A stretch of 64,000 bases of DNA. It comes from Thiobacillus denitrificans ATCC 25259 (GTDB lineage Bacteria; Pseudomonadota; Gammaproteobacteria; Burkholderiales; Thiobacillaceae). A model generated the notes under the pieces. That model was not told the origin of the DNA, searched no databases, and was given only the letters and a program-made list of their open reading frames with translations. Location: assembly GCF_000012745.1 (NCBI RefSeq), contig NC_007404.1, forward strand, positions 1,488,001-1,552,000, in the 5' to 3' direction. Positions 1-64,000 of the stretch are shown here, in pieces (position 1 is the first letter of the stretch; each line of letters begins with the position of its first letter). The translations under genes and the position numbers were made by a program.

Positions 1-538
1 CGTCCGCGACAAGCCGCATCTGTCGCTGAACTGGATCACGCCACACTCCAAGTGGGGCATCCACTCTAGCTACCAGGACAACCTCAGGATGCTGACCCTG
101 TTCCGTGGCGGCCCCTACGTCTGGGTGTCGGAGGACGACGCCAGGCGCATTGGCCTCGAAGACAACGACTGGGTCGAGGCGGTCAACCACAATGGCGCGA
201 CCGTGGCGCGCGCCGTCGTCTCGCAGCGCATCCCGCGCGGCATGGCGATGATGTACCACGCGCAGGAGAAGAATGTGAACGTCCCCGGCTCGCCTTCGAC
301 CGGCAAGCGCGGCGGCATCCTCAACTCCGTCACGCGCGTGCTCATCAAGCCGACCAACATGATCGGCGGCTATGCGCAGCTGTCGTACGGCTTCAACTAT
401 TACGGAACGGTCGGCAGCCAGCGCGACACGATGGTGGCCCTGCACAAGATCGCGGACAAGGACGTGGACTGGCTCGAACGTCCGCTCACGCCCGAGCGTG
501 AAGCGCAACGCAATCCCAACGGCATCGGCACCAAGTAA
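1..538 (+). CDS. narG: Respiratory nitrate reductase alpha subunit, C-terminal end (partial)
   Basis: The reading frame is open from base 2, so this is the last ~178 residues of a gene that starts left of the window. It reads as the C-terminal molybdopterin-binding region of membrane-bound NarG: a WITPHSKWGIHSSYQDN stretch, then FRGGPYVWVSEDDA and a YGFNYYG segment near the end. NarG carries the Mo-bisMGD centre and one FeS cluster and reduces nitrate to nitrite on the cytoplasmic face, taking electrons from NarH. The stop is 10 bases before narH, whose ribosome site (AAGGAG) overlaps the stop region, so the two are co-transcribed. The identity is supported mainly by the narH-narJ-narI genes that follow. 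Confidence 0.95.
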   Translation, partial: VRDKPHLSLNWITPHSKWGIHSSYQDNLRMLTLFRGGPYVWVSEDDARRIGLEDNDWVEAVNHNGATVARAVVSQRIPRGMAMMYHAQEKNVNVPGSPSTGKRGGILNSVTRVLIKPTNMIGGYAQLSYGFNYYGTVGSQRDTMVALHKIADKDVDWLERPLTPEREAQRNPNGIGTK

Positions 539-548
539 GGAGAACCCC

Positions 549-2117
549 ATGAAAGTCAGAGCGCAATTCGCCTTCGTCTTCAACCTGGACAAGTGCATCG
601 GATGTCACACCTGCTCGGTGACCTGCAAGAACGTCTGGACCAACCGCAAGGGCGTCGAGTACGCCTGGTTCAACAACGTCGAGTCCAAGCCCGGCGTCGG
701 CTACCCCAAAAGCTGGGAAGACCAGAGCAAGTGGAAAGGCGGCTGGGAGCTCAGGAACGGCAAGTTGGAGTTGAAATCCGGCAACCGCCTATCCAAGCTC
801 GTGAACATCTTCGCCAACCCGGACATGCCGGAGATCGAGGACTACTACGAACCCTTCACTTACAACTACGCGCATTTGCAGAACGCGCCGCTGTCGGAGG
901 CCGCTCCGACCGCGCGCCCGATGTCGCAGATCGACGGCAGCCGGATGGAGAAAATCCAGTGGGGCCCGAACTGGGAAGACGACCTCGCCGGCGAGTTCGC
1001 CAAGCGCAGCAAGGACAAGAACCTCGACAACATCCAGAAGGAGATGTACGCCCAGTTCGAGAACACCTTCCACATGTATCTGCCGCGCATCTGCAATCAC
1101 TGCCTGAATCCGGCCTGCGTGGCGGCGTGTCCGTCGGGTTCGATCTACAAGCGCGAAGAGGACGGCATCGTGCTCGTCGACCAGGACAAATGCCGCGGCT
1201 GGCGCATGTGCATTTCCTCCTGCCCGTACAAGAAGGTGTTCTACAACTGGGAATCCGGCAAGGCCGAGAAATGCATCGGCTGCTATCCGCGCGTCGAGTC
1301 CGGGATGCCGACCGTATGCTCGGAATCCTGCGTCGGGCGCATCCGCTACAACGGCATCATGCTGTATGACGCCGACAAGATCGAAGCGCTCGCCAGCACC
1401 GAGAACGAGCAGGACCTGTACGAGGCGCAGTGCAACATCTTCCTCGACCCGCACGATCCTGAAGTCATCGCCGCCGCGCGCGCCGAGGGCATCAACGAGG
1501 ACTGGATCGTCGCGGCACAGAAGTCGCCGATCTACAAGATGGCGATCGACTGGAAGATCGCCTTCCCGATGCACCCGGAGTTCCGCACGCTGCCGATGGT
1601 CTGGTACGTGCCGCCGCTCTCACCCGTACAGTCGCAAATCGACCAGGGCAATCTGCCGGTCGGCCCCGACGGCGCGATTCCGCTGGCCGGCACGATGCGC
1701 ACGCCGATCCAGTACCTCGCCAACCTGCTGACCGCCGGCAAGACCGCACCGATCGAAAGCGCGCTCAACCGCCTGATCGCGATGCGCAGCTACCAACGCT
1801 CGGTGCACGTCGAGGGCGTGGCCGATACCCGCGCCCTCGACAAGGCCGGCATCACCGAGGACCAGGCCAAGGAGATGTATCGCTACCTCGCGATAGCCAA
1901 CTACGAGGACCGTTTCGTGATCCCGACCGGGCACGAGGAAGTGCGCCTCGAAGACTTCCACGGCTTCCAGGGACAGAACGGCTTCACCTTCGGCAACGAC
2001 TCATCGGCCGGCATTTCGGTCAACTCGCTGTTCCCCGAGCGGCGCAAGGAGACCGTGGAGCCGAGGGAAGAGGCGCCCTCGCGCCGCGTCATTCCCATCG
2101 TTCGCAGCGACTACTAA
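549..2117 (+). CDS. narH: Respiratory nitrate reductase beta subunit (four FeS clusters)
   Basis: This 522-residue electron-transfer subunit passes electrons from the NarI haems to NarG. The first ferredoxin motif (Cys16, Cys19, Cys22, Cys26 in DKCIGCHTCSVTCKN) lies at the N-terminus. A second block further in holds CNHCLNPACVAAC, CRGWRMCISSC and CIGCYPR, followed by a CSESC motif. The Trp in CRGWRMC is the feature that gives one [3Fe-4S] cluster in E. coli NarH. The length is typical for the family. The start at 549 has AAGGAG 6-7 bases upstream; an earlier in-frame start would overlap narG out of frame and is not conserved. It sits between narG and narJ in one operon. Confidence 0.97.
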   Translation: MKVRAQFAFVFNLDKCIGCHTCSVTCKNVWTNRKGVEYAWFNNVESKPGVGYPKSWEDQSKWKGGWELRNGKLELKSGNRLSKLVNIFANPDMPEIEDYYEPFTYNYAHLQNAPLSEAAPTARPMSQIDGSRMEKIQWGPNWEDDLAGEFAKRSKDKNLDNIQKEMYAQFENTFHMYLPRICNHCLNPACVAACPSGSIYKREEDGIVLVDQDKCRGWRMCISSCPYKKVFYNWESGKAEKCIGCYPRVESGMPTVCSESCVGRIRYNGIMLYDADKIEALASTENEQDLYEAQCNIFLDPHDPEVIAAARAEGINEDWIVAAQKSPIYKMAIDWKIAFPMHPEFRTLPMVWYVPPLSPVQSQIDQGNLPVGPDGAIPLAGTMRTPIQYLANLLTAGKTAPIESALNRLIAMRSYQRSVHVEGVADTRALDKAGITEDQAKEMYRYLAIANYEDRFVIPTGHEEVRLEDFHGFQGQNGFTFGNDSSAGISVNSLFPERRKETVEPREEAPSRRVIPIVRSDY

Positions 2118-2127
2118 GGAGCGCACC

Positions 2128-2775
2128 ATGACGGACGCCCCCATGACGCTCTTCAAGCTGCTCTCCGCGCTGCTCGAGTATCCGGACCAGGCCTTGATGC
2201 AGGCCATTCCCGAACTCATGACGATCATCGGCGAGGACGCCACCCTCACGCCGGCGGAGCACGCAGCGATCGCGGACTTTGCCGCCTGGCTGACCGACAG
2301 CGACCTGACCGACGCGCAGGCGCGCTATGTCAAGACCTTCGACATGACGCCGGAGCATGCGCTGCATCTCACCCACCACCTGTTCGGCGACGACAGGAAC
2401 CGCGGTCCCGCGCTGATCGATCTCGGCGAGTATTACAAGAGCTACGGGCTCGAAGCGGACAGCGGCGAGCTGCCGGACTACCTGCCGCTCGTGCTCGAGT
2501 TCGCGTCGACGCTCGAACCGGTCGAGGCGAAGCTTTTCCTCGACCCGTTCGCCAAGGCGATCGCGCAGCTCGGCGCCAACCTCGACGCGGCGAAGAGCCC
2601 ATGGGCGCCGCTCGTGAGGCTCGTCGAGGCGCACGCCCGGCTGGTGCCCAGCGCCTTCGTTCCCGCCGCCCAGCCGATGACGGACACGGTCTGCAACGAC
2701 GACGACTGCGAAACCCCGGTCACCTGGGGCGACGCGACGCCGCCCGCCGTGCAAGCCCTCGCCACGCATCCCTGA
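2128..2775 (+). CDS. narJ: Nitrate reductase molybdenum cofactor assembly chaperone NarJ
   Basis: This 215-residue cytoplasmic protein belongs to the TorD/NarJ chaperone family. It binds the N-terminus of NarG and holds the enzyme in the cytoplasm until the molybdenum cofactor is inserted. It shows the family's helical opening (FKLLSALLEYPDQAL) and the DLTHHLFGD-type central motif as LTHHLFGDDRNRG followed by LIDLGEYYKSYGL. It starts 10 bases after narH with AAGGAG in front and is followed 25 bases later by narI, the standard narGHJI order. The C-terminal ~50 residues are variable and include a CNDDDC segment. Confidence 0.95.
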   Translation: MTDAPMTLFKLLSALLEYPDQALMQAIPELMTIIGEDATLTPAEHAAIADFAAWLTDSDLTDAQARYVKTFDMTPEHALHLTHHLFGDDRNRGPALIDLGEYYKSYGLEADSGELPDYLPLVLEFASTLEPVEAKLFLDPFAKAIAQLGANLDAAKSPWAPLVRLVEAHARLVPSAFVPAAQPMTDTVCNDDDCETPVTWGDATPPAVQALATHP

Positions 2776-2800
2776 ATTCCGGAATTCGAAGGAGAAAACA

Positions 2801-3499
2801 ATGGACCTCAATACCCTGCTCTTCGGCGTCTACCCCTACGTCGCCCTCACGGTGTTCCTGCTCGGCAGCTGGATACGTTTCGACCACGAGCAATACACCT
2901 GGAAAAGCGATTCTTCGCAGCTGCTGTCGAAAAAAGGCCTGCGGCTGGCGAGCAACCTCTTCCACGTCGGCATCATCGGCCTGTTCTTCGGCCACGCCGC
3001 GGGCCTGCTCATCCCCCACAGCGTCTTCCTCGCGCTCGGCGTGTCCGACCTGACCCATCAGTGGATCGCCATCAGCGCCGGCACCGTCTTCGGCACCCTG
3101 ACGCTGCTCGGCGCGGCCCTGTTGTGGGTGCGCCGCATGTTCACGCCGCGCGTGCGCGCCGCCTCGCGCCGCGTCGACCTCCACATCCTGGGCTGGCTCG
3201 CGCTGACTGCCTTCATCGGCCTGTCGACGATCCCGGCGTCGATTCACCACGCGAACGCGGGCGACGCGAGCACCATGATCCGGCTCGCCGACTGGGTGCA
3301 GAGCATCGTCTACCTGCAGCCGAAGCCGGCGCTGCTTCGCGACGTCGATCTCGTCTACAAGCTCCACGTCTTCGTCGGCGTCTCGGTGTTCCTGTTCTTC
3401 CCGTTCACCCGGCTGGTCCATATCTGGAGCGCGCCCTTCGGCTACCTCGGCCGCGCCTACCAGATCGTGCGCAGCAAGCGCGGCCTGGTGCGGGGGTGA
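2801..3499 (+). CDS. narI: Respiratory nitrate reductase gamma subunit (cytochrome b)
   Basis: This 232-residue integral membrane protein has five hydrophobic segments and is the quinol-oxidising subunit of NarGHI. The four haem-ligand histidines fall where they do in E. coli NarI (56, 66, 187, 205): here His55 (NLFHVG), His65 (FFGHAAG), His189 (YKLHVFVG) and His207 (RLVHIWS). It starts with ATG after AAGGAGAAAAC. It is the last of the four nar structural genes. The next gene starts 44 bases further on and is probably in the same transcript. No narK-type transporter follows it. Confidence 0.96.
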   Translation: MDLNTLLFGVYPYVALTVFLLGSWIRFDHEQYTWKSDSSQLLSKKGLRLASNLFHVGIIGLFFGHAAGLLIPHSVFLALGVSDLTHQWIAISAGTVFGTLTLLGAALLWVRRMFTPRVRAASRRVDLHILGWLALTAFIGLSTIPASIHHANAGDASTMIRLADWVQSIVYLQPKPALLRDVDLVYKLHVFVGVSVFLFFPFTRLVHIWSAPFGYLGRAYQIVRSKRGLVRG

Positions 3500-3543
3500 T
3501 GAGGAATGGCCGCGGATTCCGGCGCCGATGCAAGGAGACTGAA

Positions 3544-5097
3544 ATGACCCACGTTGTCATCCTCGGCGCCGGCATCGCGGGCGTGTCCGCGGCCTACGCG
3601 CTGAAATCCCGGCTCGGACCCGACGACTCGGTGACGGTCGTGTCGGACAAGCCCTACTTCCACTTCGTGCCCTCGAACCCCTGGGTCGCGATGGGCTGGC
3701 GCGAGCGTGCCGACGTCGCGTTTCCGATCGGCCCCTATCTCGAATCGCGCGGCATCGTGTTCATTGCGAGCGGGGTGCGCTGCATCCAGCCCGACATCAT
3801 CCAGATCGACCTCGAGAACGGCGACGTGCTGTTCTACGACTATCTGCTGATCGCGACCGGCACGGCTCCGCTGGCCGACGAAGTCCCGGGCATGGCCGAG
3901 CACACCGAGTCGGTGATCCACATCGAACAGGCCGAGCGCGCGCTCGCCGCGTATCGCGCCTTCCTGGAGCGTCCCGGGCCGGTCGTGATCGGCGCGGCGG
4001 CGGGCGCGAGCATGCTCGGTCCGCTCTACGAATACGCCTTCCTGATCGACGCCGACCTCAGGCGGCGCAACATTCGCGAGCGCGTCCCGATCACGCTGGT
4101 GACGCCCGAGCCCTGGCCCGGTCATCTCGGTCTGGGCGGCGAAGGAACGAGCCGGGGCGCCGTCACCGCGGCACTGGCCGACACCGGGATCCGCGTGATC
4201 TGCAACGCGCTTACGACCCGCATCGACCGCGACACGATCCACGTCGCGGAAGTGACTGCCACGGGCAGCGTCAAGCGGACCCATGCCCTGCCCTCCGCCT
4301 ATTCGGTTTACTGGCCCGCGTTCGGCGGCGTGCGTGGCGTGCGCAGCGCGAGCGATCTCGTCGACGCGCGCGGCCTGGTCGTCGTCGACGAATATCTTCG
4401 CAACCCCGAGTACCCCAACGTCTTCGGTCTCGGCGCCTGTGTCGCGCGCGCGCCGGTCGAGGCCACGCCGGTCGCCGTCGGCGCCCCCGAATCGGTCTAC
4501 TCGATCCAGAAGGCCGGCGAGATCGCGGTGCAGAACATCCTCGCCGACCTGGCGGGCGCGCCGCCGGTCAGCCATGTCCCGCAGCGTGCGCGCTGGCTCA
4601 GCGACATGGGGACGAATGGCGCCGCGTATCAGTCCGAGCCGCAGGTGCCGCTGCGCGACGTCAACTGGATGCGGCAGGGGCGCTGGGTACACCAGGCGAA
4701 GGTCGATTTCGAGAAATATTTCGTCAACACGATCCGCCTGCATCCAGCCGACGAGGTCACCGCGGCCGCCTCGAGCATCGCCGGCCTCATGACGCGGGCA
4801 CTTGCCGGCAAGAACGGCGGGCACGACGGCCCGGCCGGAGCGGACCTCGCGGGGAACGGCAAGCCTTGGCAAGTCCGCCTGCCGCAGGGCCCTGGCGTCG
4901 AGCTGCGCGCCCTCGCCGAATCGCTCGGCCGCGCACCCGACGCGCTGGCCGGCGAACTGCTCGCGGCTGCCGTGTCCGACGCGAAGTCCTACCTCGACCC
5001 TGCCGCGGTCGACGCGATGGCCCGCGCCCGCCGCCACTTGCTGGTGGAAGACCTGCCCGAGCGCGAGCCCGGTGCGGAACGCCGCGGGGGAACCTGA
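3544..5097 (+). CDS. FAD-dependent oxidoreductase of the sulfide:quinone reductase fold, atypical
   Basis: This 517-residue protein opens with a dinucleotide-binding motif (VVILGAGIAGVSAA). It keeps the SQR/flavocytochrome c sulfide dehydrogenase architecture: ATGTAP near residue 104, a second nucleotide-binding region around 146-160, NVFGLGACV near 292 and KVDFEKYF near 386. SQRs use redox-active cysteines, one of which follows the GA.AGA motif; here that position is Met157 (AAGASMLGP). The only cysteines are Cys80, Cys220 and Cys299. Residues ~435-517 form an extra helical tail not usual in SQR. Start chosen at 3544 because AAGGAGACTGAA precedes it. It follows narI in the same direction, so a nitrate-respiration role is likely, but the substrate is unknown. 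True sulfide oxidation is doubtful. Confidence 0.7.
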   Translation: MTHVVILGAGIAGVSAAYALKSRLGPDDSVTVVSDKPYFHFVPSNPWVAMGWRERADVAFPIGPYLESRGIVFIASGVRCIQPDIIQIDLENGDVLFYDYLLIATGTAPLADEVPGMAEHTESVIHIEQAERALAAYRAFLERPGPVVIGAAAGASMLGPLYEYAFLIDADLRRRNIRERVPITLVTPEPWPGHLGLGGEGTSRGAVTAALADTGIRVICNALTTRIDRDTIHVAEVTATGSVKRTHALPSAYSVYWPAFGGVRGVRSASDLVDARGLVVVDEYLRNPEYPNVFGLGACVARAPVEATPVAVGAPESVYSIQKAGEIAVQNILADLAGAPPVSHVPQRARWLSDMGTNGAAYQSEPQVPLRDVNWMRQGRWVHQAKVDFEKYFVNTIRLHPADEVTAAASSIAGLMTRALAGKNGGHDGPAGADLAGNGKPWQVRLPQGPGVELRALAESLGRAPDALAGELLAAAVSDAKSYLDPAAVDAMARARRHLLVEDLPEREPGAERRGGT

Positions 5098-5120
5098 GGC
5101 GCTGCAATGCGACTACAACG

Positions 5121-5150
5121 TTGTCGGGCCGACCGATATTAAGATATTCT
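5121..5150 (+). promoter_or_regulatory. Possible sigma70-type promoter for the DsrC-like gene
   Basis: An AT-rich patch lies in otherwise GC-rich DNA between two genes. TTGTCG (5121-5126) and TATTCT (5145-5150) are 18 bases apart; each matches four of six consensus positions. It would place the start of transcription about 50 bases before the DsrC-like gene. Read by eye only. Confidence 0.3.
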
Positions 5151-5205
5151 TGAAATACATCTTTACGAGTCCATTCCGAATCCACCCACCTGAAGGAAAG
5201 CGAAC

Positions 5206-5526
5206 ATGATCACCGAGTTGCCCGAACGCGACGCCGAAGGCTATCTGATCGAGCCCGGCGACTGGAACGAAGACATTGCGCGCGCCCTGGCGCGGGACGA
5301 GAACATCGCACTCAACGACGATCACTGGGACGCGATCCGCTTCATGCGCGAGTACTACGACGAACACCAGATCGCGGCCGACGCCCGCTTCGTCATCAAG
5401 CACCTGTCCGAACGCTATGGGCGCGAAGCGCAGAAGAAGCTGTTCGAGCTCTTCCCCTACGGCTACGTCAAGCAGGCCTGCAAGATCGCAGGCATGAGAC
5501 GGCCACGGGCCTGGAGCACGGGCTGA
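5206..5526 (+). CDS. DsrC/TusE-family sulfur-relay-like protein with a single C-terminal cysteine
   Basis: This 106-residue small soluble protein has clear DsrC/TusE family features (HWDAIRFMREYY in the middle, LFPYGYVKQACKIAGM near the end). DsrC proteins carry two cysteines on a mobile C-terminal arm, 11 residues apart. TusE keeps only the penultimate one. Here Cys92 (the inner, CysB position) is present, while the position of the outer, normally essential cysteine is Trp103, and the chain ends RPRAWSTG. It therefore cannot form the usual intramolecular disulfide. It follows the SQR-like gene after 108 bases and is preceded by AAGGAAAG. Function unknown: a regulatory or binding role linked to nitrate or sulfur respiration is inference. 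Confidence 0.85.
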   Translation: MITELPERDAEGYLIEPGDWNEDIARALARDENIALNDDHWDAIRFMREYYDEHQIAADARFVIKHLSERYGREAQKKLFELFPYGYVKQACKIAGMRRPRAWSTG

Positions 5527-5579
5527 CCTCGCATCGGACTGGCGCCGCGCATGGCGGCGTCACGCAGCCTATACTCATC

Positions 5580-5610
5580 GGTCGGGCACTGCCCGGCCCT
5601 TTTTATTTTT
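5580..5610 (+). terminator. Rho-independent terminator or attenuator before nnrS
   Basis: GGTCGGGC (5580-5587) pairs with GCCCGGCC (5591-5598) over eight base pairs including one G-T pair, with a three-base loop. It is followed by a run of T with a single A (5600-5610). It lies 54 bases after the DsrC-like gene and ends only 12 bases before the nnrS start codon. A TATACT hexamer (5570-5575) is just upstream, so the hairpin may lie in the nnrS leader. Confidence 0.75.
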
Positions 5611-5622
5611 CAGACATGCATC

Positions 5623-6825
5623 ATGGCGACTCCCTTACGTGACATCGAAACCCCGACCCGACCTTCGTCTCGCGCGGGCCTTGCGCCCTTCGCCCTCGGC
5701 TTTCGCCCGTTCTTCCTCTCCGCCGGCATCTACGCCGTGCTCATGATGGGGCTCTGGCTCGCGGTCTTGTCCGGTCACCTGACGCCCGGCGCGCTCGCGC
5801 CGGCGGCCTGGCACGGCCACGAGATGGTCTTCGGCTTCGCCGTCGCCGTGATCGCGGGCTTCCTGCTTACCGCGGCGCAGAACTGGACCGGCATCGCGAT
5901 GCCGTCGGGACGGCCGCTCGTCGTGCTGTTCGTGCTGTGGCTCGCGGGGCGTCTGAGCTTCCTCGTCCCGGGCCTGCCTGCGCCGCTGGTCGCCGCGATC
6001 GACGTCAGCTTCCTGCCCGCGCTCGCGCTCGCGATCGCGCTGCCCGTCCACCGCGCCCGGCAGCTGCACAACTATCCGTTTCCGGTTCTGCTGCTCGCGC
6101 TCGCGGTCGCGAACGCGCTGGTGCACCTGGCGGCGCTCGGCTGGATCACGGCCAGCGTCAACCTGGGCCTGCATCTGGCCGTGTACGTCGTGGTCATGAT
6201 GATCGTTCTGATGGGCGGCCGCGTCATTCCGAGCTTCACCGACAACAAGCTGCGCACGCGCGCGCGCCGCTGGAAGACGATCGAGCTGCTGGCGCCGTTG
6301 TCTGCGCTTGTCGCCCTGCTCGCCGCGCTCGTCGCCCCGTCCGGAACCGTCACCGCGCTGCTCGCAGCGCTCGCGGCCAGCGTGCACTTCGTGCGTCTCG
6401 CCGGCTGGTACACCCCAAAGTTCTGGTCCGTGCCGCTGCTCTGGATCCTGCACCTCGGCTACGCGTGGATCGCGCTCGGCTTCGCCTTGCTCGCGCTGGC
6501 CGCGGCCGGCTTACCGGGGGCCGCGAGCAGCGCGCTGCACGCCTTCACGGCGGGCGGGATCGGCGTACTGACGCTCGGCATGATGGCGCGGGTCTCGCTT
6601 GGCCACACCGGCCGCATGCTCGAACCGCCGCCGGTGATGACGCTCGCCTTCGTCGCGATCAACCTCGCCGCGCTCATCCGCGTCGCTCTGCCGCTGGCTT
6701 TTCCGGCCTTCCACCTCCCGGGCATGACCGCAGCCGGGCTCGTGTGGATCGCCGCGTTCGGCCTGTTCGCCGCCGTCTACGCGCCGATGCTGCTGCGCCC
6801 CCGCGTCGACGGCAAGCCGGGCTGA
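5623..6825 (+). CDS. nnrS: NnrS family membrane protein (nitric oxide/denitrification associated)
   Basis: This 400-residue polytopic membrane protein has about twelve hydrophobic segments. It shows NnrS hallmarks: ALGFRPFFL near the N-terminus, AWHGHEMVFGF around residue 60, GRVIPSFTDN near the middle, and GMMARVSLGHTGR towards the C-terminus. NnrS proteins bind haem and copper, are induced with the nitric-oxide regulon, and protect cells against NO stress during denitrification. The conserved histidines of those motifs are present. The ATG at 5623 is chosen because the protein then opens just before the conserved block; no good ribosome site is visible. A terminator-like hairpin immediately upstream suggests separate or attenuated expression from the nar genes. 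Confidence 0.93.
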   Translation: MATPLRDIETPTRPSSRAGLAPFALGFRPFFLSAGIYAVLMMGLWLAVLSGHLTPGALAPAAWHGHEMVFGFAVAVIAGFLLTAAQNWTGIAMPSGRPLVVLFVLWLAGRLSFLVPGLPAPLVAAIDVSFLPALALAIALPVHRARQLHNYPFPVLLLALAVANALVHLAALGWITASVNLGLHLAVYVVVMMIVLMGGRVIPSFTDNKLRTRARRWKTIELLAPLSALVALLAALVAPSGTVTALLAALAASVHFVRLAGWYTPKFWSVPLLWILHLGYAWIALGFALLALAAAGLPGAASSALHAFTAGGIGVLTLGMMARVSLGHTGRMLEPPPVMTLAFVAINLAALIRVALPLAFPAFHLPGMTAAGLVWIAAFGLFAAVYAPMLLRPRVDGKPG

Positions 6826-6889
6826 ACCCGCCGCGCATTTGACGCGCCGGCGGCAACCGGTGCACGCTCGGGCTTCTGCCTCGCCGCCG

Positions 6890-8695
6890 ATGCCCATGAA
6901 CCGCTTTTTGCTCTGGCTGCTCCTCAGCCTCGTCGCGTCCCCGCTGCGCGCCGCGCCTGACGGGGTCGTCGCCGTTTCCCATCCGGCCGCGGCCGCCGCC
7001 GGCGCGCGCATGCTCGCCACGGGCGGCAACGCCGTCGACGCCGCCGCGGCGGTGCAGTTCGCGTTGAACGTGGTCGAGCCGCAGTCGTCCGGCATCGGCG
7101 GCGGCGGCTTCATGCTGATTCATCTCGCCAAGACCGGCGAGACCGTCATCGTCGACTCGCGCGAGCGCGCACCGGCTGCGTCCCGCGCCGACATGTTCGC
7201 GCCCGGCGGCGCGCCGATGGCGTTTCCGCTCGCCTCGACGAGCGGGCTTGCGGTCGGCGTGCCGGGTACCGTGCGCGGCGTCGACACGGCGCTGCGCCGT
7301 TGGGGCACGATGGCGCTCGCCGACACGCTCGCCCCCGCGATCGAACTCGCCGCGGGCGGCTTTCGCGTCAACCGCTTTCTCGCTGCCGACATCGCCGACG
7401 ACGGCGGGCGGACAGCCATCCATCCGGAAACCGCTGCGATCTTTCGGCCCGGCGGCGTGCCGTTGGCCGAGGGCGACTGGCTGGTGCAGCCCGATCTTGC
7501 GCGCACGCTCAGACTCATTGCGACAGGTGGGCCAAAGGTTTTTTACGAGGGTCCGCTCGCGCGCGCGATCGTCGAAGCCCAGCAACGGACACGCGGCGAG
7601 TTGGGCGAGCCCGGCCGCGGACGCATGGCAATCGCCGACCTGCGCGACTACACGGCCGCGATCCGGCGTCCGCTCACGGGGCAGTACCGCGGCTGGACCG
7701 TGGCGAGCATGCCACCCCCGTCCTCGGGCGGCCTGACGTTGCTGCAGACGCTGGGCCTGCTCGAGCGCTTTCCGCTCGGCGATACGACACAGGGTTACGG
7801 CTTCGGCAGCGCGAAAACGGTGCACCTCATGATCGAAGCGATGCGCCTCGCCTTCGCCGACCGCGCCGTCTGGATCGGCGACGACGACGCACGCGCCCTG
7901 CCCCAGGCCGCGCTGCTGCATCCGCAGTACCAGGCCGCACGCGCCGCGCTCATCGATCCGGCGCGACGCATCGAACAGGCAAGCGCCGGCGACCCGACAC
8001 GCTGGGCCCCCGCGGCAACCAAGGCGCCGCAACGCATCCGTAGCAGGGCGGAAAGTCCGCAGACGACCCATTTCTCGATCGTCGACCGCTGGGGCAACGT
8101 CGTGAGCTATACGAGCACGATCGAATACACCTGGGGCGCGGGCATCACCGTGCCGGGCTACGGCTTTCTGCTCAACAACGAACTGACCGATTTCAATTTC
8201 GTGCCGAGCGCCGACAGCGCGACCGGCAATCCCGGCGCCAACGACGTCGCGCCCGGCAGACGTCCGCGATCGAGCATGGCACCGACGCTGCTTCTGAAAA
8301 ACGGGCGTCCGGTCGCGGCCTACGGCTCGCCGGGCGGCGCGACGATCATCAACTCGGTGCTCAACATGACGCTCAATCTCGTCGACCACGGCATGACGCC
8401 GGGTCAGGCGATCGCCGCGCCGCGCGTCTCGGTCACGAGCGCTGCAGGCAAAGTCGCCTGCGAGGGCGGCGAGGATTTCATGCAGCCGCGCCTGAGCATC
8501 GCGGTGCAGGACCGCCTTCGCGCGCTCGGACACGTCGGACTGGGAGAAGCCGGGACGGACGGCTGTCAGGGGAGGATCGGTTCGGTGCAGGCGGTCGTCG
8601 TCGACCTGACCAGTGGCGCGCAGTACGGCGCCGCCGATCCGCGCCGCGAAGGTACGGTGATCCGGGTAGGTCCCGGCGCGCCCCTCGCGCCCTGA
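6890..8695 (+). CDS. ggt: Gamma-glutamyltransferase precursor
   Basis: This ~601-residue periplasmic enzyme cleaves and transfers the gamma-glutamyl group of glutathione and related peptides. It has a Sec signal peptide (MNRFLLWLLLSLVASPLRA), then HPAAAAAGARMLATGGNAVDA, the conserved SGIGGGGFMLIH, and the self-processing site PQTTHFSIVD, where the first Thr of the TTHFS motif becomes the N-terminus of the small subunit and the nucleophile. NNELTDF and YGSPGGATIINSV near the end are also conserved. A second in-frame ATG six bases on (6896) is equally good. Neighbours: nnrS upstream and a convergent diguanylate cyclase downstream, with no obvious functional link. Confidence 0.95.
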   Translation: MPMNRFLLWLLLSLVASPLRAAPDGVVAVSHPAAAAAGARMLATGGNAVDAAAAVQFALNVVEPQSSGIGGGGFMLIHLAKTGETVIVDSRERAPAASRADMFAPGGAPMAFPLASTSGLAVGVPGTVRGVDTALRRWGTMALADTLAPAIELAAGGFRVNRFLAADIADDGGRTAIHPETAAIFRPGGVPLAEGDWLVQPDLARTLRLIATGGPKVFYEGPLARAIVEAQQRTRGELGEPGRGRMAIADLRDYTAAIRRPLTGQYRGWTVASMPPPSSGGLTLLQTLGLLERFPLGDTTQGYGFGSAKTVHLMIEAMRLAFADRAVWIGDDDARALPQAALLHPQYQAARAALIDPARRIEQASAGDPTRWAPAATKAPQRIRSRAESPQTTHFSIVDRWGNVVSYTSTIEYTWGAGITVPGYGFLLNNELTDFNFVPSADSATGNPGANDVAPGRRPRSSMAPTLLLKNGRPVAAYGSPGGATIINSVLNMTLNLVDHGMTPGQAIAAPRVSVTSAAGKVACEGGEDFMQPRLSIAVQDRLRALGHVGLGEAGTDGCQGRIGSVQAVVVDLTSGAQYGAADPRREGTVIRVGPGAPLAP

Positions 8696-8698
8696 CGC

Positions 8699-10669
8699 TC
8701 AGGCGACGCGCACAGCGGGCGCGGTGTCTTCCTCGTAGAACTTGACCTGATGGCGGCCCGCCGACTTGGCGCGGTACATCGCCTGATCGGCGCGGCGCAG
8801 GAGTTGGCCGGCGCTGACGTGGTGGCCGCAGAAGGTCGTGATGCCGATGCTCGGCGTGCTGTTGTGCAGGTGCGCGCCGAGCCGGTAGGGCTGCGACAGC
8901 TTGAGCAGAATCTTGTCACCGAGTTCGGCGGCTTCGGCCTTGGCCGCCTCGGCGGTATTGCCGAGATTGCCGATGACCACGACGAATTCATCGCCGCCGA
9001 GACGGGCGACGGTATCGCTTTCCCGGACGCTCGCAAGCAGGCGCGCCGCGACCTCGACGAGAACCTGGTCGCCGGCCGCGTGCCCGAGCGTATCGTTGAC
9101 GGTCTTGAAGTTGTCCATGTCGATGAACAGCAGCGCGCCGTGGCGACCGGCGCGGCCGCTCGCGGCAAGCTGCTGTTCGAGGCGGTCGAGGAGCAGACGC
9201 CGGTTGGGCAGTCCGGTCAGGGTGTCGTTGAACGCGAGGTCGCGGATCATGATCTCGGCGGCCTTGCGTTCGGTGATGTCGAGGACGACTCCGTCGAGCC
9301 ACTGCGCGCGTCCCGCGGCATCCGAGCTGACCTGACCGCGTTCGCTGACCCAACGCGTGAAGCCGTCGCGGGCCTTGATCCGGTACTCGACGTTGTAGGT
9401 GCTTCGCTTGGCGACGGCTTCGGCAACCGCCTCGGCGACCGCGGCCCGGTCGTCGGGATGGATCAGTTCCTGGTAGGACACGTCTCCAGAAAGGAAACGC
9501 TCCGACGCCTCGCCGGTCAGCGGCGCAATGCCGCTGCTCAGCCGTCTCAGCGGTGCGGGCGATCCGACCTCGCAGCGGAACACCGCGCCCGGGATGTTTT
9601 CGACGAGCGCCTTGTAGCTGTCGAGGCTTTGAGCGAGCTTGGCCGCTGAAATCCGCATCTTGCGCCGGTGGCGGGCATTCATGTAGAGCACGGAAAACAA
9701 CAGAAAGTCGAGCGCGACCCCGCCGACGAGGACCATCGTCGGCTGCATGATTCCTTCGAGCGACTCGTAGCGTTCGCTGCTGCGGAAGCGCGCGACCCAG
9801 ATGTTTCCACCGACCTCGAGCTTCATCTCGGTCATCAGCCGCGCGTCGCGCGTCGCGCCTTCGGTGGCGTAAAGCAGGTTCTCGGGCGATGCGCCGCCGT
9901 CGAACAATTCGATCTCGAGGATTTGGGTGGGGGTGTCAAACACCCCGTCGAGCAGATCGTAGGCGCGGAATGGACTGTATACGAAGCCGAGCAGGGCCGC
10001 GCGCCGGGCCGCTACAGTGTCGATCGGCTGGCCGCTGCGGTAAACAGGGAAGTAGATCAGAAAGCCGGGCTGCACGCCCGTGCGGGTTTCCTGCACGAGC
10101 GTGACCTTGCGCGACAACGCGGGCTGGCCGCTGTCGCGCGCGCGGTCCATCGCTTCGCGGCGCGTCGGCTCGGAATACATGTCGTAACCGAAGGCGCGCA
10201 GGTTGCGCCCGCTGAACGGCTCGATGTAGACGATGCTGCTCAGCATGGCGCGCTCGCCGGGCGGAACGATCGCGTAATCCGGAAACCCCTCCGCGCGGAC
10301 GGACTGCTCGTGCGCCGCCTTGGCTTCGGGCGGCACCATGAGCGCGAAACCGGTCGCCAGAATGCCTGGCAGCGAGCGCTCGAGGTCGAGCTCGTCGACA
10401 TAGGTCCGCCACTCGCTGCGGCTGGGCACGCCACCTGCCGCAAACAGTGCGGCCCCGCCACGCAGAACCTGCTCGTAGTCGTGGATGCGATTGGTCAGGA
10501 TGTTCCGCTGCTTTTCCGCGGCGCGCATGAAACGGTCCTGATCGTGGTGGGCACGCGCGGCGTCGAAATGCTGCCAGGTCGCGAACGTGAACAGCAGCGC
10601 AACGGCGAGCACGACCCACGCCAGCGCCTGATGGTCGAGAAGTCCCCCCCGGTGAACGTCGTGGGTCAT
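8699..10669 (-). CDS. CHASE-PAS-GGDEF diguanylate cyclase, membrane anchored
   Basis: A 656-residue sensor. A first transmembrane segment near residues 15-31 and a second near 300-322 enclose an extracytoplasmic CHASE-type domain (~70-250, including LPGILATGFALMVPPE). A PAS domain follows (~350-475, ending DGVVLDITERKAAE), then a GGDEF domain (~480-640) with NDTLTGLPNRR and an intact LGGDEF. RESD five residues before GGDEF is a product-inhibition I-site. No EAL domain is present. It should make cyclic di-GMP in response to an external ligand. It runs tail to tail with ggt, only three bases apart. Confidence 0.93.
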   Translation of the reverse strand: MTHDVHRGGLLDHQALAWVVLAVALLFTFATWQHFDAARAHHDQDRFMRAAEKQRNILTNRIHDYEQVLRGGAALFAAGGVPSRSEWRTYVDELDLERSLPGILATGFALMVPPEAKAAHEQSVRAEGFPDYAIVPPGERAMLSSIVYIEPFSGRNLRAFGYDMYSEPTRREAMDRARDSGQPALSRKVTLVQETRTGVQPGFLIYFPVYRSGQPIDTVAARRAALLGFVYSPFRAYDLLDGVFDTPTQILEIELFDGGASPENLLYATEGATRDARLMTEMKLEVGGNIWVARFRSSERYESLEGIMQPTMVLVGGVALDFLLFSVLYMNARHRRKMRISAAKLAQSLDSYKALVENIPGAVFRCEVGSPAPLRRLSSGIAPLTGEASERFLSGDVSYQELIHPDDRAAVAEAVAEAVAKRSTYNVEYRIKARDGFTRWVSERGQVSSDAAGRAQWLDGVVLDITERKAAEIMIRDLAFNDTLTGLPNRRLLLDRLEQQLAASGRAGRHGALLFIDMDNFKTVNDTLGHAAGDQVLVEVAARLLASVRESDTVARLGGDEFVVVIGNLGNTAEAAKAEAAELGDKILLKLSQPYRLGAHLHNSTPSIGITTFCGHHVSAGQLLRRADQAMYRAKSAGRHQVKFYEEDTAPAVRVA

Positions 10670-10816
10670 GGCTGCGCGCCCAGCGCAGCCGCGATGCGAA
10701 GCAGAAAACCCGCTTGGGCATGCACGTCGCTCGTATCGGGCCGGCGCGTACGGGGCAGAGCAGCCGGTGACGGAAGTGCGTGGCCGCTGCTCATCGTGGG
10801 TTTACTGGTCATTCTT

Positions 10817-10837
10817 ATGCCCCTAATGACGGGGCAT
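10817..10837. repeat. Short inverted repeat upstream of the diguanylate cyclase
   Basis: ATGCCCC (10817-10823) and GGGGCAT (10831-10837) are exact reverse complements around a seven-base spacer. No T-run follows on either strand, so it does not look like a terminator. It lies ~150 bases upstream of the leftward diguanylate cyclase gene and overlaps a possible TATGAT -10 hexamer on that strand, so it may be an operator. The 386-base gap 10670-11055 holds no convincing gene. Confidence 0.35.
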
Positions 10838-10885
10838 CATACGTCCCGTCTTTCACGTTTACTGTAGGCAGATTCTGATAACCCG

Positions 10886-10918
10886 AACAACAAAACGTTC
10901 GAGTTGCAACGTCGAACG
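10886..10918 (-). terminator. Probable terminator of the leftward efflux operon
   Basis: CGTTCGA (10896-10902) and TCGAACG (10912-10918) form a seven-pair stem. The spacer contains the self-complementary GTTGCAAC. Read leftwards, the stem is followed by TTTTGTTGTT. It lies ~138 bases beyond the stop of the ABC permease gene and fits transcription ending there. The stem is less GC-rich than most in this genome. Confidence 0.5.
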
Positions 10919-11055
10919 GCGAGCAGCGTATGTGGAGTCCTGGCCCGGCGTCGCCGGCCCGCCTGAACACTCAAACGGATTGCAAAGAATACCGTTCCAA
11001 CGCCATGTTTCCAAAGAAATTCCAATCGGCATCGGACTTCCCGCAAGTGGCGGGG

Positions 11056-12258
11056 CTATTCGTGGCGCAAGGCGTCGATCGGATTGAGGCCCGCGGCACG
11101 CCGTGCCGGGAAGTAGCCGAAGACCACACCGATCGCGGCCGAAAAGAAAAACGACAACAGGTTGATGGCGGGATCGAACAGGTAGAGGATGCCCATCATG
11201 CCGGCGAGAAAGATCGAGGTGGCCGTCGCGATCGCGATGCCGACGAGTCCGCCGAGGCTCGCCAGCACCACGGCTTCGATCAGGAATTGCAGCAGGACTT
11301 CGCGTTCGAGCGCGCCGATGGCGAGGCGGATGCCGATTTCGCGCGTGCGCTCGGTGACCGACACGAGCATGATGTTCATGATGCCGATGCCGCCGACGAG
11401 CAGACTCACCGCGGCGACGGCGCCGAGCAGCATGGTCAGCACCCGCGTCGTGCCGGTCAGGGTTTCGGCGATCTGGCGCGTGTCCATCACGCGAAAATCG
11501 TCCTCCTCGTTGTCGGCGATGCCGCGCCGTTCGCGCAGCAGCAGCGTGAGTTGGTCCTTGGCAACATCGATCGACGCACCGGCGCGGACCGAGACGCTCA
11601 GGCGATTGACGTCCTGGCTGCCCGCGAGGCGGCGCTGGACCGTGCGCAGCGGCATCACGATCGTGTCGTCCTGATCCGAGCCCATCGCCGACTGGCCCTT
11701 GGGCTTCAGAAGGCCGATGACTTCGCAGGAAAACTGCTTGATGCGGATGTCGCTGCCGACCGGGTTCTGCCCGCCGAAAAGCTTTTCGCGCACCGACTCG
11801 CCGATCACGCAGACGGCCTTGCCGGCGCGTTCCTCGGCGTCGTTGAAGCTGCGGCCCGCTGCGATTTCCCAGTTTCCCGCGGCGAAATAATCGTTGTTGG
11901 AGCCGGTGACGACCGTCGACCAGTTCCGCACCTGGTACACCGCGGTCACGCTCATGCTGACGACCGGTGCGACCGCCTCGGCCGCCGAGATCTGGTTGCG
12001 GATCGCCTCGGCGTCGGCGAGCTTGAAATTGGGTGCAGCTTCGGCTCCGGGGCCGTAGCGCTGCCCCGGCCGAACCATCAGCAGATTGCTGCCCATGCTC
12101 GAAATCTGGTCCGATACCGAACGCGTCGCGCCGTTGCCGAGGGTCACCATGATGACGACGGCGGCGACCCCGATCACGATGCCGAGCACGGTCAGGAACG
12201 AGCGCATCAGGTTGCGCCGGATCGCGCGCAGGGCCAGCAGCAGCGTGTTCCAGAGCAT
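11056..12258 (-). CDS. MacB-type ABC transporter permease
   Basis: A 400-residue inner-membrane protein with one N-terminal transmembrane helix (RSFLTVLGIVIGVAAVVIMV), a ~220-residue periplasmic domain, and three C-terminal helices. This is the MacB/FtsX layout. Conserved VSVTERTREIGIRLAIGA and the terminal PARRAAGLNPIDALRHE are present. Unlike true MacB, the ATPase is on a separate gene, which abuts this one (overlap at 12258). With the MacA-like adaptor and the outer-membrane factor upstream it would form a tripartite efflux or lipoprotein/peptide export pump. Last gene of the leftward operon. Confidence 0.92.
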   Translation of the reverse strand: MLWNTLLLALRAIRRNLMRSFLTVLGIVIGVAAVVIMVTLGNGATRSVSDQISSMGSNLLMVRPGQRYGPGAEAAPNFKLADAEAIRNQISAAEAVAPVVSMSVTAVYQVRNWSTVVTGSNNDYFAAGNWEIAAGRSFNDAEERAGKAVCVIGESVREKLFGGQNPVGSDIRIKQFSCEVIGLLKPKGQSAMGSDQDDTIVMPLRTVQRRLAGSQDVNRLSVSVRAGASIDVAKDQLTLLLRERRGIADNEEDDFRVMDTRQIAETLTGTTRVLTMLLGAVAAVSLLVGGIGIMNIMLVSVTERTREIGIRLAIGALEREVLLQFLIEAVVLASLGGLVGIAIATATSIFLAGMMGILYLFDPAINLLSFFFSAAIGVVFGYFPARRAAGLNPIDALRHE

Positions 12259-12959
12259 CAGGCGTCCCCGTGCCCGCTGCCGTCGCTGGCCACACGGCCG
12301 TCGACGAAACGGATCGCGCGGCGCGCGTACGCTGCCATCTCCGGCTCGTGCGTCACCATCAATACCGTGATCGCCTGGTCGCGATTGAGCGCGCTGATCA
12401 GGTCCATGATTTCCTTGCTCGTCTGCGTGTCGAGGTTGCCGGTGGGTTCGTCGGCGAGCAACACCTCGGGCGCGGTGACGATCGCGCGCGCGATCGCCAC
12501 ACGCTGCTGCTGGCCGCCCGACAGTTCGGCCGGCGTATGGTGCTCCCAGCCCTCGAGGCCGACCTGGGCAAGCGCGGCGCGGGCTGCGGCGTGGCGCCGG
12601 GCGGCGGGCTCGCCGCGGTAGATCAGCGGCAGTTCGACATTCTCGAGCGCGGTCGTGCGCGCGAGCAGATTGAAGCCCTGGAAGACGAAGCCGAGGTAGT
12701 TGCGGCGCAAGAGCGCGCGCTGGTTGCGCGTCATACGCTCGACGTGCACGCCCTCGAAGAGGTAGCTGCCCGCGGTCGGCGTATCGAGGCAGCCGAGGAT
12801 GTTCATCACGGTCGACTTGCCCGAGCCGCTCGGGCCCATGATCGCGACGAACTCCCCGGCGTCGATCGTCAGATCGATTCCCTTGAGCGCCTCGAACGCG
12901 GCGGGCCCGTGGCCGTAGGTCTTGGTGACGCCGGCAAGCCGGATCAGCGCGTCGTTCAT
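12258..12959 (-). CDS. ABC transporter ATP-binding protein (MacB/LolD type)
   Basis: A 233-residue nucleotide-binding subunit. It carries the Walker A motif GPSGSGKST near residue 42, a Q-loop in GFVFQGFNLL, the signature LSGGQQQRVAIARA, Walker B VLLADEPTGNLD, and the H-loop in MVTHEPEMA. LSGGQQQRVAIARAI and EPTGNLD are typical of the MacB/LolD group. The gene overlaps its permease by one base at the left end and the adaptor gene by four bases at the right end, so the three are translationally coupled. Confidence 0.96.
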   Translation of the reverse strand: MNDALIRLAGVTKTYGHGPAAFEALKGIDLTIDAGEFVAIMGPSGSGKSTVMNILGCLDTPTAGSYLFEGVHVERMTRNQRALLRRNYLGFVFQGFNLLARTTALENVELPLIYRGEPAARRHAAARAALAQVGLEGWEHHTPAELSGGQQQRVAIARAIVTAPEVLLADEPTGNLDTQTSKEIMDLISALNRDQAITVLMVTHEPEMAAYARRAIRFVDGRVASDGSGHGDA

Positions 12960-14248
12960 CGCGCCGCGCTTTCGGCCTCGGTAATGACTTCCATGCCGGG
13001 CTTGAGGTCGCCGCCCGTGACTTCGGTCACGCGGCCGTCGGTCGCGCCGACCTTGACGGCGATTTCAGCCGGCCGGCCGTCGCGCAGGACCCATACGCGC
13101 TGCGTACTGCCCGCGGGCGTCTCCTTCTGCTTCGGCGTCTGCCGTGGCAGGCGCGGCATCAGCAGGCCTGTCACGCCCCGGCTCTGGCCTTCCTCGGCGG
13201 GGCCCGCCTGCGGCGGCGTGAAACGCAGCGCGGCGTTCGGCACGAGCAAGACGTCGGCCCGCCGCAGCGTCGTGATCTCGGCCGTCCCGGTCATGCCGGG
13301 GCGCAGGCTCAGATCGTCGTTGTCGACCTCGAGCACGGTCAGGTAGGAGACGACGCCCTCCTTCACCTGCGAGCCGTAGCCGACGCGGGTGATGACCGCG
13401 TCGTATAGCCGTCCCGGCCAGGCGTCGACGGTGAAGGTCGCTTTCTGGCCGATCTCGACCTGACCGACGTCGGCCTCGTCGACGTCGACCTGCAGTTCCA
13501 TCCGCGCGAGATCCTCGGCGAGCGTGAACAGCACCGGCGCCTGGAAAGACGCCGCGACGGTCTGGCCCGGCTCGACCTTGCGTGCGAGCACGACGCCGTC
13601 GATCGGCGAGCGGATGCTCGCCTTGGCGAGGTTGGTCTCGTCCGACTGCAGCGTCGCGCGCGCCTGCACGACCGCCGCCCGCGCGCTCGCCTCGTTCGCT
13701 TCGGCGCGCTTGAGGTTGGCCTCGGCCGTGTCCATCTCGCTCTTCGATGGCACCTTGCCGCCCGAGAGCTCGGCGACCTGCTGGTAGCGCGCGCGAGTCG
13801 CGCGTGCTTCGGCGACGGTCGCCCGGGCCTGCAGCACCTGTGCCTCCGCCGCGGCGAGGTTGGCCCGCGACCGCGTCACCGTGTCGCGCAGCTTGGAAAC
13901 GTCGAGCCGCGCCAGCACCTGGCCTCGCTTCACCCGGTCGTTCTCGTCGACGAGCACGCGTTCGACGATGCCCGACAGCTCGCTGCCGACCTCGACCTGG
14001 TTGGTCGGCTGCAGATTGCCCGTCGCGGACACCCTGACGACGAGCTCGCCACGGGTTACCGGCGCGGTCTTGTAGCGCGCGGCGTCTTCATCGTCGTCGA
14101 GCCCGAGAAGCAGCCACGCGCCCACGGCGATCACGAGCAAGATCAGCGCCGCGCCGATGAGCCGGCGCGTCCAGGGAGTCGAGCGCGCGTCGACGAGCGC
14201 CTTCACGGCGGTGCTGCGCTCGCCCGGCGCGGTGTTGGGGTGGGTCAT
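12956..14248 (-). CDS. MacA-like periplasmic adaptor (membrane fusion protein)
   Basis: A ~430-residue adaptor with one N-terminal transmembrane helix (LIGAALILLVIAVGAWLLL). A split biotinyl-lipoyl domain follows (VSATGNLQPTNQVEVGSELS), then a long alpha-helical hairpin (~residues 105-205) and a beta-barrel region (SIRSPIDGVVLARKVEPG). It would join the inner-membrane ABC subunits to an outer-membrane channel. Start chosen at 14248 because this ATG overlaps the stop of the upstream outer-membrane factor gene (ATGA). The hairpin length fits MacA/HlyD-like proteins of tripartite pumps. Confidence 0.92.
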   Translation of the reverse strand: MTHPNTAPGERSTAVKALVDARSTPWTRRLIGAALILLVIAVGAWLLLGLDDDEDAARYKTAPVTRGELVVRVSATGNLQPTNQVEVGSELSGIVERVLVDENDRVKRGQVLARLDVSKLRDTVTRSRANLAAAEAQVLQARATVAEARATRARYQQVAELSGGKVPSKSEMDTAEANLKRAEANEASARAAVVQARATLQSDETNLAKASIRSPIDGVVLARKVEPGQTVAASFQAPVLFTLAEDLARMELQVDVDEADVGQVEIGQKATFTVDAWPGRLYDAVITRVGYGSQVKEGVVSYLTVLEVDNDDLSLRPGMTGTAEITTLRRADVLLVPNAALRFTPPQAGPAEEGQSRGVTGLLMPRLPRQTPKQKETPAGSTQRVWVLRDGRPAEIAVKVGATDGRVTEVTGGDLKPGMEVITEAESAAR

Positions 14249-15687
14249 GCGGGGCCCTCTTGCGAAGCGGATGCGGCCGGCGACCATCCGCCGCCGAGTG
14301 CCTTGTATAGCCGGATCAGCGCCAGAACGCCGTCCGCGCGGGTGCTCGCGAGGCTGTCTTCGAGCGCGAGCACGCTGCGTTCCGTGTCGAGCACCGACTG
14401 GAAATCGATCAGTCCGGTGCTGTAGCGCTGCCGCGCGAAATCCGCCGCGTTGCGCGCCGCGGCCGCGCCCTTGGCCAGCGCCTCGCTGCGTTCGCGGTTG
14501 CGCGCGAGCGCGACCAGCGCGCTTTCGACCTCCTGCAACGCCGTCAGCACCGTGCGCTCGTACGCGACCCGCGCCTGTTCCCGCACGGCGTCCTGAACGT
14601 CGACCTGCGCGCGCAAGCGCCCGGCGTCGAAGATCGGCGCGGTAATCCCGGCGAGCAGCGAACGCGTCGCGCCGCTGTCGCTCAGCCCGCCGAGCGTCAG
14701 CGCCTCGAGGCCGATCGAGCCCGAAAGACTGAACGACGGAAAGCGTGCCGCCTGGGCGACGCCGACGCGCGCGGTTTCTGCCGCCAGCATCCGCTCGGCG
14801 GCGCGCACGTCGGGTCGCTGGCGCAGCGTGTCGGCAGGGATGCCGACGGCGACCTCCGCGGGAAGCGCCGGCAGTTCGCCGCCTGTTGCGAGGCGCGGCG
14901 TGAGCGTGCCGGGCGGCACGCCGAGCAGCAGATCGAGCCGGTACGCCGCCTCGGCGAGACTCGTTTCGAGGCTCGGAATCTGCGCCCGCGTCTGCTCAAG
15001 GTTGGCGCGCGCCTGCTCCGAATCCTGGCTGCTGACGAGCCCCGCCTGCGCGCGCCAGTCGGTCAACTGCAGCGTTTCGGTCTGGCTCGCGAGATTGGCG
15101 CGCGCGATGCCGAGGCGGATCTGCAACACGCGCACTTCGACGTAGGTCAGCGCCACCTCGGCGGCGAGCGAGACGCGCGCGTTCGCAAGCTCGGCCTGCG
15201 ACGATTCATGGTCGGCACCTGCCGCCTCGACGCTGCGGCGCACGCGGCCGAAGACATCGAGTTCCCACGAGGCATCGAAGCCGACGCTGTAGAGATCCTG
15301 CATCGAGCCGCTGCCGACCTGCGCGTTCGAGTCGCTGTGGCGGGCGCTGCCCGATGCGTTCACGCTCGGAAAGCGGTCGGCCCCGGCGACGGCGCGGCGT
15401 GCGCGCGCAGCACGCAGGCGCGCCTCTGCACTGCGGACATCGGGCCCGGTGCGCAACGCCTCGTCGACCAGCGTGACAAGGAGCGGATCGCCGAGGCTGC
15501 GCCACCACTGACCGAGATCGGATTGCCGGGCGACGTATCCCGCGTGCGGCTGCGCGTCGGGTGTCGCCCAGTGCGCGGGAAGCGAAGGCTCGGGCGCGAC
15601 GTGACCGGGGCCGACCGTGACGCAGCCCGTGAGCGCCAGCACGACGAACGCGAACAGCGCGGGCGCGACGAAAGACCGCGTCTTCAT
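14245..15687 (-). CDS. Outer-membrane efflux lipoprotein (NodT/OprM family), MacAB-associated
   Basis: A 480-residue TolC-type channel protein. The signal peptide ends in a lipobox (VLALTGC), so it should be a lipoprotein. Two OEP repeats follow, with WELDVFGRVRRSVEAA in the first and SGATRSLLAGITAPIFDAGRLRA in the second. It would form the outer-membrane exit duct for the adaptor and ABC pump genes immediately downstream, with which it overlaps. Start at 15687 is the ATG directly before the signal peptide; an upstream in-frame start would lie in the intergenic region. It is a distant paralogue of the next gene to the right. Confidence 0.94.
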   Translation of the reverse strand: MKTRSFVAPALFAFVVLALTGCVTVGPGHVAPEPSLPAHWATPDAQPHAGYVARQSDLGQWWRSLGDPLLVTLVDEALRTGPDVRSAEARLRAARARRAVAGADRFPSVNASGSARHSDSNAQVGSGSMQDLYSVGFDASWELDVFGRVRRSVEAAGADHESSQAELANARVSLAAEVALTYVEVRVLQIRLGIARANLASQTETLQLTDWRAQAGLVSSQDSEQARANLEQTRAQIPSLETSLAEAAYRLDLLLGVPPGTLTPRLATGGELPALPAEVAVGIPADTLRQRPDVRAAERMLAAETARVGVAQAARFPSFSLSGSIGLEALTLGGLSDSGATRSLLAGITAPIFDAGRLRAQVDVQDAVREQARVAYERTVLTALQEVESALVALARNRERSEALAKGAAAARNAADFARQRYSTGLIDFQSVLDTERSVLALEDSLASTRADGVLALIRLYKALGGGWSPAASASQEGPA

Positions 15688-15768
15688 CGTCTCGCGGCGT
15701 CGGCCGTCGGTGCGAAATGGCTGCTTATTCAAGGAGCTGCCCGATGGTTCGAAAGTAAGCCTCGAAAT

Positions 15769-15797
15769 TGTATAGCGTCTGCGCGGCTGCCCTTCAC
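15769..15797 (-). promoter_or_regulatory. Possible internal promoter for the ABC efflux genes
   Basis: In the 122-base gap between the two outer-membrane factor genes, the leftward strand reads GTGAAG (15797-15792), 17 bases, then TATACA (15774-15769). The -10 match is good and the -35 weak (three of six). It would allow the outer-membrane factor-adaptor-ABC block to be transcribed apart from the RND block. Confidence 0.3.
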
Positions 15798-15809
15798 GAC
15801 CGCGCACTG

Positions 15810-17219
15810 TCAGCGCCAGCCTCCGCCGAGCGTGCGATAGAGCGTCACGCGATTGGTCGCGTCGACGAGCCGCTCGGCGATCAGCGCCTGCTCGGCCGCA
15901 TAGAGGCTGCGCTGCGCGTCGAGCAGACCGAGGTAGCTGTCGACGCCGCTCTTGTAGCGCGCCTCGGACAGGCCGAAGCCCGCGCGCGTCGCCTCGACCT
16001 GCTTTTGCCGCGCGTCGAGACGCTCGCTGAGCGTCGCGCGCTCGGCGAGCGCGTCGGCGACTTCGCGAAAGGCGGCCTGAATCGCGCGTTCATACTGCGC
16101 GACGTTGATGTCGCGCTGGACCTCGGCGACGTCGAGACTCGCGCGCAGGCGCCCGGCCTCGAAAATCGGGATGCGGATCTGCGGGATGAAGCGCCAGGTG
16201 CCCGACCCGCTTTCGAACAGGCCGTCGAGCGTGCTGCTTGCCGTGCCGGCCTCCGCGGTCAGACTGATGCTCGGGAAGAACGCCGCCCGCGCGGCGCCGA
16301 TGCTCGCGTTCGCCGCCCGCAGCGCACGTTCGGCCTGCAGGATGTCCGGCCGGCGGGCCAGCACCTCCGACGGCACGCCGGCCGGCAGCTCGGCGACCGC
16401 GCTAACACCGTCCGGCAGCCGCGCCGGTTGCAGCGTGTCGGGAACCGGCGCGCCGACGAGCAGCGCGAGCAGGTTCGCGTCCTGCGCGACGAAGGCGCTG
16501 AACTGCGCCACGTCCGCACGCGCCGTCTGCAGCAGCGTCTGCGACTGGTTGAGGTCGAGCGCCGAGACCGCGCCGGCCTCGAAGCTGCGGCGCGTGAGAT
16601 CGTGCGACTTCTGCCGGGTTTCGTAGGTGTTGCGCGCGAGCGCGAGGCGTTCGCGGTCGAAACCGAGCAACAGCCAGGTGTTGGCGACTTCGGCGACGAG
16701 GCTGATCTGGGCGCTGCGGCGCGCTTCCTCGGTGCCGAGGTAGCGTTCGAGCGCCTCGGCGTTGAGGCTGCGGATGCGCCCGAAGAAATCGAGCTCGTAA
16801 GCCGAAAAACCAATCGTCGCGCTGTACTGGCGCACCACCGTGGCGTCGCCGGTCGTGCTGAGCGTGCGCGGCAAGCGTTGCGCGACTTCGCTGCCGTCGG
16901 CACTGACTGCGGGAAACAGATCGGCGCGCTGGATCCGGTACTGCGCACGGGCGCGCTCGATGTTGAGCGCCGCGACGCGCAGGTCGCGGTTGTTGGCGAG
17001 CGCGAGTGCGATCACCTCGCGCAGGTGCGGGTCGGCGAAGTAGTCGCGCCAAGCGATCGCGTCCGCAGGCGGTGCGTCGGCGGTCGCCGGGCTCGCCAGC
17101 GCAGAACCGGGGAAGGCGTCCGGGACGGGCGCGGCGGGCCGCTCGTAGCGCGGCATCATGCTGCACGCGCTCAAGAACGCTGCGGCGAGCGTCACGCTCA
17201 GGCTGGGAAGGCGGGACAT
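15810..17219 (-). CDS. Outer-membrane efflux lipoprotein (OprM/AdeK family), RND-associated
   Basis: A 469-residue TolC-type channel with a lipoprotein signal (AAAFLSACSMMPRYERPAAP). DYFADPHLREVIALALANNRDLR and YELDFFGRIRSLN are hallmarks of the OprM group, and FIPQIRIPIFEAGRLRASL marks the second repeat. Its start codon shares one base with the stop of the RND pump gene, so it is translationally coupled and most likely the dedicated exit duct of that pump. The protein ends TLGGGWR, a common C-terminus in this family. Confidence 0.95.
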   Translation of the reverse strand: MSRLPSLSVTLAAAFLSACSMMPRYERPAAPVPDAFPGSALASPATADAPPADAIAWRDYFADPHLREVIALALANNRDLRVAALNIERARAQYRIQRADLFPAVSADGSEVAQRLPRTLSTTGDATVVRQYSATIGFSAYELDFFGRIRSLNAEALERYLGTEEARRSAQISLVAEVANTWLLLGFDRERLALARNTYETRQKSHDLTRRSFEAGAVSALDLNQSQTLLQTARADVAQFSAFVAQDANLLALLVGAPVPDTLQPARLPDGVSAVAELPAGVPSEVLARRPDILQAERALRAANASIGAARAAFFPSISLTAEAGTASSTLDGLFESGSGTWRFIPQIRIPIFEAGRLRASLDVAEVQRDINVAQYERAIQAAFREVADALAERATLSERLDARQKQVEATRAGFGLSEARYKSGVDSYLGLLDAQRSLYAAEQALIAERLVDATNRVTLYRTLGGGWR

Positions 17220-20200
17220 CACTTGAGCTCCTGCGGCACGGGGGCGGCGGCGACGCTGCCTGGCCGCGGCTTGTCCTTGAATACCCGCTTGATAACCACG
17301 TAGAACAGCGGGATGAAGAAGATTCCGAGCAGCGTGCCGGCAATCGTGCCGCCGAGGACGCCGGTTCCCACCGCATTCTGTGCGCCCGAACCCGCGCCGC
17401 TGGCAAGGGCGAGCGGCAGCACGCCGAAGCCGAAGGCGAGCGAGGTCATCAGGATCGGCCGCAGACGCATGCGCACGGCCTCGCGGGTCGCCGAGATCAG
17501 GTCGCGGCCCTCCTTCTCCATCTGCGCCTTGGCGAACTCGACGATCAGGATCGCGTTCTTCGACGACAGGCCGATCGTCGCCAGGAGTGCGACCTGGAAA
17601 TACACGTCGTTCGACAATCCGAGTCCGCTCGCGGCGAGCATGGCACCGAAGACGCCGAGCGGCACCACGAGCATCACCGCGAACGGCACCGACCAGCTCT
17701 CGTAGAGCGCGGCGAGACACAGGAACACGACCAGCAGCGACAGTGCGTAGAGCGCCGGCGCCTGTGAGCCGCTGCGGCGCTCCTCGAACGAGGTGCCGGT
17801 CCATTCGTAGCCGATGCCGGCCGGCAGCTTGGCGATGATCTCCTCGGCCGCCGCCATGGCATCGCCCGAGGACAGGCTCGGCGCCGCCTGGCCGAGCAGT
17901 TCGACCGAGGGCTGGCCGTTGAAGCGTTCGAGGCGCGGCGAGCCGTAGGCCCAGTGCGCGCGCGTGAACGCCGACAGCGGCACCATCTCGCCCGCCGTGT
18001 TGCGCACGTACCACTTCGCGAGGTCTTCAGGCTTCATGCGTGCGTCGGCGTCGGCTTGCAGGTAGACCCGTTTGATCCGCCCACGGTCGATGAAGTCGTT
18101 GACGTAGGTGCCGCCCCACGCGGTCGCCAGCGTGTCGTTGATGTCGGCGACCGAGACGCCGAGCGCGCCGGCCTTGGCGTAGTCGATGTCGAGTTGGTAC
18201 TCGGCGACGTCGTCCTGGCCGTTCGGCCGCACGCCGACCAGACGCTTGTCCTGCGCGGCCATGCCGAGGAATTGGTTGCGCGCGGCGATCAGCGCGTCGT
18301 GACCGAGGCCGGCGCGGTCCTGCAGTTGCACGTTGAAGCCGCTCGAGGTGCCGAGTTCGAGCACGGCGGGCGGCACGAAGGCGAACACCATCGCCTCCTT
18401 GATCTGCGAGAACGCGCCCATGGCCCGCCCGGCGATCGAGTTCACGTCCTGTTCGGGTTCGTGACGCTGGTCCCAGGGCTCGAGGTTGACGAAGCCGATG
18501 CCCATGTTCTGACCCTGGCCGGCGAAGCTGAAGCCGGCCGCGGCGAAAATCGAGCGTACATTGCCCTTCTCGTTCTCGAGGTACTGGTGCTCGACCTTTT
18601 TCAGGACCTCGACCGTGCGCTCCTGGCTCGCGCCCGCCGGCAGGATGACCTGGGTGAACATCACGCCCTGGTCCTCCTCCGGCAGGAAGGCGGTCGGCAT
18701 GCGGAAGAACAGCAGCGCGAGCACGCCGACGATCGCGATGTAGATCGCCAGGAAGCGCAGGCTGCGGCCGAGGATCTTGCCGACCGCGGACTCGTAGCGC
18801 TCGGTGTTGCGCGCGAACATGCGGTTGAACCAGCCGAAGAATCCCGAGAACCAGCCGCCTTCACCGTGGCCATGGCCCTTTTCGACCGGCTTCAGCATCG
18901 TCGCGCACAGGGCCGGCGTGAAGATGATCGCGACCAGCACCGAAAGCGCCATCGCGGCGACGATCGTGATCGAGAACTGGCGGTAGATGACGCCGGTCGA
19001 GCCGCCGAAGAAGGCCATCGGCACGAACACGGCCGAGAGCACGAGGCCGATGCCGACGAGCGCACCGGTGATCTGCCCCATCGATTTGCGGGTCGCCTCC
19101 TTCGGCGACAACCCCTCCTCGCTCATGATGCGCTCGACGTTCTCGACCACGACGATCGCGTCGTCGACGAGCAGGCCGATCGCCAGCACGAGCCCGAACA
19201 TCGTGAGCGTGTTGATCGAGAAGCCGAACGCCGCCATCACGCCGAAGGTGCCGAGCAGGACGACCGGCACGGCGATCGTCGGAATCAGCGTCGCGCGGAA
19301 GTTCTGCAGGAACAGATACATCACCAGGAACACGAGGATGATCGCCTCGATCAGCGTGTACACGACGTTCATGATCGAAATCTGGACGAAGGGCGTCGTG
19401 TCGTAGGGGATGACGGTCTCGAGACCGGCCGGGAAATAGGCCTTCATCTGCTCGATCCTGGCCTTCACGGCTTCGGCGGTGTCGAGCGCGTTGGCGCCCG
19501 CGGCGAGCTTGATGCCGATGCCCGAGGCGGGCTGGCCGTTGAAGCGGCCGACGATGCCGTAGTTCTCGGCGCCGATCTCGACGCGCGCGACGTCCTTCAG
19601 CCGCACCTCGCCGCCCTGCGCCGAGCTGCGCAGCAGGATGCGCTCGAACTCGTCGACGGTCTGCAGCCGGCTCTGCGCCGTGATCGACGCGGTGAACCCT
19701 TGGCCCGGCACGGCGGGCGTGCCGCCGAGCTGGCCGGCGGAGACCTGGTTGTTCTGTTCCCGGATCGCCTCCTCGACGTCGCCCGGGGTCAGCCGGTACT
19801 TGTTCAACTTGCCCGGGTCGACCCAGATGCGCATCGCGTACTGCGCGCCGAACACCTGGACCTCACCGACGCCGGTGACGCGCGACAGCGGCTCCTGCAC
19901 GGTCGAATTGAGGAAATCGGCCAGGTCGGTCCGGCTCATGGAACCGTCCTTGGAAACGAAGCCGATGATCATCAGGAAGTTGCGCGTCGACTTCACAACC
20001 TGCACGCCCTGCTGCTGCACAGCGAGCGGCAGCAACGGCAGCGCGAGCTGGAGCTTGTTCTGCGTCTGCACCTGAGCGATGTCGGGGTCGGTGCCGGCGT
20101 CGAAGGTGAGCGTGACCGTCGCCCGGCCGTAGGAGTCGGACTGCGAACTCATGTAGAGCAGGTTGTCGAGGCCGGTCAGCTTCTGTTCGATGACCTGCGT

Positions 20201-20383
20201 GACCGAGTCTTCGACGGTCTTCGCGGACGCGCCCGGATAGCTCGCGTTGATCGCGACCGTCGGCGGCGCGATCGCCGGATATTGCGAAACCGGCAGTGTC
20301 AGGATCGACAGCGCGCCGGCGAGCATGATGACGATGGCGATGACCCACGCGAAAATGGGCCGGTCGATGAAAAAGCGCGCCAT
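17219..20383 (-). CDS. acrB: RND multidrug efflux pump, HAE1 family (AcrB/MexB-like)
   Basis: A 1054-residue inner-membrane proton/drug antiporter with the full two-fold RND repeat. It opens [20 protein letters not shown]. Conserved motifs include [22 protein letters not shown] and the paired acidic residues in [20 protein letters not shown] that form the proton relay. [19 protein letters not shown] lies near the C-terminal end. The length is that of AcrB-type drug pumps rather than metal pumps. It works with the adaptor upstream and the outer-membrane factor downstream. Its regulation is probably by the divergent TetR gene at 21746. The substrate cannot be read from sequence. Confidence 0.96.
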
Positions 20384-20389
20384 CTCGGA

Positions 20390-21592
20390 CTACCCCTTCG
20401 TTGCCGGCGGCGTGGTCGCGGCGGGCGCTGCTCGACCCGCCGGCTGGGCCTGGACGGGCGTACCCGGCCGGGCCTTTTGCAGTCCCTCGACGATGACGCG
20501 TTCACCGGGCGCGAGCCCTTCCGTCACGACCCATTTGTCCTGGATCGACTGCTCGGCTTTGACCACGCGCGCCTCGGCGATGCCTTTCGGATTGACCAGC
20601 ATGACCGTCGCGTTGCCGCGCGGGTCGTGCGTGACGGCCGCGTGCGGAACGAGGATCGCGTCCTCGCGCACGCCCTGCGAGAGCCGCGCGCGCACGTACA
20701 TGCCGGGCAGCAGCTCGCCGTCGGGGTTGGGAAAGACCGCGCGCAGCGTGACGCTGCCGGTGGCCTCGTCGACGGCGACCTCGGAAAACGCGAGCCTGCC
20801 CTTCGCGCCGTAGACGCTGCCGTCTTCGAGCACGAGTTCGACCGGCAGGCTGTCGCTGCCGCTGCGCCTGAGCTTGCCGGAGGCGAAATCGCGACGCATG
20901 CGCAGCAGTTCTGCGCTCGACTGGGTGAGGTCGACATAGATCGGATCGAGCTGCTGGACTGTCGCCAGCGCCTGCGCCTGGTTCGCCGTGACGAGCGCGC
21001 CGGGCGTGACGGTAGAGCGCCCGATGCGTCCCGAAATCGGCGACGCGACGCGAGTGAAGCCGAGATCGATGCGCGCGCTTTCGAGCGCCGCCTTCGCGGC
21101 GCCGACTTCGGCCTGGGCCTGCTTCATCGCCGCGACGGCCTCGTCGTTGGCCTGTTTGCTCACGGCCTCGATCTTGACCAGCTCGGCGTACCGCTCGGCT
21201 TTCGTCCGCGCCGCGGCAACGTTGGCCTCGGCGCGCGCAAGGTTGGCGACGGCGCTGTTGTACGCGGCCTGATAAGGCGCCGGGTCGATGCGGTACAAGA
21301 CCTGGCCGGCCTTGACCTCGCTGCCTTCCTTGAATGGCCGCGCCTTGACGATGCCCGTCACCTGCGGCCGCAACTCCGCGATCATGTAAGGCGTCGTGCG
21401 CCCGGGCAGTTCGGTCGCGAGCGGCACGGCTTCGGCCTGCACCGTGAGCACCGTCACCGCGGGCGCGCCCGGGCCGCCGGCGCCGGGGCCGCCCTTCTGC
21501 GCTTCGTTGTCGCCGCCGCACGCGGCAAGAAACAGGCTGCCCGCGAGCGCGACGATCAGCGAGGGGGAAGGCAGATTGCAGCGAGTGGGCAT
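20390..21592 (-). CDS. acrA: RND efflux periplasmic adaptor (AcrA/MexA-like)
   Basis: A 400-residue lipoprotein adaptor: signal peptide with lipobox (GSLFLAACGGD), then the lipoyl half-motif (ELPGRTTPYMIAELRPQVTG), a helical hairpin at residues ~100-165, the second lipoyl half (TRVASPISGRIGRSTVTPG), and a barrel domain ending GERVIVEGLQKARPG. It is the first gene of the leftward efflux operon and lies six bases from the pump gene. It is divergent from the TetR regulator across a 153-base region that carries dyads. Confidence 0.96.
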   Translation of the reverse strand: MPTRCNLPSPSLIVALAGSLFLAACGGDNEAQKGGPGAGGPGAPAVTVLTVQAEAVPLATELPGRTTPYMIAELRPQVTGIVKARPFKEGSEVKAGQVLYRIDPAPYQAAYNSAVANLARAEANVAAARTKAERYAELVKIEAVSKQANDEAVAAMKQAQAEVGAAKAALESARIDLGFTRVASPISGRIGRSTVTPGALVTANQAQALATVQQLDPIYVDLTQSSAELLRMRRDFASGKLRRSGSDSLPVELVLEDGSVYGAKGRLAFSEVAVDEATGSVTLRAVFPNPDGELLPGMYVRARLSQGVREDAILVPHAAVTHDPRGNATVMLVNPKGIAEARVVKAEQSIQDKWVVTEGLAPGERVIVEGLQKARPGTPVQAQPAGRAAPAATTPPATKG

Positions 21593-21670
21593 GGTGACCT
21601 TTGCAAGCGTTGGGACGGGTGAAAACCGGCGTGCGGAAACCGCGAAGGCCGGTGACTGGGCGAAGCACTG

Positions 21671-21701
21671 TTCTAGAATGAACGTTCAATCTATACTAGA
21701 A
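21671..21701. promoter_or_regulatory. Likely TetR operator between the efflux operon and its regulator
   Basis: Two overlapping dyads lie in the 153-base divergent region: the perfect ten-base palindrome TGAACGTTCA (21679-21688), and an outer pair TTCTAG (21671-21676) / CTAGAA (21696-21701). TATACT (21692-21697) fits a rightward -10, and TTGAAC on the other strand a leftward -35. A repressor bound here would block both directions, as in AcrR/TtgR-type systems. Confidence 0.5.
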
Positions 21702-21745
21702 GGCCTTCCGGCGCAAGATTCGGCGCTTCTCGAATCGCCACGCCC

Positions 21746-22408
21746 ATGAATCCGGAGACCCGCATGACCGCCGCCCCCCCGATTCCCGACGCCACGCGCG
21801 CCGACGCCCGCCGCAGCCAGATCCGTGCGGCCGCGGCCGAGTGCTTCCGGCAGCATGGCTTCCACGGCACGAGCATCGCGCAAATATCCAAGGCCGCGGG
21901 CATGAGCACGGGCCACATCTACCACTATTTCGAGAACAAGGAAGCGATCATCGCCGAGATCGTTGCCCAGGATCTCGAGCGCTTGCTGACGCTGACCGCC
22001 GAGCTGCGCGCTGCGAGCGACGTCAAGGCCGCGATGATCGAGCGCGCCGTGGAAGGCGTGCAGCAGAATCTCGATCCGGCTCACGCGGGCCTGCAGCTCG
22101 AGGTCGTCGCCGAAGCCGCACGCAATCCGCGCATTGCGCACATCGTGCGCGCGGCCGACCGCCAGTGTCGGGAAAGCCTGCTGCAGACGATTCGAACGCT
22201 GCGACGGGCCGCCGGGCATCAGGACAGCGAGGCGACGCTCGCGGGCATGGCCGAGGCGATCTCGGCGATGTTCGAAGGCCTGCGCATACGCGCGATCCGC
22301 AACCCCGACATCGACCGCGATGTCGTCGTGCAAATGTTCCGGCGCATGGTCGGCGACCTGCTCTCCCAGGCGCCGCAACCGCCGCCCCGCGGTCGGCGCG
22401 ACACATAG
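21746..22408 (+). CDS. TetR/AcrR family transcriptional repressor
   Basis: A 220-residue regulator with an N-terminal TetR helix-turn-helix (RSQIRAAAAECFRQHGFHG, then ISKAAGMSTGHIYHYFENKE) and a helical ligand-binding C-terminal domain. The divergent position to an RND adaptor-pump operon, with a palindromic intergenic region, marks it as the probable local repressor, relieved by a pump substrate. A second in-frame ATG six codons on (21764) is also possible. The 3' end faces pstS, with a terminator hairpin between them. Confidence 0.93.
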   Translation: MNPETRMTAAPPIPDATRADARRSQIRAAAAECFRQHGFHGTSIAQISKAAGMSTGHIYHYFENKEAIIAEIVAQDLERLLTLTAELRAASDVKAAMIERAVEGVQQNLDPAHAGLQLEVVAEAARNPRIAHIVRAADRQCRESLLQTIRTLRRAAGHQDSEATLAGMAEAISAMFEGLRIRAIRNPDIDRDVVVQMFRRMVGDLLSQAPQPPPRGRRDT

Positions 22409-22433
22409 AAAAATGCCCCCGAAGCGGGGGCAT
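22408..22433 (-). terminator. Rho-independent terminator of pstS
   Basis: ATGCCCCC (22413-22420) and GGGGGCAT (22426-22433) form a perfect eight-pair stem with a five-base loop. On the leftward strand it is followed by TTTTT (from 22412). It lies 32 bases beyond the pstS stop codon and also separates the convergent tetR gene. Confidence 0.9.
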
Positions 22434-22464
22434 CGTTCGACACCCGGGCGAGCCCGGGATGCGA

Positions 22465-23490
22465 TCACTTGATGTTCTTCATTTCGGCTTCGACCATCTT
22501 GACGACGTTCGGCGGCAAGGCGACGAAACCGAGTTCCTCGGCCATTTTCTGCCCATTGTTGAGCGACCACTTGAAGAAATCGACGACCGCCTTCTGCTTC
22601 GTCGCGTCGGCCTGCTCGTAGGCGAGCACGTAGGTCGCCGAGGTGATCGGCCAGGCGTTCTTGTGCGACTGGTCGAGCAGGTCGGGCGCCATGCCGCGGA
22701 CGTGGAAGTTCGCGCCCGCAGCGGCGTCGGCGACCGCGTCCTGGTTCGGGACGATGTAATTGCCGGCCTTGTTCTTCAGCGCAACGAAAGTCATCTTGTT
22801 CTTCATCGCGTCGGCGATGTCGACGTAGCCGATCGCACCTGGGATCTTCATCACGTTCGCCGCGACGCCCGGGTTGCCCTTGCCGCCGACGGCATTGGCG
22901 GGCCAGTTGACGGTGTTGCCGGCGCCGACGTCACGCTTGAAATCGGCCGACTGCTTGGCGAGATAGTTGGTGAAGACGAAGGTAGTGCCGGAGCCGTCCG
23001 AGCGATGCGAAATCGTGATCGCCGTGCCGGGCAGCTTGACGCCGGGGTTGAGCTTGGCGATGCGCGGGTCGTTCCACTTGGTGATCGTGCCGCGGAAGAT
23101 GTCGGCGGCGGTGGCGCCGTCGAGCTTGAGCTGCCCCGAGGCAACGCCAGGCAGGTTGACGACGATGGTCACGCCGCCCATGACGGTAGGAAACTGAACC
23201 AGATGCGCGGCATCGAGATCGCTTTCCTTGACCGGCGCGTCGGTGCCTGCGAAGTCGACGGTCTTGGCCTTGATCTGCTTGACGCCCCCCGAAGAGCCGA
23301 TGCCCTGGTAGTTGACCTGGTTGCCGGAAGCGGCCTTGTAGGCTTCCGCCCATTTAGTGTAGACGGCGTAGGGGAAGGTCGCCCCCGCGCCGGTGATGTC
23401 GACGGCCAGCGCCGGCAAGGCCGCAACGCTCATCGCGACGGCGGCCGCCGCCCCGGCAAGCTTGAAATACAGGTGTTTCGAACCGAACAT
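22465..23490 (-). CDS. pstS: Phosphate ABC transporter substrate-binding protein PstS
   Basis: A 341-residue periplasmic phosphate-binding protein. A Sec signal peptide (to ~AALPALA, residue 29) is followed by the mature start VDITGAGATFPYAVYTKWAE. Phosphate-binding motifs are IGSSGGVKQI, DFAGTDAPV, and SHRSDGSGTTFVFTNYL with its Ser/Arg/Asp ligands. The C-terminus is family-typical (YEQADATKQKAVVDFFKWSL). A Pho box and matched -10 lie upstream, and a terminator lies directly downstream, so pstS appears to be transcribed alone. The pstC, pstA, pstB and phoU genes that often follow are not next to it. Confidence 0.97.
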   Translation of the reverse strand: MFGSKHLYFKLAGAAAAVAMSVAALPALAVDITGAGATFPYAVYTKWAEAYKAASGNQVNYQGIGSSGGVKQIKAKTVDFAGTDAPVKESDLDAAHLVQFPTVMGGVTIVVNLPGVASGQLKLDGATAADIFRGTITKWNDPRIAKLNPGVKLPGTAITISHRSDGSGTTFVFTNYLAKQSADFKRDVGAGNTVNWPANAVGGKGNPGVAANVMKIPGAIGYVDIADAMKNKMTFVALKNKAGNYIVPNQDAVADAAAGANFHVRGMAPDLLDQSHKNAWPITSATYVLAYEQADATKQKAVVDFFKWSLNNGQKMAEELGFVALPPNVVKMVEAEMKNIK

Positions 23491-23541
23491 AAGAAGTCTC
23501 CCGAGATGTGTGGATCGAACCCGAAAGGGTCGACGCCGGGG

Positions 23542-23575
23542 ATACTAAGGATCTGGTGTTACAGGAATATTTCAG
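23542..23575 (-). promoter_or_regulatory. Pho box and -10 element of pstS
   Basis: Read leftwards: CTGAAAT (23575-23569), four bases, then CTGTAAC (23564-23558), giving two direct repeats 11 bases apart that match the PhoB consensus CTGTCAT at five of seven positions each. Ten bases further is TAGTAT (23547-23542), a good -10. This is the classical PhoB-activated layout, in which the second repeat replaces the -35. The start codon is ~50 bases beyond. Confidence 0.8.
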
Positions 23576-23707
23576 TCACATCGGGCGATATGCACGTGCG
23601 GGACTACGGTCGTCCCCTGCTTCTTCACCGAAGCTTCATGCCCGCTTCACGGGCCATTCATTCCACCACACTAAGGTGCCGCCATTCTTTGCACAACAGG
23701 ACGGGCA

Positions 23708-24193
23708 ATGCACACTGGATCGGCCGGCGCAAACACAGAACGGCAACACGTCGCGGCGGGGGCCGTGGACGCCGCACCCCGACCCTTGCGCCTGCGTGTC
23801 CGCTTCGTGAGCGGGCGCAATCCGCGCGTCGCCGAGCAGGCCGCGCGCTGCATGGACGCACTTGCGCGCGGTCGGCTGGATATCGAAGTCGCGCACGAAG
23901 CGGGCGATCGTGCGCCGGCCACCGGCAACTTGCCGAGCCTGGTCGTCGTGATCCACGTCGTCGCCGAGCCCGCGCCGCTGGTCGCCGACGAATGCGGCGG
24001 GCGCGTCGACTGGCACCTCGGGCGCGAGGCGCTTACCGACGACACGGCCGAACTGATGGCGCACCTGCGCCGACACGCCGCGCGACTGCTCGGCGATCTC
24101 GGGCACCCGGCGCCGCCGTGCGCGCTGCGCTCGGCGACACGTCCAGCCAATTCCGCCGTACCCAGGACGCCCGCGCTGCTCGCGGCTGCCTGA
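23708..24193 (+). CDS. Hypothetical protein, unknown function
   Basis: A 161-residue protein not recognised. The first ~28 residues look disordered. Residues ~29-120 look like a small alpha/beta domain (LRLRVRFVSGRNPRVAEQAA, then a hydrophobic SLVVVIHVVAEPAPLV strand). The C-terminal ~40 residues are rich in Ala, Pro and Arg. AGGACGG precedes the ATG. It is divergent from pstS and ~100 bases before a degenerate EAL gene, with which it may be co-transcribed. Alternative frames here are shadows without good starts. Confidence 0.55.
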   Translation: MHTGSAGANTERQHVAAGAVDAAPRPLRLRVRFVSGRNPRVAEQAARCMDALARGRLDIEVAHEAGDRAPATGNLPSLVVVIHVVAEPAPLVADECGGRVDWHLGREALTDDTAELMAHLRRHAARLLGDLGHPAPPCALRSATRPANSAVPRTPALLAAA

Positions 24194-24294
24194 ACGACAC
24201 CCCTCGCCCCGCCTCCGTCCCGGACGGTGTTCATGAGGGCGTAACGCCCACGCGCTACCGTCGCCATGTCTTCCCCCCTGGACCAGACCATGCC

Positions 24295-25080
24295 ATGCGC
24301 ACCCTTCTGCAAGACATCCTCGCTCGCCCGCGTTTCACGACCCTGCTTCAACCGGTGCTCGACCTCGAAGAGGGCCTCATCACGGGCTACGAAGCGCTGT
24401 CTCACGGCCCGGCCTCGACACCCCTGCACGCGCCCCAGGCGCTCGTCGCCGCTGCAGTCCATTCCGGTCTGCTCACCGAACTGGACCTCGCCTGCATGCG
24501 GGGCGCGATCAGAACCTTTGCTCGGCTCAAGCTCGCTGGCCGCCTGCTCCTTCACGTCTCACCGGCGAGCCTGCTCGACGCGCGCTTTGATCCCGACACG
24601 GTTTCGGCTGCGCTCGACGCCGCCAGGATCGCCCGCAGCCGGCTCGTGGTCGTGATCCGGCAGGCGGAGGAGTCGGCCCGCCTCGATTTCCCTGCGCTGG
24701 ACCGTGCGGTATCGCGCCTGCGGGCCACGTCGATAGAAGTCGCCGTCGACGGCGCGGACGACGCGGCCGCGGACCTCGCCGGCTGGAGGGAATTCCGGCC
24801 TTTCTTCGTCAAAGCCAGGATGCGCTGCGTGACCAGTCAGCGGCACCCTCTCGCCGCTGGGCCGACCGGCGGTCGCCCGCCGCACCCCGTCTCAAGCGCA
24901 CGCTTTCCGCTCCTTGCCCACGGCGTCGAGAGCCGCGGCGACCTACGGCTTCTGAAGGACCTCGGCATCCGCTACGCGCAGGGCGACCTGATCGGCTGCC
25001 CTTCGCCGGTCCCCATCCGCCTGTTGCCGCGCGAGGTCGAAATGTGCCTGCACAACGCGGGGCCCACGCACCTCCACTAG
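24295..25080 (+). CDS. Degenerate EAL-domain protein, probably not a phosphodiesterase
   Basis: A 261-residue protein with only an EAL fold: LLQPVLDLEEGLITGYEALS near the N-terminus and a GVESRGDLRLLKDLGIRYAQG block near the C-terminus. Two catalytic positions are altered. The ExLxR motif reads EALSH (Arg to His37), and the metal-binding AEGVE motif reads AHGVE. The DDFGTG loop is also lost (region VDGADDAAADL). Active EAL enzymes need these residues, so it is more likely a cyclic di-GMP receptor or protein-interaction module. It lies between pstS and the PhoX-like gene; a perfect-palindrome terminator follows. Confidence 0.8.
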   Translation: MRTLLQDILARPRFTTLLQPVLDLEEGLITGYEALSHGPASTPLHAPQALVAAAVHSGLLTELDLACMRGAIRTFARLKLAGRLLLHVSPASLLDARFDPDTVSAALDAARIARSRLVVVIRQAEESARLDFPALDRAVSRLRATSIEVAVDGADDAAADLAGWREFRPFFVKARMRCVTSQRHPLAAGPTGGRPPHPVSSARFPLLAHGVESRGDLRLLKDLGIRYAQGDLIGCPSPVPIRLLPREVEMCLHNAGPTHLH

Positions 25081-25102
25081 ATCGTCAATCTTGCACAAAC
25101 AA

Positions 25103-25130
25103 AAAAGCCCCCGCCGCGGCGGGGGCTTTT
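25103..25130. terminator. Bidirectional terminator
   Basis: A perfect 28-base palindrome: AAAAGCCCCCGCCG and its exact complement CGGCGGGGGCTTTT. It has a T-run at the end on both strands. It sits between the convergent EAL gene (stop 25080) and PhoX-like gene (stop 25147) and can end transcription from both sides. Confidence 0.93.
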
Positions 25131-25146
25131 GCCGGGCTGCGTATCT

Positions 25147-26475
25147 TCAGTCCTGGTGCTGCTGCCCCTTGCCGATCTGGCGCGTGATCGCGACGGTCTT
25201 GTCGTTGCCGGTGCCGGAGTGCTGCACGCTGACATAGAGCGTGTGCGGGTCCTTGCCGAAGTAGATGCCCGAGCCTTCGGCGGGCTTGTCTTTCAGCGAT
25301 GCGAAGAGATGCACGCCATCACGGTAGCCGTCGCGGTTGGCATCCTTCGAGCGCGGGTCGTAGACCCAGATGTCGCTGTGGGCGTTGTCCTCGACGATCC
25401 AGAGCTTGCCGTCCGGCCCGTTCGCCAGGTTGTCCGGGCCCTTGAAGCCGGTGAGGCCCGTGGTCTGATCCTCGATCGGCGCATTCTTGCCGGCGGAAAC
25501 GACATAGCTGGTGCGCGGTTTGTCGCCGAGCTCGATCGCCATGACCGCGCCCCGACCGTTGGTGTTCGCCGCGTCATCGACGTCTTCGCAGGTCAGTGCG
25601 ACGTAGAGCGTGCCGGCGATGCGTTCGAGGTCTTCGGGACGGCAGTACTCGGTGGCGCCGACCGCGCGCGCCGCGACGTTCGCCTTGATCTGCACCTGGT
25701 TCATGTCGAGCGCGACCCAGTCGGCCTCGCCGGTCTTCGCGCCGTTCCGGACGCGCAAGGCGTACAGCTGGCCGGCCGAGAGGTCCCCGTAGCTCGTCGG
25801 CACGAACTTGTAGATCGCGCCCTTGCGGTCCTCGTCGATGACGTACACGTTGCCCTCGGCGTCGGTTTCGATGCCCTCATGGGCGAGCGCACCGAGCAGC
25901 GGCCGCACGGTCACGCGCTCGGCGACGGCAGGGTTATGGGAATCGAGCTTGAGCTCATAGACGAGGCCGGCCGTCGCCGCCGGGTGCGCTGGGTCGGGCA
26001 GCGCGGCCGCGCCAGTTTCCTCGGCGAACAGGAGGGTCTGCCACGGCGTCCACAGGATGCCGTCGAGCGCTTCCCAGTCGGCGCGTCCGACCACTTCCTT
26101 GGCGACGCCGGTCTTCAGATCGACCACCGACACCGCGCCGCCGCTCCCGCCGTCGACACGCGCCGAGTTCGCGCCGCGGACCTCGTGGGTGCGATACAGG
26201 TAGCGGCCTGCGTGCTTGCCGGTTTCGTTGGCCGTGTTCATGTCATTCCAGTCGTTCGCCAGATAGAGGTCGAGCGCGCTTTCGTCAGAGACGATGGACT
26301 GGACGTAGCCCTCAGGGATAAGCCAGGGTTCGGTCGCGATGTTGGGATCGGCGTCCATGCCATAGGCGGACGCGGCGATGGGGGTGAAGGCCATGGGTCC
26401 TTCGACGGCGGAACCGGCGTGGACCTGTGCCGCGAAAGCGGCTGCCAGCGTCAGGACGAGGGCGGAATACTTCAT
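25147..26475 (-). CDS. PhoX-like (DUF839) secreted phosphatase-family protein
   Basis: A 442-residue protein with a Sec signal peptide (MKYSALVLTLAAAFAAQVHA). It has the DUF839/PhoX beta-propeller features: GRYLYRTHEVRGANSARVDG, LLGALAHEGIETDAEGNVYV, EYCRPEDLERI (PhoX keeps a Cys and Glu near here for the metal centre), and GFKGPDNLANGPDGKLWIVED. PhoX enzymes are calcium/iron alkaline phosphatases, usually Tat-exported; here no twin-arginine is seen. Being ~1.7 kb from pstS fits phosphate scavenging, but no Pho box was found in front of it. Other DUF839 roles are possible. Confidence 0.8.
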   Translation of the reverse strand: MKYSALVLTLAAAFAAQVHAGSAVEGPMAFTPIAASAYGMDADPNIATEPWLIPEGYVQSIVSDESALDLYLANDWNDMNTANETGKHAGRYLYRTHEVRGANSARVDGGSGGAVSVVDLKTGVAKEVVGRADWEALDGILWTPWQTLLFAEETGAAALPDPAHPAATAGLVYELKLDSHNPAVAERVTVRPLLGALAHEGIETDAEGNVYVIDEDRKGAIYKFVPTSYGDLSAGQLYALRVRNGAKTGEADWVALDMNQVQIKANVAARAVGATEYCRPEDLERIAGTLYVALTCEDVDDAANTNGRGAVMAIELGDKPRTSYVVSAGKNAPIEDQTTGLTGFKGPDNLANGPDGKLWIVEDNAHSDIWVYDPRSKDANRDGYRDGVHLFASLKDKPAEGSGIYFGKDPHTLYVSVQHSGTGNDKTVAITRQIGKGQQHQD

Positions 26476-26677
26476 GGGTCGGATCTCCCGGGTTGGTTTC
26501 AATGATGAGGCGGCATCTGCGTACCGCCCGCGCATTCTTCCCGGCTTGTGTGTCGCCCCTGTGATGGTTTGATGAAGTCGGCGCGCCCAGCGCAGGCTCG
26601 GCTGCCATTCTCGGATTCGGTGGCGTCGCGTGCAAACCGCAGGGGAGCCGGTGCCCACGCGCACGGCGATTTTTTGC

Positions 26678-26710
26678 TTGAACGTATTCCACGCTTCCAG
26701 TATGCTGGAA
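26678..26710 (+). promoter_or_regulatory. ars promoter with overlapping ArsR operator
   Basis: TTGAAC (26678-26683), a 17-base spacer, and TATGCT (26701-26706) make a good sigma70 promoter. A perfect dyad TTCCAG-TATG-CTGGAA (26695-26710) covers the -10, as expected for an ArsR repressor site. Transcription should start near 26712-26713, which is the arsR start codon itself. Confidence 0.75.
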
Positions 26711-26712
26711 AC

Positions 26713-27048
26713 ATGGAATCCAAAGACGCCGTCATCGCCCTGTCCGCGCTCGCCCAAGCCACGCGGCTGAACATCTTCCGTACGCTCGTCGAAGCCGGTC
26801 CGGCCGGGCTCAACGCGGGGCGGCTCGCCGAAATCGCCGCCATACCGCCGTCTTCGCTTTCGTTTCATTTGAAGGAGCTGAGCCATGCCGGGCTCGCCGA
26901 GTCCCGCCAGGAGGGCCGCTTCGTCGTATACAGCGCGCGCTTCGAGACGATGAATCGCCTGCTCGCCTATCTCACCGAAAACTGCTGCGGCGGGACACCC
27001 TGCGGCGCGAGCGACACGCCCGCCTGCACGGGCGGCGGGTCGTCGTAA
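26713..27048 (+). CDS. arsR: ArsR family arsenite-responsive repressor
   Basis: A 111-residue winged-helix repressor: ALAQATRLNIFRTLV, then the recognition helix region PPSSLSFHLKELSHAGLAESR, and RFVVYSARFETMNRLL. Cysteines lie at the C-terminus (Cys91, Cys92, Cys97, Cys105). This is the arrangement of the Acidithiobacillus-type ArsR, which binds As(III) through a C-terminal CC..C cluster rather than in the DNA-binding helix. It is the first gene of the arsenic operon and is auto-regulated by the dyad overlapping its promoter. There is no room for a ribosome site if transcription begins at the predicted position. Confidence 0.96.
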   Translation: MESKDAVIALSALAQATRLNIFRTLVEAGPAGLNAGRLAEIAAIPPSSLSFHLKELSHAGLAESRQEGRFVVYSARFETMNRLLAYLTENCCGGTPCGASDTPACTGGGSS

Positions 27049-27113
27049 CGAATTCACGTCACACCGCGCGGCCAAGCTCCGGCTGTTTCATCACGTTTCG
27101 ACAAGGACTACTC

Positions 27114-27539
27114 ATGACCAAACCCCTGACCGTGCTGGTGCTGTGCACCGGCAACTCCTGCCGCTCGCAAATGGCCGAGGTGCTGCTCAACCATGACCTC
27201 GCGGGCCAGGTGCGCGCACTCTCCGCCGGCACCCGGCCGCAACCGAAGGTCGCGGACGGGGCGATCGCGGCGCTGCAAGCGGCCGGACTGAATACCGACG
27301 GTCTCCATCCGAAGGACGTCGATGCGGTGATGCACGAGGACATCGACCTCGTCGTGACCGTGTGCGACAACGCGAAGGAGGCCTGCCCGATCTTTCCCAA
27401 GCCGATTCCGGCGATCCATCTTCCCTTCCATGACCCGCACGGCGAACCGCTCGAGAGCTTCATCGCCGTACGCGACGACATCCGCACGCGCCTCGTCGCG
27501 GCGGTGCGCGAGAAACTCGGCCTCGCGGCCGCGGCCTGA
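27114..27539 (+). CDS. arsC: Arsenate reductase, thioredoxin-coupled (low-molecular-weight phosphatase type)
   Basis: A 141-residue cytoplasmic enzyme that reduces As(V) to As(III). The P-loop is LVLCTGNSCRSQMAE, with nucleophile Cys11 and Arg17. Relay cysteines Cys84 and Cys91 lie in VTVCDNAKEACPIF, the Cys-relay used by thioredoxin-linked ArsC enzymes; Cys91 is the exposed one. The Asp of the DPHG loop (LPFHDPHG) is also present. It follows arsR after 65 bases, with AAGGACTACTC ahead. A thioredoxin-like protein at the end of the operon may serve it. Confidence 0.96.
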   Translation: MTKPLTVLVLCTGNSCRSQMAEVLLNHDLAGQVRALSAGTRPQPKVADGAIAALQAAGLNTDGLHPKDVDAVMHEDIDLVVTVCDNAKEACPIFPKPIPAIHLPFHDPHGEPLESFIAVRDDIRTRLVAAVREKLGLAAAA

Positions 27540-27545
27540 ACGTCC

Positions 27546-28646
27546 ATGAGTGCGCAGTGTGAAGTCACCGCCAAGCGCGCGGCCGCCATGGGCGGCCCGC
27601 CGGCGCCGATGAGCGTGTTCGAGCGCTGGCTCACCCTGTGGGTCGCGCTGTGCATCGTCGCCGGCGTGGCACTCGGGCAACTGTTCCCGGCGCCATTCCA
27701 GGCGCTCGGGCGGATGGAGGTGGCGCAGGTCAATCTGCCGGTCGGCCTGTTGATCTGGATCATGATCATCCCGATGCTGATGAAGATCGACTTCGGCGCG
27801 CTGCATCAGGTGAAATCGCACTGGCGCGGCATCGGCGTCACGCTCTTCGTCAACTGGGCGGTGAAGCCGTTCTCGATGGCACTCCTGGCGTGGATCTTCA
27901 TCCGCCATTTGTTCGCGCCCTGGCTGCCCGCCGAGCAGCTCGACAGCTACGTCGCCGGCCTGATCCTGCTCGCGGCCGCGCCGTGCACGGCGATGGTGTT
28001 CGTGTGGAGCCGCCTGACCGGCGGCGATCCATATTTCACGCTGTCGCAGGTGGCGCTCAACGACACCATCATGATCTTCGCCTTCGCGCCGATCATCGGG
28101 CTGCTCCTGGGCCTTTCCGCGATCGTGGTGCCGTGGGACACGCTCATGATTTCGGTCGCGCTTTATATCGTGCTTCCGGTGATCCTCGCGCAGGTCTGGC
28201 GCAAGCGGCTGCTGAAGCGCGGGCAGGCGGTGTTCGACCGGGTGATGGCGCAGCTCGGCCAGGCTTCGATCCTCGCGCTGCTGGCGACGCTGGTGCTGCT
28301 GTTCGCCTTTCAGGGCGAGCAGATCCTCGCGCAGCCGTTGATCATCGCGTTGCTCGCAGTGCCGATCCTGATCCAGGTCTTCTTCAACTCGGGCTTGGCC
28401 TACTGGCTGAACAGAAAAGTGGGCGAGAAGCACGCCGTCGCCTGCCCGTCGGCGCTGATCGGCGCGTCGAACTTCTTCGAGCTGGCGGTGGCGGCGGCGA
28501 TCGCGCTGTTCGGCTTCGAGTCGGGCGCGGCGCTGGCGACCGTGGTCGGCGTGCTGATCGAGGTGCCGGTGATGCTGCTGGTGGTGAAGCTCGTCAACCG
28601 CAGCAAGCGCTGGTACGAGCGCGGCCTGCCAGCGGGACGGGCCTGA
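27546..28646 (+). CDS. acr3: ACR3-family arsenite efflux transporter
   Basis: A 366-residue protein with about ten transmembrane helices. It carries ACR3 hallmarks: LLIWIMIIPMLMKIDF, NWAVKPFSMALLAW, and the conserved cysteine motif in LAAAPCTAMVFVWS, whose Cys is needed for As(III) transport. It expels arsenite made by ArsC. It starts six bases after arsC. The first ~22 residues are variable and internal ATG codons (27588, 27609) could also be the start; no strong ribosome site marks any of them. Often named arsB although unrelated to the E. coli ArsB family. Confidence 0.95.
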   Translation: MSAQCEVTAKRAAAMGGPPAPMSVFERWLTLWVALCIVAGVALGQLFPAPFQALGRMEVAQVNLPVGLLIWIMIIPMLMKIDFGALHQVKSHWRGIGVTLFVNWAVKPFSMALLAWIFIRHLFAPWLPAEQLDSYVAGLILLAAAPCTAMVFVWSRLTGGDPYFTLSQVALNDTIMIFAFAPIIGLLLGLSAIVVPWDTLMISVALYIVLPVILAQVWRKRLLKRGQAVFDRVMAQLGQASILALLATLVLLFAFQGEQILAQPLIIALLAVPILIQVFFNSGLAYWLNRKVGEKHAVACPSALIGASNFFELAVAAAIALFGFESGAALATVVGVLIEVPVMLLVVKLVNRSKRWYERGLPAGRA

Positions 28647-28660
28647 GCTGAGGCGCAATC

Positions 28661-29629
28661 GTGTTCGACGCACTCGCCACCCTGCTGGTTTTCGACCTCG
28701 CCGGCCTGACGCCGGGCACGCCGCTGGGCCAAGCGCTGCATTTCTTCGTCATGGACGTGGCGAAGATCCTGGCGCTGCTGACCACGGTGATCTACCTGAT
28801 GGGCTGGCTGCGCGCGCTGCTCACCCCGGAGCGGGTGCGCGCGATGATGCGCGGCCGCTCCGGCCCCGGTGCACGCCTGGTGGCGGTGGGCCTGGGCGCG
28901 GTGACGCCGTTCTGCTCGTGCTCGTCGATCCCGCTCTTCATCGGCTTCGTCGAGGCCGGCATCCCGCTCGGCGTGACGCTGTCGTTCCTCATCGCGAGCC
29001 CGATGGTCAACCAGGTCGCGGTGGTGGTGCTGGCGGGCGTCATCGGCTGGGAGACGACGCTGATCTACGTGGCGACCGGCCTCACCGTCGCCTTCGTCGG
29101 TGGCTACGTCCTGCAGGCTTTCAAGCTGGAGCGCTGGGTCGAGGACTACGTATGGAAGATCCACATGGGCGAGGCGGCGCTCGAGACCGAACGCGATAAC
29201 AGCCTACGCGCCCGCCACGATTACGCCTGGAACGAGGTGCGGCAGATCGTCGGCCGCATCTGGAAATATGTATTCATCGGCGTCGGCATCGGTGCCTTCA
29301 TCCACGGTTATGTGCCGGCCGACTTCGTCGCAAAAATCGCCGGCGACGGCAGCGTGCTGTCGGTCATCGTCGCCGTTCTGGTTGGCGTGCCGATGTATTC
29401 CGATGCGGTCGGCATCATTCCGGTGGCCGAGGCGCTGCTGGGGAAGGGCGTGCCGCTCGGCACCGTGCTGGCCTTCATGATGGCCGTGATCGCGTTGTCG
29501 TTGCCGGAAATGCTGATCTTGCGCAAGGTCGTGAAATGGCCGCTGCTCGGCATCTTCGCCGCCTATCTCGCCGCCGCCTTCGTGCTGGTCGGCGTCCTGT
29601 TCAACGCCTTGAGGAGTGTCACCGCATGA
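28661..29629 (+). CDS. arsP: ArsP/DUF318 family permease (organoarsenical efflux)
   Basis: A 322-residue protein with about eight transmembrane segments and the conserved TPFCSCSSIPLFIGF motif of the ArsP/DUF318 family. Characterised ArsP proteins export trivalent methylated or aromatic arsenicals such as MAs(III). It starts with GTG 14 bases after acr3. Its stop overlaps the next gene (ATGA). The presence of ArsM two genes further on gives it a logical substrate: the methylarsenite that ArsM produces. Confidence 0.88.
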   Translation: MFDALATLLVFDLAGLTPGTPLGQALHFFVMDVAKILALLTTVIYLMGWLRALLTPERVRAMMRGRSGPGARLVAVGLGAVTPFCSCSSIPLFIGFVEAGIPLGVTLSFLIASPMVNQVAVVVLAGVIGWETTLIYVATGLTVAFVGGYVLQAFKLERWVEDYVWKIHMGEAALETERDNSLRARHDYAWNEVRQIVGRIWKYVFIGVGIGAFIHGYVPADFVAKIAGDGSVLSVIVAVLVGVPMYSDAVGIIPVAEALLGKGVPLGTVLAFMMAVIALSLPEMLILRKVVKWPLLGIFAAYLAAAFVLVGVLFNALRSVTA

Positions 29630-29940
29630 GTTCCGAACTGCATCCATCCATCGTCGCGCTGGTTTCGCTGGCGGCGAACATCGCGGCGAATCATCCCAAA
29701 CAGGGCCTGTGCCAGATCGAGCGCCTGAAGGGCTACGGCGTGTCGCGCGCGCAGATCGACACGGTGGTCGAGATCGCCCGCCATATCCGCGACGAGGCCG
29801 CGCAACAGCTCGACGCGAAATTCGACGAGGCCTATGCGGCGCAGTTCGCGCCGAAGGCGACCGCGAAGCTCGCGTCGATCGCGGTGGCTGACGCCGGCGC
29901 CTGCTGCACCCCCACGCCCTCGGGCAAGTCCTGCTGCTGA
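29626..29940 (+). CDS. Small cysteine-rich protein of the arsenic operon, unknown function
   Basis: A 104-residue mostly helical protein (VALVSLAANIAANHPKQG, then IDTVVEIARHIRDEAAQQLD). The helices faintly resemble AhpD/carboxymuconolactone-decarboxylase proteins, but without their CxxC active site. The C-terminus ends with two cysteine pairs (ACCTPTPSGKSCC), suited to binding As(III) or another soft metal. GAGGAG precedes the start and it overlaps arsP by four bases. A chaperone or sequestration role is inference from the cysteines and position. Confidence 0.8.
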   Translation: MSSELHPSIVALVSLAANIAANHPKQGLCQIERLKGYGVSRAQIDTVVEIARHIRDEAAQQLDAKFDEAYAAQFAPKATAKLASIAVADAGACCTPTPSGKSCC

Positions 29941-29952
29941 AAGGAGACCATC

Positions 29953-30759
29953 ATGAGTGCACACGAACACGACCAGATCCGCCAACAGGTGCGTGACGCT
30001 TACGGCGCTGTCGCGCGCGCCGAATCCGCCGGCTGCTGCGCGCCGAGCACGGGTTGCTGCGCGCCGTCCGATGAGAATGTCGCCGAGTTGCTGTCGCGCG
30101 GCATTGGCTACAGCGCCGAGGAGACCGCCGCGGTGCCGGAAGGCGCCAACTTGGGACTCGGCTGCGGCAATCCGCAGGCGATCGCCGCGCTGCAGTCGGG
30201 CGAGACCGTGCTCGACCTCGGCAGCGGTGCCGGCTTCGACGCCTTCCTCGCCGCGCGCCAGGTCGGCGCCGAGGGCAGCGTGATCGGGGTCGACATGACG
30301 CCCGACATGGTGACGAAGGCCAGAGCCAACGCGGTGAAGGGCGGCTATGCCAACGTCGACTTCCGCCTCGGCGAGATCGAGCACCTGCCGGTAGCCGACG
30401 CCACGGTCGACGCCATCATCTCCAACTGCGTCATCAACCTGTCACCGGACAAGGTGCAGGTGTTTCGTGAAGCCTTCCGCGTGCTGAAGCCGGGTGGCCG
30501 GCTGGCGTTCTCGGACATCGTTACGACCGCGGAGCTGCCCGAGGCCATGCAGCGCGAAGTCGCGCTGTACACCGCCTGCGTCGCCGGCGCGGCGAGCGTC
30601 GACGAACTCACCGCGATGCTCGCCGATGCGGGCTTCGCCGACATCCGTATCGCCCCCAAGGACGCCAGTCGCGAATTCATCCGTAACTGGGCGCCCGGCC
30701 GCGGCGTCGAGGCTTACATCGCCTCGGCCACCATCGAGGCGGTCAAGCCGGCCGCGTGA
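29953..30759 (+). CDS. arsM: Arsenite S-adenosylmethionine methyltransferase ArsM
   Basis: A 268-residue enzyme that methylates As(III) to MAs(III) and further. The SAM site is [17 protein letters not shown]. The three conserved arsenic-binding cysteines of ArsM are at Cys71 (LGLGCGNP), Cys159 ([13 protein letters not shown]) and Cys209 (YTACVAGA). The N-terminus carries two additional cysteine pairs (Cys28/29 and Cys35/36 in [10 protein letters not shown]). AAAGGAG precedes the ATG. Placement next to ArsP suggests a make-and-export route for methylarsenite. Confidence 0.96.
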
Positions 30760-30770
30760 AGGAGAACACA

Positions 30771-31004
30771 ATGAAAGACATCAAGGTACTCGGCAGCGGC
30801 TGCGCCAACTGCAAGACCACGCTGAAGCTGATCGAGGAGGTCGCGCAGGCGCGCGGTGTCGCGATCAATCTGGAGAAAGTCGACGACATGGCGGCGATCC
30901 TCGGCTACGGCGTGATGTCGACCCCCGGCGTCGTGATCGACGGCAAGGTCGTGCACGCCGGCGGCGTGCCCGACCGCAGGAAAGTCGAGGCCTGGCTGGC
31001 GTGA
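30771..31004 (+). CDS. Thioredoxin-like small disulfide protein
   Basis: A 77-residue redox protein of the thioredoxin-fold 'redox-active disulfide protein 2' type: IKVLGSGCANCKTTLKLIEE (CxxC at Cys11/Cys14) and a cis-Pro motif in MSTPGVVIDGKVVHAG. AAGGAGAACACA precedes the ATG. As the last gene of the arsenic operon it may reduce ArsC or ArsM, or deliver electrons to the cysteine-rich proteins. Such genes are recurrent in arsenic operons. It ends 23 bases from the convergent cbpM gene. Confidence 0.93.
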   Translation: MKDIKVLGSGCANCKTTLKLIEEVAQARGVAINLEKVDDMAAILGYGVMSTPGVVIDGKVVHAGGVPDRRKVEAWLA

Positions 31005-31026
31005 CCCCGCCGCCGCGCACACGTCT

Positions 31027-31335
31027 CTAGACGAGACCCGCGCCGCGCAGCCGCGCGCGCAGGCTGTCGACTTCCTCGAGCACGTCGGCAACGAGCGCCG
31101 CCAGTTCCGGCACGGCGTCGAAATCGCGCTCGATCTGCCGCATCCGGCGGGCGCGCACGAGCGCCTCGGCCGAAAAGCGCCACACCCCGGCAACGCTCTC
31201 GGCCTCCGGGAACAGACCCGCCTCGATGTGCCCGATCAGCCACGCGGGCTCAACCACACAGGCCGCGGCGACCTGTTCCACGGTCAGCCAGCAATCGTCC
31301 ATCAGGACGCCAACGAAGACTTCGTTCTCGCTCAC
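31027..31335 (-). CDS. cbpM: Chaperone modulator CbpM
   Basis: A 102-residue MerR-like helical protein. CbpM binds the J-domain of CbpA and blocks its co-chaperone activity. Family features: WLTVEQVAAACVVEPAWLIGHIEAGL at the start and a FSAEALVRARRMRQIERDFD helix, followed by a C-terminal coiled region. It lies two bases after cbpA in the same direction, the normal cbpA-cbpM pairing. Confidence 0.92.
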   Translation of the reverse strand: MSENEVFVGVLMDDCWLTVEQVAAACVVEPAWLIGHIEAGLFPEAESVAGVWRFSAEALVRARRMRQIERDFDAVPELAALVADVLEEVDSLRARLRGAGLV

Positions 31336-31337
31336 GA

Positions 31338-32294
31338 TCAGTTCCTCCCGCGCGGATCGAAGGCAAACTCGCGCGCCATGGATTCATAAAATGCCTTGGC
31401 CTGCGGCGTGTCGGCGGGCGGCAGTACGACGCGAAGGTCGAGCAGCAGGTCGCCGGGCGGCTCGCCCGGTATGCCTTTGCCGCGCACCCGCAGCTGCTTG
31501 CCGCTCTGGGCGCCTTCGGGAATCCTGACCTTGACCGCCCCGCCCGGGAGCTCGACCGCGACGACCGCGCCGAGCGCCGCCTCCCACGGCGCGACCGGCA
31601 GCGTCAGGTAGAGATCCCGCCCGACCGCGCGCAATCGCGAATCCTGTTTGAAGTGGATCTCGAGCAATAGATCGCCGGCCGCCGCCCCGCCGGCTCCTGG
31701 CGCTCCTTGCCCCGCAAGGCGGATGACCTGACCTTCGCGCACGCCCTTCGGGATCTTGACGTTGAGCGTGCGGGTCTTGAGCACGACGTGCCCCTGCGGG
31801 TCGACCTCGGGCGCGCGCAACGAAACCTGCCGCGTCGCCCCGGTGAACGCGTCGGCGAGATCGAGCACGACCTTGGCGTGATGATCCTCGCCGCGCGCCT
31901 GGTAGCCCGCGCGTCCGCCGCGGGTGTGAAAAGGACTGCCGCGCCCGCCTCCGAGCCCGCCGAACAGTTCGGCGAAAAAATCGGAAAAATCTGCGGTCTC
32001 CTGGCCGCCGAAACCGCGGCCCGAGAATTCGAAGCCCGCGTCCCAATCGGGCGGCGGGCGGAATTCCTGTCCGGGCTGGTAGCCCTTGCCAAGCTGGTCG
32101 TAGGCGGCGCGCTTCTCGGGGTCGGACAGCACCGCGTTCGCTTCGTTGATCTCCTGCATCCGCGTTTCGGCGCCGGCTTCCTTCGAGATGTCGGGGTGAT
32201 ACTTGCGCGCGAGCTTGCGGAAGGCCTTCTTGATGTCGTCCGCCGTGGCGTCGCGCGGCACGCCCAAGATCTTGTAGTAGTCCTTGAATTCCAT
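31338..32294 (-). CDS. cbpA: DnaJ-class co-chaperone CbpA (curved DNA-binding protein)
   Basis: A 318-residue Hsp40: J-domain at residues 1-70 ([12 protein letters not shown], with the HPD motif in KYHPDISK), a Gly/Phe-rich linker (~90-130), and two C-terminal substrate-binding beta-domains (~135-310), without the zinc-finger of DnaJ. It stimulates DnaK and binds curved DNA. AGGA lies ahead of the start. A hexanucleotide tandem repeat sits 17-46 bases upstream of the start codon. It is co-transcribed with cbpM. Confidence 0.96.
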
Positions 32295-32310
32295 GAGCAG
32301 TCCTTGTCCA

Positions 32311-32340
32311 GGTACGGGTACGGGTACGGGTGCGGGTACG
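32311..32340. repeat. Hexanucleotide tandem repeat in the cbpA leader
   Basis: Five units of GGTACG in tandem, the fourth being GGTGCG. The array is in the 5' untranslated region of cbpA just upstream of its ribosome site. Slippage here would change the leader length but not the reading frame. The rest of the 468-base gap (32341-32762) holds no convincing gene; a possible weak Pho-like element at 32655-32672 is discussed as a finding. Confidence 0.85.
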
Positions 32341-32762
32341 AGGGCGTTCGCAGGGCGGTGCGCTGCTGCCGACCCAGGTATGAACGATCGCCTCGCTGCT
32401 TCAGAATAGCTTCGCTCGGCGATGCGGCTCGAAAGGCCGTGCCGCCTTGACCGCTCAAAACCCGGCGTGTAAGTTCATCGTCACAATCAGACCCCGTCGC
32501 ATCGACGGCGGGGCGATGCGGAGAACAAGTCGTGACCGACCGACGCAGCGGAGGAGACCCGCCTGTAATGACCCCTATCGCCCTTTTGTTTCAGCACGCC
32601 CCCTTTCCGGCCTGGCGCGCCCGCCTGGGGACGCTGCGGCCGCGTTCAATAAATCTGTCATCTATCTCTGTTCCAATTCTGCAGCCGAGCGGCGCCCCTG
32701 CGCCTCACGGGCGCATCCAGCCGGACGCGCCCGCTCGCGTCCTTCGCTTAAAAGGTGTGATC

Positions 32763-33197
32763 GTGCCTTCAACCAAATTGAACGCCAGCCCCGCGGGGCA
32801 GCGCGGCTTCACGCTGCTCGAACTGCTCGTCGTGATGGTGATCCTGGGCCTGCTCGCGGGTTACGTCGCACCGCGTTATTTCTCGCAAGTCGGCAAATCC
32901 GAAGTGAAGACCGCACAGGCGCAGATTGGCGCGCTCGAAAAAGCGCTCGACCAATACCGCATCGACACCGGCCACTACCCCACCACCGAGCAGGGACTCG
33001 CCGCCCTGAACGCGAAGCCCGCCGACGAGGAAAAATGGGACGGCCCCTATCTCAAAAAGGCCGTGCCGAACGACCCCTGGGGCAAGCCTTATCAGTACCG
33101 CACGCCGGGCGAACACGGCGAACTCGATCTGTACTCGTTCGGCCGTGACGGTGTCGCCGGCGGCAGCGGCGAAGGCGCCGACATCGGCAACTGGTAG
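32763..33197 (+). CDS. gspG: Major pseudopilin GspG
   Basis: A 144-residue major pseudopilin of a type II secretion system. The prepilin cleavage site is QRG/FTLLELLVVMVILGLLAG with Glu at mature position 5. The GspG core follows (YRIDTGHYPTTEQGL, DPWGKPYQYRTPGEHGELDL), with a calcium-site-like end (SFGRDGVAGGSGEGADIGNW). GTG at 32763 is chosen because AAAGG lies seven bases before it; another GTG lies two codons upstream (32757). It is the first gene of the secretion operon and is followed directly by gspF. Confidence 0.94.
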   Translation: MPSTKLNASPAGQRGFTLLELLVVMVILGLLAGYVAPRYFSQVGKSEVKTAQAQIGALEKALDQYRIDTGHYPTTEQGLAALNAKPADEEKWDGPYLKKAVPNDPWGKPYQYRTPGEHGELDLYSFGRDGVAGGSGEGADIGNW

Positions 33198-34376
33198 ATG
33201 CGCTACCGGGTGAAAGCCTTGCGCCCGGGGGTCGGCGTGAGCGCCCTCACGCTCGAGGCGCTCGACGAGACCGAGGTGCGCGCGCGACTACAGCGCGAAG
33301 GCCTACAGGTGATTTCCGTCGCCGCCGCGCGCGCCGCCTGGCTCAGACCGCGCGCACGTTTCCCGCTGTTGCTGTTCACGCAGGAGCTGATCGCACTACT
33401 CGACGCCGGGCTCACCCTGTCGGAAGCGCTGGAAACACTGGCCGAGAAAGAGCACCGCGCGGAGTCGCGGCAATTGATCGAGCGCCTGCTCGCCAGCATG
33501 CGCGAAGGCCGGCCGTTTTCTGCCGCGCTTGCGGCCCAGGACGCCTTCCCGCCGCTTTACGCGGCAACGGTGCGCGCGGCCGAGAGCACGGGCGACCTCT
33601 CGCCCGCGCTCGCCCGCTACGTCAGCTACCAGAGCCAGATCGACACGGTGAAGAAAAAGGTCGTCTCGGCGGCGATCTATCCGATGCTGCTCATCGCGGT
33701 CGGCACGCTCGTGGTCGCGTTCCTGCTCGGCTACGTGGTGCCGCGCTTCGCCACCGTCTACGCCGACACCGGCCGCGACCTGCCCTGGATGTCGCAGATG
33801 CTGCTGCGCTGGGGACAGGCCGTCGACAGCCACGGCGGCCTGATCGCCCTCGCCGCCCTCGCCCTCGGCGGCGGCCTGGTGCTGGCGCTCGCCCAGCCGG
33901 CGAGCCGCGCGGCGCTAACCCGCCTCGCCTGGCGTGTTCCTGCGCTCGGCGAACGGCTGCGCACCTTCGACCTCGCGCGCTTCTATCGCAGCCTCGGCAT
34001 GCTGCTGAGCGGCGGCATCCCGATCGTCTCGGCGCTCGGCATGGTGTCGGGGCTGCTCTCGGCGCAACTGCGCGTCGGCGCGACGACGGCGATGGAAGCG
34101 ATGCGCCGCGGGCAAAGCATCTCGACCGCATTCGCGCTTGGCGACCTGACGACACCGGTCGCCGCCCGTCTGTTGCGCGTCGGCGAAAAGAGCGGCCGCA
34201 TGGGCGAGATGATGGAGCGCATCGCGGTCTTCCACGACGAAGAGATGGCGCGCTGGGTCGACTGGTTCACCCGGCTCTTCGAACCGCTTTTGATGGTGTT
34301 CATCGGGCTCGTCATCGGGTCGATCGTGGTCCTGCTCTACATGCCTATTTTCGAACTCGCGGGGTCGCTCGAATGA
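33198..34376 (+). CDS. gspF: Secretion platform protein GspF
   Basis: A 392-residue inner-membrane platform protein of the T2SS/type IV pilus family. It contains two GspF repeats (RFPLLLFTQELIALLDAGLT, AESTGDLSPALARYV; and DLARFYRSLGMLLSGGIPI, VGEKSGRMGEMMERIA) and three transmembrane helices. It starts on the base after the gspG stop and overlaps gspE by four bases (ATGA). GspF connects the ATPase to pseudopilus growth. Confidence 0.95.
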   Translation: MRYRVKALRPGVGVSALTLEALDETEVRARLQREGLQVISVAAARAAWLRPRARFPLLLFTQELIALLDAGLTLSEALETLAEKEHRAESRQLIERLLASMREGRPFSAALAAQDAFPPLYAATVRAAESTGDLSPALARYVSYQSQIDTVKKKVVSAAIYPMLLIAVGTLVVAFLLGYVVPRFATVYADTGRDLPWMSQMLLRWGQAVDSHGGLIALAALALGGGLVLALAQPASRAALTRLAWRVPALGERLRTFDLARFYRSLGMLLSGGIPIVSALGMVSGLLSAQLRVGATTAMEAMRRGQSISTAFALGDLTTPVAARLLRVGEKSGRMGEMMERIAVFHDEEMARWVDWFTRLFEPLLMVFIGLVIGSIVVLLYMPIFELAGSLE

Positions 34377-36049
34377 ACGCGCCGCAAACGCCGCTCAGCG
34401 CCGACGTGCTCGCCGGCTTGCGTCGCGAGGCGCAGGCGGCCGGCCAGAGCATCGTGCTGCGCGTGCAGGAGCAGTTCGGCCTCGACGCCGACACGGCCTT
34501 GCGCATGGTCGCCGCGCAGACCCGGTTGCCGGCCTTCGACATGGCGGCACTGAATGCGCTCACCCCCGACTTCAACCGCCTGGGCTTCAGCGAGGCCGCA
34601 CGGCGGCATTGCGTCGCGGCACGCGACGGGACGTCGAAGCTCTGGCTGCTGCTGACCGATCCCTGGGACAGCGCGGCCTCGGCGTACGCCGCGCACGTGC
34701 TCGGCGAGCCTTTCCGGACCGGCCTTGCGCACCCCGCCGATCTCGCCGCGCTGCTCGCTCGCCACGAAGACGGCCTGCGCGCGATGGAGGGCGTGGGCGG
34801 CGGCAAAGTCCAGAACGCCGCCGACCCCGGCATCGAGTCGCTGTCTTTCGCCAGCATCGCCGAGGACGCGAGCCCGGTCGTGCGGCTCGTGCGCTCGACG
34901 CTCTACGACGCGCTCAAGGCCGGCGCGTCGGACATCCACCTCGAGACCGACGCGCGCGGGCTCACGGTCAAATACCGCATCGACGGCGTACTCTCGCACG
35001 TCGCGCAGATCGCCGGAACAGACGTCGCCGAGCAGGCGGTCTCGCGGATCAAGGTCATGTCCGAGCTCGACATCGCCGAGCGCCGCGTGCCGCAGGACGG
35101 CCGTTTCAAGGTCGCGATGCAAGGCCGCGAAGTCGACGTCCGCGTGTCGGTGATGCCGAGCGTGTTCGGCGAGGACGCGGTACTGCGCATCCTCGACCGT
35201 CAGGCGCTGTCCGAGGAACTGGCGGGCTTGACCCTCGAAGGCCTCGGCTACGCCGGGACCTCGCTCGCCCGAATTCGCAAGCTCGCGGCCGAGCCCTACG
35301 GCATGCTGCTCGTCACCGGCCCGACGGGATCCGGAAAGACGACGACCCTGTATGCCGCGATTTCGGAGATCAACCACGGCCGCGACAAGATCGTCACGAT
35401 CGAGGACCCCGTCGAATACCAGCTCCCGGGCGTCCTGCAGATTCCGGTCAACGAGAAAAAGGGGCTCAGCTTCGCGCGCGGCCTGCGCTCGATCCTGCGC
35501 CACGATCCCGACAAGATCATGGTCGGTGAAATCCGCGACGCCGACACGGCCCAGATCGCCGTCCAGTCGGCGCTTACCGGGCACCTCGTGTTCACGACCG
35601 TGCACGCGAACAACGTCTTCGACGTCATCGGCCGTTTCATCCACATGGGGGTCGACCCCTACAGCTTCGTCTCGGCGCTCAACGGCATCGTCGCGCAACG
35701 GCTCGTGCGCATGACTTGCCAGCACTGCGCGCAAGCCGCGACGCCGAACGCGGAACTGCTCGAGCTGTCCGGGCTCAGTGTCGACGACACGCGCGACTAC
35801 AACTTCCGCCAGGGCGCGGGCTGCGGCCATTGCCGCGGCAGCGGCTACAAGGGCCGCCGAGCGGTCGCCGAGATCCTGCTCCTCACCGACACCCTGCGCG
35901 AACTCGTCGTCGCCCGCGCCCCGATCGGCCAGATCAAGGAAGCCGCGACACGCGGCGGCACGCGCAACCTGCGCGACGAAGCCCTCGCGCTGGTGAAGGC
36001 CGGCGACACCACCCTCGAAGAGATCAACCGTGTCACGCTGGTCGGCTGA
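34373..36049 (+). CDS. gspE: Secretion ATPase GspE
   Basis: A 558-residue hexameric ATPase driving pseudopilus assembly. An N-terminal MshEN/GspE-N type domain (~1-150) is followed by SDIHLETDARGLTVKYRIDG, Walker A GPTGSGKTTT at ~316, the Asp box (EDPVEY), Walker B (IMVGEIRDADTAQIA), a His box (TGHLVFTTVHANN), and a four-cysteine zinc region (CQHC ... CGHC) near residues 447-485. The length and zinc motif match GspE/PilB. Its 3' end overlaps the next gene by 20 bases. Confidence 0.96.
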   Translation: MNAPQTPLSADVLAGLRREAQAAGQSIVLRVQEQFGLDADTALRMVAAQTRLPAFDMAALNALTPDFNRLGFSEAARRHCVAARDGTSKLWLLLTDPWDSAASAYAAHVLGEPFRTGLAHPADLAALLARHEDGLRAMEGVGGGKVQNAADPGIESLSFASIAEDASPVVRLVRSTLYDALKAGASDIHLETDARGLTVKYRIDGVLSHVAQIAGTDVAEQAVSRIKVMSELDIAERRVPQDGRFKVAMQGREVDVRVSVMPSVFGEDAVLRILDRQALSEELAGLTLEGLGYAGTSLARIRKLAAEPYGMLLVTGPTGSGKTTTLYAAISEINHGRDKIVTIEDPVEYQLPGVLQIPVNEKKGLSFARGLRSILRHDPDKIMVGEIRDADTAQIAVQSALTGHLVFTTVHANNVFDVIGRFIHMGVDPYSFVSALNGIVAQRLVRMTCQHCAQAATPNAELLELSGLSVDDTRDYNFRQGAGCGHCRGSGYKGRRAVAEILLLTDTLRELVVARAPIGQIKEAATRGGTRNLRDEALALVKAGDTTLEEINRVTLVG

Positions 36050-36773
36050 ACGGCTTCGCATCGGACTCTCCCCGGGCGAAGCAGCCTTGCGGCGCGGCGC
36101 GCAAACCCTGCGGCTGCGCGCCGCGGAACGCGGACCGGGCGCGCTGCTCGCGCCGCTGGCCGAAGCCCTTGCCGATCCTGCCTGGCAGGGAGGTCCGGTG
36201 GACGTCGTGTTGTCGCAGCACTTCGTCCGCCACGTCACGACACCGCCCCCGCTCGCCGCGCTCGCGCGCGACGAGGCGCACGCGCTGGTCAGCGCGGGCT
36301 TCGAGGACATCTACGGCGAGGAGGCCGCGGCCTGGACCGTCGCGGTCCACGATCAGCCGCCGCACCATGGTCTCGTCGGCGCCGCGGTCGACACGGCCTT
36401 CGTGCAGCGCCTCGACGCACTCCTGGCCGCGCAGGGCTTTCGCGCAAGCACGATCCGTCCGCTGTGCGCCGTCGCCGCGCCGCGCCTGCCGCGCAAGTTC
36501 AACGGCTGGTGGGCGCTGATCGAGCCGGGCTGGATGAGCCTGTTCCGACTGCGACGCGGCATCTGGGAAGCGACCGCGGCGCAGCCTGTCGACACCGCGT
36601 GGCCCGAGGCGCTCACCGAGTTCACCGCACGCGACGCCGACAGCGCAGCGCCCCCCGCGGTCTGCGTACAGCCGGTCGGGGTCGGCGCGGTCGCCGCCGC
36701 CTCCAACGCCGCGTGGCAGGTGCTCGCGCACGACGATGCGGCATACGGCGCGCTGGCGCTCGCGGGAATCTGA
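36030..36773 (+). CDS. PilM/GspL-like protein of the secretion operon
   Basis: A 247-residue protein without membrane segment and of low family similarity. The motif VDVVLSQHFVRHVTTPPPL followed by DEAHALVSAGFEDIYG resembles the actin-like fold region of pilus-assembly PilM/MshI-type and GspL proteins. GTG start at 36030 lies inside the end of gspE (20-base overlap). In the operon it occupies the slot before a PilN-like gene, where PilM would be. It would be a cytoplasmic scaffold linking GspE to the inner-membrane proteins; this is inference from order and motif. Confidence 0.65.
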   Translation: MSRWSAERLRIGLSPGEAALRRGAQTLRLRAAERGPGALLAPLAEALADPAWQGGPVDVVLSQHFVRHVTTPPPLAALARDEAHALVSAGFEDIYGEEAAAWTVAVHDQPPHHGLVGAAVDTAFVQRLDALLAAQGFRASTIRPLCAVAAPRLPRKFNGWWALIEPGWMSLFRLRRGIWEATAAQPVDTAWPEALTEFTARDADSAAPPAVCVQPVGVGAVAAASNAAWQVLAHDDAAYGALALAGI

Positions 36774-36775
36774 GC

Positions 36776-37279
36776 GTGGCCCGCCTCGACTTCGACTTCC
36801 ATGCCCGGACGCGTCGCCCCGGAAACATCGCGATCGTGCTCGCGCTTGCCGGCGTGCTGGCTCTCGGGCTGTCGTGGAATGCGCTGCAGACCGCGCGCAT
36901 GCGCGAAGCCGGGCTCGACCTCCAGATCGCCGCACTCGAACGGACGCCGCTCCGCCCCGTGGCGCGGCAGGCCGCAGCGCAAGACGCGGCAATCCCCCGT
37001 GTGCTCGCCCAGCTCGCGTATTCGTGGCAGCCGGCGTTCGCAGCACTGGCCGCGGCACGCAGCGACAAGATCGCGCTCGTCGCACTCGACGGATCGCAGG
37101 CGAAAAGCCAGCTGAAGCTCGTCGCCGAAGCGCGCCGGCTCGCCGATGCCGTCGACTTCGTCGACGCGCTGCAGCGACAGCCCGCGGTCAAGCGCGCCGC
37201 GCTGTTCCAGCACGAGGTGCAGGCCGACACCGCGCAGCAGCCGGTACGCGTCAGCATCGTCGTGGAGCTCGAGTCGTGA
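36776..37279 (+). CDS. PilN-like inner-membrane alignment protein
   Basis: A 167-residue bitopic protein: a short cytoplasmic start (MARLDFDFHA), one transmembrane helix at ~residues 17-36, a coiled segment, and a small ferredoxin-like periplasmic domain (KIALVALDGSQAKSQLKLVAEA). This matches the PilN/GspL C-terminal architecture. GTG start two bases after the previous stop. The following PilO-like gene overlaps its stop (GTGA), consistent with a stable PilN-PilO pair. Confidence 0.7.
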   Translation: MARLDFDFHARTRRPGNIAIVLALAGVLALGLSWNALQTARMREAGLDLQIAALERTPLRPVARQAAAQDAAIPRVLAQLAYSWQPAFAALAAARSDKIALVALDGSQAKSQLKLVAEARRLADAVDFVDALQRQPAVKRAALFQHEVQADTAQQPVRVSIVVELES

Positions 37280-37806
37280 ACGCGCTGCTGTGGCGGCTTC
37301 GGCAGGGTGCACGACGCCTCGGTGCGACCGGCCTTGTTGGCCTGGCCCTGCTTGCCGCCGCGCTCGGTTTGCAGCTGACCGCGGTGACAGCGACGCAGGC
37401 CTCGGTTGCCGCGAAGGAGGCAAGGCTCGCGCAATTGCGCGTCGCCGCGCAGGCGCGCGCGGCGCACCCGGCGCCCCCGCCGGTCGATCCGCTGGCGCGA
37501 TTGCCGGCCAAGGGCAGCGCTTCCCGGCAGATCGGCGAGCTCGAACGGCTCGCACGTGACCACGGCCTCGAGCTGCCGCGCGGCCAGTACAGCGTCTCGG
37601 CCCTGAGCGGCACGCCGCTCCTGCGCTGGCAACTCGTGCTCCCGGTCGAAGCGAGCTATGCGCCGCTCCATGCCTTTCTCGTCGCCGCGCTCGCGCATTC
37701 GCCGAACCTGACGCTCGACGAATTCAAGCTCAAGCGCGAGCGGATCGAGTCCCCCGAACTGCAGGCCGAGCTGCGCCTGAGCCTGTTCGTCGAGGCCAAG
37801 CCATGA
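37276..37806 (+). CDS. PilO/GspM-like inner-membrane protein
   Basis: A 176-residue bitopic protein with a transmembrane helix at ~residues 17-38 (GATGLVGLALLAAALGLQLT), a coiled region, and a periplasmic ferredoxin-like domain (LRWQLVLPVEASYAPLHAFL). The size and layout are those of PilO/GspM. GTG start overlaps the previous stop and its own stop overlaps the next ATG (ATGA). It probably forms a heterodimer with the PilN-like protein. Confidence 0.7.
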   Translation: MNALLWRLRQGARRLGATGLVGLALLAAALGLQLTAVTATQASVAAKEARLAQLRVAAQARAAHPAPPPVDPLARLPAKGSASRQIGELERLARDHGLELPRGQYSVSALSGTPLLRWQLVLPVEASYAPLHAFLVAALAHSPNLTLDEFKLKRERIESPELQAELRLSLFVEAKP

Positions 37807-38327
37807 ACGATAAACGCCGGCGTTTGCTCCTGTTCGTCGCACTCGCCGCAGTCGTCGGCTGGTCGAGCCGGCTTGCACTCGACGAGGCGGCGGTTGACGC
37901 GGAAGACGCGGCGATCGAACTCGCGGAGCCCGCGCGCGTCCGCGCCGACGCCCCGCGCGCCGCGGCGCCAGCCGCCGCGGCCAGCGCCAAGGCCGAGCCG
38001 GTAACAAAGGCGCGGCTCGAACTTGCCCGTGCCGACCTCTTTCCGCAGCAGACCTGGTACGTCCCGCCTCCGCCACCGCCTCCACCGCCCGCGCCGCCGC
38101 CCCCCCCGCCCCCGCAGGCGCCCGCGCTGCCGTTCGCCTACATGGGGCGCTGGGACGAAGCGGGCACCGTCACCTACTACCTCGCCCGCGGCGGCGCCAA
38201 ACCCGTGAGCGTGCGCCCCGGCGAGGTTTTGGACGGCGTCTGGCGCCTCGAACCGACCACGGGTCGCACGCTCAGTTTCACCTACCTGCCGCTGAACCAG
38301 ACGCGCAGTCTGCAAACAGGAGAATAA
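37803..38327 (+). CDS. GspC/PilP-like protein with polyproline linker
   Basis: A 174-residue protein: N-terminal transmembrane helix (LLLFVALAAVVGWSSRLAL), an Ala-rich stretch, a nearly pure proline tract at residues ~87-104, and a small C-terminal beta domain (PFAYMGRWDEAGTVTYYLA ... VLDGVWRLEP) like the homology region of GspC/PilP. Such proteins connect the inner-membrane platform to the secretin. The polyproline linker could span the periplasm and might need EF-P for translation. It directly precedes the secretin gene. Confidence 0.72.
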   Translation: MNDKRRRLLLFVALAAVVGWSSRLALDEAAVDAEDAAIELAEPARVRADAPRAAAPAAAASAKAEPVTKARLELARADLFPQQTWYVPPPPPPPPPAPPPPPPPQAPALPFAYMGRWDEAGTVTYYLARGGAKPVSVRPGEVLDGVWRLEPTTGRTLSFTYLPLNQTRSLQTGE

Positions 38328-38328
38328 G

Positions 38329-40299
38329 TTGTCCTTCCATCCGTCGCCCTTGCTCACCGCGCTGGTCGCGTTCAGCCTGACCGCGTGCGCAGGCACCGGT
38401 CTCAAGGAGGGCCGCAAGCTGATCGACGCCGGGCAGCCCGAGGCCGGGATCGCGCGCCTGCGCACCGCCCTGGCCGAAGAACCCGACAACATCAAGCTCA
38501 AGGCCTACTACCATACGCAGCGCGAGCGCATCGCCAGCGAACTATTGGTGCGGGCGCAACAGGATGTCCACGCCGCACGCTTCGACGCGGCCGAAACCAA
38601 GCTCGACAGCGTGCTCGAAATGCATCCGGAAAATCCGCGCGCGCTCGCCCTGCGCGCCAATCTCGAGACGGCGCGCCGCCACGAAGCGGCCTTGCAGCAG
38701 GCGAACAAGGCGCTCGCCGCGGGTAAGGTCGACGCGGCCGCGCAGGCTGCGCGCGAGATCCTCGCGCAGGCGCCGGGGCATGCCGGCGCGCTTGCCCTGC
38801 TGCGGCAGACCCAGGCCGCGCACGCGCCCGACGAACTCGCGATGCGCCGGCTCGGCCCGGCCTTTCACAAACCGATCACGCTGGAATTTCGCGACGCGCC
38901 GCTGCGCAACGTCTTCGACATGATCGCCCGCCAGTCCGGCCTCAACTTCGTTTTCGACAAGGATGTCCGTCTCGACACCAAGGCCACGCTGTTCGCGCGC
39001 AACACGCCGATCGACGAGGCCGTCGACATGCTCCTGATGACCGGGCAGCTGTCGAAAAAGGTGGTCAACGCCAACACGCTGTTGATTTATCCCGACCAGC
39101 CGCAGAAGCAGAAGGCCTACCAGGAGCTGATGGTGAAAAGCTTCTACCTCGGCAACGCCGACGCCAAGGCGACGATGGCAATGCTGCGCACGCTGGTCAA
39201 GGCGAAGGACCTGCACGTCGACGAACGGCTCAACCTGCTGGTCATGCGCGACACGCCCGATGCGATCCGTCTCGCCGAGCGCATCGTCGCCGTGCAGGAC
39301 CTGGCCGAGCCCGAGGTCATGCTCGAGGTCGAGGTGCTCGAAGTGAAGCGCGGGCGCCTGCTCGACCTCGGCATCCAGTACCCGACCAATTTCAGCCTGC
39401 TCAACCTGCCGCCGGCGACGAGTTCGACCATCGGCCCCGGCGGGGTCGTCACCAATACGACCCCGCCGCCATCGGTGCTGACCGTCGAGAGCCTGAAGAA
39501 CATCACGGCGAGCCAGATCGCGATCAGCCCGACGCCCGGCGTCGACCTCAGAAAGCAGGACAGCGACGTCAACATCCTCGCCAATCCGCGCATCCGCGTG
39601 AAGAACCGCGAAAAGGCCAAGATCCACATCGGCGACAAGGTGCCGGTGATCACGTCCAACACGACGTCGACCGGCGTCGTCTCCGAATCGGTGTCGTATC
39701 TCGACGTCGGCCTCAAGCTCGACGTCGAACCGAGCGTGCTGATGCGCGAGGACGTGCAGATCCGCGTCGGCCTCGAGGTTTCCAACATCGTGCGCGAGAT
39801 CCGCAGCGGCAACGGCACGCTGACCTACCAGATCGGGACGCGCAACGCCGGCACGACGCTGCGCCTGAAGGACGGCGAGACCCAGGTGCTCGCCGGCCTG
39901 ATCTCGGACGAGGACCGCAGCACGGCGAGCCGCATTCCCGGGCTCGGCGATCTGCCGCTGATCGGCCGCCTGTTTTCGAGCCAGCGCGACGAGCGCAACA
40001 AGACCGAAATCGTGCTTCTGATCACGCCGCGGGTGCTGCGCAGCGACGCGACGCGGCTGCCCGCACTGACCGAATTCCGGGGCGGCACCGAGAACGCGAT
40101 CGGCGGCGGCGGCGCCGTGCCGTTCAGCGCGCCGGCCCTGCCCGAAGCGTCGCAGCCGCCGCTGCCCGACGAAGGCCCGACCTCGCCGTCGGCGATTGCA
40201 CCCGCGCCCGAGTCGGAGATCCCGCCGGCGCCCGACACGTTCGGGACGCCGAGCGTGCCTGTCCCACAGATTCCCGCACCGCCGGACGCGGCCGATTGA
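38329..40299 (+). CDS. gspD: Secretin (GspD/MshL-type) lipoprotein with N-terminal TPR-like region
   Basis: A 656-residue outer-membrane channel. Start is TTG with AGGAGAATAAG ahead. Lipobox LTACAG (Cys20), then a TPR-like helical region (~25-175) unusual for GspD and more like MshL-associated proteins. An N0 domain follows (ITLEFRDAPLRNVFDMIARQ), then N1-type domains, and the secretin core (SDVNILANPRIRVKNREKAK; LKDGETQVLAGLISDED; RIPGLGDLPLIGRLFSS; EIVLLITPRVLR). The C-terminal ~90 residues are Pro/Ala-rich. As a lipoprotein it may not need a separate pilotin. Confidence 0.93.
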   Translation: MSFHPSPLLTALVAFSLTACAGTGLKEGRKLIDAGQPEAGIARLRTALAEEPDNIKLKAYYHTQRERIASELLVRAQQDVHAARFDAAETKLDSVLEMHPENPRALALRANLETARRHEAALQQANKALAAGKVDAAAQAAREILAQAPGHAGALALLRQTQAAHAPDELAMRRLGPAFHKPITLEFRDAPLRNVFDMIARQSGLNFVFDKDVRLDTKATLFARNTPIDEAVDMLLMTGQLSKKVVNANTLLIYPDQPQKQKAYQELMVKSFYLGNADAKATMAMLRTLVKAKDLHVDERLNLLVMRDTPDAIRLAERIVAVQDLAEPEVMLEVEVLEVKRGRLLDLGIQYPTNFSLLNLPPATSSTIGPGGVVTNTTPPPSVLTVESLKNITASQIAISPTPGVDLRKQDSDVNILANPRIRVKNREKAKIHIGDKVPVITSNTTSTGVVSESVSYLDVGLKLDVEPSVLMREDVQIRVGLEVSNIVREIRSGNGTLTYQIGTRNAGTTLRLKDGETQVLAGLISDEDRSTASRIPGLGDLPLIGRLFSSQRDERNKTEIVLLITPRVLRSDATRLPALTEFRGGTENAIGGGGAVPFSAPALPEASQPPLPDEGPTSPSAIAPAPESEIPPAPDTFGTPSVPVPQIPAPPDAAD

Positions 40300-40301
40300 C
40301 G

Positions 40302-40778
40302 ATGGCCCGCGCGCCCGCAGGCTTCAGCCTGATCGAACTCATGGTCACGCTGGCCGTGCTGGCGCTCCTGGCGAGCGTCGCGCTGCCCTATGGCCAGCTT
40401 GCGCTGCAACGCCAGAAGGAGGTCGAATTGCGCGAGGCATTGCGCGAGATCCGCGGCGCGCTCGACGCCTACCGCCAGGCCGTGCGCGAGGGCCGGGTCG
40501 ACGCGCCGGCCGACGCGAGCGGCTATCCGCCCGATCTCGACGCGCTCTGGCAGGGCGTCGCCGACAAGACCAAGCCGGACGCAAGCAAGCTTTATTTCCT
40601 GCGTCGTCTGCCGCGTGATCCCTTGTTCCCCGACGCGGCGGCGCCGCCCGCGTCGACCTGGGGCCTGCGCAGCTATGCGAGTCCGCCCGACGCCCCGGCC
40701 GCCGGAAAAGACGTATTCGACGTCTATTCGCTTTCGCCCGCGCTCGGCCTCAACGGCGTGCCCTACCGTGAGTGGTGA
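40302..40778 (+). CDS. Pseudopilin (GspG-like)
   Basis: A 158-residue prepilin-like protein: MARAPAG/FSLIELMVTLAVLALLAS, with the Glu5 needed for assembly and a 20-residue hydrophobic helix. The C-terminal domain (VFDVYSLSPALGLNGVPYREW) resembles GspG-type pseudopilins with a calcium-like loop. It starts two bases after the secretin stop. It is one of three additional pseudopilins after gspD. Confidence 0.88.
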   Translation: MARAPAGFSLIELMVTLAVLALLASVALPYGQLALQRQKEVELREALREIRGALDAYRQAVREGRVDAPADASGYPPDLDALWQGVADKTKPDASKLYFLRRLPRDPLFPDAAAPPASTWGLRSYASPPDAPAAGKDVFDVYSLSPALGLNGVPYREW

Positions 40779-40782
40779 CGAC

Positions 40783-41157
40783 ATGCGGCGGCGCCGCGGC
40801 TTCACCCTGGTCGAACTACTGGTCGTGATGGCGATCGTCGCGCTGCTCCTGACTCTCGCCATGCCACGTTATTTCGGCCACCTCGAAAGTTCGCGCGAAA
40901 CGATCCTCAGGCAGGATCTGGCCGTGATGCGCGACGCGATCGACAAATACAACGGCGACACCGGCCGTTACCCCGAAAGCCTCGAGACCCTGGTCGAGGC
41001 CCGTTATCTGCGCGCGGTACCGGTCGACCCGATCACCGAACGCGCCGACACCTGGCAACCGCTGCCCCCCCCGGACCCCGAATCGGGCGGCGTGTACGAC
41101 GTCAGGAGCGGCGCCCCCGGCACGGCGCGCGACGGGAGCAGCTATGCCGACTGGTGA
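40783..41157 (+). CDS. Pseudopilin (GspG-like), short
   Basis: A 124-residue prepilin-like protein: MRRRRG/FTLVELLVVMAIVALLLT with Glu5. A small globular part follows: KYNGDTGRYPESLETLVE and PVDPITERADTWQPLP, then the GspG-type ending GTARDGSSYADW. It is clearly a paralogue of the major pseudopilin gspG. The next gene starts within its 3' end. Confidence 0.9.
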   Translation: MRRRRGFTLVELLVVMAIVALLLTLAMPRYFGHLESSRETILRQDLAVMRDAIDKYNGDTGRYPESLETLVEARYLRAVPVDPITERADTWQPLPPPDPESGGVYDVRSGAPGTARDGSSYADW

Positions 41158-41713
41158 GCGCGGCCAACGCGGCTTCACCTATCTCTACGTGCTGCTGATG
41201 ATCGCGCTCGTCAGCCTCGGCCTGGCTGCGGCGGGCACGGTCTGGCGCACCGAGGCACGGCGGGCGAACGAAGCCGAATTGCTGTTCGTCGGCGCGCAGT
41301 ACCGCCAGGCCATCGAGAGCTACTACACGCTCGACCCGGGCCTGCCGCGGCTGCCGCAAAGCGTCGCCGACCTGCTCGAGGACCGGCGCCGGCCCGAGCC
41401 GGTACGCCATCTGCGGCGGGCCTACCGCGATCCGATCACCGGCAGGGAAATGCAGTCCATCGTGGCGGAGGGCGAAGGCATCGTCGGCATGATGAGCGCA
41501 GCGCCCGGCCGTCCACTCAAGCAGGCGGGCTTCCCGCCCGAAGAGCAGGACTTCAGCGATGCCGAAAGCTACGCCGAGTGGCGCTTCGTCTTCGTCCCGC
41601 CGACCGCGCCGCGTGCCGACGGCGCATTCCCCGACGCGGCGGGCGCGCCCGGCCCGGCGCTGGACGGCTCAGGGCGCATGGACGCCCCCATCGAGCCCGG
41701 ATACCCGCGATGA
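41144..41713 (+). CDS. Pseudopilin-like protein with atypical cleavage region
   Basis: A 189-residue protein: GQRGFTYLYVLLMIALVSLGLAA at the N-terminus looks like a prepilin helix, but position 5 after the Gly is Tyr/Val rather than the usual Glu. This is a feature of minor tip pseudopilins such as GspK, which also lack it. The rest is a hydrophilic domain (YRQAIESYYTLDPGLPRLPQ). It is the last secretion gene; its stop overlaps the hemerythrin start. Confidence 0.78.
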   Translation: MPTGERGQRGFTYLYVLLMIALVSLGLAAAGTVWRTEARRANEAELLFVGAQYRQAIESYYTLDPGLPRLPQSVADLLEDRRRPEPVRHLRRAYRDPITGREMQSIVAEGEGIVGMMSAAPGRPLKQAGFPPEEQDFSDAESYAEWRFVFVPPTAPRADGAFPDAAGAPGPALDGSGRMDAPIEPGYPR

Positions 41714-42090
41714 AACGCAGCCCCTTCCTGCAGCCGCTTTCCCGCGAACACCATGCCGCGCTCGTGCTGGCGCGCGCCTGCGAGCGGGCAGGCCGTTCGG
41801 GAAACGCCGACGACGTCGCCGCGACCTGTGCGCGTGCCATGCGCGAATACGCGGCACAGATCGAAGCCCATTTCGATCTCGAGGAGCGGCACCTGCTGCC
41901 GCTGTTGCAGAGCGACGCGGGGCAAGCGCTGGTGCGACGCACGCTCGCCGAGCACCGTGCGCTGCGCACTTTGCTCGACGGCTTGCGGCAGAACGACGCC
42001 GCGGCGCTCGCCCGTTTCGGCGACACGCTGGCGGCCCATGTGCGCTTCGAGGAGCGCGAACTCTTCCCGGCCATCGAAGCCGTGATGTAA
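41710..42090 (+). CDS. Hemerythrin (HHE) domain protein
   Basis: A 126-residue four-helix protein with the iron-ligand spacing of HHE hemerythrins: LSREHHAALVLARAC, EAHFDLEERHLLPLL, TLAEHRALRTLL, and LAAHVRFEERELFPAIE. These proteins bind O2, NO or iron and are frequent in denitrifiers. It overlaps the last pseudopilin gene by four bases, so it may be read from the secretion operon, although its function fits the stress genes that follow. Confidence 0.92.
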   Translation: MKRSPFLQPLSREHHAALVLARACERAGRSGNADDVAATCARAMREYAAQIEAHFDLEERHLLPLLQSDAGQALVRRTLAEHRALRTLLDGLRQNDAAALARFGDTLAAHVRFEERELFPAIEAVM

Positions 42091-42180
42091 GGCGTTCAAC
42101 CGAAGCCGACGGCCGGCTTGGGGCTCGCGCGGCGCTTGCCTATAGTGAGTCTTTTCATCCAGGACCACGGAGACCCACAT

Positions 42181-42564
42181 ATGGCCAGAAGGACCAGCAC
42201 CTCGACCCCCCGCACCCAGCCCTCGGAGGCGGTGCGCGGCTGGGATATGCCCAACGACGAACGTGAACGCATGATCCGCGAGGCGGCCTATTACCGCTAT
42301 GTGCGCCGCGGCTACAGCGATGGACAGGACCTCGACGACTGGCTCGCCGCCGAGGCCGCGCTCTTCGCCGGCGAATGGGAACTCGCGGTCGACAAGCAGG
42401 GCCGCGACCTGCCGGCGGCGGACGAGGAGCCCGAAATCCAGCAACAAAGCGCGCGCAGCGCCGGCAAGGACGACGCGGTCAAGCGCGCGATCAGGAAAAG
42501 CCCGCGACGCGCGATTCCGCAGATCGAAGGCATCGATCCGGCGGAAGCGCCGGCGCGCGAATAA
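42181..42564 (+). CDS. DUF2934-containing protein
   Basis: A 127-residue protein with the DUF2934 core (RERMIREAAYYRYVRRGYSDGQDLDDWLAAEAAL). A basic and acidic tail ends in an Arg/Lys-rich segment. DUF2934 proteins are small cytoplasmic proteins of unknown function that turn up near stress genes. GGAGACCC precedes the ATG; an earlier in-frame TTG (42118) is less likely. It is convergent with the Hsp20 gene. Confidence 0.82.
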   Translation: MARRTSTSTPRTQPSEAVRGWDMPNDERERMIREAAYYRYVRRGYSDGQDLDDWLAAEAALFAGEWELAVDKQGRDLPAADEEPEIQQQSARSAGKDDAVKRAIRKSPRRAIPQIEGIDPAEAPARE

Positions 42565-42609
42565 ACCCGGAAATAAACGCCGCGGCGCCGGCTTGCGCCC
42601 GGCAGTGGC

Positions 42610-43113
42610 TCAGCTGATCGGCACCGAGCGCGCCTGTTCGCCGGGCAGCTTGGGCAGGCGCACGGTCAGAACGCCGTTGCTGTAGCTCGCCTCTGCCTTG
42701 TCGCTGTCGACGTTGCGCGGCAGGGGAACGCTGCGGTGAAACACGCCGTAGGCCCGCTCCATGACGTGATAGGTGCTGTCGTGGGCCTCGCGTGCGAAGT
42801 GTTTCTCGCCGGACAGCCTCAGCGTGTTGCCCTCGATCGTGATCGTGCACTCTTCCTTCTTCATGCCCGGCACTTCGAGGCGCACGAGCACGTCCTTCTC
42901 GGTTTCCTCGACTTCGCCCGCGAGCAGCGCCCAATGCGGAAAATCAAGGGGCCCGCCCTGTTCGGCCTCGTCCTTGTCCTTGTCGCGCGCAAAGTGCGTC
43001 AGCGCGTTGCCGCTGCTGCTGAGCAGTTCCCGCCAGCCTTCGGCGAGGCTTTCCCATGCGCGGTTGAGTTCGCGTCCGATGTTCTTTCCGGCTTGTTTCA
43101 GCGTGTGCAACAT
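42610..43113 (-). CDS. Small heat-shock protein (Hsp20/alpha-crystallin family)
   Basis: A 167-residue chaperone: an N-terminal variable region (~1-62), then an alpha-crystallin domain (VLVRLEVPGMKKEECTITIE, LRLSGEKHFAREA, GVFHRSVPLPRNVDSDKAEA, YSNGVLTVRLPKL). It holds unfolded proteins for refolding by DnaK. A long acidic/basic insertion (DKDKDEAEQ) precedes the domain. Its start faces the polX gene across a 163-base divergent region. Confidence 0.95.
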   Translation of the reverse strand: MLHTLKQAGKNIGRELNRAWESLAEGWRELLSSSGNALTHFARDKDKDEAEQGGPLDFPHWALLAGEVEETEKDVLVRLEVPGMKKEECTITIEGNTLRLSGEKHFAREAHDSTYHVMERAYGVFHRSVPLPRNVDSDKAEASYSNGVLTVRLPKLPGEQARSVPIS

Positions 43114-43276
43114 GACAGTGTCCTTTCGTCGTAGAGCTGTTTCAGATTAGTCGAGCCGTCGCCAAAAGGTGCGGCGCTGCTGGGACACCGCGCGTCGGCT
43201 CGCGTTCACCCGCGCGGTCCCCGCACCCCGCGCAGCGCCGTGTTCTATACCCATAGGGCGCCCCCTGACGCCGCCT

Positions 43277-45001
43277 ATGCCCACGCACAACGCCGATATC
43301 GCCGCGGTCTTTTCCGAAATCGCCGACCGCCTTGAAATCCAGGGCGCCAACCCGTTTCGCATCCGCGCCTACCGCAACGCGGCGTTGACGCTCGGCGAGC
43401 TCGCGCAGGACGCGCGCGGCATGCTCGCCAAAGGCGAGGACTTGCGGCACATCCCCGGCATCGGCGACGACCTGGCGAGCAAGATCAGCGAAATCGTCGA
43501 CACGGGCCGCTGCGATCTGCTCGAACGCCTGCGGCGCGACCTGCCGCCGGCCGTCACCGAGTTGCTGCGCATTCCCGGTCTCGGTCCGCGCCGGGTCCGC
43601 GCGCTCTATCACGATCTGCAGGTACAGACCGTCGAGCAGCTCTACCGCGCGGCGCGCGACGGCCGCATCCGCGCGTTGCCCGGTTTCGGCGAAAAAACCG
43701 AGCTTCACATCATCGAGGCGATCGAGGCACACGCGAGCAAGACGCAGCGCTTCAAGCTCGCCGTCGCCGCCCAGTATGCCGACGCGCTCAGCGCATTCCT
43801 GCAGACCCAGCCCGGGGTAACAAAGGTCGCGGTCGCCGGCAGCTTCCGGCGCATGCGCGAGACCGTCGGCGACCTCGACATCGTCGCGACGGCTGCCGCC
43901 GACAGCCCCGTGATCGCGCGGCTGACCGGCTACGACGAGGTCGCGACCGTCCTCGGGGCAGGCAGCACCCGCGCAAGCGTCGTCCTCAAGAGCGGCCTGC
44001 AGGTCGATCTGCGCGTCGTCGCCGAGCAGGCGTTCGGCGCGGCGCTGCACTATTTCACCGGATCCAAGGCCCACAACATCGCGCTCCGGCGGATCGCGCA
44101 AAGGCGCGGCCTCAAGATCAACGAGTACGGCGTGTTCCGCGACAGCGAGCGCATCGCCGGCGAGGACGAGAGCTCGGTCTACCGCAGCGTCGACCTGCCC
44201 TGGATTCCGCCCGAACTGCGCGAGGACCGCGGCGAAATCGAGGCCGCGCGCGCCGGCCATCTGCCGCGGCTGGTCGAGCGCGCCGACCTGCGCGGCGACC
44301 TCCACGCGCACACCACGGCGACCGACGGCCACGACAGCCTGCGCGAGATGGCGCGCGCAGCCCAGGCGATCGGCCTCGAGTATCTCGCGATCACCGAACA
44401 CTCACGCCGTCTCGCGGTGGCACGCGGACTCGACCCGCTCCGACTCGCGCGGCAATGCGACGCGATCGACCGGCTCAACGCCGAACTCGACAGCTTCACC
44501 TTGCTGAAGGGCATCGAGGTCGACATCCTCGAAAACGGCGATCTCGACCTCCCCGACGACGTGCTCGGCCGCCTCGACCTGGTCGTCGGCGCGGTGCACA
44601 GCCGATTCGACCTCTCGCGCGCACGGCAGACGCGCCGCATCCTGCGCGCGATGGAACACCCGCACTTCACGCTGCTCGCGCATCCCACCGGGCGCCGGCT
44701 CGAGCACCGCGAGCCCTACGACGTCGACATGCTGCGCATCATCCGCGAGGCGAAAAGCCGCGGCTGCTTTCTCGAACTCAACGCCCATCCCGAACGCCTC
44801 GACCTGCTCGACACCCACTGCCACATGGCGAAGGAGGAAGGCGTGCTCGTGAGCGTCAACTCGGACGCGCACAGCCGCTTCGACTTCGCGAACCTCAGTT
44901 ACGGGATAGGGCAGGCGCGCCGCGGCTGGCTCGAGAAGGACGACGTCCTCAACACCCGACCGCTCGCGGCGCTGAGACCGCTGCTGAAGCGCACGATGTA
45001 A
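43277..45001 (+). CDS. polX: Family X DNA polymerase with PHP exonuclease domain (PolX)
   Basis: A 574-residue repair polymerase. Helix-hairpin-helix modules ([43 protein letters not shown]) precede the polymerase palm ([20 protein letters not shown], with catalytic Asp residues), then a PHP metal-dependent nuclease domain ([45 protein letters not shown]). It fills short gaps in DNA repair. Start at 43277 because the conserved [20 protein letters not shown] opens there. The long 5' extension is not conserved-looking. Confidence 0.95.
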
Positions 45002-45057
45002 GCCGGCGCCTGCGCGGCTTTTCGGCCGCCACTGACGCAGAGCGGCGTCAGCCGGCT
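45001..45057. repeat. Nested inverted repeats between convergent genes
   Basis: AGCCGGC (45001-45007) pairs with GCCGGCT (45051-45057). Inside, CTGACGC (45032-45038) pairs with GCGTCAG (45045-45051). They lie between the polX stop and the convergent HPF gene. No T-run is present, so termination is only one possibility. Confidence 0.4.
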
Positions 45058-45079
45058 CGCAGCCCCGGCAGCGCGCGTG

Positions 45080-45649
45080 TCACTCCGCCTCGGGCCCGCC
45101 GGGCGGCAGCTGGTGGTGACCGACGCTCACGCGCTTGGCCTGCGGGCCTTCGGCTGCCGACATGTCCTCGATGAACTTGACCGCGTCGCCCTCGCCGAGC
45201 TGCTCGAGCCTGACATTCACGAGGTTGGCGGCACTGAAATACCGCTCCTCGCCGTCCGGGCGGCGCACAAAACCGTAGCCCTCGTCGGGATAGAGACGGA
45301 CGACCTCGCCGATGAACTCCCGGTCGTGGGTCTTGGTCTCACGGCGCAACCGCCGCGAATAGTCGTCGAGCTGGCGCCGCGCGGCGTCGAACGCGTCACG
45401 CAGCGCGACATAGACGTCTTCGTGCGCATCGCGGTTGACGACGATCTCGCTTCCCGGCACGCCGATATCGATCCGCAACTTGAATACCTTGCCCTGATGC
45501 TTGTGCTGGTGCGGCACTTCGAGCACCACGCGGCAGGACATGATCGGCTGGAAAAACGTCTCGAGCTTGTCGGCCTTCTCGCGGATGTGCGCCTCGAGCG
45601 CTTCGGAGGGCTCGATGTCGCGGAATGTGATCTGCAGCGGTGTCTTCAT
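45080..45649 (-). CDS. Ribosome hibernation factor (HPF/RaiA) fused to a cold-shock domain
   Basis: A 189-residue two-domain protein. Residues 1-105 are an HPF/RaiA (YfiA) domain, which binds the ribosomal decoding centre and silences ribosomes (LQITFRDIEPSEALEAHIRE; EDVYVALRDAFDAARRQLDD). Residues ~110-178 are a cold-shock RNA-binding domain (EFIGEVVRLYPDEGYGFVRR with the RNP-type aromatics, then NVRLEQLGEGDAVKFIED). AAGGACGAGA lies before the start. The fusion suggests that ribosome silencing and RNA binding are combined. A shorter relative of the HPF helix is reused at 55454-55690. Confidence 0.93.
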   Translation of the reverse strand: MKTPLQITFRDIEPSEALEAHIREKADKLETFFQPIMSCRVVLEVPHQHKHQGKVFKLRIDIGVPGSEIVVNRDAHEDVYVALRDAFDAARRQLDDYSRRLRRETKTHDREFIGEVVRLYPDEGYGFVRRPDGEERYFSAANLVNVRLEQLGEGDAVKFIEDMSAAEGPQAKRVSVGHHQLPPGGPEAE

Positions 45650-45735
45650 CGTCTCGTCCTTGCTTTGAGATTCGGAGATGGCGCGCGATGGCCCCTCGTC
45701 CCGGCCGGGCGGTGCTCAGGCCGGAGGGGTTCGGC

Positions 45736-45921
45736 TCAATGGAGTTCCTCGTCCTCGTCGTGGTGGAAGACGAGATCCTCGAGCGCGACGGCGGTCGGCT
45801 CCCCGACCGGCTGCTCACGGACCGGATGCTCCGCGATCACGACGGCCTGAAACATCCATTGCTCCTTCTCGAGCCAGCAGTAGCCGAACTGCCCGTTGTG
45901 CAAGCACTCCCTCGATTGCAT
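45736..45921 (-). CDS. Small hypothetical protein, uncertain
   Basis: A 61-residue possible protein (MQSRECLHNGQFGYCWLEKE at the start, then VVIAEHPVREQPVGEPTAVA and an acidic end LVFHHDEDEELH). It looks like real coding sequence because it is hydrophobic and aromatic at the front and not Arg-rich like the antisense shadows. An AAAGGCGGG stretch lies ~8-16 bases ahead. It would be the gene upstream of the HPF fusion in the same direction. No family recognised. Confidence 0.4.
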   Translation of the reverse strand: MQSRECLHNGQFGYCWLEKEQWMFQAVVIAEHPVREQPVGEPTAVALEDLVFHHDEDEELH

Positions 45922-46020
45922 GTCGTCTGCCCGCCTTTCGTCTCGAACGCGTGCTTCCAGTCTGGCACAGATTTTTCGCTCTGCCCCGGCGGGCAGCGAC
46001 GGGGACGGCTGCTATAAAAA

Positions 46021-46037
46021 AAACGCGTAGCGCGTTT
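46021..46037. repeat. Hairpin in the leader of the duplicated acidic protein
   Basis: AAACGCG (46021-46027), TAG, CGCGTTT (46031-46037) is an exact inverted repeat. It follows a run of A (46016-46023), 30-46 bases before the next start codon. TATAAA at 46013-46018 could be a -10 for that gene. It may be an operator or a leader hairpin. Confidence 0.35.
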
Positions 46038-46066
46038 CCATCCTGCTCACCGTTTCTGGAACAGCC

Positions 46067-46567
46067 ATGATTCCCAATTCCATCGATGTCTCGAGCCGCG
46101 TCAGCCCCAGGCTGACCGCCCTTCTGCTTAGCCGGATCAACGACCCCGACACCGAACAGCCGGTGACCCTGATCGCGGTGCGGCGCTTCCTGGCCGACCT
46201 GCTGCCGCGGGACTTCCGCGAGGCCGAACGGCTGCATCGCTTCGACGTCAGCGAATCGCTGCTCGACGAGCTCGACGCGCTGATCGAGGAATTCGACCAG
46301 AATGCGCTCGCCCTCGATTTCGCCCAGGCGTCGGCGAGCGAGGCCTTGTCGCGCGTGATCGAGGCCATGCTCGACGACGAAAACAACGAGAATCCGCCGA
46401 CGCTGAGCCAGGTGCGCGCCGCCCTGCTCGACGGTCTCGGCGCGCGGCTCATCGGCGAAGGCGTGCTCGACGACGATGAGGACGACACGCTGCTTGCCGA
46501 AATCGACGCGCTGATCGAGCAGTTCGGCGAGAACACTTCCGCCGAGGAGTGCCTGCGCTATGAATGA
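46067..46567 (+). CDS. Acidic protein with two tandem ~65-residue repeats, unknown function
   Basis: A 166-residue all-helical acidic protein, not recognised. Residues ~15-80 and ~92-156 are repeats of one another: LLDELDALIEEFDQN against LLAEIDALIEQFGEN, and QPVTLIAVRRFLADLLPRDF against NPPTLSQVRAALLDGLGARL. This internal duplication suggests a two-lobed scaffold. No signal peptide, membrane segment or cysteine cluster is seen. It is followed after 21 bases by a tiny membrane protein gene. Confidence 0.75.
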   Translation: MIPNSIDVSSRVSPRLTALLLSRINDPDTEQPVTLIAVRRFLADLLPRDFREAERLHRFDVSESLLDELDALIEEFDQNALALDFAQASASEALSRVIEAMLDDENNENPPTLSQVRAALLDGLGARLIGEGVLDDDEDDTLLAEIDALIEQFGENTSAEECLRYE

Positions 46568-46588
46568 GCACGGCGCGGGGGGACTTCC

Positions 46589-46753
46589 GTGCTGAGAAAC
46601 ACGCGGACCCGCCGCGCGCTCGCGGTGGCGCTGATCGTCGCCGGCGGGGCGCTGCTCTACCTCGCCCCCGAGGCCTGGGCCGGCGGCGTCGTGGTGCTCG
46701 CGCTCGGCGTGCTGCTCGAACTCGCCGGCGTCGTGCTCGAGCGCCGCAGCTGA
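46589..46753 (+). CDS. Small two-helix membrane protein
   Basis: A 54-residue protein from a GTG start: a basic N-terminus (MLRNTRTRRA), then two hydrophobic segments (LAVALIVAGGALLYLAP and GGVVVLALGVLLELAGVVL) separated by a Trp-containing turn, ending with ERRS. Positively charged residues at both ends suggest a hairpin in the inner membrane with both ends in the cytoplasm. Function unknown. Its position right behind the duplicated acidic gene suggests co-transcription. Confidence 0.55.
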   Translation: MLRNTRTRRALAVALIVAGGALLYLAPEAWAGGVVVLALGVLLELAGVVLERRS

Positions 46754-46888
46754 GGCACGGCAGCCGTGGATTCATCGTCCTAGTATGAAAGCACACCCTT
46801 GCGCCGCCTGCGTCAGGGGCAGATTCATGCCCTGCGGCGTGCGCGGCCGCCTGCCCAGCCGGTTCTTCGACCTGAAAGGAGCCCCCCG

Positions 46889-47380
46889 ATGAAAACCTTC
46901 AACGGTTTCACCCCTGTCCGCCATGACCGTCTGATCGAGGAAGCCCGAATCGATCCCTACCGCGCGACCCGCAAGCCGCCCGAGCCGACCGTGTGCCCGC
47001 AATGCAGCGCGGTATTCCACGAGGGCCGCTGGCAGTGGATCGCCAAGCCGGCGAATGCGCACGAGGAATTGTGCCCCGCGTGCCGGCGCATCGCCGAGGA
47101 ACTCCCGGCCGGTTTCGTTTCTATCGGCGGGCCCTTCTTCCAGCAGAACCGCGACGAACTGATGAACCTGATCCGCAACGAAGAAGAGCGCGCCAAGGCC
47201 GAGCACCCGTTGAAGCGCATCATGAAGATCGAGGACGACGCCGACGGCATCCTCGTGACGACGACCGAGATCCATCTCGCCCGCGGCATCGGCGAGGCGC
47301 TTCACCACGCCTACCAGGGCGAACTCGAATTCCATTACAACGAAAACGAAAACCTGCTGCGCGTCGTGTGGGAACGTTAG
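46889..47380 (+). CDS. BCAM0308-type zinc-ribbon protein
   Basis: A 163-residue cytoplasmic protein. CPQC (near residue 36) and CPAC (near 63) form a two-CxxC zinc ribbon (PTVCPQCSAVFHEGRWQWIA ... EELCPACRRIAEELP). The region after residue 100 is an alpha/beta part (DGILVTTTEIHLARGIGEAL) with resemblance to archaeal NMD3-type zinc proteins. I know it as the BCAM0308 family, whose role is not established. AAAGGAG lies ahead of the ATG. It precedes the amidoligase cluster and points the same way, with a 129-base gap. Confidence 0.8.
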   Translation: MKTFNGFTPVRHDRLIEEARIDPYRATRKPPEPTVCPQCSAVFHEGRWQWIAKPANAHEELCPACRRIAEELPAGFVSIGGPFFQQNRDELMNLIRNEEERAKAEHPLKRIMKIEDDADGILVTTTEIHLARGIGEALHHAYQGELEFHYNENENLLRVVWER

Positions 47381-47509
47381 GGCACCCGACTCTCTCTTCC
47401 TTTGGCGGCCCATGCGCGCGATGCCGCCCCGGGCCTGCCGCAGCGCGGCACCCCGCACGGCGCGCTTGCGAGCGCCGCGTCCATTCAACACGAGGCAAGG
47501 ATCCGTCCG

Positions 47510-48235
47510 ATGCACCCGATCACCTTCCGCCTGCCGATCAAGATCCTGCCGCAGCCGGACGAGACGACCTGCGGGCCGACCTGCCTGCATGCCGTCTACC
47601 GTTACTGGGGCGACGACGTCCCGCTTTCGGCGGTGATCGACCGCACGCACCGCCTCGAACACGGCGGCACCTTCGCGATTTTTCTGGCCTGCGACGCGCT
47701 GCGCCACGGCTATGAAGCGACGATCTACACCTACAACCTCACGGTCTTCGACCCGAGCTGGTTCAAACCCGGCGTCGACATCGCCGAGCGGCTTGCGCGC
47801 CAGCGCGAGCTCAAGCACGACACGCGGCTCCAGCACGTCACCGAGGGCTACCTCGAATTCCTCAGACTGGGCGGCAAGCTGCGCCTGACCGACCTGTCGC
47901 GACCGCTGATCAAGGGCCTCCTGCGGCGCAATCTGCCGATCATCACCGGGCTCAGTTCGACCTACCTCTACCGTGCGATGCGCGAACACGGCCCCGACGA
48001 CCAGCCTGACGATCTGCGCGGCCTGCCGTCCGGCCATTTCGTCGTGATCGCCGGCTACGACCGCGAGCGCCATACCCTGCTCGTCGCCGACCCTTACTCG
48101 CGCCACCCCTACACGCCGTCGCACGAGTATTGGGTCAGCATCGACCGCGTCATCGGCGCGGTGCTGCTCGGCATCGTCACCCACGATGCCAACCTGCTGT
48201 TCATCTATCCGCCGCGCGCGTTGCCGCGGGCCTGA
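47510..48235 (+). CDS. C39-like papain-fold peptidase of the amidoligase cluster
   Basis: A 241-residue protein with a C39-type (papain fold) active site: Gln/Cys motif in LPQPDETTCGPTCLHAVYRY (Cys21 nucleophile), His176 in LPSGHFVVIAGYD, and Asp194 in LVADPYS. There is no transporter or leader-binding part, so it is a free enzyme, perhaps cleaving or transferring small peptides. It is the first of four tightly packed genes; the next starts three bases on. Two in-frame regions upstream have no good start. Confidence 0.85.
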   Translation: MHPITFRLPIKILPQPDETTCGPTCLHAVYRYWGDDVPLSAVIDRTHRLEHGGTFAIFLACDALRHGYEATIYTYNLTVFDPSWFKPGVDIAERLARQRELKHDTRLQHVTEGYLEFLRLGGKLRLTDLSRPLIKGLLRRNLPIITGLSSTYLYRAMREHGPDDQPDDLRGLPSGHFVVIAGYDRERHTLLVADPYSRHPYTPSHEYWVSIDRVIGAVLLGIVTHDANLLFIYPPRALPRA

Positions 48236-48237
48236 AC

Positions 48238-49710
48238 GTGCGCGTCCTCATCGTCGTCGACGACCCGCCCGACTGGCCCCTCGACATCCCCGGCATCGGG
48301 GTCGTCGCGGCCGAGGCCTATCTGACCGACCCGACCTACGGCGACGACCGCTCGGTCAAGGTCTTCAACCTCTGCCGCTCCTACCGCTACCAGAGCACGG
48401 GCTACTACGTCTCGCTGCTCGCCGAAGCGCGCGGGCACCGCCCGCTGCCCCGGGTCGGCACGATCGAGGACCTCGCCTCGCCGAAGCTGTTGCCGCTCCT
48501 GGTCGGCGACCTCGACGCGCTGGTGCAGACCGCGCTGGCCCCGATCAAGTCGCAGAGCTTCGAGCTCAGCATCTATTTCGGCCGCAACGTCGCGAGCCGT
48601 TACGACGCCTTGAGCCAGCAGCTGTTCGCCCGCCTGCAGGCACCGCTGCTGCGTGCATATTTCGAGCGCCGCAACGGCGACTGGCGGCTCGCGGAGGTGC
48701 AGGCCATCGCGGCGAGCGAAATCCCGGTCCCGCACCGCGAGTTCGTCGTCGAGGCGGCGACGGCCCATTTCACCGGCCATCGCCGCATCACGCGCAAGCG
48801 CGCGGCGCCGCGCTTCAATCTCGCGATCCTGCACGACCCGGCCAATCCCGAGCCGCCGTCCAACGCGCGGGCGATGCGCCGCTTCGAGAAGGCTGCCGAA
48901 GAGCTAGGCCTCCAGGTCGCCTTGATCACACGCAACGACCTCGAGCGCCTGCCCCGCTTCGACGCCCTCTTCATCCGCGACACGACCTATCCCAACCATT
49001 ACACCTACAGCTTTTCGCGTCGGGCCGCCGCCGAGGGCCTGGTCGTGATCGACGACCCCGACTCGATCCTCAAATGCAACAACAAGGTCTATCTCGCCGA
49101 ACTGCACGTCCGCCACCACATTCCCGCGCCGCGAACGCTGGTCGTGCACCAGGGCAACATCGGCGCGATCGTCGCGACTCTCGGGCTGCCGTGCGTGCTC
49201 AAGCAGCCCGACAGTTCCGGATCGCTCGGCGTCGACCGGGTCGACACCGAGCCCGAGCTGCTCGCCAAGGTGAGGACAATGCTGCGCAAGTCCGAACTCG
49301 TCGTCGCCCAGGAATGGCTGCCGACGGCCTTCGACTGGCGGATCGGCGTCCTCGACCACCGCCCGCTCTACGTCTGCAAATACTTCATGGCGCCCGGCCA
49401 CTGGCAGATCGTCAAGCGCGAGCCCGGCCGCAAGGGCTACCAGGAAGGCCGCGTCAAGGCGGTCGCGGTCGCCGAGGTGCCGGAGGAAGTGATCAAGATC
49501 GCGCTGCAGACGGCCGACCTCATCGGGGACGGGCTCTACGGCGTCGACGTCAAGGTCGTCGGCAATCGCTGCTACGTCATCGAGGTCAACGACAACCCCA
49601 ACATCGACGCCGGCAACGAAGACGGCGTGCTGAAGGACGCGCTCTACCGCGAAATCATGGGCTCCTTCGTGCGTCGCCTCGAGGCCCGCAAGCTGGGTCA
49701 TCCCCAATGA
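48238..49710 (+). CDS. RimK-type ATP-grasp ligase with RLAN N-terminal domain
   Basis: A 490-residue peptide ligase. The N-terminal ~190 residues (VRVLIVVDDPPDWPLDIPGI ... FNLCRSYRYQSTGYYVSLLA) match the RimK-like ATP-grasp N-terminal (RLAN) type. The C-terminal half is an ATP-grasp domain (AVPCVLKQP-type region LGLPCVLKQPDSSGSLGVDR; metal-binding end YVIEVNDNPNIDAGNED). ATP-grasp ligases join a carboxyl group to an amine through an acyl-phosphate. GTG start is three bases after the peptidase gene; the 3' end overlaps the next gene by four bases (ATGA). Confidence 0.93.
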   Translation: MRVLIVVDDPPDWPLDIPGIGVVAAEAYLTDPTYGDDRSVKVFNLCRSYRYQSTGYYVSLLAEARGHRPLPRVGTIEDLASPKLLPLLVGDLDALVQTALAPIKSQSFELSIYFGRNVASRYDALSQQLFARLQAPLLRAYFERRNGDWRLAEVQAIAASEIPVPHREFVVEAATAHFTGHRRITRKRAAPRFNLAILHDPANPEPPSNARAMRRFEKAAEELGLQVALITRNDLERLPRFDALFIRDTTYPNHYTYSFSRRAAAEGLVVIDDPDSILKCNNKVYLAELHVRHHIPAPRTLVVHQGNIGAIVATLGLPCVLKQPDSSGSLGVDRVDTEPELLAKVRTMLRKSELVVAQEWLPTAFDWRIGVLDHRPLYVCKYFMAPGHWQIVKREPGRKGYQEGRVKAVAVAEVPEEVIKIALQTADLIGDGLYGVDVKVVGNRCYVIEVNDNPNIDAGNEDGVLKDALYREIMGSFVRRLEARKLGHPQ

Positions 49711-50939
49711 ATCCGCCTGCGCTCGACGCCTTTGCGGGTTACGGCGTCGAGCTCGAATACATGGTCGTCGCGCGCGACACGCTCGCCGTGCTGCCGATCG
49801 CCGACCGTCTGCTCGCGAGCGCCGCCGGCCGCGCGGCCAGCGCGGTCGTGCGCGGCGGTTTCGGCTGGTGCAACGAAATCGTCCTGCATCTGGTCGAGAT
49901 CAAGAATCAGGCGCCCGCCCCGGCGCTCGCGCCGCTCGCCGCCGGCTTTCAGGCCGAGGTCGCCGCGATCGGGCAATTTCTGCAGCCGCTCGGCGCGCGC
50001 CTCATGCCGACCGGTATGCATCCGTGGATGGACCCGCGGCGCGAAACCCGCCTCTGGGCGGACGATCCGGCCGGCATCTACCGCGCCTACGACCGCATCT
50101 TCGACTGCCACAGCCACGGCCAGGCCAACCTGCAGAGCATGCAGCTCAACCTGCCCTTCGCCGACGACACGCAATTCGCCCGCCTGCACGCCGCGATCCG
50201 GCTCGTCCTTCCGATCCTGCCCGCGATCGCCGCGAGCTCGCCCCTGGCCGATGGCCGTCCGGCCGCCCACCTCGACGCGCGCATGGCCGCCTACGCCGGC
50301 GCCGTCGCGCGGGTTCCCGCCGTGATCGGCGAACTCGTGCCCGACACGGCCACCGGCCGCGCCGACTATGTCGAACAGGTGCTCGCGCCGATGTACCGCG
50401 CGATCGCGCCGCTCGACCCGGACGGTGTGCTGCAGCACGAATGGCTCAACGCGCGCGGCGCAATTCCGCGCTTTGAACGCGACGCGATCGAAATCCGCGT
50501 GGTCGACATGCAGGAATGCCCCGCGGCCGACCTCGCGATCGCCGCGGCGACCGCGGCGGCGGTGCGCGCGCTCTACGACGCGACCTGGTCGTCGCTGTCC
50601 GAACAACAGGCGATCGCGACCCCCGTCCTCACGCGGCTGATGCACGCCTGCGTGCGGTACGGCGACGCGGCACTGATCGACGACGGGCCCTATCTGCGGC
50701 TGCTCGGACTACCTGCCCACCCCGTCGCGGCGGCCGAGGTCTGGCAGCACCTGATCGAAACCACCGGCGTCGGTCGCGCCGCGCCCTGGCGCGAGCCGCT
50801 GCAATGCATGCAGCAGCAGGGACCGCTCGCGCGCCGGATCTTGCGCGCCCTCGGGGCCGATGCGACGCGGCAGCGCCAGCATGCGGTCTACGAAGCGCTC
50901 TGCGATTGCCTCGATGCCGGGCGGATGTTCACGCCGTGA
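49707..50939 (+). CDS. GCS2-like (glutamate-cysteine ligase fold) amidoligase
   Basis: A 410-residue protein of the glutamate-cysteine ligase type 2 fold: YGVELEYMVV at the N-terminus (metal-binding Glu residues), CNEIVLHLVEIKNQAP, HGQANLQSMQLNLPF, and ARGAIPRFERDAIEIRVVD. These enzymes form amide bonds to a glutamate-like side-chain or alpha carboxylate with ATP. It overlaps the ATP-grasp gene (ATGA) and is followed two bases later by the amidohydrolase, so all four genes appear to be one functional unit. Confidence 0.9.
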   Translation: MNPPALDAFAGYGVELEYMVVARDTLAVLPIADRLLASAAGRAASAVVRGGFGWCNEIVLHLVEIKNQAPAPALAPLAAGFQAEVAAIGQFLQPLGARLMPTGMHPWMDPRRETRLWADDPAGIYRAYDRIFDCHSHGQANLQSMQLNLPFADDTQFARLHAAIRLVLPILPAIAASSPLADGRPAAHLDARMAAYAGAVARVPAVIGELVPDTATGRADYVEQVLAPMYRAIAPLDPDGVLQHEWLNARGAIPRFERDAIEIRVVDMQECPAADLAIAAATAAAVRALYDATWSSLSEQQAIATPVLTRLMHACVRYGDAALIDDGPYLRLLGLPAHPVAAAEVWQHLIETTGVGRAAPWREPLQCMQQQGPLARRILRALGADATRQRQHAVYEALCDCLDAGRMFTP

Positions 50940-50941
50940 CG

Positions 50942-51643
50942 ATGCCCGGGAGACCCGCGCTCCTGATCAGTTGCGAACATGGCGGCAGGCGCATTCCACC
51001 GCCCTACCGCAGCCTGTTTGCCGGCCACGACGCGCTGCTGCGCAGCCATCGCGGCCACGATCCCGGCGCGCTTGCCCTCGCACGTGAGATGGCCGCAGCT
51101 TTCGGCGCGCCACTTATCCAGTCGACGGTCAGTCGCCTGCTCGTCGACCTCAACCGCTCGCCCGGCCATCCCCGCCTGTATTCGCCGATGACCCGCGGGC
51201 TACCCGCCGCCGCGCGGCGCGAAGTCTTCGCACGCTATTACTTGCCTTATCGCGCGCGTATCGAAGCCTACGTGGCGCGCGTGATCGAAAACGGCGAGCG
51301 TCTCGTCCACATCGCGTCGCATAGCTTCACGCCGGTGCTCGACGGCGAGGTGCGCCATGCCGATGTCGGCCTGCTCTACGACCCGTGGCGTCCCGGCGAG
51401 GTCGCACTGTGCCGCGGCTGGCAGCGCGCCATCGAGGCCCGCGCGCCAGCTTGGAAGGTGCGCCGCAACTACCCCTATACCGGCAGCTCCGACGGCCTGA
51501 CCGCTTACCTGCGCAAGCGGTTCGGACCCGCGCAGTACGTGGGCGTCGAACTCGAAGTCAACCAGAAATACGTTTTCGCGCGTGGCCGCGCGTGGCGCGC
51601 GCTGCGCGAAACCCTGATCGAGACCCTCGGCGACGCGCTCTGA
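50942..51643 (+). CDS. N-formylglutamate amidohydrolase-like protein
   Basis: A 233-residue zinc hydrolase of the N-formylglutamate amidohydrolase (HutG-like) family: LLISCEHGGRRIPPPY (metal-binding), STVSRLLVDLNRSPGHPRLY (active-site Arg), LVHIASHSFTPVL (His), and VGVELEVNQKYV (Glu). The family removes a formyl or similar group from an amino acid or peptide. It is the last gene of the four-gene cluster. It could trim or release the product made by the two ligases; the true substrate is unknown. Confidence 0.92.
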   Translation: MPGRPALLISCEHGGRRIPPPYRSLFAGHDALLRSHRGHDPGALALAREMAAAFGAPLIQSTVSRLLVDLNRSPGHPRLYSPMTRGLPAAARREVFARYYLPYRARIEAYVARVIENGERLVHIASHSFTPVLDGEVRHADVGLLYDPWRPGEVALCRGWQRAIEARAPAWKVRRNYPYTGSSDGLTAYLRKRFGPAQYVGVELEVNQKYVFARGRAWRALRETLIETLGDAL

Positions 51644-51711
51644 AGCGGCGCTCGCGTTCGGAGCCGTCCGCCGCCTACAATCAGAAACGTCAACAACCCA
51701 GCCCGCGCCCG

Positions 51712-54700
51712 GTGACGAATCTTCCGATCTCGACTCGACTGCTGTTGAGCTACCTCCTCGTCGCCGTGCTGCCGCTTGCCGGCCTCGCGGCGTTCTATCT
51801 CGCCTCGTTCGAGGCCTCGCTGACGCAAACCGTGCTCGCGAACATGGCGAGCGTCGCCGACAAGAAAGCCGCGCAGATCGACAGCTACCTGCGCGAGCGC
51901 TCGGAGGACGTCGCCCAGCTCGCCCTGCGCCCCGCGGTCCGCAACGGGTTGCTCGAACTCACGCGCGCGTTTCGCGCGGGCGGCCCCGCTGCGCCGGCCT
52001 ATCTCGACGCCACGCTTCAACTGCGGCGGGCGCTCGAAGATGGCGGAGCCGCGTCGGGTTTCTACGACCTGCTGCTGGTCGACGCCGAAGGCAACGTGCT
52101 GTTCACGCTCAAGCGCGAGCCCGACCTGCTCTCGAATTTGCGCCACGGCCCCTACCGCGACACCGAACTCGCAGCGGGATACGCGCGCGCGATGCGGAGC
52201 GGCAAGCCGCTGCTCACGCGCTTTGCGCCCTACGCGCCATCCGACAACCGCCCGACGGCGTTTTACGTGACGCCCCTGCGCATCGACGGCGAGGTCCACG
52301 GCGCGCTCGCCTTGCAGCTCGACGTGCAGCGCCTCATGACGGTCACGGTCGACCGCATCGGCCTCGGACGCACTGGCGAAACGGTTCTGGCGCAACGCGA
52401 CGGGGACGAGGCGTATTACACCGGCCCGCTGCGCCACGTGCGTGACGCCGCCTACCGCTATCGCGTGCCGCTCAAGCAGGGGGCTGCCCCGATGATCGCG
52501 GCGCTCGCCGGCAGGAATGGCGACGGGGTCGTGCGCGACTACGCCGGGATCGAGACGGTCGCGGCGTGGCGTCATCTTCCGGCCCTGGACTGGGGCATGG
52601 TCGTGAAAATCGACGCCGACGAGGCGCTCGCGCCCGCGCACCATTTGCGCCAGCTGACCTACGTGGCGCTCGCGCTGTTTCTACTGCTCTCGGCTGCAAC
52701 CGCCTTTTTGCTCGGCCGCCGCTTCGCCCGCCCGATTCGCGCGATGACGCGCGTCGCGGACCAGATCGCCGCCGGCGATCTGCGTCAGCGCGTGCCGCAG
52801 GACGGAGGCGACGAACTCGGACGTCTGGCCGCTGCATTCAATCGCATGGCCGACACGCTGGCGGCGTCCTATGACAACCTCGAAGCCGAGGTGGAAAAAC
52901 GCTCGCGCGAATTGCGCGAACTTTCCGCGCTGCAGGGCGCGATCCTCGAGCACGCGGGGGCGCTGGTCGTGGTCCTCGACCGCGAGGGCCGCATCCGCCG
53001 CTTCAACCGTGCGTGCGAGGCTTTGACGCAGTATTCGTTTTCCGAGGTCGAAGGCCGCCAGGTATGGGATTTCATCCCGCCCGAGGAACGACGGATCGTG
53101 CAGGACGAGGCGTTTGCGGTCCTCTTCAACGATCCGGAGCAGTCCCGGAGCACGCTCACCAATCACTGGGTCGCGCGCGACGGAGGTCGCCGTCTGATCG
53201 AATGGTCCAATTCCGTGTTGCACGACGCGCAGGGCAAAGTCGAATTCGTCGTCGCCGTGGGCAACGACGTCACCGATAAAATGCGGGCCGAAGCCGCGCT
53301 CAAGGAAAGCGAGAGCCGGCTCAAAGAGGCGCAGCGTATCGCCCAGGTCGGCAGCTGGGCGCTCGATCTCGTCACGGGTAAATTGATCTGGTCGGACGAG
53401 ATGTTTCGCATTTTCGAAACCGACGAGGCGGCGTTCGGCCAGTCGTACGAGGCCTTCCTCGATGCACTCCATCCGGAAGACCGGGAGCACGTGAACAAGG
53501 CCTACATGCATTCGGTCACCAACCACACGCCCTATGACCTCGTCCACCGGCTTCTTCTGCCGGACGGCCGGGTCAAATGGCTGCATGGGCGCGGCGAGAC
53601 ACGCTACGGCAAGAACGGCGATCCGATCGCTTCCTGCGGTACCGTGCAGGACATCACGGCCCGCAAGAAGCAGGAAGACGCGCTGCGGCTCTACGCGAGC
53701 ATTTTCGAGCACAGCGGCGAAGCGATCCTGATCGCCGACCAGGCGCGCCACATCATCGCGGTGAACCCTGCGTTCACCAACCTGACGGGCTATGCGCTCG
53801 ACGACATCCGCGGCGAGGAACCGACCATTCTTGCCGGGGGGCAAGCGTCCGAAGAGAGCTATCGCAGCACCTGGGCGTCGCTCGAGCAAACTGGCTATTG
53901 GCAGGGCGAAATCATCGACCGCCGCAAGGACGGGACGCTCTATCCGAAGTGGATGGCGGTATCGGTCGTGCGCGATGCGGACGGCGTCCTCACCCATTAC
54001 GTCGCGAGTTTCACCGACATCACCGAGCGCAAGCTCGCAGAGGCACAGATCAAACATCTCGCCTATCACGACCCGCTCACCGGGCTCAGCAACCGCTTCA
54101 GCCTTCAGACGCAACTCGACCAGACCCTCGCGCTGGCGCGTCGCGAACAGCGCACCCTGGCGGTCGTCTTCCTCGACCTCGACCGCTTCAAGTCGATCAA
54201 CGATAGCCTCGGTCACGCGCTCGGCGACCAGTTGCTCGTCGAGGTCGCCCGTCGTCTGCGCGACAACGTACGCGACAGCGACATCGTCGCACGCCTCGGC
54301 GGCGACGAGTTCGTCGTCGTGCTGACCGAAGTGGGCGACGCAGCAGGCGCGGCGCGCGTGGCCGACAAGCTGCTGGGCGCGCTGGTTCCGCGCTACCGGA
54401 TCGGCGGGCACGCGCTGCACACCACCGCGAGCATCGGGATCTCGCTCTATCCGCACGACGGCGACGACGCTGACGCTTTGATGAAGAACGCCGATACCGC
54501 GATGTATCACGCCAAATCGCAAGGTCGCGACAACGTGCAGTTCTTTACGCCCGAGATGAATCAGTCGGTGCTCAAACGCCTGCAGTTCGACCACGATCTT
54601 CGGGTGGCCGTCGAAGCAGGCCAGTTCGAATTGCATTACCAGCCGCAGATCAACAGCACGAGCGGCCGGGTCGTGAAGGTCGAAGCGCTGGTTCGCTGGC

Positions 54701-55350
54701 AGCACCCGCGCGAGGGCTTGGTGTCGCCGGCAGAATTCATTCCGATCGCCGAGGAGACAGGACTGATTCTGCCGCTTGGTGAGTGGGTGCTCAACGAGGC
54801 CTGTCGCCAACTCAGGCTCTGGCGCGACGCGGGTATCACCGACCTGACCGTCGCGGTCAATCTTTCGGCGCATCAGTTGCACTCGCCCGCCCTGATTCCC
54901 ATGGTCGCGCGCACACTCGGCAACCACGGACTCGAGGGCGCCGACCTCTGTCTCGAAATCACCGAGTCGGTCGCCATGCGCGACACGACGGCAAGCATCG
55001 CGCAACTCCAGGCGCTGCGCGACCTCGGCATTCATCTGTCAATCGACGACTTCGGCACAGGCTACTCGTCGTTGAGTTACCTCAAGCTGCTGCCGATAGA
55101 CACGCTGAAACTCGATCAGTCCTTCGTGTGCGAGATCGAGTTCAACCCCAGCGACGTCGCGATCTGTGCGGCGACGATCGCGCTCGCGCACAGTCTCGGT
55201 CTCGAGGTCGTCGCCGAAGGTATCGAGACCGAGACCCAGCGCAGGCTGCTCGCCTCGCATCGCTGCGACTTCATGCAGGGCTATCTGTTCAGCGCGCCGC
55301 TGCCGGCAGAGCGCGCGCTTGCCTACATACGCGAGCAGCAGGCCGCGTGA
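51712..55350 (+). CDS. Cache-HAMP-PAS-GGDEF-EAL cyclic di-GMP signalling protein
   Basis: A 1212-residue membrane sensor from a GTG start. N-terminal transmembrane helix, extracytoplasmic Cache-type region (~35-300, including SVADKKAAQIDSYLRERSED), a second helix (~305-330), HAMP (RRFARPIRAMTRVADQIAAG), three PAS/PAC modules (~400-790), GGDEF (LGGDEF intact, preceded by an RDSD inhibitory site), and EAL (VEALVRWQHP, IDDFGTGYSSLSY, VAEGIETE). Catalytic residues of both domains look intact, so it may make and break cyclic di-GMP. Upstream ATG/GTG choices in this frame lie within the previous gene. Confidence 0.94.
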   Translation: MTNLPISTRLLLSYLLVAVLPLAGLAAFYLASFEASLTQTVLANMASVADKKAAQIDSYLRERSEDVAQLALRPAVRNGLLELTRAFRAGGPAAPAYLDATLQLRRALEDGGAASGFYDLLLVDAEGNVLFTLKREPDLLSNLRHGPYRDTELAAGYARAMRSGKPLLTRFAPYAPSDNRPTAFYVTPLRIDGEVHGALALQLDVQRLMTVTVDRIGLGRTGETVLAQRDGDEAYYTGPLRHVRDAAYRYRVPLKQGAAPMIAALAGRNGDGVVRDYAGIETVAAWRHLPALDWGMVVKIDADEALAPAHHLRQLTYVALALFLLLSAATAFLLGRRFARPIRAMTRVADQIAAGDLRQRVPQDGGDELGRLAAAFNRMADTLAASYDNLEAEVEKRSRELRELSALQGAILEHAGALVVVLDREGRIRRFNRACEALTQYSFSEVEGRQVWDFIPPEERRIVQDEAFAVLFNDPEQSRSTLTNHWVARDGGRRLIEWSNSVLHDAQGKVEFVVAVGNDVTDKMRAEAALKESESRLKEAQRIAQVGSWALDLVTGKLIWSDEMFRIFETDEAAFGQSYEAFLDALHPEDREHVNKAYMHSVTNHTPYDLVHRLLLPDGRVKWLHGRGETRYGKNGDPIASCGTVQDITARKKQEDALRLYASIFEHSGEAILIADQARHIIAVNPAFTNLTGYALDDIRGEEPTILAGGQASEESYRSTWASLEQTGYWQGEIIDRRKDGTLYPKWMAVSVVRDADGVLTHYVASFTDITERKLAEAQIKHLAYHDPLTGLSNRFSLQTQLDQTLALARREQRTLAVVFLDLDRFKSINDSLGHALGDQLLVEVARRLRDNVRDSDIVARLGGDEFVVVLTEVGDAAGAARVADKLLGALVPRYRIGGHALHTTASIGISLYPHDGDDADALMKNADTAMYHAKSQGRDNVQFFTPEMNQSVLKRLQFDHDLRVAVEAGQFELHYQPQINSTSGRVVKVEALVRWQHPREGLVSPAEFIPIAEETGLILPLGEWVLNEACRQLRLWRDAGITDLTVAVNLSAHQLHSPALIPMVARTLGNHGLEGADLCLEITESVAMRDTTASIAQLQALRDLGIHLSIDDFGTGYSSLSYLKLLPIDTLKLDQSFVCEIEFNPSDVAICAATIALAHSLGLEVVAEGIETETQRRLLASHRCDFMQGYLFSAPLPAERALAYIREQQAA

Positions 55351-55453
55351 GGGGCGGCATGCCGACACGAAGCGGCGACAGGCGCGGTCGCCATCCGGAC
55401 CCCCAGTTGCTATCCTCAGTTCAGGAGTGCCCGCCACGCCTCAAGGAGGATCG

Positions 55454-55690
55454 ATGACCGCCCTCACCAAGCCGCAGCTCGACCAGCTCACCGACCAGCT
55501 TCGCGCCAACCGGCAGGCGCTGCGCCAGGAAGTGCGCGAGGAACTCGAAAATTCGGGGGAGCAGCACCGTATCGCGATCCTCAACGCCGAACCCGGCGAC
55601 AAGCAGGCCAACGAGGACGTCTACGTCGCCGTCCGCGACGCCTTCGACGCGGCCAAGCGGCGCCTCGAGGACTACGCGCGCCAGCTGTGA
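55454..55690 (+). CDS. DksA-like/HPF-like chimeric miniprotein
   Basis: A 78-residue protein after a strong AAGGAGGA site. Residues 1-45 (LTKPQLDQLTDQLRANRQAL ... REELENSGEQHR) resemble the N-terminal coil of DksA/TraR proteins. Residues 53-78 (NEDVYVAVRDAFDAAKRRLE plus DYARQL) are 19 of 26 identical to residues 76-101 of the HPF domain of the protein at 45080-45649. It lacks the zinc finger of DksA and most of HPF. It may be a relic fusion or a small ribosome- or polymerase-directed regulator. Confidence 0.75.
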   Translation: MTALTKPQLDQLTDQLRANRQALRQEVREELENSGEQHRIAILNAEPGDKQANEDVYVAVRDAFDAAKRRLEDYARQL

Positions 55691-55712
55691 GCGCGCGCTG
55701 CGGCAGGGCGCG

Positions 55713-57242
55713 ATGACCGCCGCACTCGATACGCCGGCGCCGGGCACGGCGCTGATTCGCGCCCTCCACGATCCGGCCTGCTACGACCATCCCATCGCGC
55801 CGGTCCGCGTGATCGAAACCCACATCTCGTGGGTTTTGCTCACCGGCGACTACGCCTACAAAATCAAGAAACCGCTCGACCTCGGTTTCCTCGACTTCAG
55901 CACGGTCTCGGCGCGCCTGCATGCGTGCTGTGACGAAGTGCGCCTCAATCGCCGGCTCACGCCGGACATCTACCTCGACGTCGTCGCGATCAGCGGCACG
56001 CCCGCCGATCCGCGCATCAACGGCAGCGGCGAAGCCTTCGAGTTCGCGGTGAAGATGCGGCAGTTCGACGCCGACGCGACGCTCGACCGGCTCGACGCCG
56101 CGGGCCGGCTGACCGCCGGGCACGTCGACGCGATCGCGACGACGCTTGCGCGCTTTCATCTCGAAGACGCTGCGCGCGCCGGTGCCGACAGCGCATGGGG
56201 CGAGCCTGAGGGGGTCTGGGCGCCGATGGCGCAGAACTTTGCCCAGCTCGCGCCGCGGCTCACCGACGCGGACGAACGGGCGCTGCTCGACCGGCTGCAG
56301 GATTGGAGCGAAGCCGAGCATCGGCGTCTCGTGCCACTGCTCGCCGCGCGCAAACGCGAGGGCTTCGTGCGCGAATGCCACGGCGACCTCCATCTCGGCA
56401 ACCTCGCCTGGGTCGACGACGGCCTGCTGGCCTTCGATTGTCTCGAGTTCGACGCGGAACTGCGCTGGATCGACATCCAGTCCGAGATCGCGTTCTGCTA
56501 CATGGACCTGCTGCAGCGCGGCCATGCCGAATGGGGGTGGCGCTTCGTCAACCGCTGGCTCGAGGAGACCGGCGACTACGCCGGCCTCGCGCTGCTGCGC
56601 TTCTATGCGGTCTATCGCGCACTCGTGCGTGCCAAGGTCGCCGCCGTCGACGGCGCGCAACACGACGACGCGGCAGCACACCCCCGGCGGCAGGTGCGAA
56701 CCCTGCTCGATCTGGCGCAGACGCTCGTCGAATCGCCTGCGCCGCGACTCGACATCACCCACGGCCCCTCGGGCGCCGGCAAGACGACCGTCACCGACCG
56801 CCTGATGCAGGCACCGGGCGCGATCCGTCTGCGCTCCGACGTCGAGCGCAAGCGGCTTGCCGGCCTGCCGGCGCTCGCCCGCAGCGGGGCCGGCGTCGGC
56901 GAGGCGCTTTACGCCGAAGACGCGACGCGCGCGACCTATGCGCGGCTCGCCACGCTCGCCGCCGACCTGCTCGATGGCGGCTGGCCCGTGGTCGTCGACG
57001 CTACCTTCGGCGCGCGCTGGCAGCGCGACCTTTTGCGCACCGTGGCCGAGTCTCGCGGCGTCGCGTTCCGCATCCTCGACTTCAAGCTCCCGCCTGCCGT
57101 CCTGCGCGAGCGCGTCGAAGCGCGTGCACGCGCGCTCACCGACGCATCCGAAGCCGACCTCGGCGTGCTGGCCCGCCAACTCGAAAGCGCCGAACCGCTC
57201 GCCGCCGACGAGCAGGCGCTGGCCGTGGACGCGGCGTCCTGA
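55713..57242 (+). CDS. Aminoglycoside phosphotransferase-like kinase fused to a P-loop kinase
   Basis: A 509-residue two-domain enzyme. Residues ~1-335 are an APH/choline-kinase-like fold (THISWVLLTGDYAYKIKKP, catalytic HGDLHLGNL at ~223, FDCLEFDAELRWIDI). Residues ~345-509 hold a P-loop (HGPSGAGKTTVTD, ~350) and a nucleoside-kinase/AAA fold (VVVDATFGARWQRDLLR). The fusion resembles proteins common in proteobacteria beside stress genes; the substrate is not known. A single-domain relative without the P-loop part is encoded at 62614-63651. It follows the DksA/HPF chimera after 22 bases. Confidence 0.9.
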   Translation: MTAALDTPAPGTALIRALHDPACYDHPIAPVRVIETHISWVLLTGDYAYKIKKPLDLGFLDFSTVSARLHACCDEVRLNRRLTPDIYLDVVAISGTPADPRINGSGEAFEFAVKMRQFDADATLDRLDAAGRLTAGHVDAIATTLARFHLEDAARAGADSAWGEPEGVWAPMAQNFAQLAPRLTDADERALLDRLQDWSEAEHRRLVPLLAARKREGFVRECHGDLHLGNLAWVDDGLLAFDCLEFDAELRWIDIQSEIAFCYMDLLQRGHAEWGWRFVNRWLEETGDYAGLALLRFYAVYRALVRAKVAAVDGAQHDDAAAHPRRQVRTLLDLAQTLVESPAPRLDITHGPSGAGKTTVTDRLMQAPGAIRLRSDVERKRLAGLPALARSGAGVGEALYAEDATRATYARLATLAADLLDGGWPVVVDATFGARWQRDLLRTVAESRGVAFRILDFKLPPAVLRERVEARARALTDASEADLGVLARQLESAEPLAADEQALAVDAAS

Positions 57243-57367
57243 GCCGCCGCGGACCGGGCACCCGCTTCTCCACGATTCGAAAATCGCCGGCGCCGGGGCC
57301 GGCCTCACATTGGCGATTCGCGCGGACCGTCTACCATTCGAACAGACATCCGCTTTGCGAGGAACCC

Positions 57368-57724
57368 ATGTCGAGAACGACGGAATTGATGAAGTTTCCC
57401 GGCGTGAGCGCCGCCACGCTGTTTTCCCGAAAGGGCTACCCGGATGAATTCGCCGGCCTGAGCGAAGCGGCGGCCACCGAAATGGCGACGCTCTGCGCCG
57501 CGATCACGATGACCGTGGAAATGCAGGGCCGGATGCTCGCACGCATGAGCGACCGTCCGGGCTGGGAGAACTGCTGCGGGTGGATGATGTGGGGACCGGA
57601 ACAATCGGTGTTCGCCGTGCGCGACAGCGCCTGCATCGCACGCGCCGCCGAGGTGCCGTTCAAGCGTCTGATCGATGCCATGGAATCCCTGGCGGCCGAG
57701 CAGATCATCCAGCCCTCACTCTAG
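57368..57724 (+). CDS. DUF2173 family protein (roadblock-like), first of three
   Basis: A 118-residue cytoplasmic protein. MKFPGVSAATLFSRKGYPDE, an alpha helix with AAATEMATLCAAITMTVEMQ, and a C-terminal FAVRDSACIARAAEVPFKRL fit the DUF2173 domain, which is related to roadblock/LC7 folds. It is the most diverged of the three copies and has extra cysteines (NCCGW). AAGGAACC-type bases (GCGAGGAACCC) precede the ATG. It starts the tandem triplet; the next gene is nine bases on. Confidence 0.82.
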   Translation: MSRTTELMKFPGVSAATLFSRKGYPDEFAGLSEAAATEMATLCAAITMTVEMQGRMLARMSDRPGWENCCGWMMWGPEQSVFAVRDSACIARAAEVPFKRLIDAMESLAAEQIIQPSL

Positions 57725-57733
57725 GAGACACTC

Positions 57734-58078
57734 ATGCCGGTGCTGCAAGAACTCATGGATTTACCGGGCGTCTACGGCGCGATCGAATTCTCGTGCACGG
57801 GCGAACTGGGTGAAACCCGGGGCGAGATCGAGCCCGACTTCGCCCGCATCCTCGCGCAGATGTGCGCCGCGAACATGGCGATCTACCGGATGCAGGCGAC
57901 CGGCTGGACGCAGCTGACCGGCCAGGGCGGCTTCCTCCCCGAACGCGGCTTCGCCTTGATGACGCTCGACCACGTGCTCATGGGCAGGGACGGCCAGGCC
58001 GTGCTCGCCCATCGTGCGCAATTCGACTATGACCTCGCCTACCGTCGTTTCAACGCAGCGATCGAAGCAAATCCCTGA
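57734..58078 (+). CDS. DUF2173 family protein, second of three
   Basis: A 114-residue protein with clear DUF2173 features: MDLPGVYGAIEFSCTGELGE at the front, FARILAQMCAANMAIYRMQA in the middle, and GFALMTLDHVLMGRDGQAVL near the end. AGGAGACACTC precedes the ATG. It lies nine bases after the first copy and 13 before the third. Known DUF2173 genes are common in autotrophic and sulfur-oxidising bacteria; molecular function is not established. Confidence 0.85.
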   Translation: MPVLQELMDLPGVYGAIEFSCTGELGETRGEIEPDFARILAQMCAANMAIYRMQATGWTQLTGQGGFLPERGFALMTLDHVLMGRDGQAVLAHRAQFDYDLAYRRFNAAIEANP

Positions 58079-58091
58079 GAGGAGGCCGTCC

Positions 58092-58418
58092 ATGATTGAG
58101 CTGGAGCGTCTCGTGCTGCTTCCCGGCGTCGTCGCGGCATTGCGCTTCAACGACGACGGAACACCGGCCGAAGCGGTCGGCGACCTCGACCAGATCGACG
58201 TCGAGCTGGCCGCCGAACTCTGTTACGCCAACGGCCGTTTCATGCATCACAACAGCGACATGCTGATGACGTTTTCCGGCAAGGACGGATGGGCGCCGCG
58301 CGGCTGGGTCATGAACGGCGAGTTGCTGTCGGTCTGTGGCGCCGGCGACCTTGCATGCTTCGTTCGCAACGACGAGGCGGCTGTCAACGACCTGCTCCAC
58401 CTCATCGCCGAGGTCTAG
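58092..58418 (+). CDS. DUF2173 family protein, third of three
   Basis: A 108-residue protein: LVLLPGVVAALRFNDDGTPA, then LAAELCYANGRFMHHNSDML and GWVMNGELLSVCGAGDLACF, the DUF2173 pattern. The central CYAN matches the CAAN of the second copy. A very strong GGAGG lies ahead of the ATG. The three genes are packed as an operon and may form hetero-oligomers. Confidence 0.87.
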   Translation: MIELERLVLLPGVVAALRFNDDGTPAEAVGDLDQIDVELAAELCYANGRFMHHNSDMLMTFSGKDGWAPRGWVMNGELLSVCGAGDLACFVRNDEAAVNDLLHLIAEV

Positions 58419-58749
58419 GCCCCACTCGGCCTGAGCCTCTCTGCTCGCACCGATCCAACGCGCCCTGCGCGCGCCTTCGGATCCGTCGCGTCTTCGCGCA
58501 CGGCCGGTCGGCTGCGCGCCTCGTCCCGATCTGCCTTCCCCGTCACTCCGTGTTGCGCCTTGCCGCGGCTTCCGTCCGCGGCGTAACGACCTTCGACTCA
58601 CGCTGGCGCCGACCACGATCCTCGACCAATCTGGCGAGTCCTTTGGCGTTGGCGGACCGATATAGGAAACTGTCGGCCCCGCAGGCCCCTCCGGAGAACT
58701 GCCTCGGGCGCCGATTCCACCTCGAATCCACCTGACGGAAAGCACGTAA
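58419..58749. other. 331-base intergenic region without a gene
   Basis: The stretch between the third DUF2173 gene and the mscS gene contains only short, arginine-rich reading frames without ribosome sites. No clear promoter, terminator or dyad is visible. It should carry the mscS promoter. Confidence 0.6.
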
Positions 58750-59871
58750 ATGTTTGATCTTCTGGAAAACTTTGGCAAATCATTCATCGCCTCGTCGTGG
58801 CTGCCGCAAGTCTTGCTCGTGACCGGCGCCGTCGTCACGGTCAACGTCGTCGCCTACACCGTTCTCCACTACCTCGAAAAAGCCGCGCGCCGGACCGCCG
58901 CGGTGTGGGACGACGCCCTGATTCAGGCGGCGCGCCGGCCGGCGACGCTGGCGCTCTGGGTGATCGGCGCGTATTACGCGGCCCGCGTCATCTACGCGCA
59001 CCAGGAGCGCAGCTTCCCCGACGGCCTCACGCTCGCGCGCGACAGCGTCGTCATCGCCGCCTTCGCCTGGTTCCTGCTGCGCCTGATCGGCAACGCGGCG
59101 CGCGGCATGCGGGCACGCGCGCTCGAACCGGGGTGCAAGGTCGATCTGACGACCGTCGACGCGCTGTCGAAGCTCGGACGCATCAGCATCGTCGTTCTTG
59201 CCGGTCTCGTCGTCGCGCAAACCCTCGGGTTCAGCGTCTCGGGCGTGCTCGCCTTCGGCGGCATAGGCGGCATCGCGGTCGGTTTCGCTGCCAAGGACAT
59301 GCTCGCCAACTTCTTCGGCGGGCTGACGATCTACCTCGACCGCCCCTTCGTCGTCGGCGAATGGATCCGCTCGCCGGACAAGGAGATCGAAGGCACCGTC
59401 GAATACATCGGCTGGCGTCACACGCGGGTGCGTGCGTTCAACAAGAATCCGATCTATGTGCCGAACGCGCTGTTCACCAACATCGTCGTCGAAAACCCGA
59501 CCCGCATGACCAATCGGCGCATCAAGGAAACGATCGGCATCCGCTATCAGGATTTCGACAAGATGGCGGCGATCGTCGCCGAGGTGAAAGCCATGCTGCA
59601 GGCGCATCCCGAAATCGACAGCGAGACGACGCTGATCGTCAGCTTCAACGCCTTCGCCGCGTCGTCGCTCGATTTCTTCGTCTACACCTTCACGCGCACT
59701 GTCGAGTGGATTCACTTCCACGAGGTCAAGCAGGACGTGCTGCTGAAAATCGGCGCGATCATCAGCGCCCACGGCGCCGAGATCGCCTATCCCACGCGCA
59801 GCCTGCACATCGAATCGACCCTCGATCCGGCCTCGTCCGAGCCGCGAGCGCCCACAGCCGACGCGGCCTGA
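58750..59871 (+). CDS. mscS: MscS family mechanosensitive channel
   Basis: A 373-residue inner-membrane channel with about four or five transmembrane helices. The pore helix is Gly/Ala-rich ([20 protein letters not shown]), followed by [20 protein letters not shown] and the beta domain ([40 protein letters not shown]). It opens on osmotic downshock to release solutes. The C-terminal vestibule domain is complete. A GGAAAGCAC stretch lies ahead of the ATG. Confidence 0.94.
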
Positions 59872-60070
59872 GCGCTGGCCGCCTTGCCGAATAACGGCCC
59901 GAGGCGGCATAATGGCGGTCTTCAGTCAGTCCCTTCCGTGCCCGCACGGGCATCCGTCGGTTCTCCTCACTGGCTTTCCACCGCGCGTCAGCGCGGCCGC
60001 ACCACCGGCACCGCGAACTTTCGCACCTGCCCGGGCAGCGTCTCGCGCCGCCCTTCACGAGGAACACGCA

Positions 60071-60334
60071 ATGGCAAAAGAAGAAGTTATCGAAATGGAA
60101 GGCGTCGTCAACGAGGTCCTGCCGCAGACCCGCTTCCGCGTCACGCTCGACAATGGCTTCGAGATCACGGCCTATGCCTCCGGCAAGATGCGCAAGCACC
60201 GCATCCGCATTCTCGCGGGCGACAAGGTCACGGTCGAGATGTCCCCCTACGACCTGACCAAGGGCAGGATCAACTTCCGCCACAAGGACGCCCATCAGGC
60301 GCCGAGACCCACGGTCGCCCGCCGCTACAACTAA
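60071..60334 (+). CDS. infA: Translation initiation factor IF-1
   Basis: An 87-residue OB-fold protein: [60 protein letters not shown], and RINFRHK. IF-1 binds the ribosomal A-site during initiation. It has a C-terminal extension of ~15 residues ([15 protein letters not shown]) beyond the usual 72. It stands outside the ribosomal protein operon, as do the second infA copies known from several Betaproteobacteria. GAGGAACACGCA lies ahead of the ATG. Confidence 0.95.
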
Positions 60335-60359
60335 GTCCCTTCGGAACCCGCTTCCGGGC

Positions 60360-61457
60360 TCACCAGCGGAGTTCGAGGCGGCCGTCCGGTCCCGGTTCCA
60401 CGCGGGTGCCGAGCATCCGCCCCTCGCGATCCAGGCGCCCGCGCAACCACGCCGCGTCGTCGGCCGCAGCGAAGCCAAGCCGGAAGCGCCGGATCTGCAT
60501 CGGCGTCATTTCCAGTCCCCGCAGACGGCCGCTCGCCCCGTCGATCTCGAGAAAGTACATCAGGCACAGGTCGCTGCGATACGCGGCGTGGTTCGTGATG
60601 CCCTCGTAGTCGTTGAGAAAGTCGCCGCACCCATAGAGGATCGGCCGCTCCCGATGGACCTCGATGCCGATCGGGTGGTGCGACGAGTGTCCGTGAACGA
60701 CGTCGACGCTACAACGCTCGATGAGCCCGCGCGCAAAGGCACGATGCGCGGCCGGTATGCCGTAGCCCCAGTTTCCGCCCCAATGGATCGACGCCACGAC
60801 GATGTCGCCCGGCTGTTTGACGGCCGCAACGTCCGCCGCGATTCCGCGCAGCGTCGCGGCCGAGAGATCGGGCAGCAGGTTCACGCCCGGCGCGTCCGCC
60901 GCGGCAGCCCACGCGGCCGGGACCCCGCTGCTCGAGAGGCCGCAGGAAAACACCAGCAACCGGCCGCCCCCCGGGCAAGGCAGCAGCGCGGGCGCCGCCG
61001 CTTCGGCGAGGTCGTGCCCTGCCCCGCAGGTCGCGAGCCCGGCACCATGCAGCGCGTCGAGCGTGTCGACCAGGCCGCTCACGCCCCAATCGAGGACGTG
61101 GTTGTTGGCAAGCGCGCAGCCGTCGATGCCGGCGGCCGTGAGACAACCCGCGTTGCCGGGGTGCATGCGGTAATGAATGCCTTTGCCGTGCTGCCAGTCG
61201 TCGCTTGCGGTGACAGCGGTCTCGAGGTTGACGAAGCGAAGGTCGGGCGCCACGCGGGCCCATTCGGCGAGCGCGTCGCCCCAGACGTAGTCGAATCCGA
61301 CCGGCCGCGGAATCGGGCCGTGGGCTCGCTCGGCCAGCCGCACGTAATCCTTTGCCGACGTCGCGTAGCCTTCGTGCAGGGCCGGGTCGCCCGGATGCGG
61401 CAGCACCTGGTCGATGCCGCGCGCGGTCATCACGTCGCCGCAGAGAAAAAGGATCAT
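60360..61457 (-). CDS. CapA-family metallophosphatase-like protein
   Basis: A 365-residue protein of the CapA/PGA_cap family: [20 protein letters not shown] (metal-binding Asp), [36 protein letters not shown], and [14 protein letters not shown]. The calcineurin-like phosphoesterase fold is complete. CapA acts in poly-gamma-glutamate synthesis, but no capB/capC homologues are nearby, and the protein has no signal peptide. Start at 61457 matches the conserved motif at once. Convergent with infA. Confidence 0.92.
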
Positions 61458-61633
61458 GCGTCGCCTCCCCTGAATGCTACGCCACGGTGAACGCCCGCCG
61501 ACCAGCCTGCCCCTCTGTCCACCGATGGACATCTCCGAGCCCTGCGCTTTCGGTCCACGACCCCTCCCCTCGCGCGCCCGCTCTCAGCTTGGCATACGAT
61601 GAAAGTACCGCCAGTCTCCCGTCGGAAAAAGCC

Positions 61634-62617
61634 ATGGGACGCGAAGAACTCTGCCTGTTCAGCCTCAACGCGAGCCGCGGCCTCGGCGAGCGCATTGCCG
61701 CCCGGCTCGGCCAGCCGCTGGCCGAGCACGAGGAGCGTGAGTTCGAGGACGGCGAACACAAGGCACGCCCGCTCGAGAGCGTGCGCGGCCGCGACGTCTA
61801 CGTCGTGCAGTCGCTCCATGGCGAACCGGGTTCTAGCGCCAACGACAAGCTGATTCGGCTGCTGTTCTTCATCGCGACGCTCAAGGACGCCTCGGCCGCA
61901 CGCGTCACGGCGGTCGTCCCCTACCTCGCCTACGCGCGCAAGGACCGTCGCAGCAAACCGCGTGATCCGGTCGGCAGCCGCTACGTCGCGCAGCTGTTCG
62001 AGAGCCTCGGAACCGACCGCATCGTGAGTCTCGACGTCCACAATCTCGCCGCCTACCAGAACGCGTTCCGCATCCCGGTCGAACATCTCGAAGCGCGGCC
62101 GCTCTTCGTCGCGCATTTCGCCCCGGCGTTCGCAAACGACGACGTCGTGGTGGTCTCGCCCGACGTCGGCGGCGCCAAGCGCGCCGAGGCCCTGCGCGCC
62201 TCCCTTTCACGCCGCATCGGGCGTCCCGCAGGCATGGCGTTCATCGAAAAATACCGCAGCGGCGGCATCGTCTCGGGGGAAGCCGTCGTCGGCGACGTCG
62301 ACGGCAAGCACGTCCTCATCGTCGACGACCTCGTCAGCAGCGGCACCACGCTCGCCCGCGCGGCCGCCGCCTGCCGTAGCCGCGGCGCCACACGCGTCCT
62401 CGCCGTCGCGACGCACGGCGTGTTCGGCGGCGATGCCGTGCGCACCCTCGGTGACAGTGCGCTCGACGCGCTCGTCGTCACCGACAGCATCCCCACCTCG
62501 CACCTGCCGCCGCCACTGGGCGAGCGCGTCGAAATCCTCGACATCGCGCCGCTCTTCGCCGAGGCGATCCGGCGGCTGCACGAAGCACGCTCGCTCGGCG
62601 ATCTGCTCGGCGATTAG
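61634..62617 (+). CDS. Ribose-phosphate pyrophosphokinase paralogue
   Basis: A 327-residue PRPP-synthetase-like protein: [20 protein letters not shown] (substrate loop), [40 protein letters not shown], and the PRPP-binding loop [20 protein letters not shown]. It lacks parts of the normal housekeeping N-terminus and is a divergent form. Such paralogues recur near stress and kinase genes. It makes PRPP from ribose 5-phosphate and ATP if active. Its stop overlaps the stop of the convergent gene (TTAG). Confidence 0.9.
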
Positions 62618-63651
62618 CGCAGCGTCGCCCTGGCGATGTGGCGCTCGGCCAGTTCGAGATAGTCGTGCGCGAGGGCCGGCCATCTCGCGGGCGGATGGCG
62701 GCCGTCATCGTCCTTGAGATGCCAGACCGCGAGCTTGGCGCGCAGCATCGCACGGCAGCTCTGGTAGAAGTGCAGCAAGGGCGCCGGCCACGTATCGCCG
62801 CTCGCTTCGGCGTAGCCGATCAACAGCCACGGGCCGATTTCCGCCATGCCGAGACGCTCGCATTCGAGCGCGAGATAACCGAGTTCGTCGAGCGGGTCGA
62901 GAATCCGGAAGTCGCGCTTGAACTCGACGCAATCGATGACGACGGGATCGGCAAGCAGGCACACGTGTTCGGGCCGCAGGTCGCCGTGGCCCTCGACGAT
63001 GCGGCCGCGCGCGACGCGTTCGTCGAGCAGCGCGGCTTCGCGGCGCACGAATTCGGCCTGCGCGTCGGCCACACCCACCGCACGCGCGTGGGGCACGCCG
63101 AAGTCGACGTCACCCAGTTCGTGCAGCGGCTCGGCGATCTGCTGCGCCAGCCGCGCCCGATAGCGCGCTGCGCCCATCGGTTCGGGGACGATGCCGGCAT
63201 AGAAGGCCGCAAGCAGGCGCGCCAGCTGCCGCATCTGCGCCTCGCTCACCGCCCGCTCGCGTATCAGGCTGTCGAGCATGCGGGAAGCGGGCAGCCGTCG
63301 CATCTTGACGAGCCACTCCACAGTCTCTCCCTCGCCGCCGAGGCCGAGCCCGCCCTCGCGGTGCCAGACCAGCGGCAGCACGCCGAGGTAGACCGAAGCC
63401 GCGAGCCGCCGGTTGAGCCGCACCTCCTCGTCGCAGTCGCGGCGTCGTGCCTCGAGGGTGCTGAAGTCGAGATAGCTGCAACGCACCGGCTTCTTCAGCT
63501 TGTAGGCGAAACTGTCGGTCAGAAAGACCCAGGAAACATGCGTTTCCACCGTGACGACCCGCCGCGTCGGCGCCGGGTAATGCGCGGCGTCGCGCAGGAA
63601 GCCGACCTTGTCGGCGAACGATGGCAGCGGCCTGTGCGCGGAAACGAGCAT
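62614..63651 (-). CDS. Aminoglycoside phosphotransferase-like kinase, single domain
   Basis: A 345-residue kinase-fold protein related to the N-terminal domain of the 55713-57242 gene: [58 protein letters not shown], catalytic [15 protein letters not shown], and [18 protein letters not shown]. It ends before the P-loop half. The conserved HGDLH is HGDLR here, with Glu-His replacing the usual ..N position. Substrate unknown. It is convergent with the PRPP synthetase paralogue. Confidence 0.88.
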
Positions 63652-63863
63652 GATCTAGTAGCCGGCCCCGGGCGGCCGCGGGTCCCGCCGGAACCGCCGC
63701 CCGCGCCGCGAAAAAAATGCCATGCGTTCAACGGCCTGCGCCGAATGCTTGATTCCGTAGGTGAAGAACATCCTCATCGCCTGCGCCCTCGCGAAAAGAA
63801 CGAAACTGCCGACGCGCGGCGGCAGTCTACTATTCCATCATTGCAGTTCGCGGGAGAAATGCC

Positions 63864-64000
63864 ATGCGCGGCCAAAGCTATCGCCGAGCGGCCTACCTCA
63901 TCGTCGCGTCCGGGACTGTGCTCGCCCTGGCCGCGGCACTCGTCCCCTTTTATGACGTCGGTTACCAGCTCAAGGGCCTGCCGCTGGCCGCGGTGCTGAC
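63864..64000 (+). CDS. Membrane-anchored protein, start only (partial)
   Basis: The first ~45 residues of a gene that continues past the window. A basic start (MRGQSYRRAA) is followed by one hydrophobic helix (YLIVASGTVLALAAALVPFY) and then DVGYQLKGLPLAAVL. GGGAGAAATGCC lies before the ATG. It is divergent from the kinase gene across a 212-base gap with no clear features. Family cannot be judged from this part. Confidence 0.6.
   Translation, partial: MRGQSYRRAAYLIVASGTVLALAAALVPFYDVGYQLKGLPLAAVL

Follow-up and report, generated by a model that had tools for sequence, protein, structure and literature searches.

Four genes of Thiobacillus denitrificans ATCC 25259, located on the + strand at 47510-51643 of the window (the whole stretch of 64,000 nucleotides of NC_007404.1 that was analysed), form a conserved unit of two predicted ATP-dependent ligases and two predicted hydrolases. 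We propose, with a probability of roughly 0.55, that this operon serves to form and break down a small amide conjugate of the gamma-glutamyl type, with two ligases for its synthesis and two hydrolases for its trimming or recycling. The proposal starts from the observed gene content and order, the conserved active sites, co-inheritance, the pairing of the genes and the existence of a sister form. Frames, starts and spacings were checked on the sequence, and all four genes are intact:

47510..48235, + strand: C39-like (papain-fold) cysteine peptidase, predicted; ATG start; 241 aa
48238..49710, + strand: RLAN domain + RimK-like ATP-grasp amide ligase, predicted; GTG start; 490 aa
49707..50939, + strand: GCS2-like carboxylate-amine ligase, predicted; ATG start inside ATGA; 410 aa
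50936..51643, + strand: FGase-family (N-formylglutamate amidohydrolase-like) amidohydrolase, predicted; GTG start inside GTGA; 235 aa

The peptidase and RLAN genes are separated by a 2-base gap, while the RLAN/GCS2 and GCS2/FGase junctions are 4-base overlaps (spacings of 2, -4 and -4 bases), confirming the tight arrangement described by the sequence-only reading. The four-gene operon was not named among the open-access papers listed by the literature searches, although absence there is no proof of absence from print. Later papers cite the amidoligase survey of Iyer et al. (2009) in connection with both GNAT-DUF3335 and the Anbu operon.

The first protein matches PF13529 in Pfam (E-value = 2.7e-10), and its Cys21/His176/Asp194 triad is conserved together with Gln15 in 62/62 aligned relatives (62 of 78 available sequences, the partial L139 being among those omitted). 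Gln15 presumably plays the oxyanion role, as judged by the papain family. For its AlphaFold2 model (pLDDT 90.8, pTM 0.90), Foldseek ranked the peptidase domains of PCAT1/ComA first, followed by PeiR and the phytochelatin synthase Alr0975; the phytochelatin synthase model of Pfam was matched weakly and under its cut-off. Modelled fold and Cys-His-Asp triad point to a C39/papain-like cysteine peptidase. Leader peptides are cleaved by C39 peptidases such as those of ComA and PCAT1, and graspetides are products of ATP-grasp ligases (PMC8939145), a precedent for RiPP maturation in which the protease would cleave a leader and the ligases would modify a ribosomal peptide. We regard this as very improbable, because the peptidase lacks an ABC transporter domain and no precursor-like ORF is widely common: small-ORF families (18-95 aa, within 1.5 kb) each reach at most 8 of the 77 loci. 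The largest same-strand family (8/77 loci) is confined to a single kind of lineage and resembles an entericidin lipoprotein. A C39 leader peptidase of an ABC exporter was ruled out for this 241-aa protein, with neither an exporter domain nor a widely common small ORF.

The second protein carries the RLAN domain (PF14401, E-value = 5.2e-49) and gives weak Pfam matches to RimK and Dala_Dala_lig_C. Within its EVNDNPNID motif, E449, N451, D452 and P454 were found in 101/101 aligned RLAN proteins (out of 113 available) and N453 in 100/101, while K283 and K322 are kept in 101/101. The AlphaFold2 model (pLDDT 90.6, pTM 0.65) presented structural matches in Foldseek with ArgX/LysX/RimK and with D-Ala ligases. 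By domain fusion and Mg/ATP residues, the protein is a predicted member of the RLAN/RimK-like ATP-grasp proteins (PF14401). It shares the ATP-grasp fold with RimK and has a profile match to solved RimK (E-value = 7e-12), but it falls below the RimK cut-offs and carries an additional RLAN domain of 150 residues. Identity as a RimK S6-glutamate ligase was rejected at 43.6 of 143.4 bits for TIGR00768 and 16.3 of 331 for NF007764 (PRK10446).

The third protein is assigned to the GCS2 family by profile (PF04107, E-value = 2.3e-20, 73.6 bits vs. a cut-off of 21 in Pfam) and by the GhExE motif, which is a mark of this family (PMC2588565); the assignment is made from sequence, and a glutamine-synthetase fold would follow from the family. 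Both E15 and E17 of the ELE motif are kept in 10/10 aligned GCS2-like proteins (10 of 89 available). The YbdK and GshA equivalogs were tried and rejected (TIGR02050, 38.4 of 176.4 bits; TIGR02048, 21.1 of 249.05 bits). A GCS and an ATP-grasp enzyme constitute the enzyme pair of glutathione synthesis. Since the operon also pairs a GCS-type with an ATP-grasp ligase, a parallel thiol pathway could be envisaged, yielding gamma-glutamyl-Cys-X, in which the C39-like enzyme would take the part of phytochelatin synthase; the sub-cut-off Pfam match and Alr0975 in Foldseek speak for it. Such a pathway seems decidedly unlikely, given that the GCS2-like protein scores far under the YbdK and GshA cut-offs, that ComA/PCAT1 peptidase domains outrank phytochelatin synthase, and that a separate glutathione synthase over its cut-off lies in the same genome (G000:C1:2480897). 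Membership in glutathione biosynthesis itself was also rejected, as the operon's ligases are under the GshA/GshB curated cut-offs and glutathione synthase is found elsewhere in the genome; the operon further differs from GshA/GshB by the extra RLAN domain and the two hydrolases.

The fourth protein is a predicted FGase family member, with a Pfam profile match (PF05013, E-value = 2.1e-28, 100.4 bits vs. a cut-off of 28.9) and nine conserved positions. It also matches the solved structure 2odf (Atu2144) with an E-value of 1.2e-35, while the HutG N-formylglutamate deformylase equivalog was rejected (TIGR02017, 30.1 of 278.75 bits). The intact active-site motifs previously noticed in the peptidase, ATP-grasp and GCS2-like proteins are present and conserved among relatives. 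The CEHGG motif of the amidohydrolase held in part: C13-E14-H15 was found in 9/9 aligned FGases, but the GG is not invariant. In a wider FGase set, C13 differs in 1/50 and H129 in 1/50.

A neighbourhood search for the four-gene set, as the sequence-only reading had advised, found all four genes in the same order and strand at 57 of the best 80 of at least 561 GCS2-like loci, a sample biased to the near kin of the query, and in six named phyla; RLAN and GCS2 were found together in nine, as judged by record titles. In a class sample of 229 genomes, RLAN was present in 13/13 genomes with the GCS2-like gene (p = 7e-10), and the peptidase and the FGase in 12/13 each. Four-way linkage and conserved catalytic residues thus bear out the idea of a single unit in which two ATP-dependent ligases are joined by a pair of hydrolases, and the linkage counts and alignments revealed neither genes lying mainly apart nor lost ATP- or metal-binding residues. 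In one genome (G115; L069/L161) the operon is split and all four genes are kept, the peptidase staying beside RLAN and GCS2 beside FGase. The view that unrelated enzymes have come to lie together by chance, for which one could cite the operons without FGase and the three planctomycete loci of the best 80 with GCS2 alone (L120, L138 and L140), is refuted as a general account by the preserved order and strand across six phyla, by co-inheritance and by this retention after splitting.

The four-gene system is accessory and presumably non-essential; the GCS2-like gene occurs in 14/39 genomes of Thiobacillus. Reduced forms exist. FGase is missing from the stretch examined at 18 of the best 80 GCS2-like loci, some of which end at contig ends, and one locus (L082) has no RLAN. 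A Thiobacillus genome (G234) has RLAN+GCS2 with no adjoining FGase and none elsewhere at an E-value of 1e-45 among the ~9 candidates scored. In genome G216 (1.3 Mb, 98% complete) the two ligases are present, whereas no match to either hydrolase was found at an E-value of 1e-10; synthesis thus appears to centre on the ligases. No extra universal member of the operon was found, the largest flanking family appearing in 27/121 loci at scattered positions. A viral origin was rejected, as 0 of 83 pattern matches encode a relative.

A sister form keeps RLAN and has an acetyltransferase in place of GCS2+FGase, usually fused to a related peptidase; a GNAT gene was located near RLAN at 29 of the 41 RLAN loci examined. 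Among the 50 RLAN genomes of the class sample, 32 have a strong DUF3335 match and 13 have GCS2, with an overlap of 0 (p = 2e-8), and 5/50 have neither. One GCS2 genome (G004) shows a DUF3335 match of 21.5 bits, below the cut-off. In both forms a genome has a single RLAN ATP-grasp ligase, homologous between the two, and they also share a homologous C39-like domain (hhalign probability 95%, E-value = 3e-8), but the GNAT-DUF3335 + RLAN pair lies on the other side of the RLAN tree (SH-aLRT 100, quick tree). GNAT, which replaces GCS2+FGase, is another amine-capping kind of enzyme. The NAGGN osmolyte operon (PA3459-PA3461), whose enzymes make a capped dipeptide, is an analogue of the sister form in combining GNAT, an amide-forming enzyme and a peptidase, although it uses an asparagine synthase-like enzyme and no RLAN, GCS2 or FGase is named in the available portion of the source (PMC8070244).

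For the proposed amide conjugate, the GCS2-like ligase would activate a carboxylate on a side chain, with the gamma-carboxylate of Glu as the likeliest candidate, and cap an amine, and the RLAN ATP-grasp ligase would add an amino acid to an activated carboxylate of the same molecule, in the manner of glutathione or RimK chemistry. The C39-like peptidase, as the RLAN partner, and the FGase, as the GCS2 partner, may hydrolyse these or related amides for trimming or recycling. We infer the substrates, the bond types, the order of the steps, a cytosolic location and a free small molecule as the product. As the close relative RimK acts on a protein end, a protein target is conceivable: ligases of a RimK/TTL-like kind would add glutamyl residues to a protein end or side chain, with the peptidase and the FGase serving to uncover the end or strip the tag. 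The nearest solved ATP-grasp relatives, ArgX/LysX (acting on the carrier LysW) and RimK (S6), are consistent with this, and a C39 peptidase adjoining a ligase would fit a cleave-then-cap scheme. Nevertheless, no conserved carrier or tag ORF was found near the operon (77 loci, 1.5 kb), no neighbour family is universal, no unfoldase was noticed in the 45 largest, partly annotated families, and G216 retains the ligases only. Protein modification is a possible, rather unlikely account. A further point in its favour is that members of the FGase subfamily also occur in Anbu loci; Anbu is related to the proteasome, and its operon has been discussed in the literature as a protein tagging system.

Order-level matches of the operon-type FGase subfamily were placed in Anbu loci in 12/22 cases and beside GCS2 in 10/22, both counts being lower bounds because only ~9 candidates were scored per genome. 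The nine checked residues are kept in 14/14 Anbu-side FGases, and GCS2 was found in 0/15 genomes with an Anbu-side FGase. On a quick tree (103 rows, excluding five near-duplicates and the partial sequence L160), the Anbu-side FGases fell inside those of the operon with 3 label changes. A careful tree of 68 rows (50 of 81 operon, 4 of 8 outgroup) gave 2 label changes between the two sides, with bootstrap not settled, and a single clade of Anbu-side FGases was not rejected (p-AU 0.08). In the order, 15 genomes have Anbu of the kind linked to FGase (above 340 bits), and four of them (G474, G569, G414 and G552) showed no FGase among the ~9 candidates scored in each; the T. denitrificans genome gave 0 Anbu matches at an E-value of 1e-20. 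Both operons are predicted systems of an ATP-grasp amidoligase and a peptidase, and they have the FGase subfamily in common at some loci, but none of the domains of the Anbu operon (Anbu, ATP-grasp, Alpha-E, transglutaminase-like) was found by Pfam in the C39/RLAN/GCS2/FGase operon. The FGase sharing with Anbu loci, like the sister form, the gene pairing and the reduced forms, was absent from the sequence-only reading.

It is a tentative and unlikely idea that the operon and the FGase-bearing Anbu loci process the same conjugate, with a deconjugating hydrolase common to papain-type and proteasome-type versions of an old amide-conjugation system; if true, knowing the GCS2/RLAN product would also show what is formed or removed in the Anbu system. 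The system offers several handles, namely a ligase-only form, a capping module that can be exchanged (GNAT for an acetyl cap, GCS2 for a glutamyl one) and a hydrolase common to Anbu loci, and through this common FGase one enzymology study could bear on two unsolved systems.

The window covers positions 1488001-1552000 of the 2,909,809-base single-contig genome of Thiobacillus denitrificans (G000:C1). The tight spacing and four-base overlaps described by the sequence-only reading are borne out by gaps of 2, -4 and -4 bases between four genes, placed in families by Pfam:

47510-48235, + strand: C39-like peptidase
48238-49710, + strand: RLAN/RimK-like ATP-grasp protein, 2-base gap after the peptidase gene
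49707-50939, + strand: GCS2 family protein, gap of -4 bases to the RLAN gene
50936-51643, + strand: FGase family protein, gap of -4 bases to the GCS2-like gene

No NCBIfam cut-off was reached by any of the four proteins (RLAN protein with the RimK model, 43.6 vs 143.4 bits; GCS2-like protein with YbdK, 38.4 vs 176.4; FGase with HutG, 30.1 vs 278.75), and the nearest titled relatives include Thiobacillus loci. Intact active-site motifs had been claimed for all four, and the checked catalytic positions are indeed conserved in the alignments made. Specifically, Q15/C21/H176/D194 are kept in 62/62 aligned peptidases (78 available), K283, K322, Q358, R368, D437, E449, N451, D452 and P454 in 101/101 aligned RLAN proteins (113 available), eleven residues (E15 and E17 among them) in 10/10 aligned GCS2-like proteins (89 available) and nine residues including C13-E14-H15 in 9/9 aligned FGases; across a wider FGase set (n = 50), C13 and H129 are each replaced in a single protein. 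AlphaFold2 models showed high per-residue confidence for the RLAN protein (pLDDT 90.6, pTM 0.65) and the peptidase (pLDDT 90.8, pTM 0.90). In Foldseek the peptidase matched C39 peptidase domains (PCAT1, ComA) first, followed by PeiR and the phytochelatin synthase Alr0975. The same method gave no lead for the RLAN domain itself, because all 50 best matches of the ligase were ATP-grasp ligases (ArgX/LysX, RimK, D-Ala ligases, PsnB).

Scanning 84,980 species genomes with the GCS2-like protein yielded at least 561 relatives, of which the best 80 were kept. The conserved four-way linkage that had been proposed as a check was found, with full order on one strand, at 57 of these best 80 of at least 561 loci, including one (L115) with the FGase displaced 2.2 kb downstream. 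The same best 80 comprise peptidase+RLAN+GCS2 (11 loci), RLAN+GCS2 (4), RLAN+GCS2+FGase (4, of which L118 is cut at the contig start), GCS2 alone (3, all planctomycete) and one locus with peptidase, GCS2 and FGase lacking RLAN (L082, Nitrosospira); several short forms are cut at contig ends. At L082 (Nitrosospira multiformis Nl12, 8246-10968) the peptidase ORF runs directly into GCS2. By record titles, the 57 loci span six phyla (42 Pseudomonadota, 6 Planctomycetota, 3 Thermodesulfobacteriota, 3 Myxococcota, one Acidobacteriota, one Eiseniibacteriota, and one unassigned) and RLAN+GCS2 spans nine, with some MAG titles (Klebsiella, Rhizobium) seemingly mislabelled. The RLAN proteins of L074 (titled Rhizobium sp.) and L128 (Klebsiella pneumoniae) group with Thiobacillus and uncultured Gammaproteobacteria; both titles are probably wrong. 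Gaps of at most 30 bases were seen at 64/67 peptidase-RLAN, 60/71 RLAN-GCS2 and 46/60 GCS2-FGase junctions. Concerning remnants, tblastn with the window's FGase detected none in the 10 tested of the 11 peptidase+RLAN+GCS2 loci; a short peptidase remnant adjoins RLAN in L106, L139 has a partial peptidase, and no peptidase remnant was found in L127 or L056. Within the window's genus the GCS2-like gene occurs in 14/39 genomes and is therefore accessory; in one of these 14, G234, RLAN and GCS2 are present and a search for FGase found none.

In the class sample, RLAN was matched once in each of 50/229 genomes. Context was taken for 40 of the 49 loci outside G000 plus the window: of these 41 loci, 9 carry the complete ordered set of four genes, 29 a GNAT protein near RLAN, one RLAN+GCS2 (L056), one peptidase+RLAN (L069) and one, at a contig end (L036), no partner. 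The GCS2-like protein is present in 13/229 genomes, all RLAN-positive (p 7e-10); the peptidase and the FGase each occur in 12 of the 13, and the full operon in 11 by coordinates, that of G114 being one we infer across two contigs ending inside RLAN (L162/L163). One genome (G115) retains all four genes, split into peptidase+RLAN (L069) and GCS2+FGase (L161). The 1.3-Mb genome G216 has both ligases, and neither hydrolase was found there at E 1e-10.

The GNAT loci represent a sister form, with GNAT on RLAN's strand in 23/29. The one member scanned (L033) is a fusion of GNAT with DUF3335, a C39-like domain, and a profile of 24 GNAT-DUF3335 proteins aligns with the operon peptidase (probability 95%, E 3e-8). 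DUF3335 is described as frequently fused to GNAT in PMC10318531, which itself cites Iyer 2009. Strong matches (>250 bits) occur in 33/229 class genomes, 32 of them RLAN-positive; four further matches are weak, one in the GCS2 genome G004 (21.5 bits, below cut-off). Strong DUF3335 and GCS2 occur together in none of the 229 genomes (p 2e-8), and five RLAN genomes have neither. The two forms separate once in a quick RLAN tree (101 rows, SH-aLRT 100). L041 and L051 have GNAT without DUF3335, which was not found elsewhere in their genomes (G040, G177); thus either form can lack the peptidase while retaining a capping enzyme and RLAN. A Pseudomonas aeruginosa plasmid record (L196) carries a RimK-family (RLAN) gene near which, up to a distance of 6 kb, no GNAT or C39 gene is annotated, and a glutamate/aspartate ABC transporter and a gamma-glutamyltransferase lie approximately 2-6 kb from it.

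In the class sample, FGases scoring >140 bits to the window's were found in 12 genomes with GCS2 and in 3 more, the latter in or near loci of the proteasome relative Anbu:

L158, 6834-9230: FGase adjoining Anbu (PDB match 5loy, E 1.7e-88) and next to a transglutaminase-like gene
L159, approximately 2700-4664: FGase adjoining Anbu (recognised by eye)
L160, 4071-13917: FGase approximately 6 kb from Anbu (recognised by eye), with CP_ATPgrasp_2 and Alpha-E genes

The Anbu operon, in its published description, has four genes, and the FGase is an addition to that set. Such FGases occur in at least 22/300 order-sample genomes; of the 22 found, 10 adjoin GCS2, 9 adjoin Anbu, one (G582) is 2.9 kb from Anbu, and two (L177, L184) have only a transglutaminase-like gene in the stretch, with Anbu on another contig. 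A simple FGase-Anbu operon is disfavoured, since the FGase is on Anbu's strand in only 4 of the 9 adjacent cases (L173, L174, L178, L180). Anbu is present in 158/300 order genomes, so the FGase accompanies only a minority of Anbu loci. GCS2 was found in 0/15 Anbu-side genomes, a search that had no positive control there, the same query having matched in the class and genus searches. H125 is shared by 14/14 Anbu-side and 50/50 operon FGases and by 0/4 ordinary ones. Trees nest the Anbu-side FGases among operon FGases with 2-3 changes, and a single origin is compatible (p-AU 0.08). Some order-sample genomes have two Anbu genes (G350, G437, G475, G602, G385, G590, G466, G582); there, identity to the L158 Anbu is 67-71% for the copy close to the FGase and 46-55% for the other. 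Comparison of the sequences suggests that an FGase-linked Anbu subtype exists; G474, G569, G414 and G552 have this kind of Anbu and no FGase match in the order-sample search. No paper mentioning both Anbu and formylglutamate was found in our literature search.

The operon's neighbours in the window include proteins of S30AE type (ribosome-hibernation family) and DNA polymerase X type, together with an MscS-type channel. Three flanking genes are:

45080-45649, - strand: S30AE ribosome-hibernation-type protein
46799-47380, + strand: PF04981 (NMD3 family) match, 28.8 bits, 129 bases upstream of the peptidase start
51385-55350, + strand: Cache-HAMP-PAS-GGDEF-EAL protein, immediately downstream of the operon

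The first carries a cold-shock-like stretch at its C terminus (PF00313 24.1 bits, below cut-off), ORFs related to the second lie near 8 operon loci, mostly immediately upstream, and the ORF listed for the third overlaps the FGase, with domains that start later. Oxalobacteraceae loci have DUF883 genes and a small entericidin-like ORF near the operon. Collectively, the neighbours are suggestive of stress physiology.

Amidoligase neighbourhoods are a known kind, and in 2009 Iyer et al. reportedly predicted that RLAN neighbourhoods make peptides. The exclusivity of the two forms, the pairwise split and an FGase common to Anbu loci were not found in print in our literature search. In family terms, GCS2 enzymes couple an amine to a gamma-carboxylate (in part PMC2588565), and ATP-grasp ligases link carboxylate and amine via an acyl phosphate (PMC6376114). 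GNAT and GCS2 would be equivalent, each capping an amine, and RLAN would be the constant second ligase of both forms. Each hydrolase may remove or trim the bond made by its own partner (peptidase with RLAN, FGase with GCS2), and the pairing of hydrolases with ligases in the split genome is as expected if each acts on its partner's bond. Because the reduced genome has the ligases alone and no widely shared small ORF was found near the operon among 77 loci, we favour a free small peptide as the probable product.
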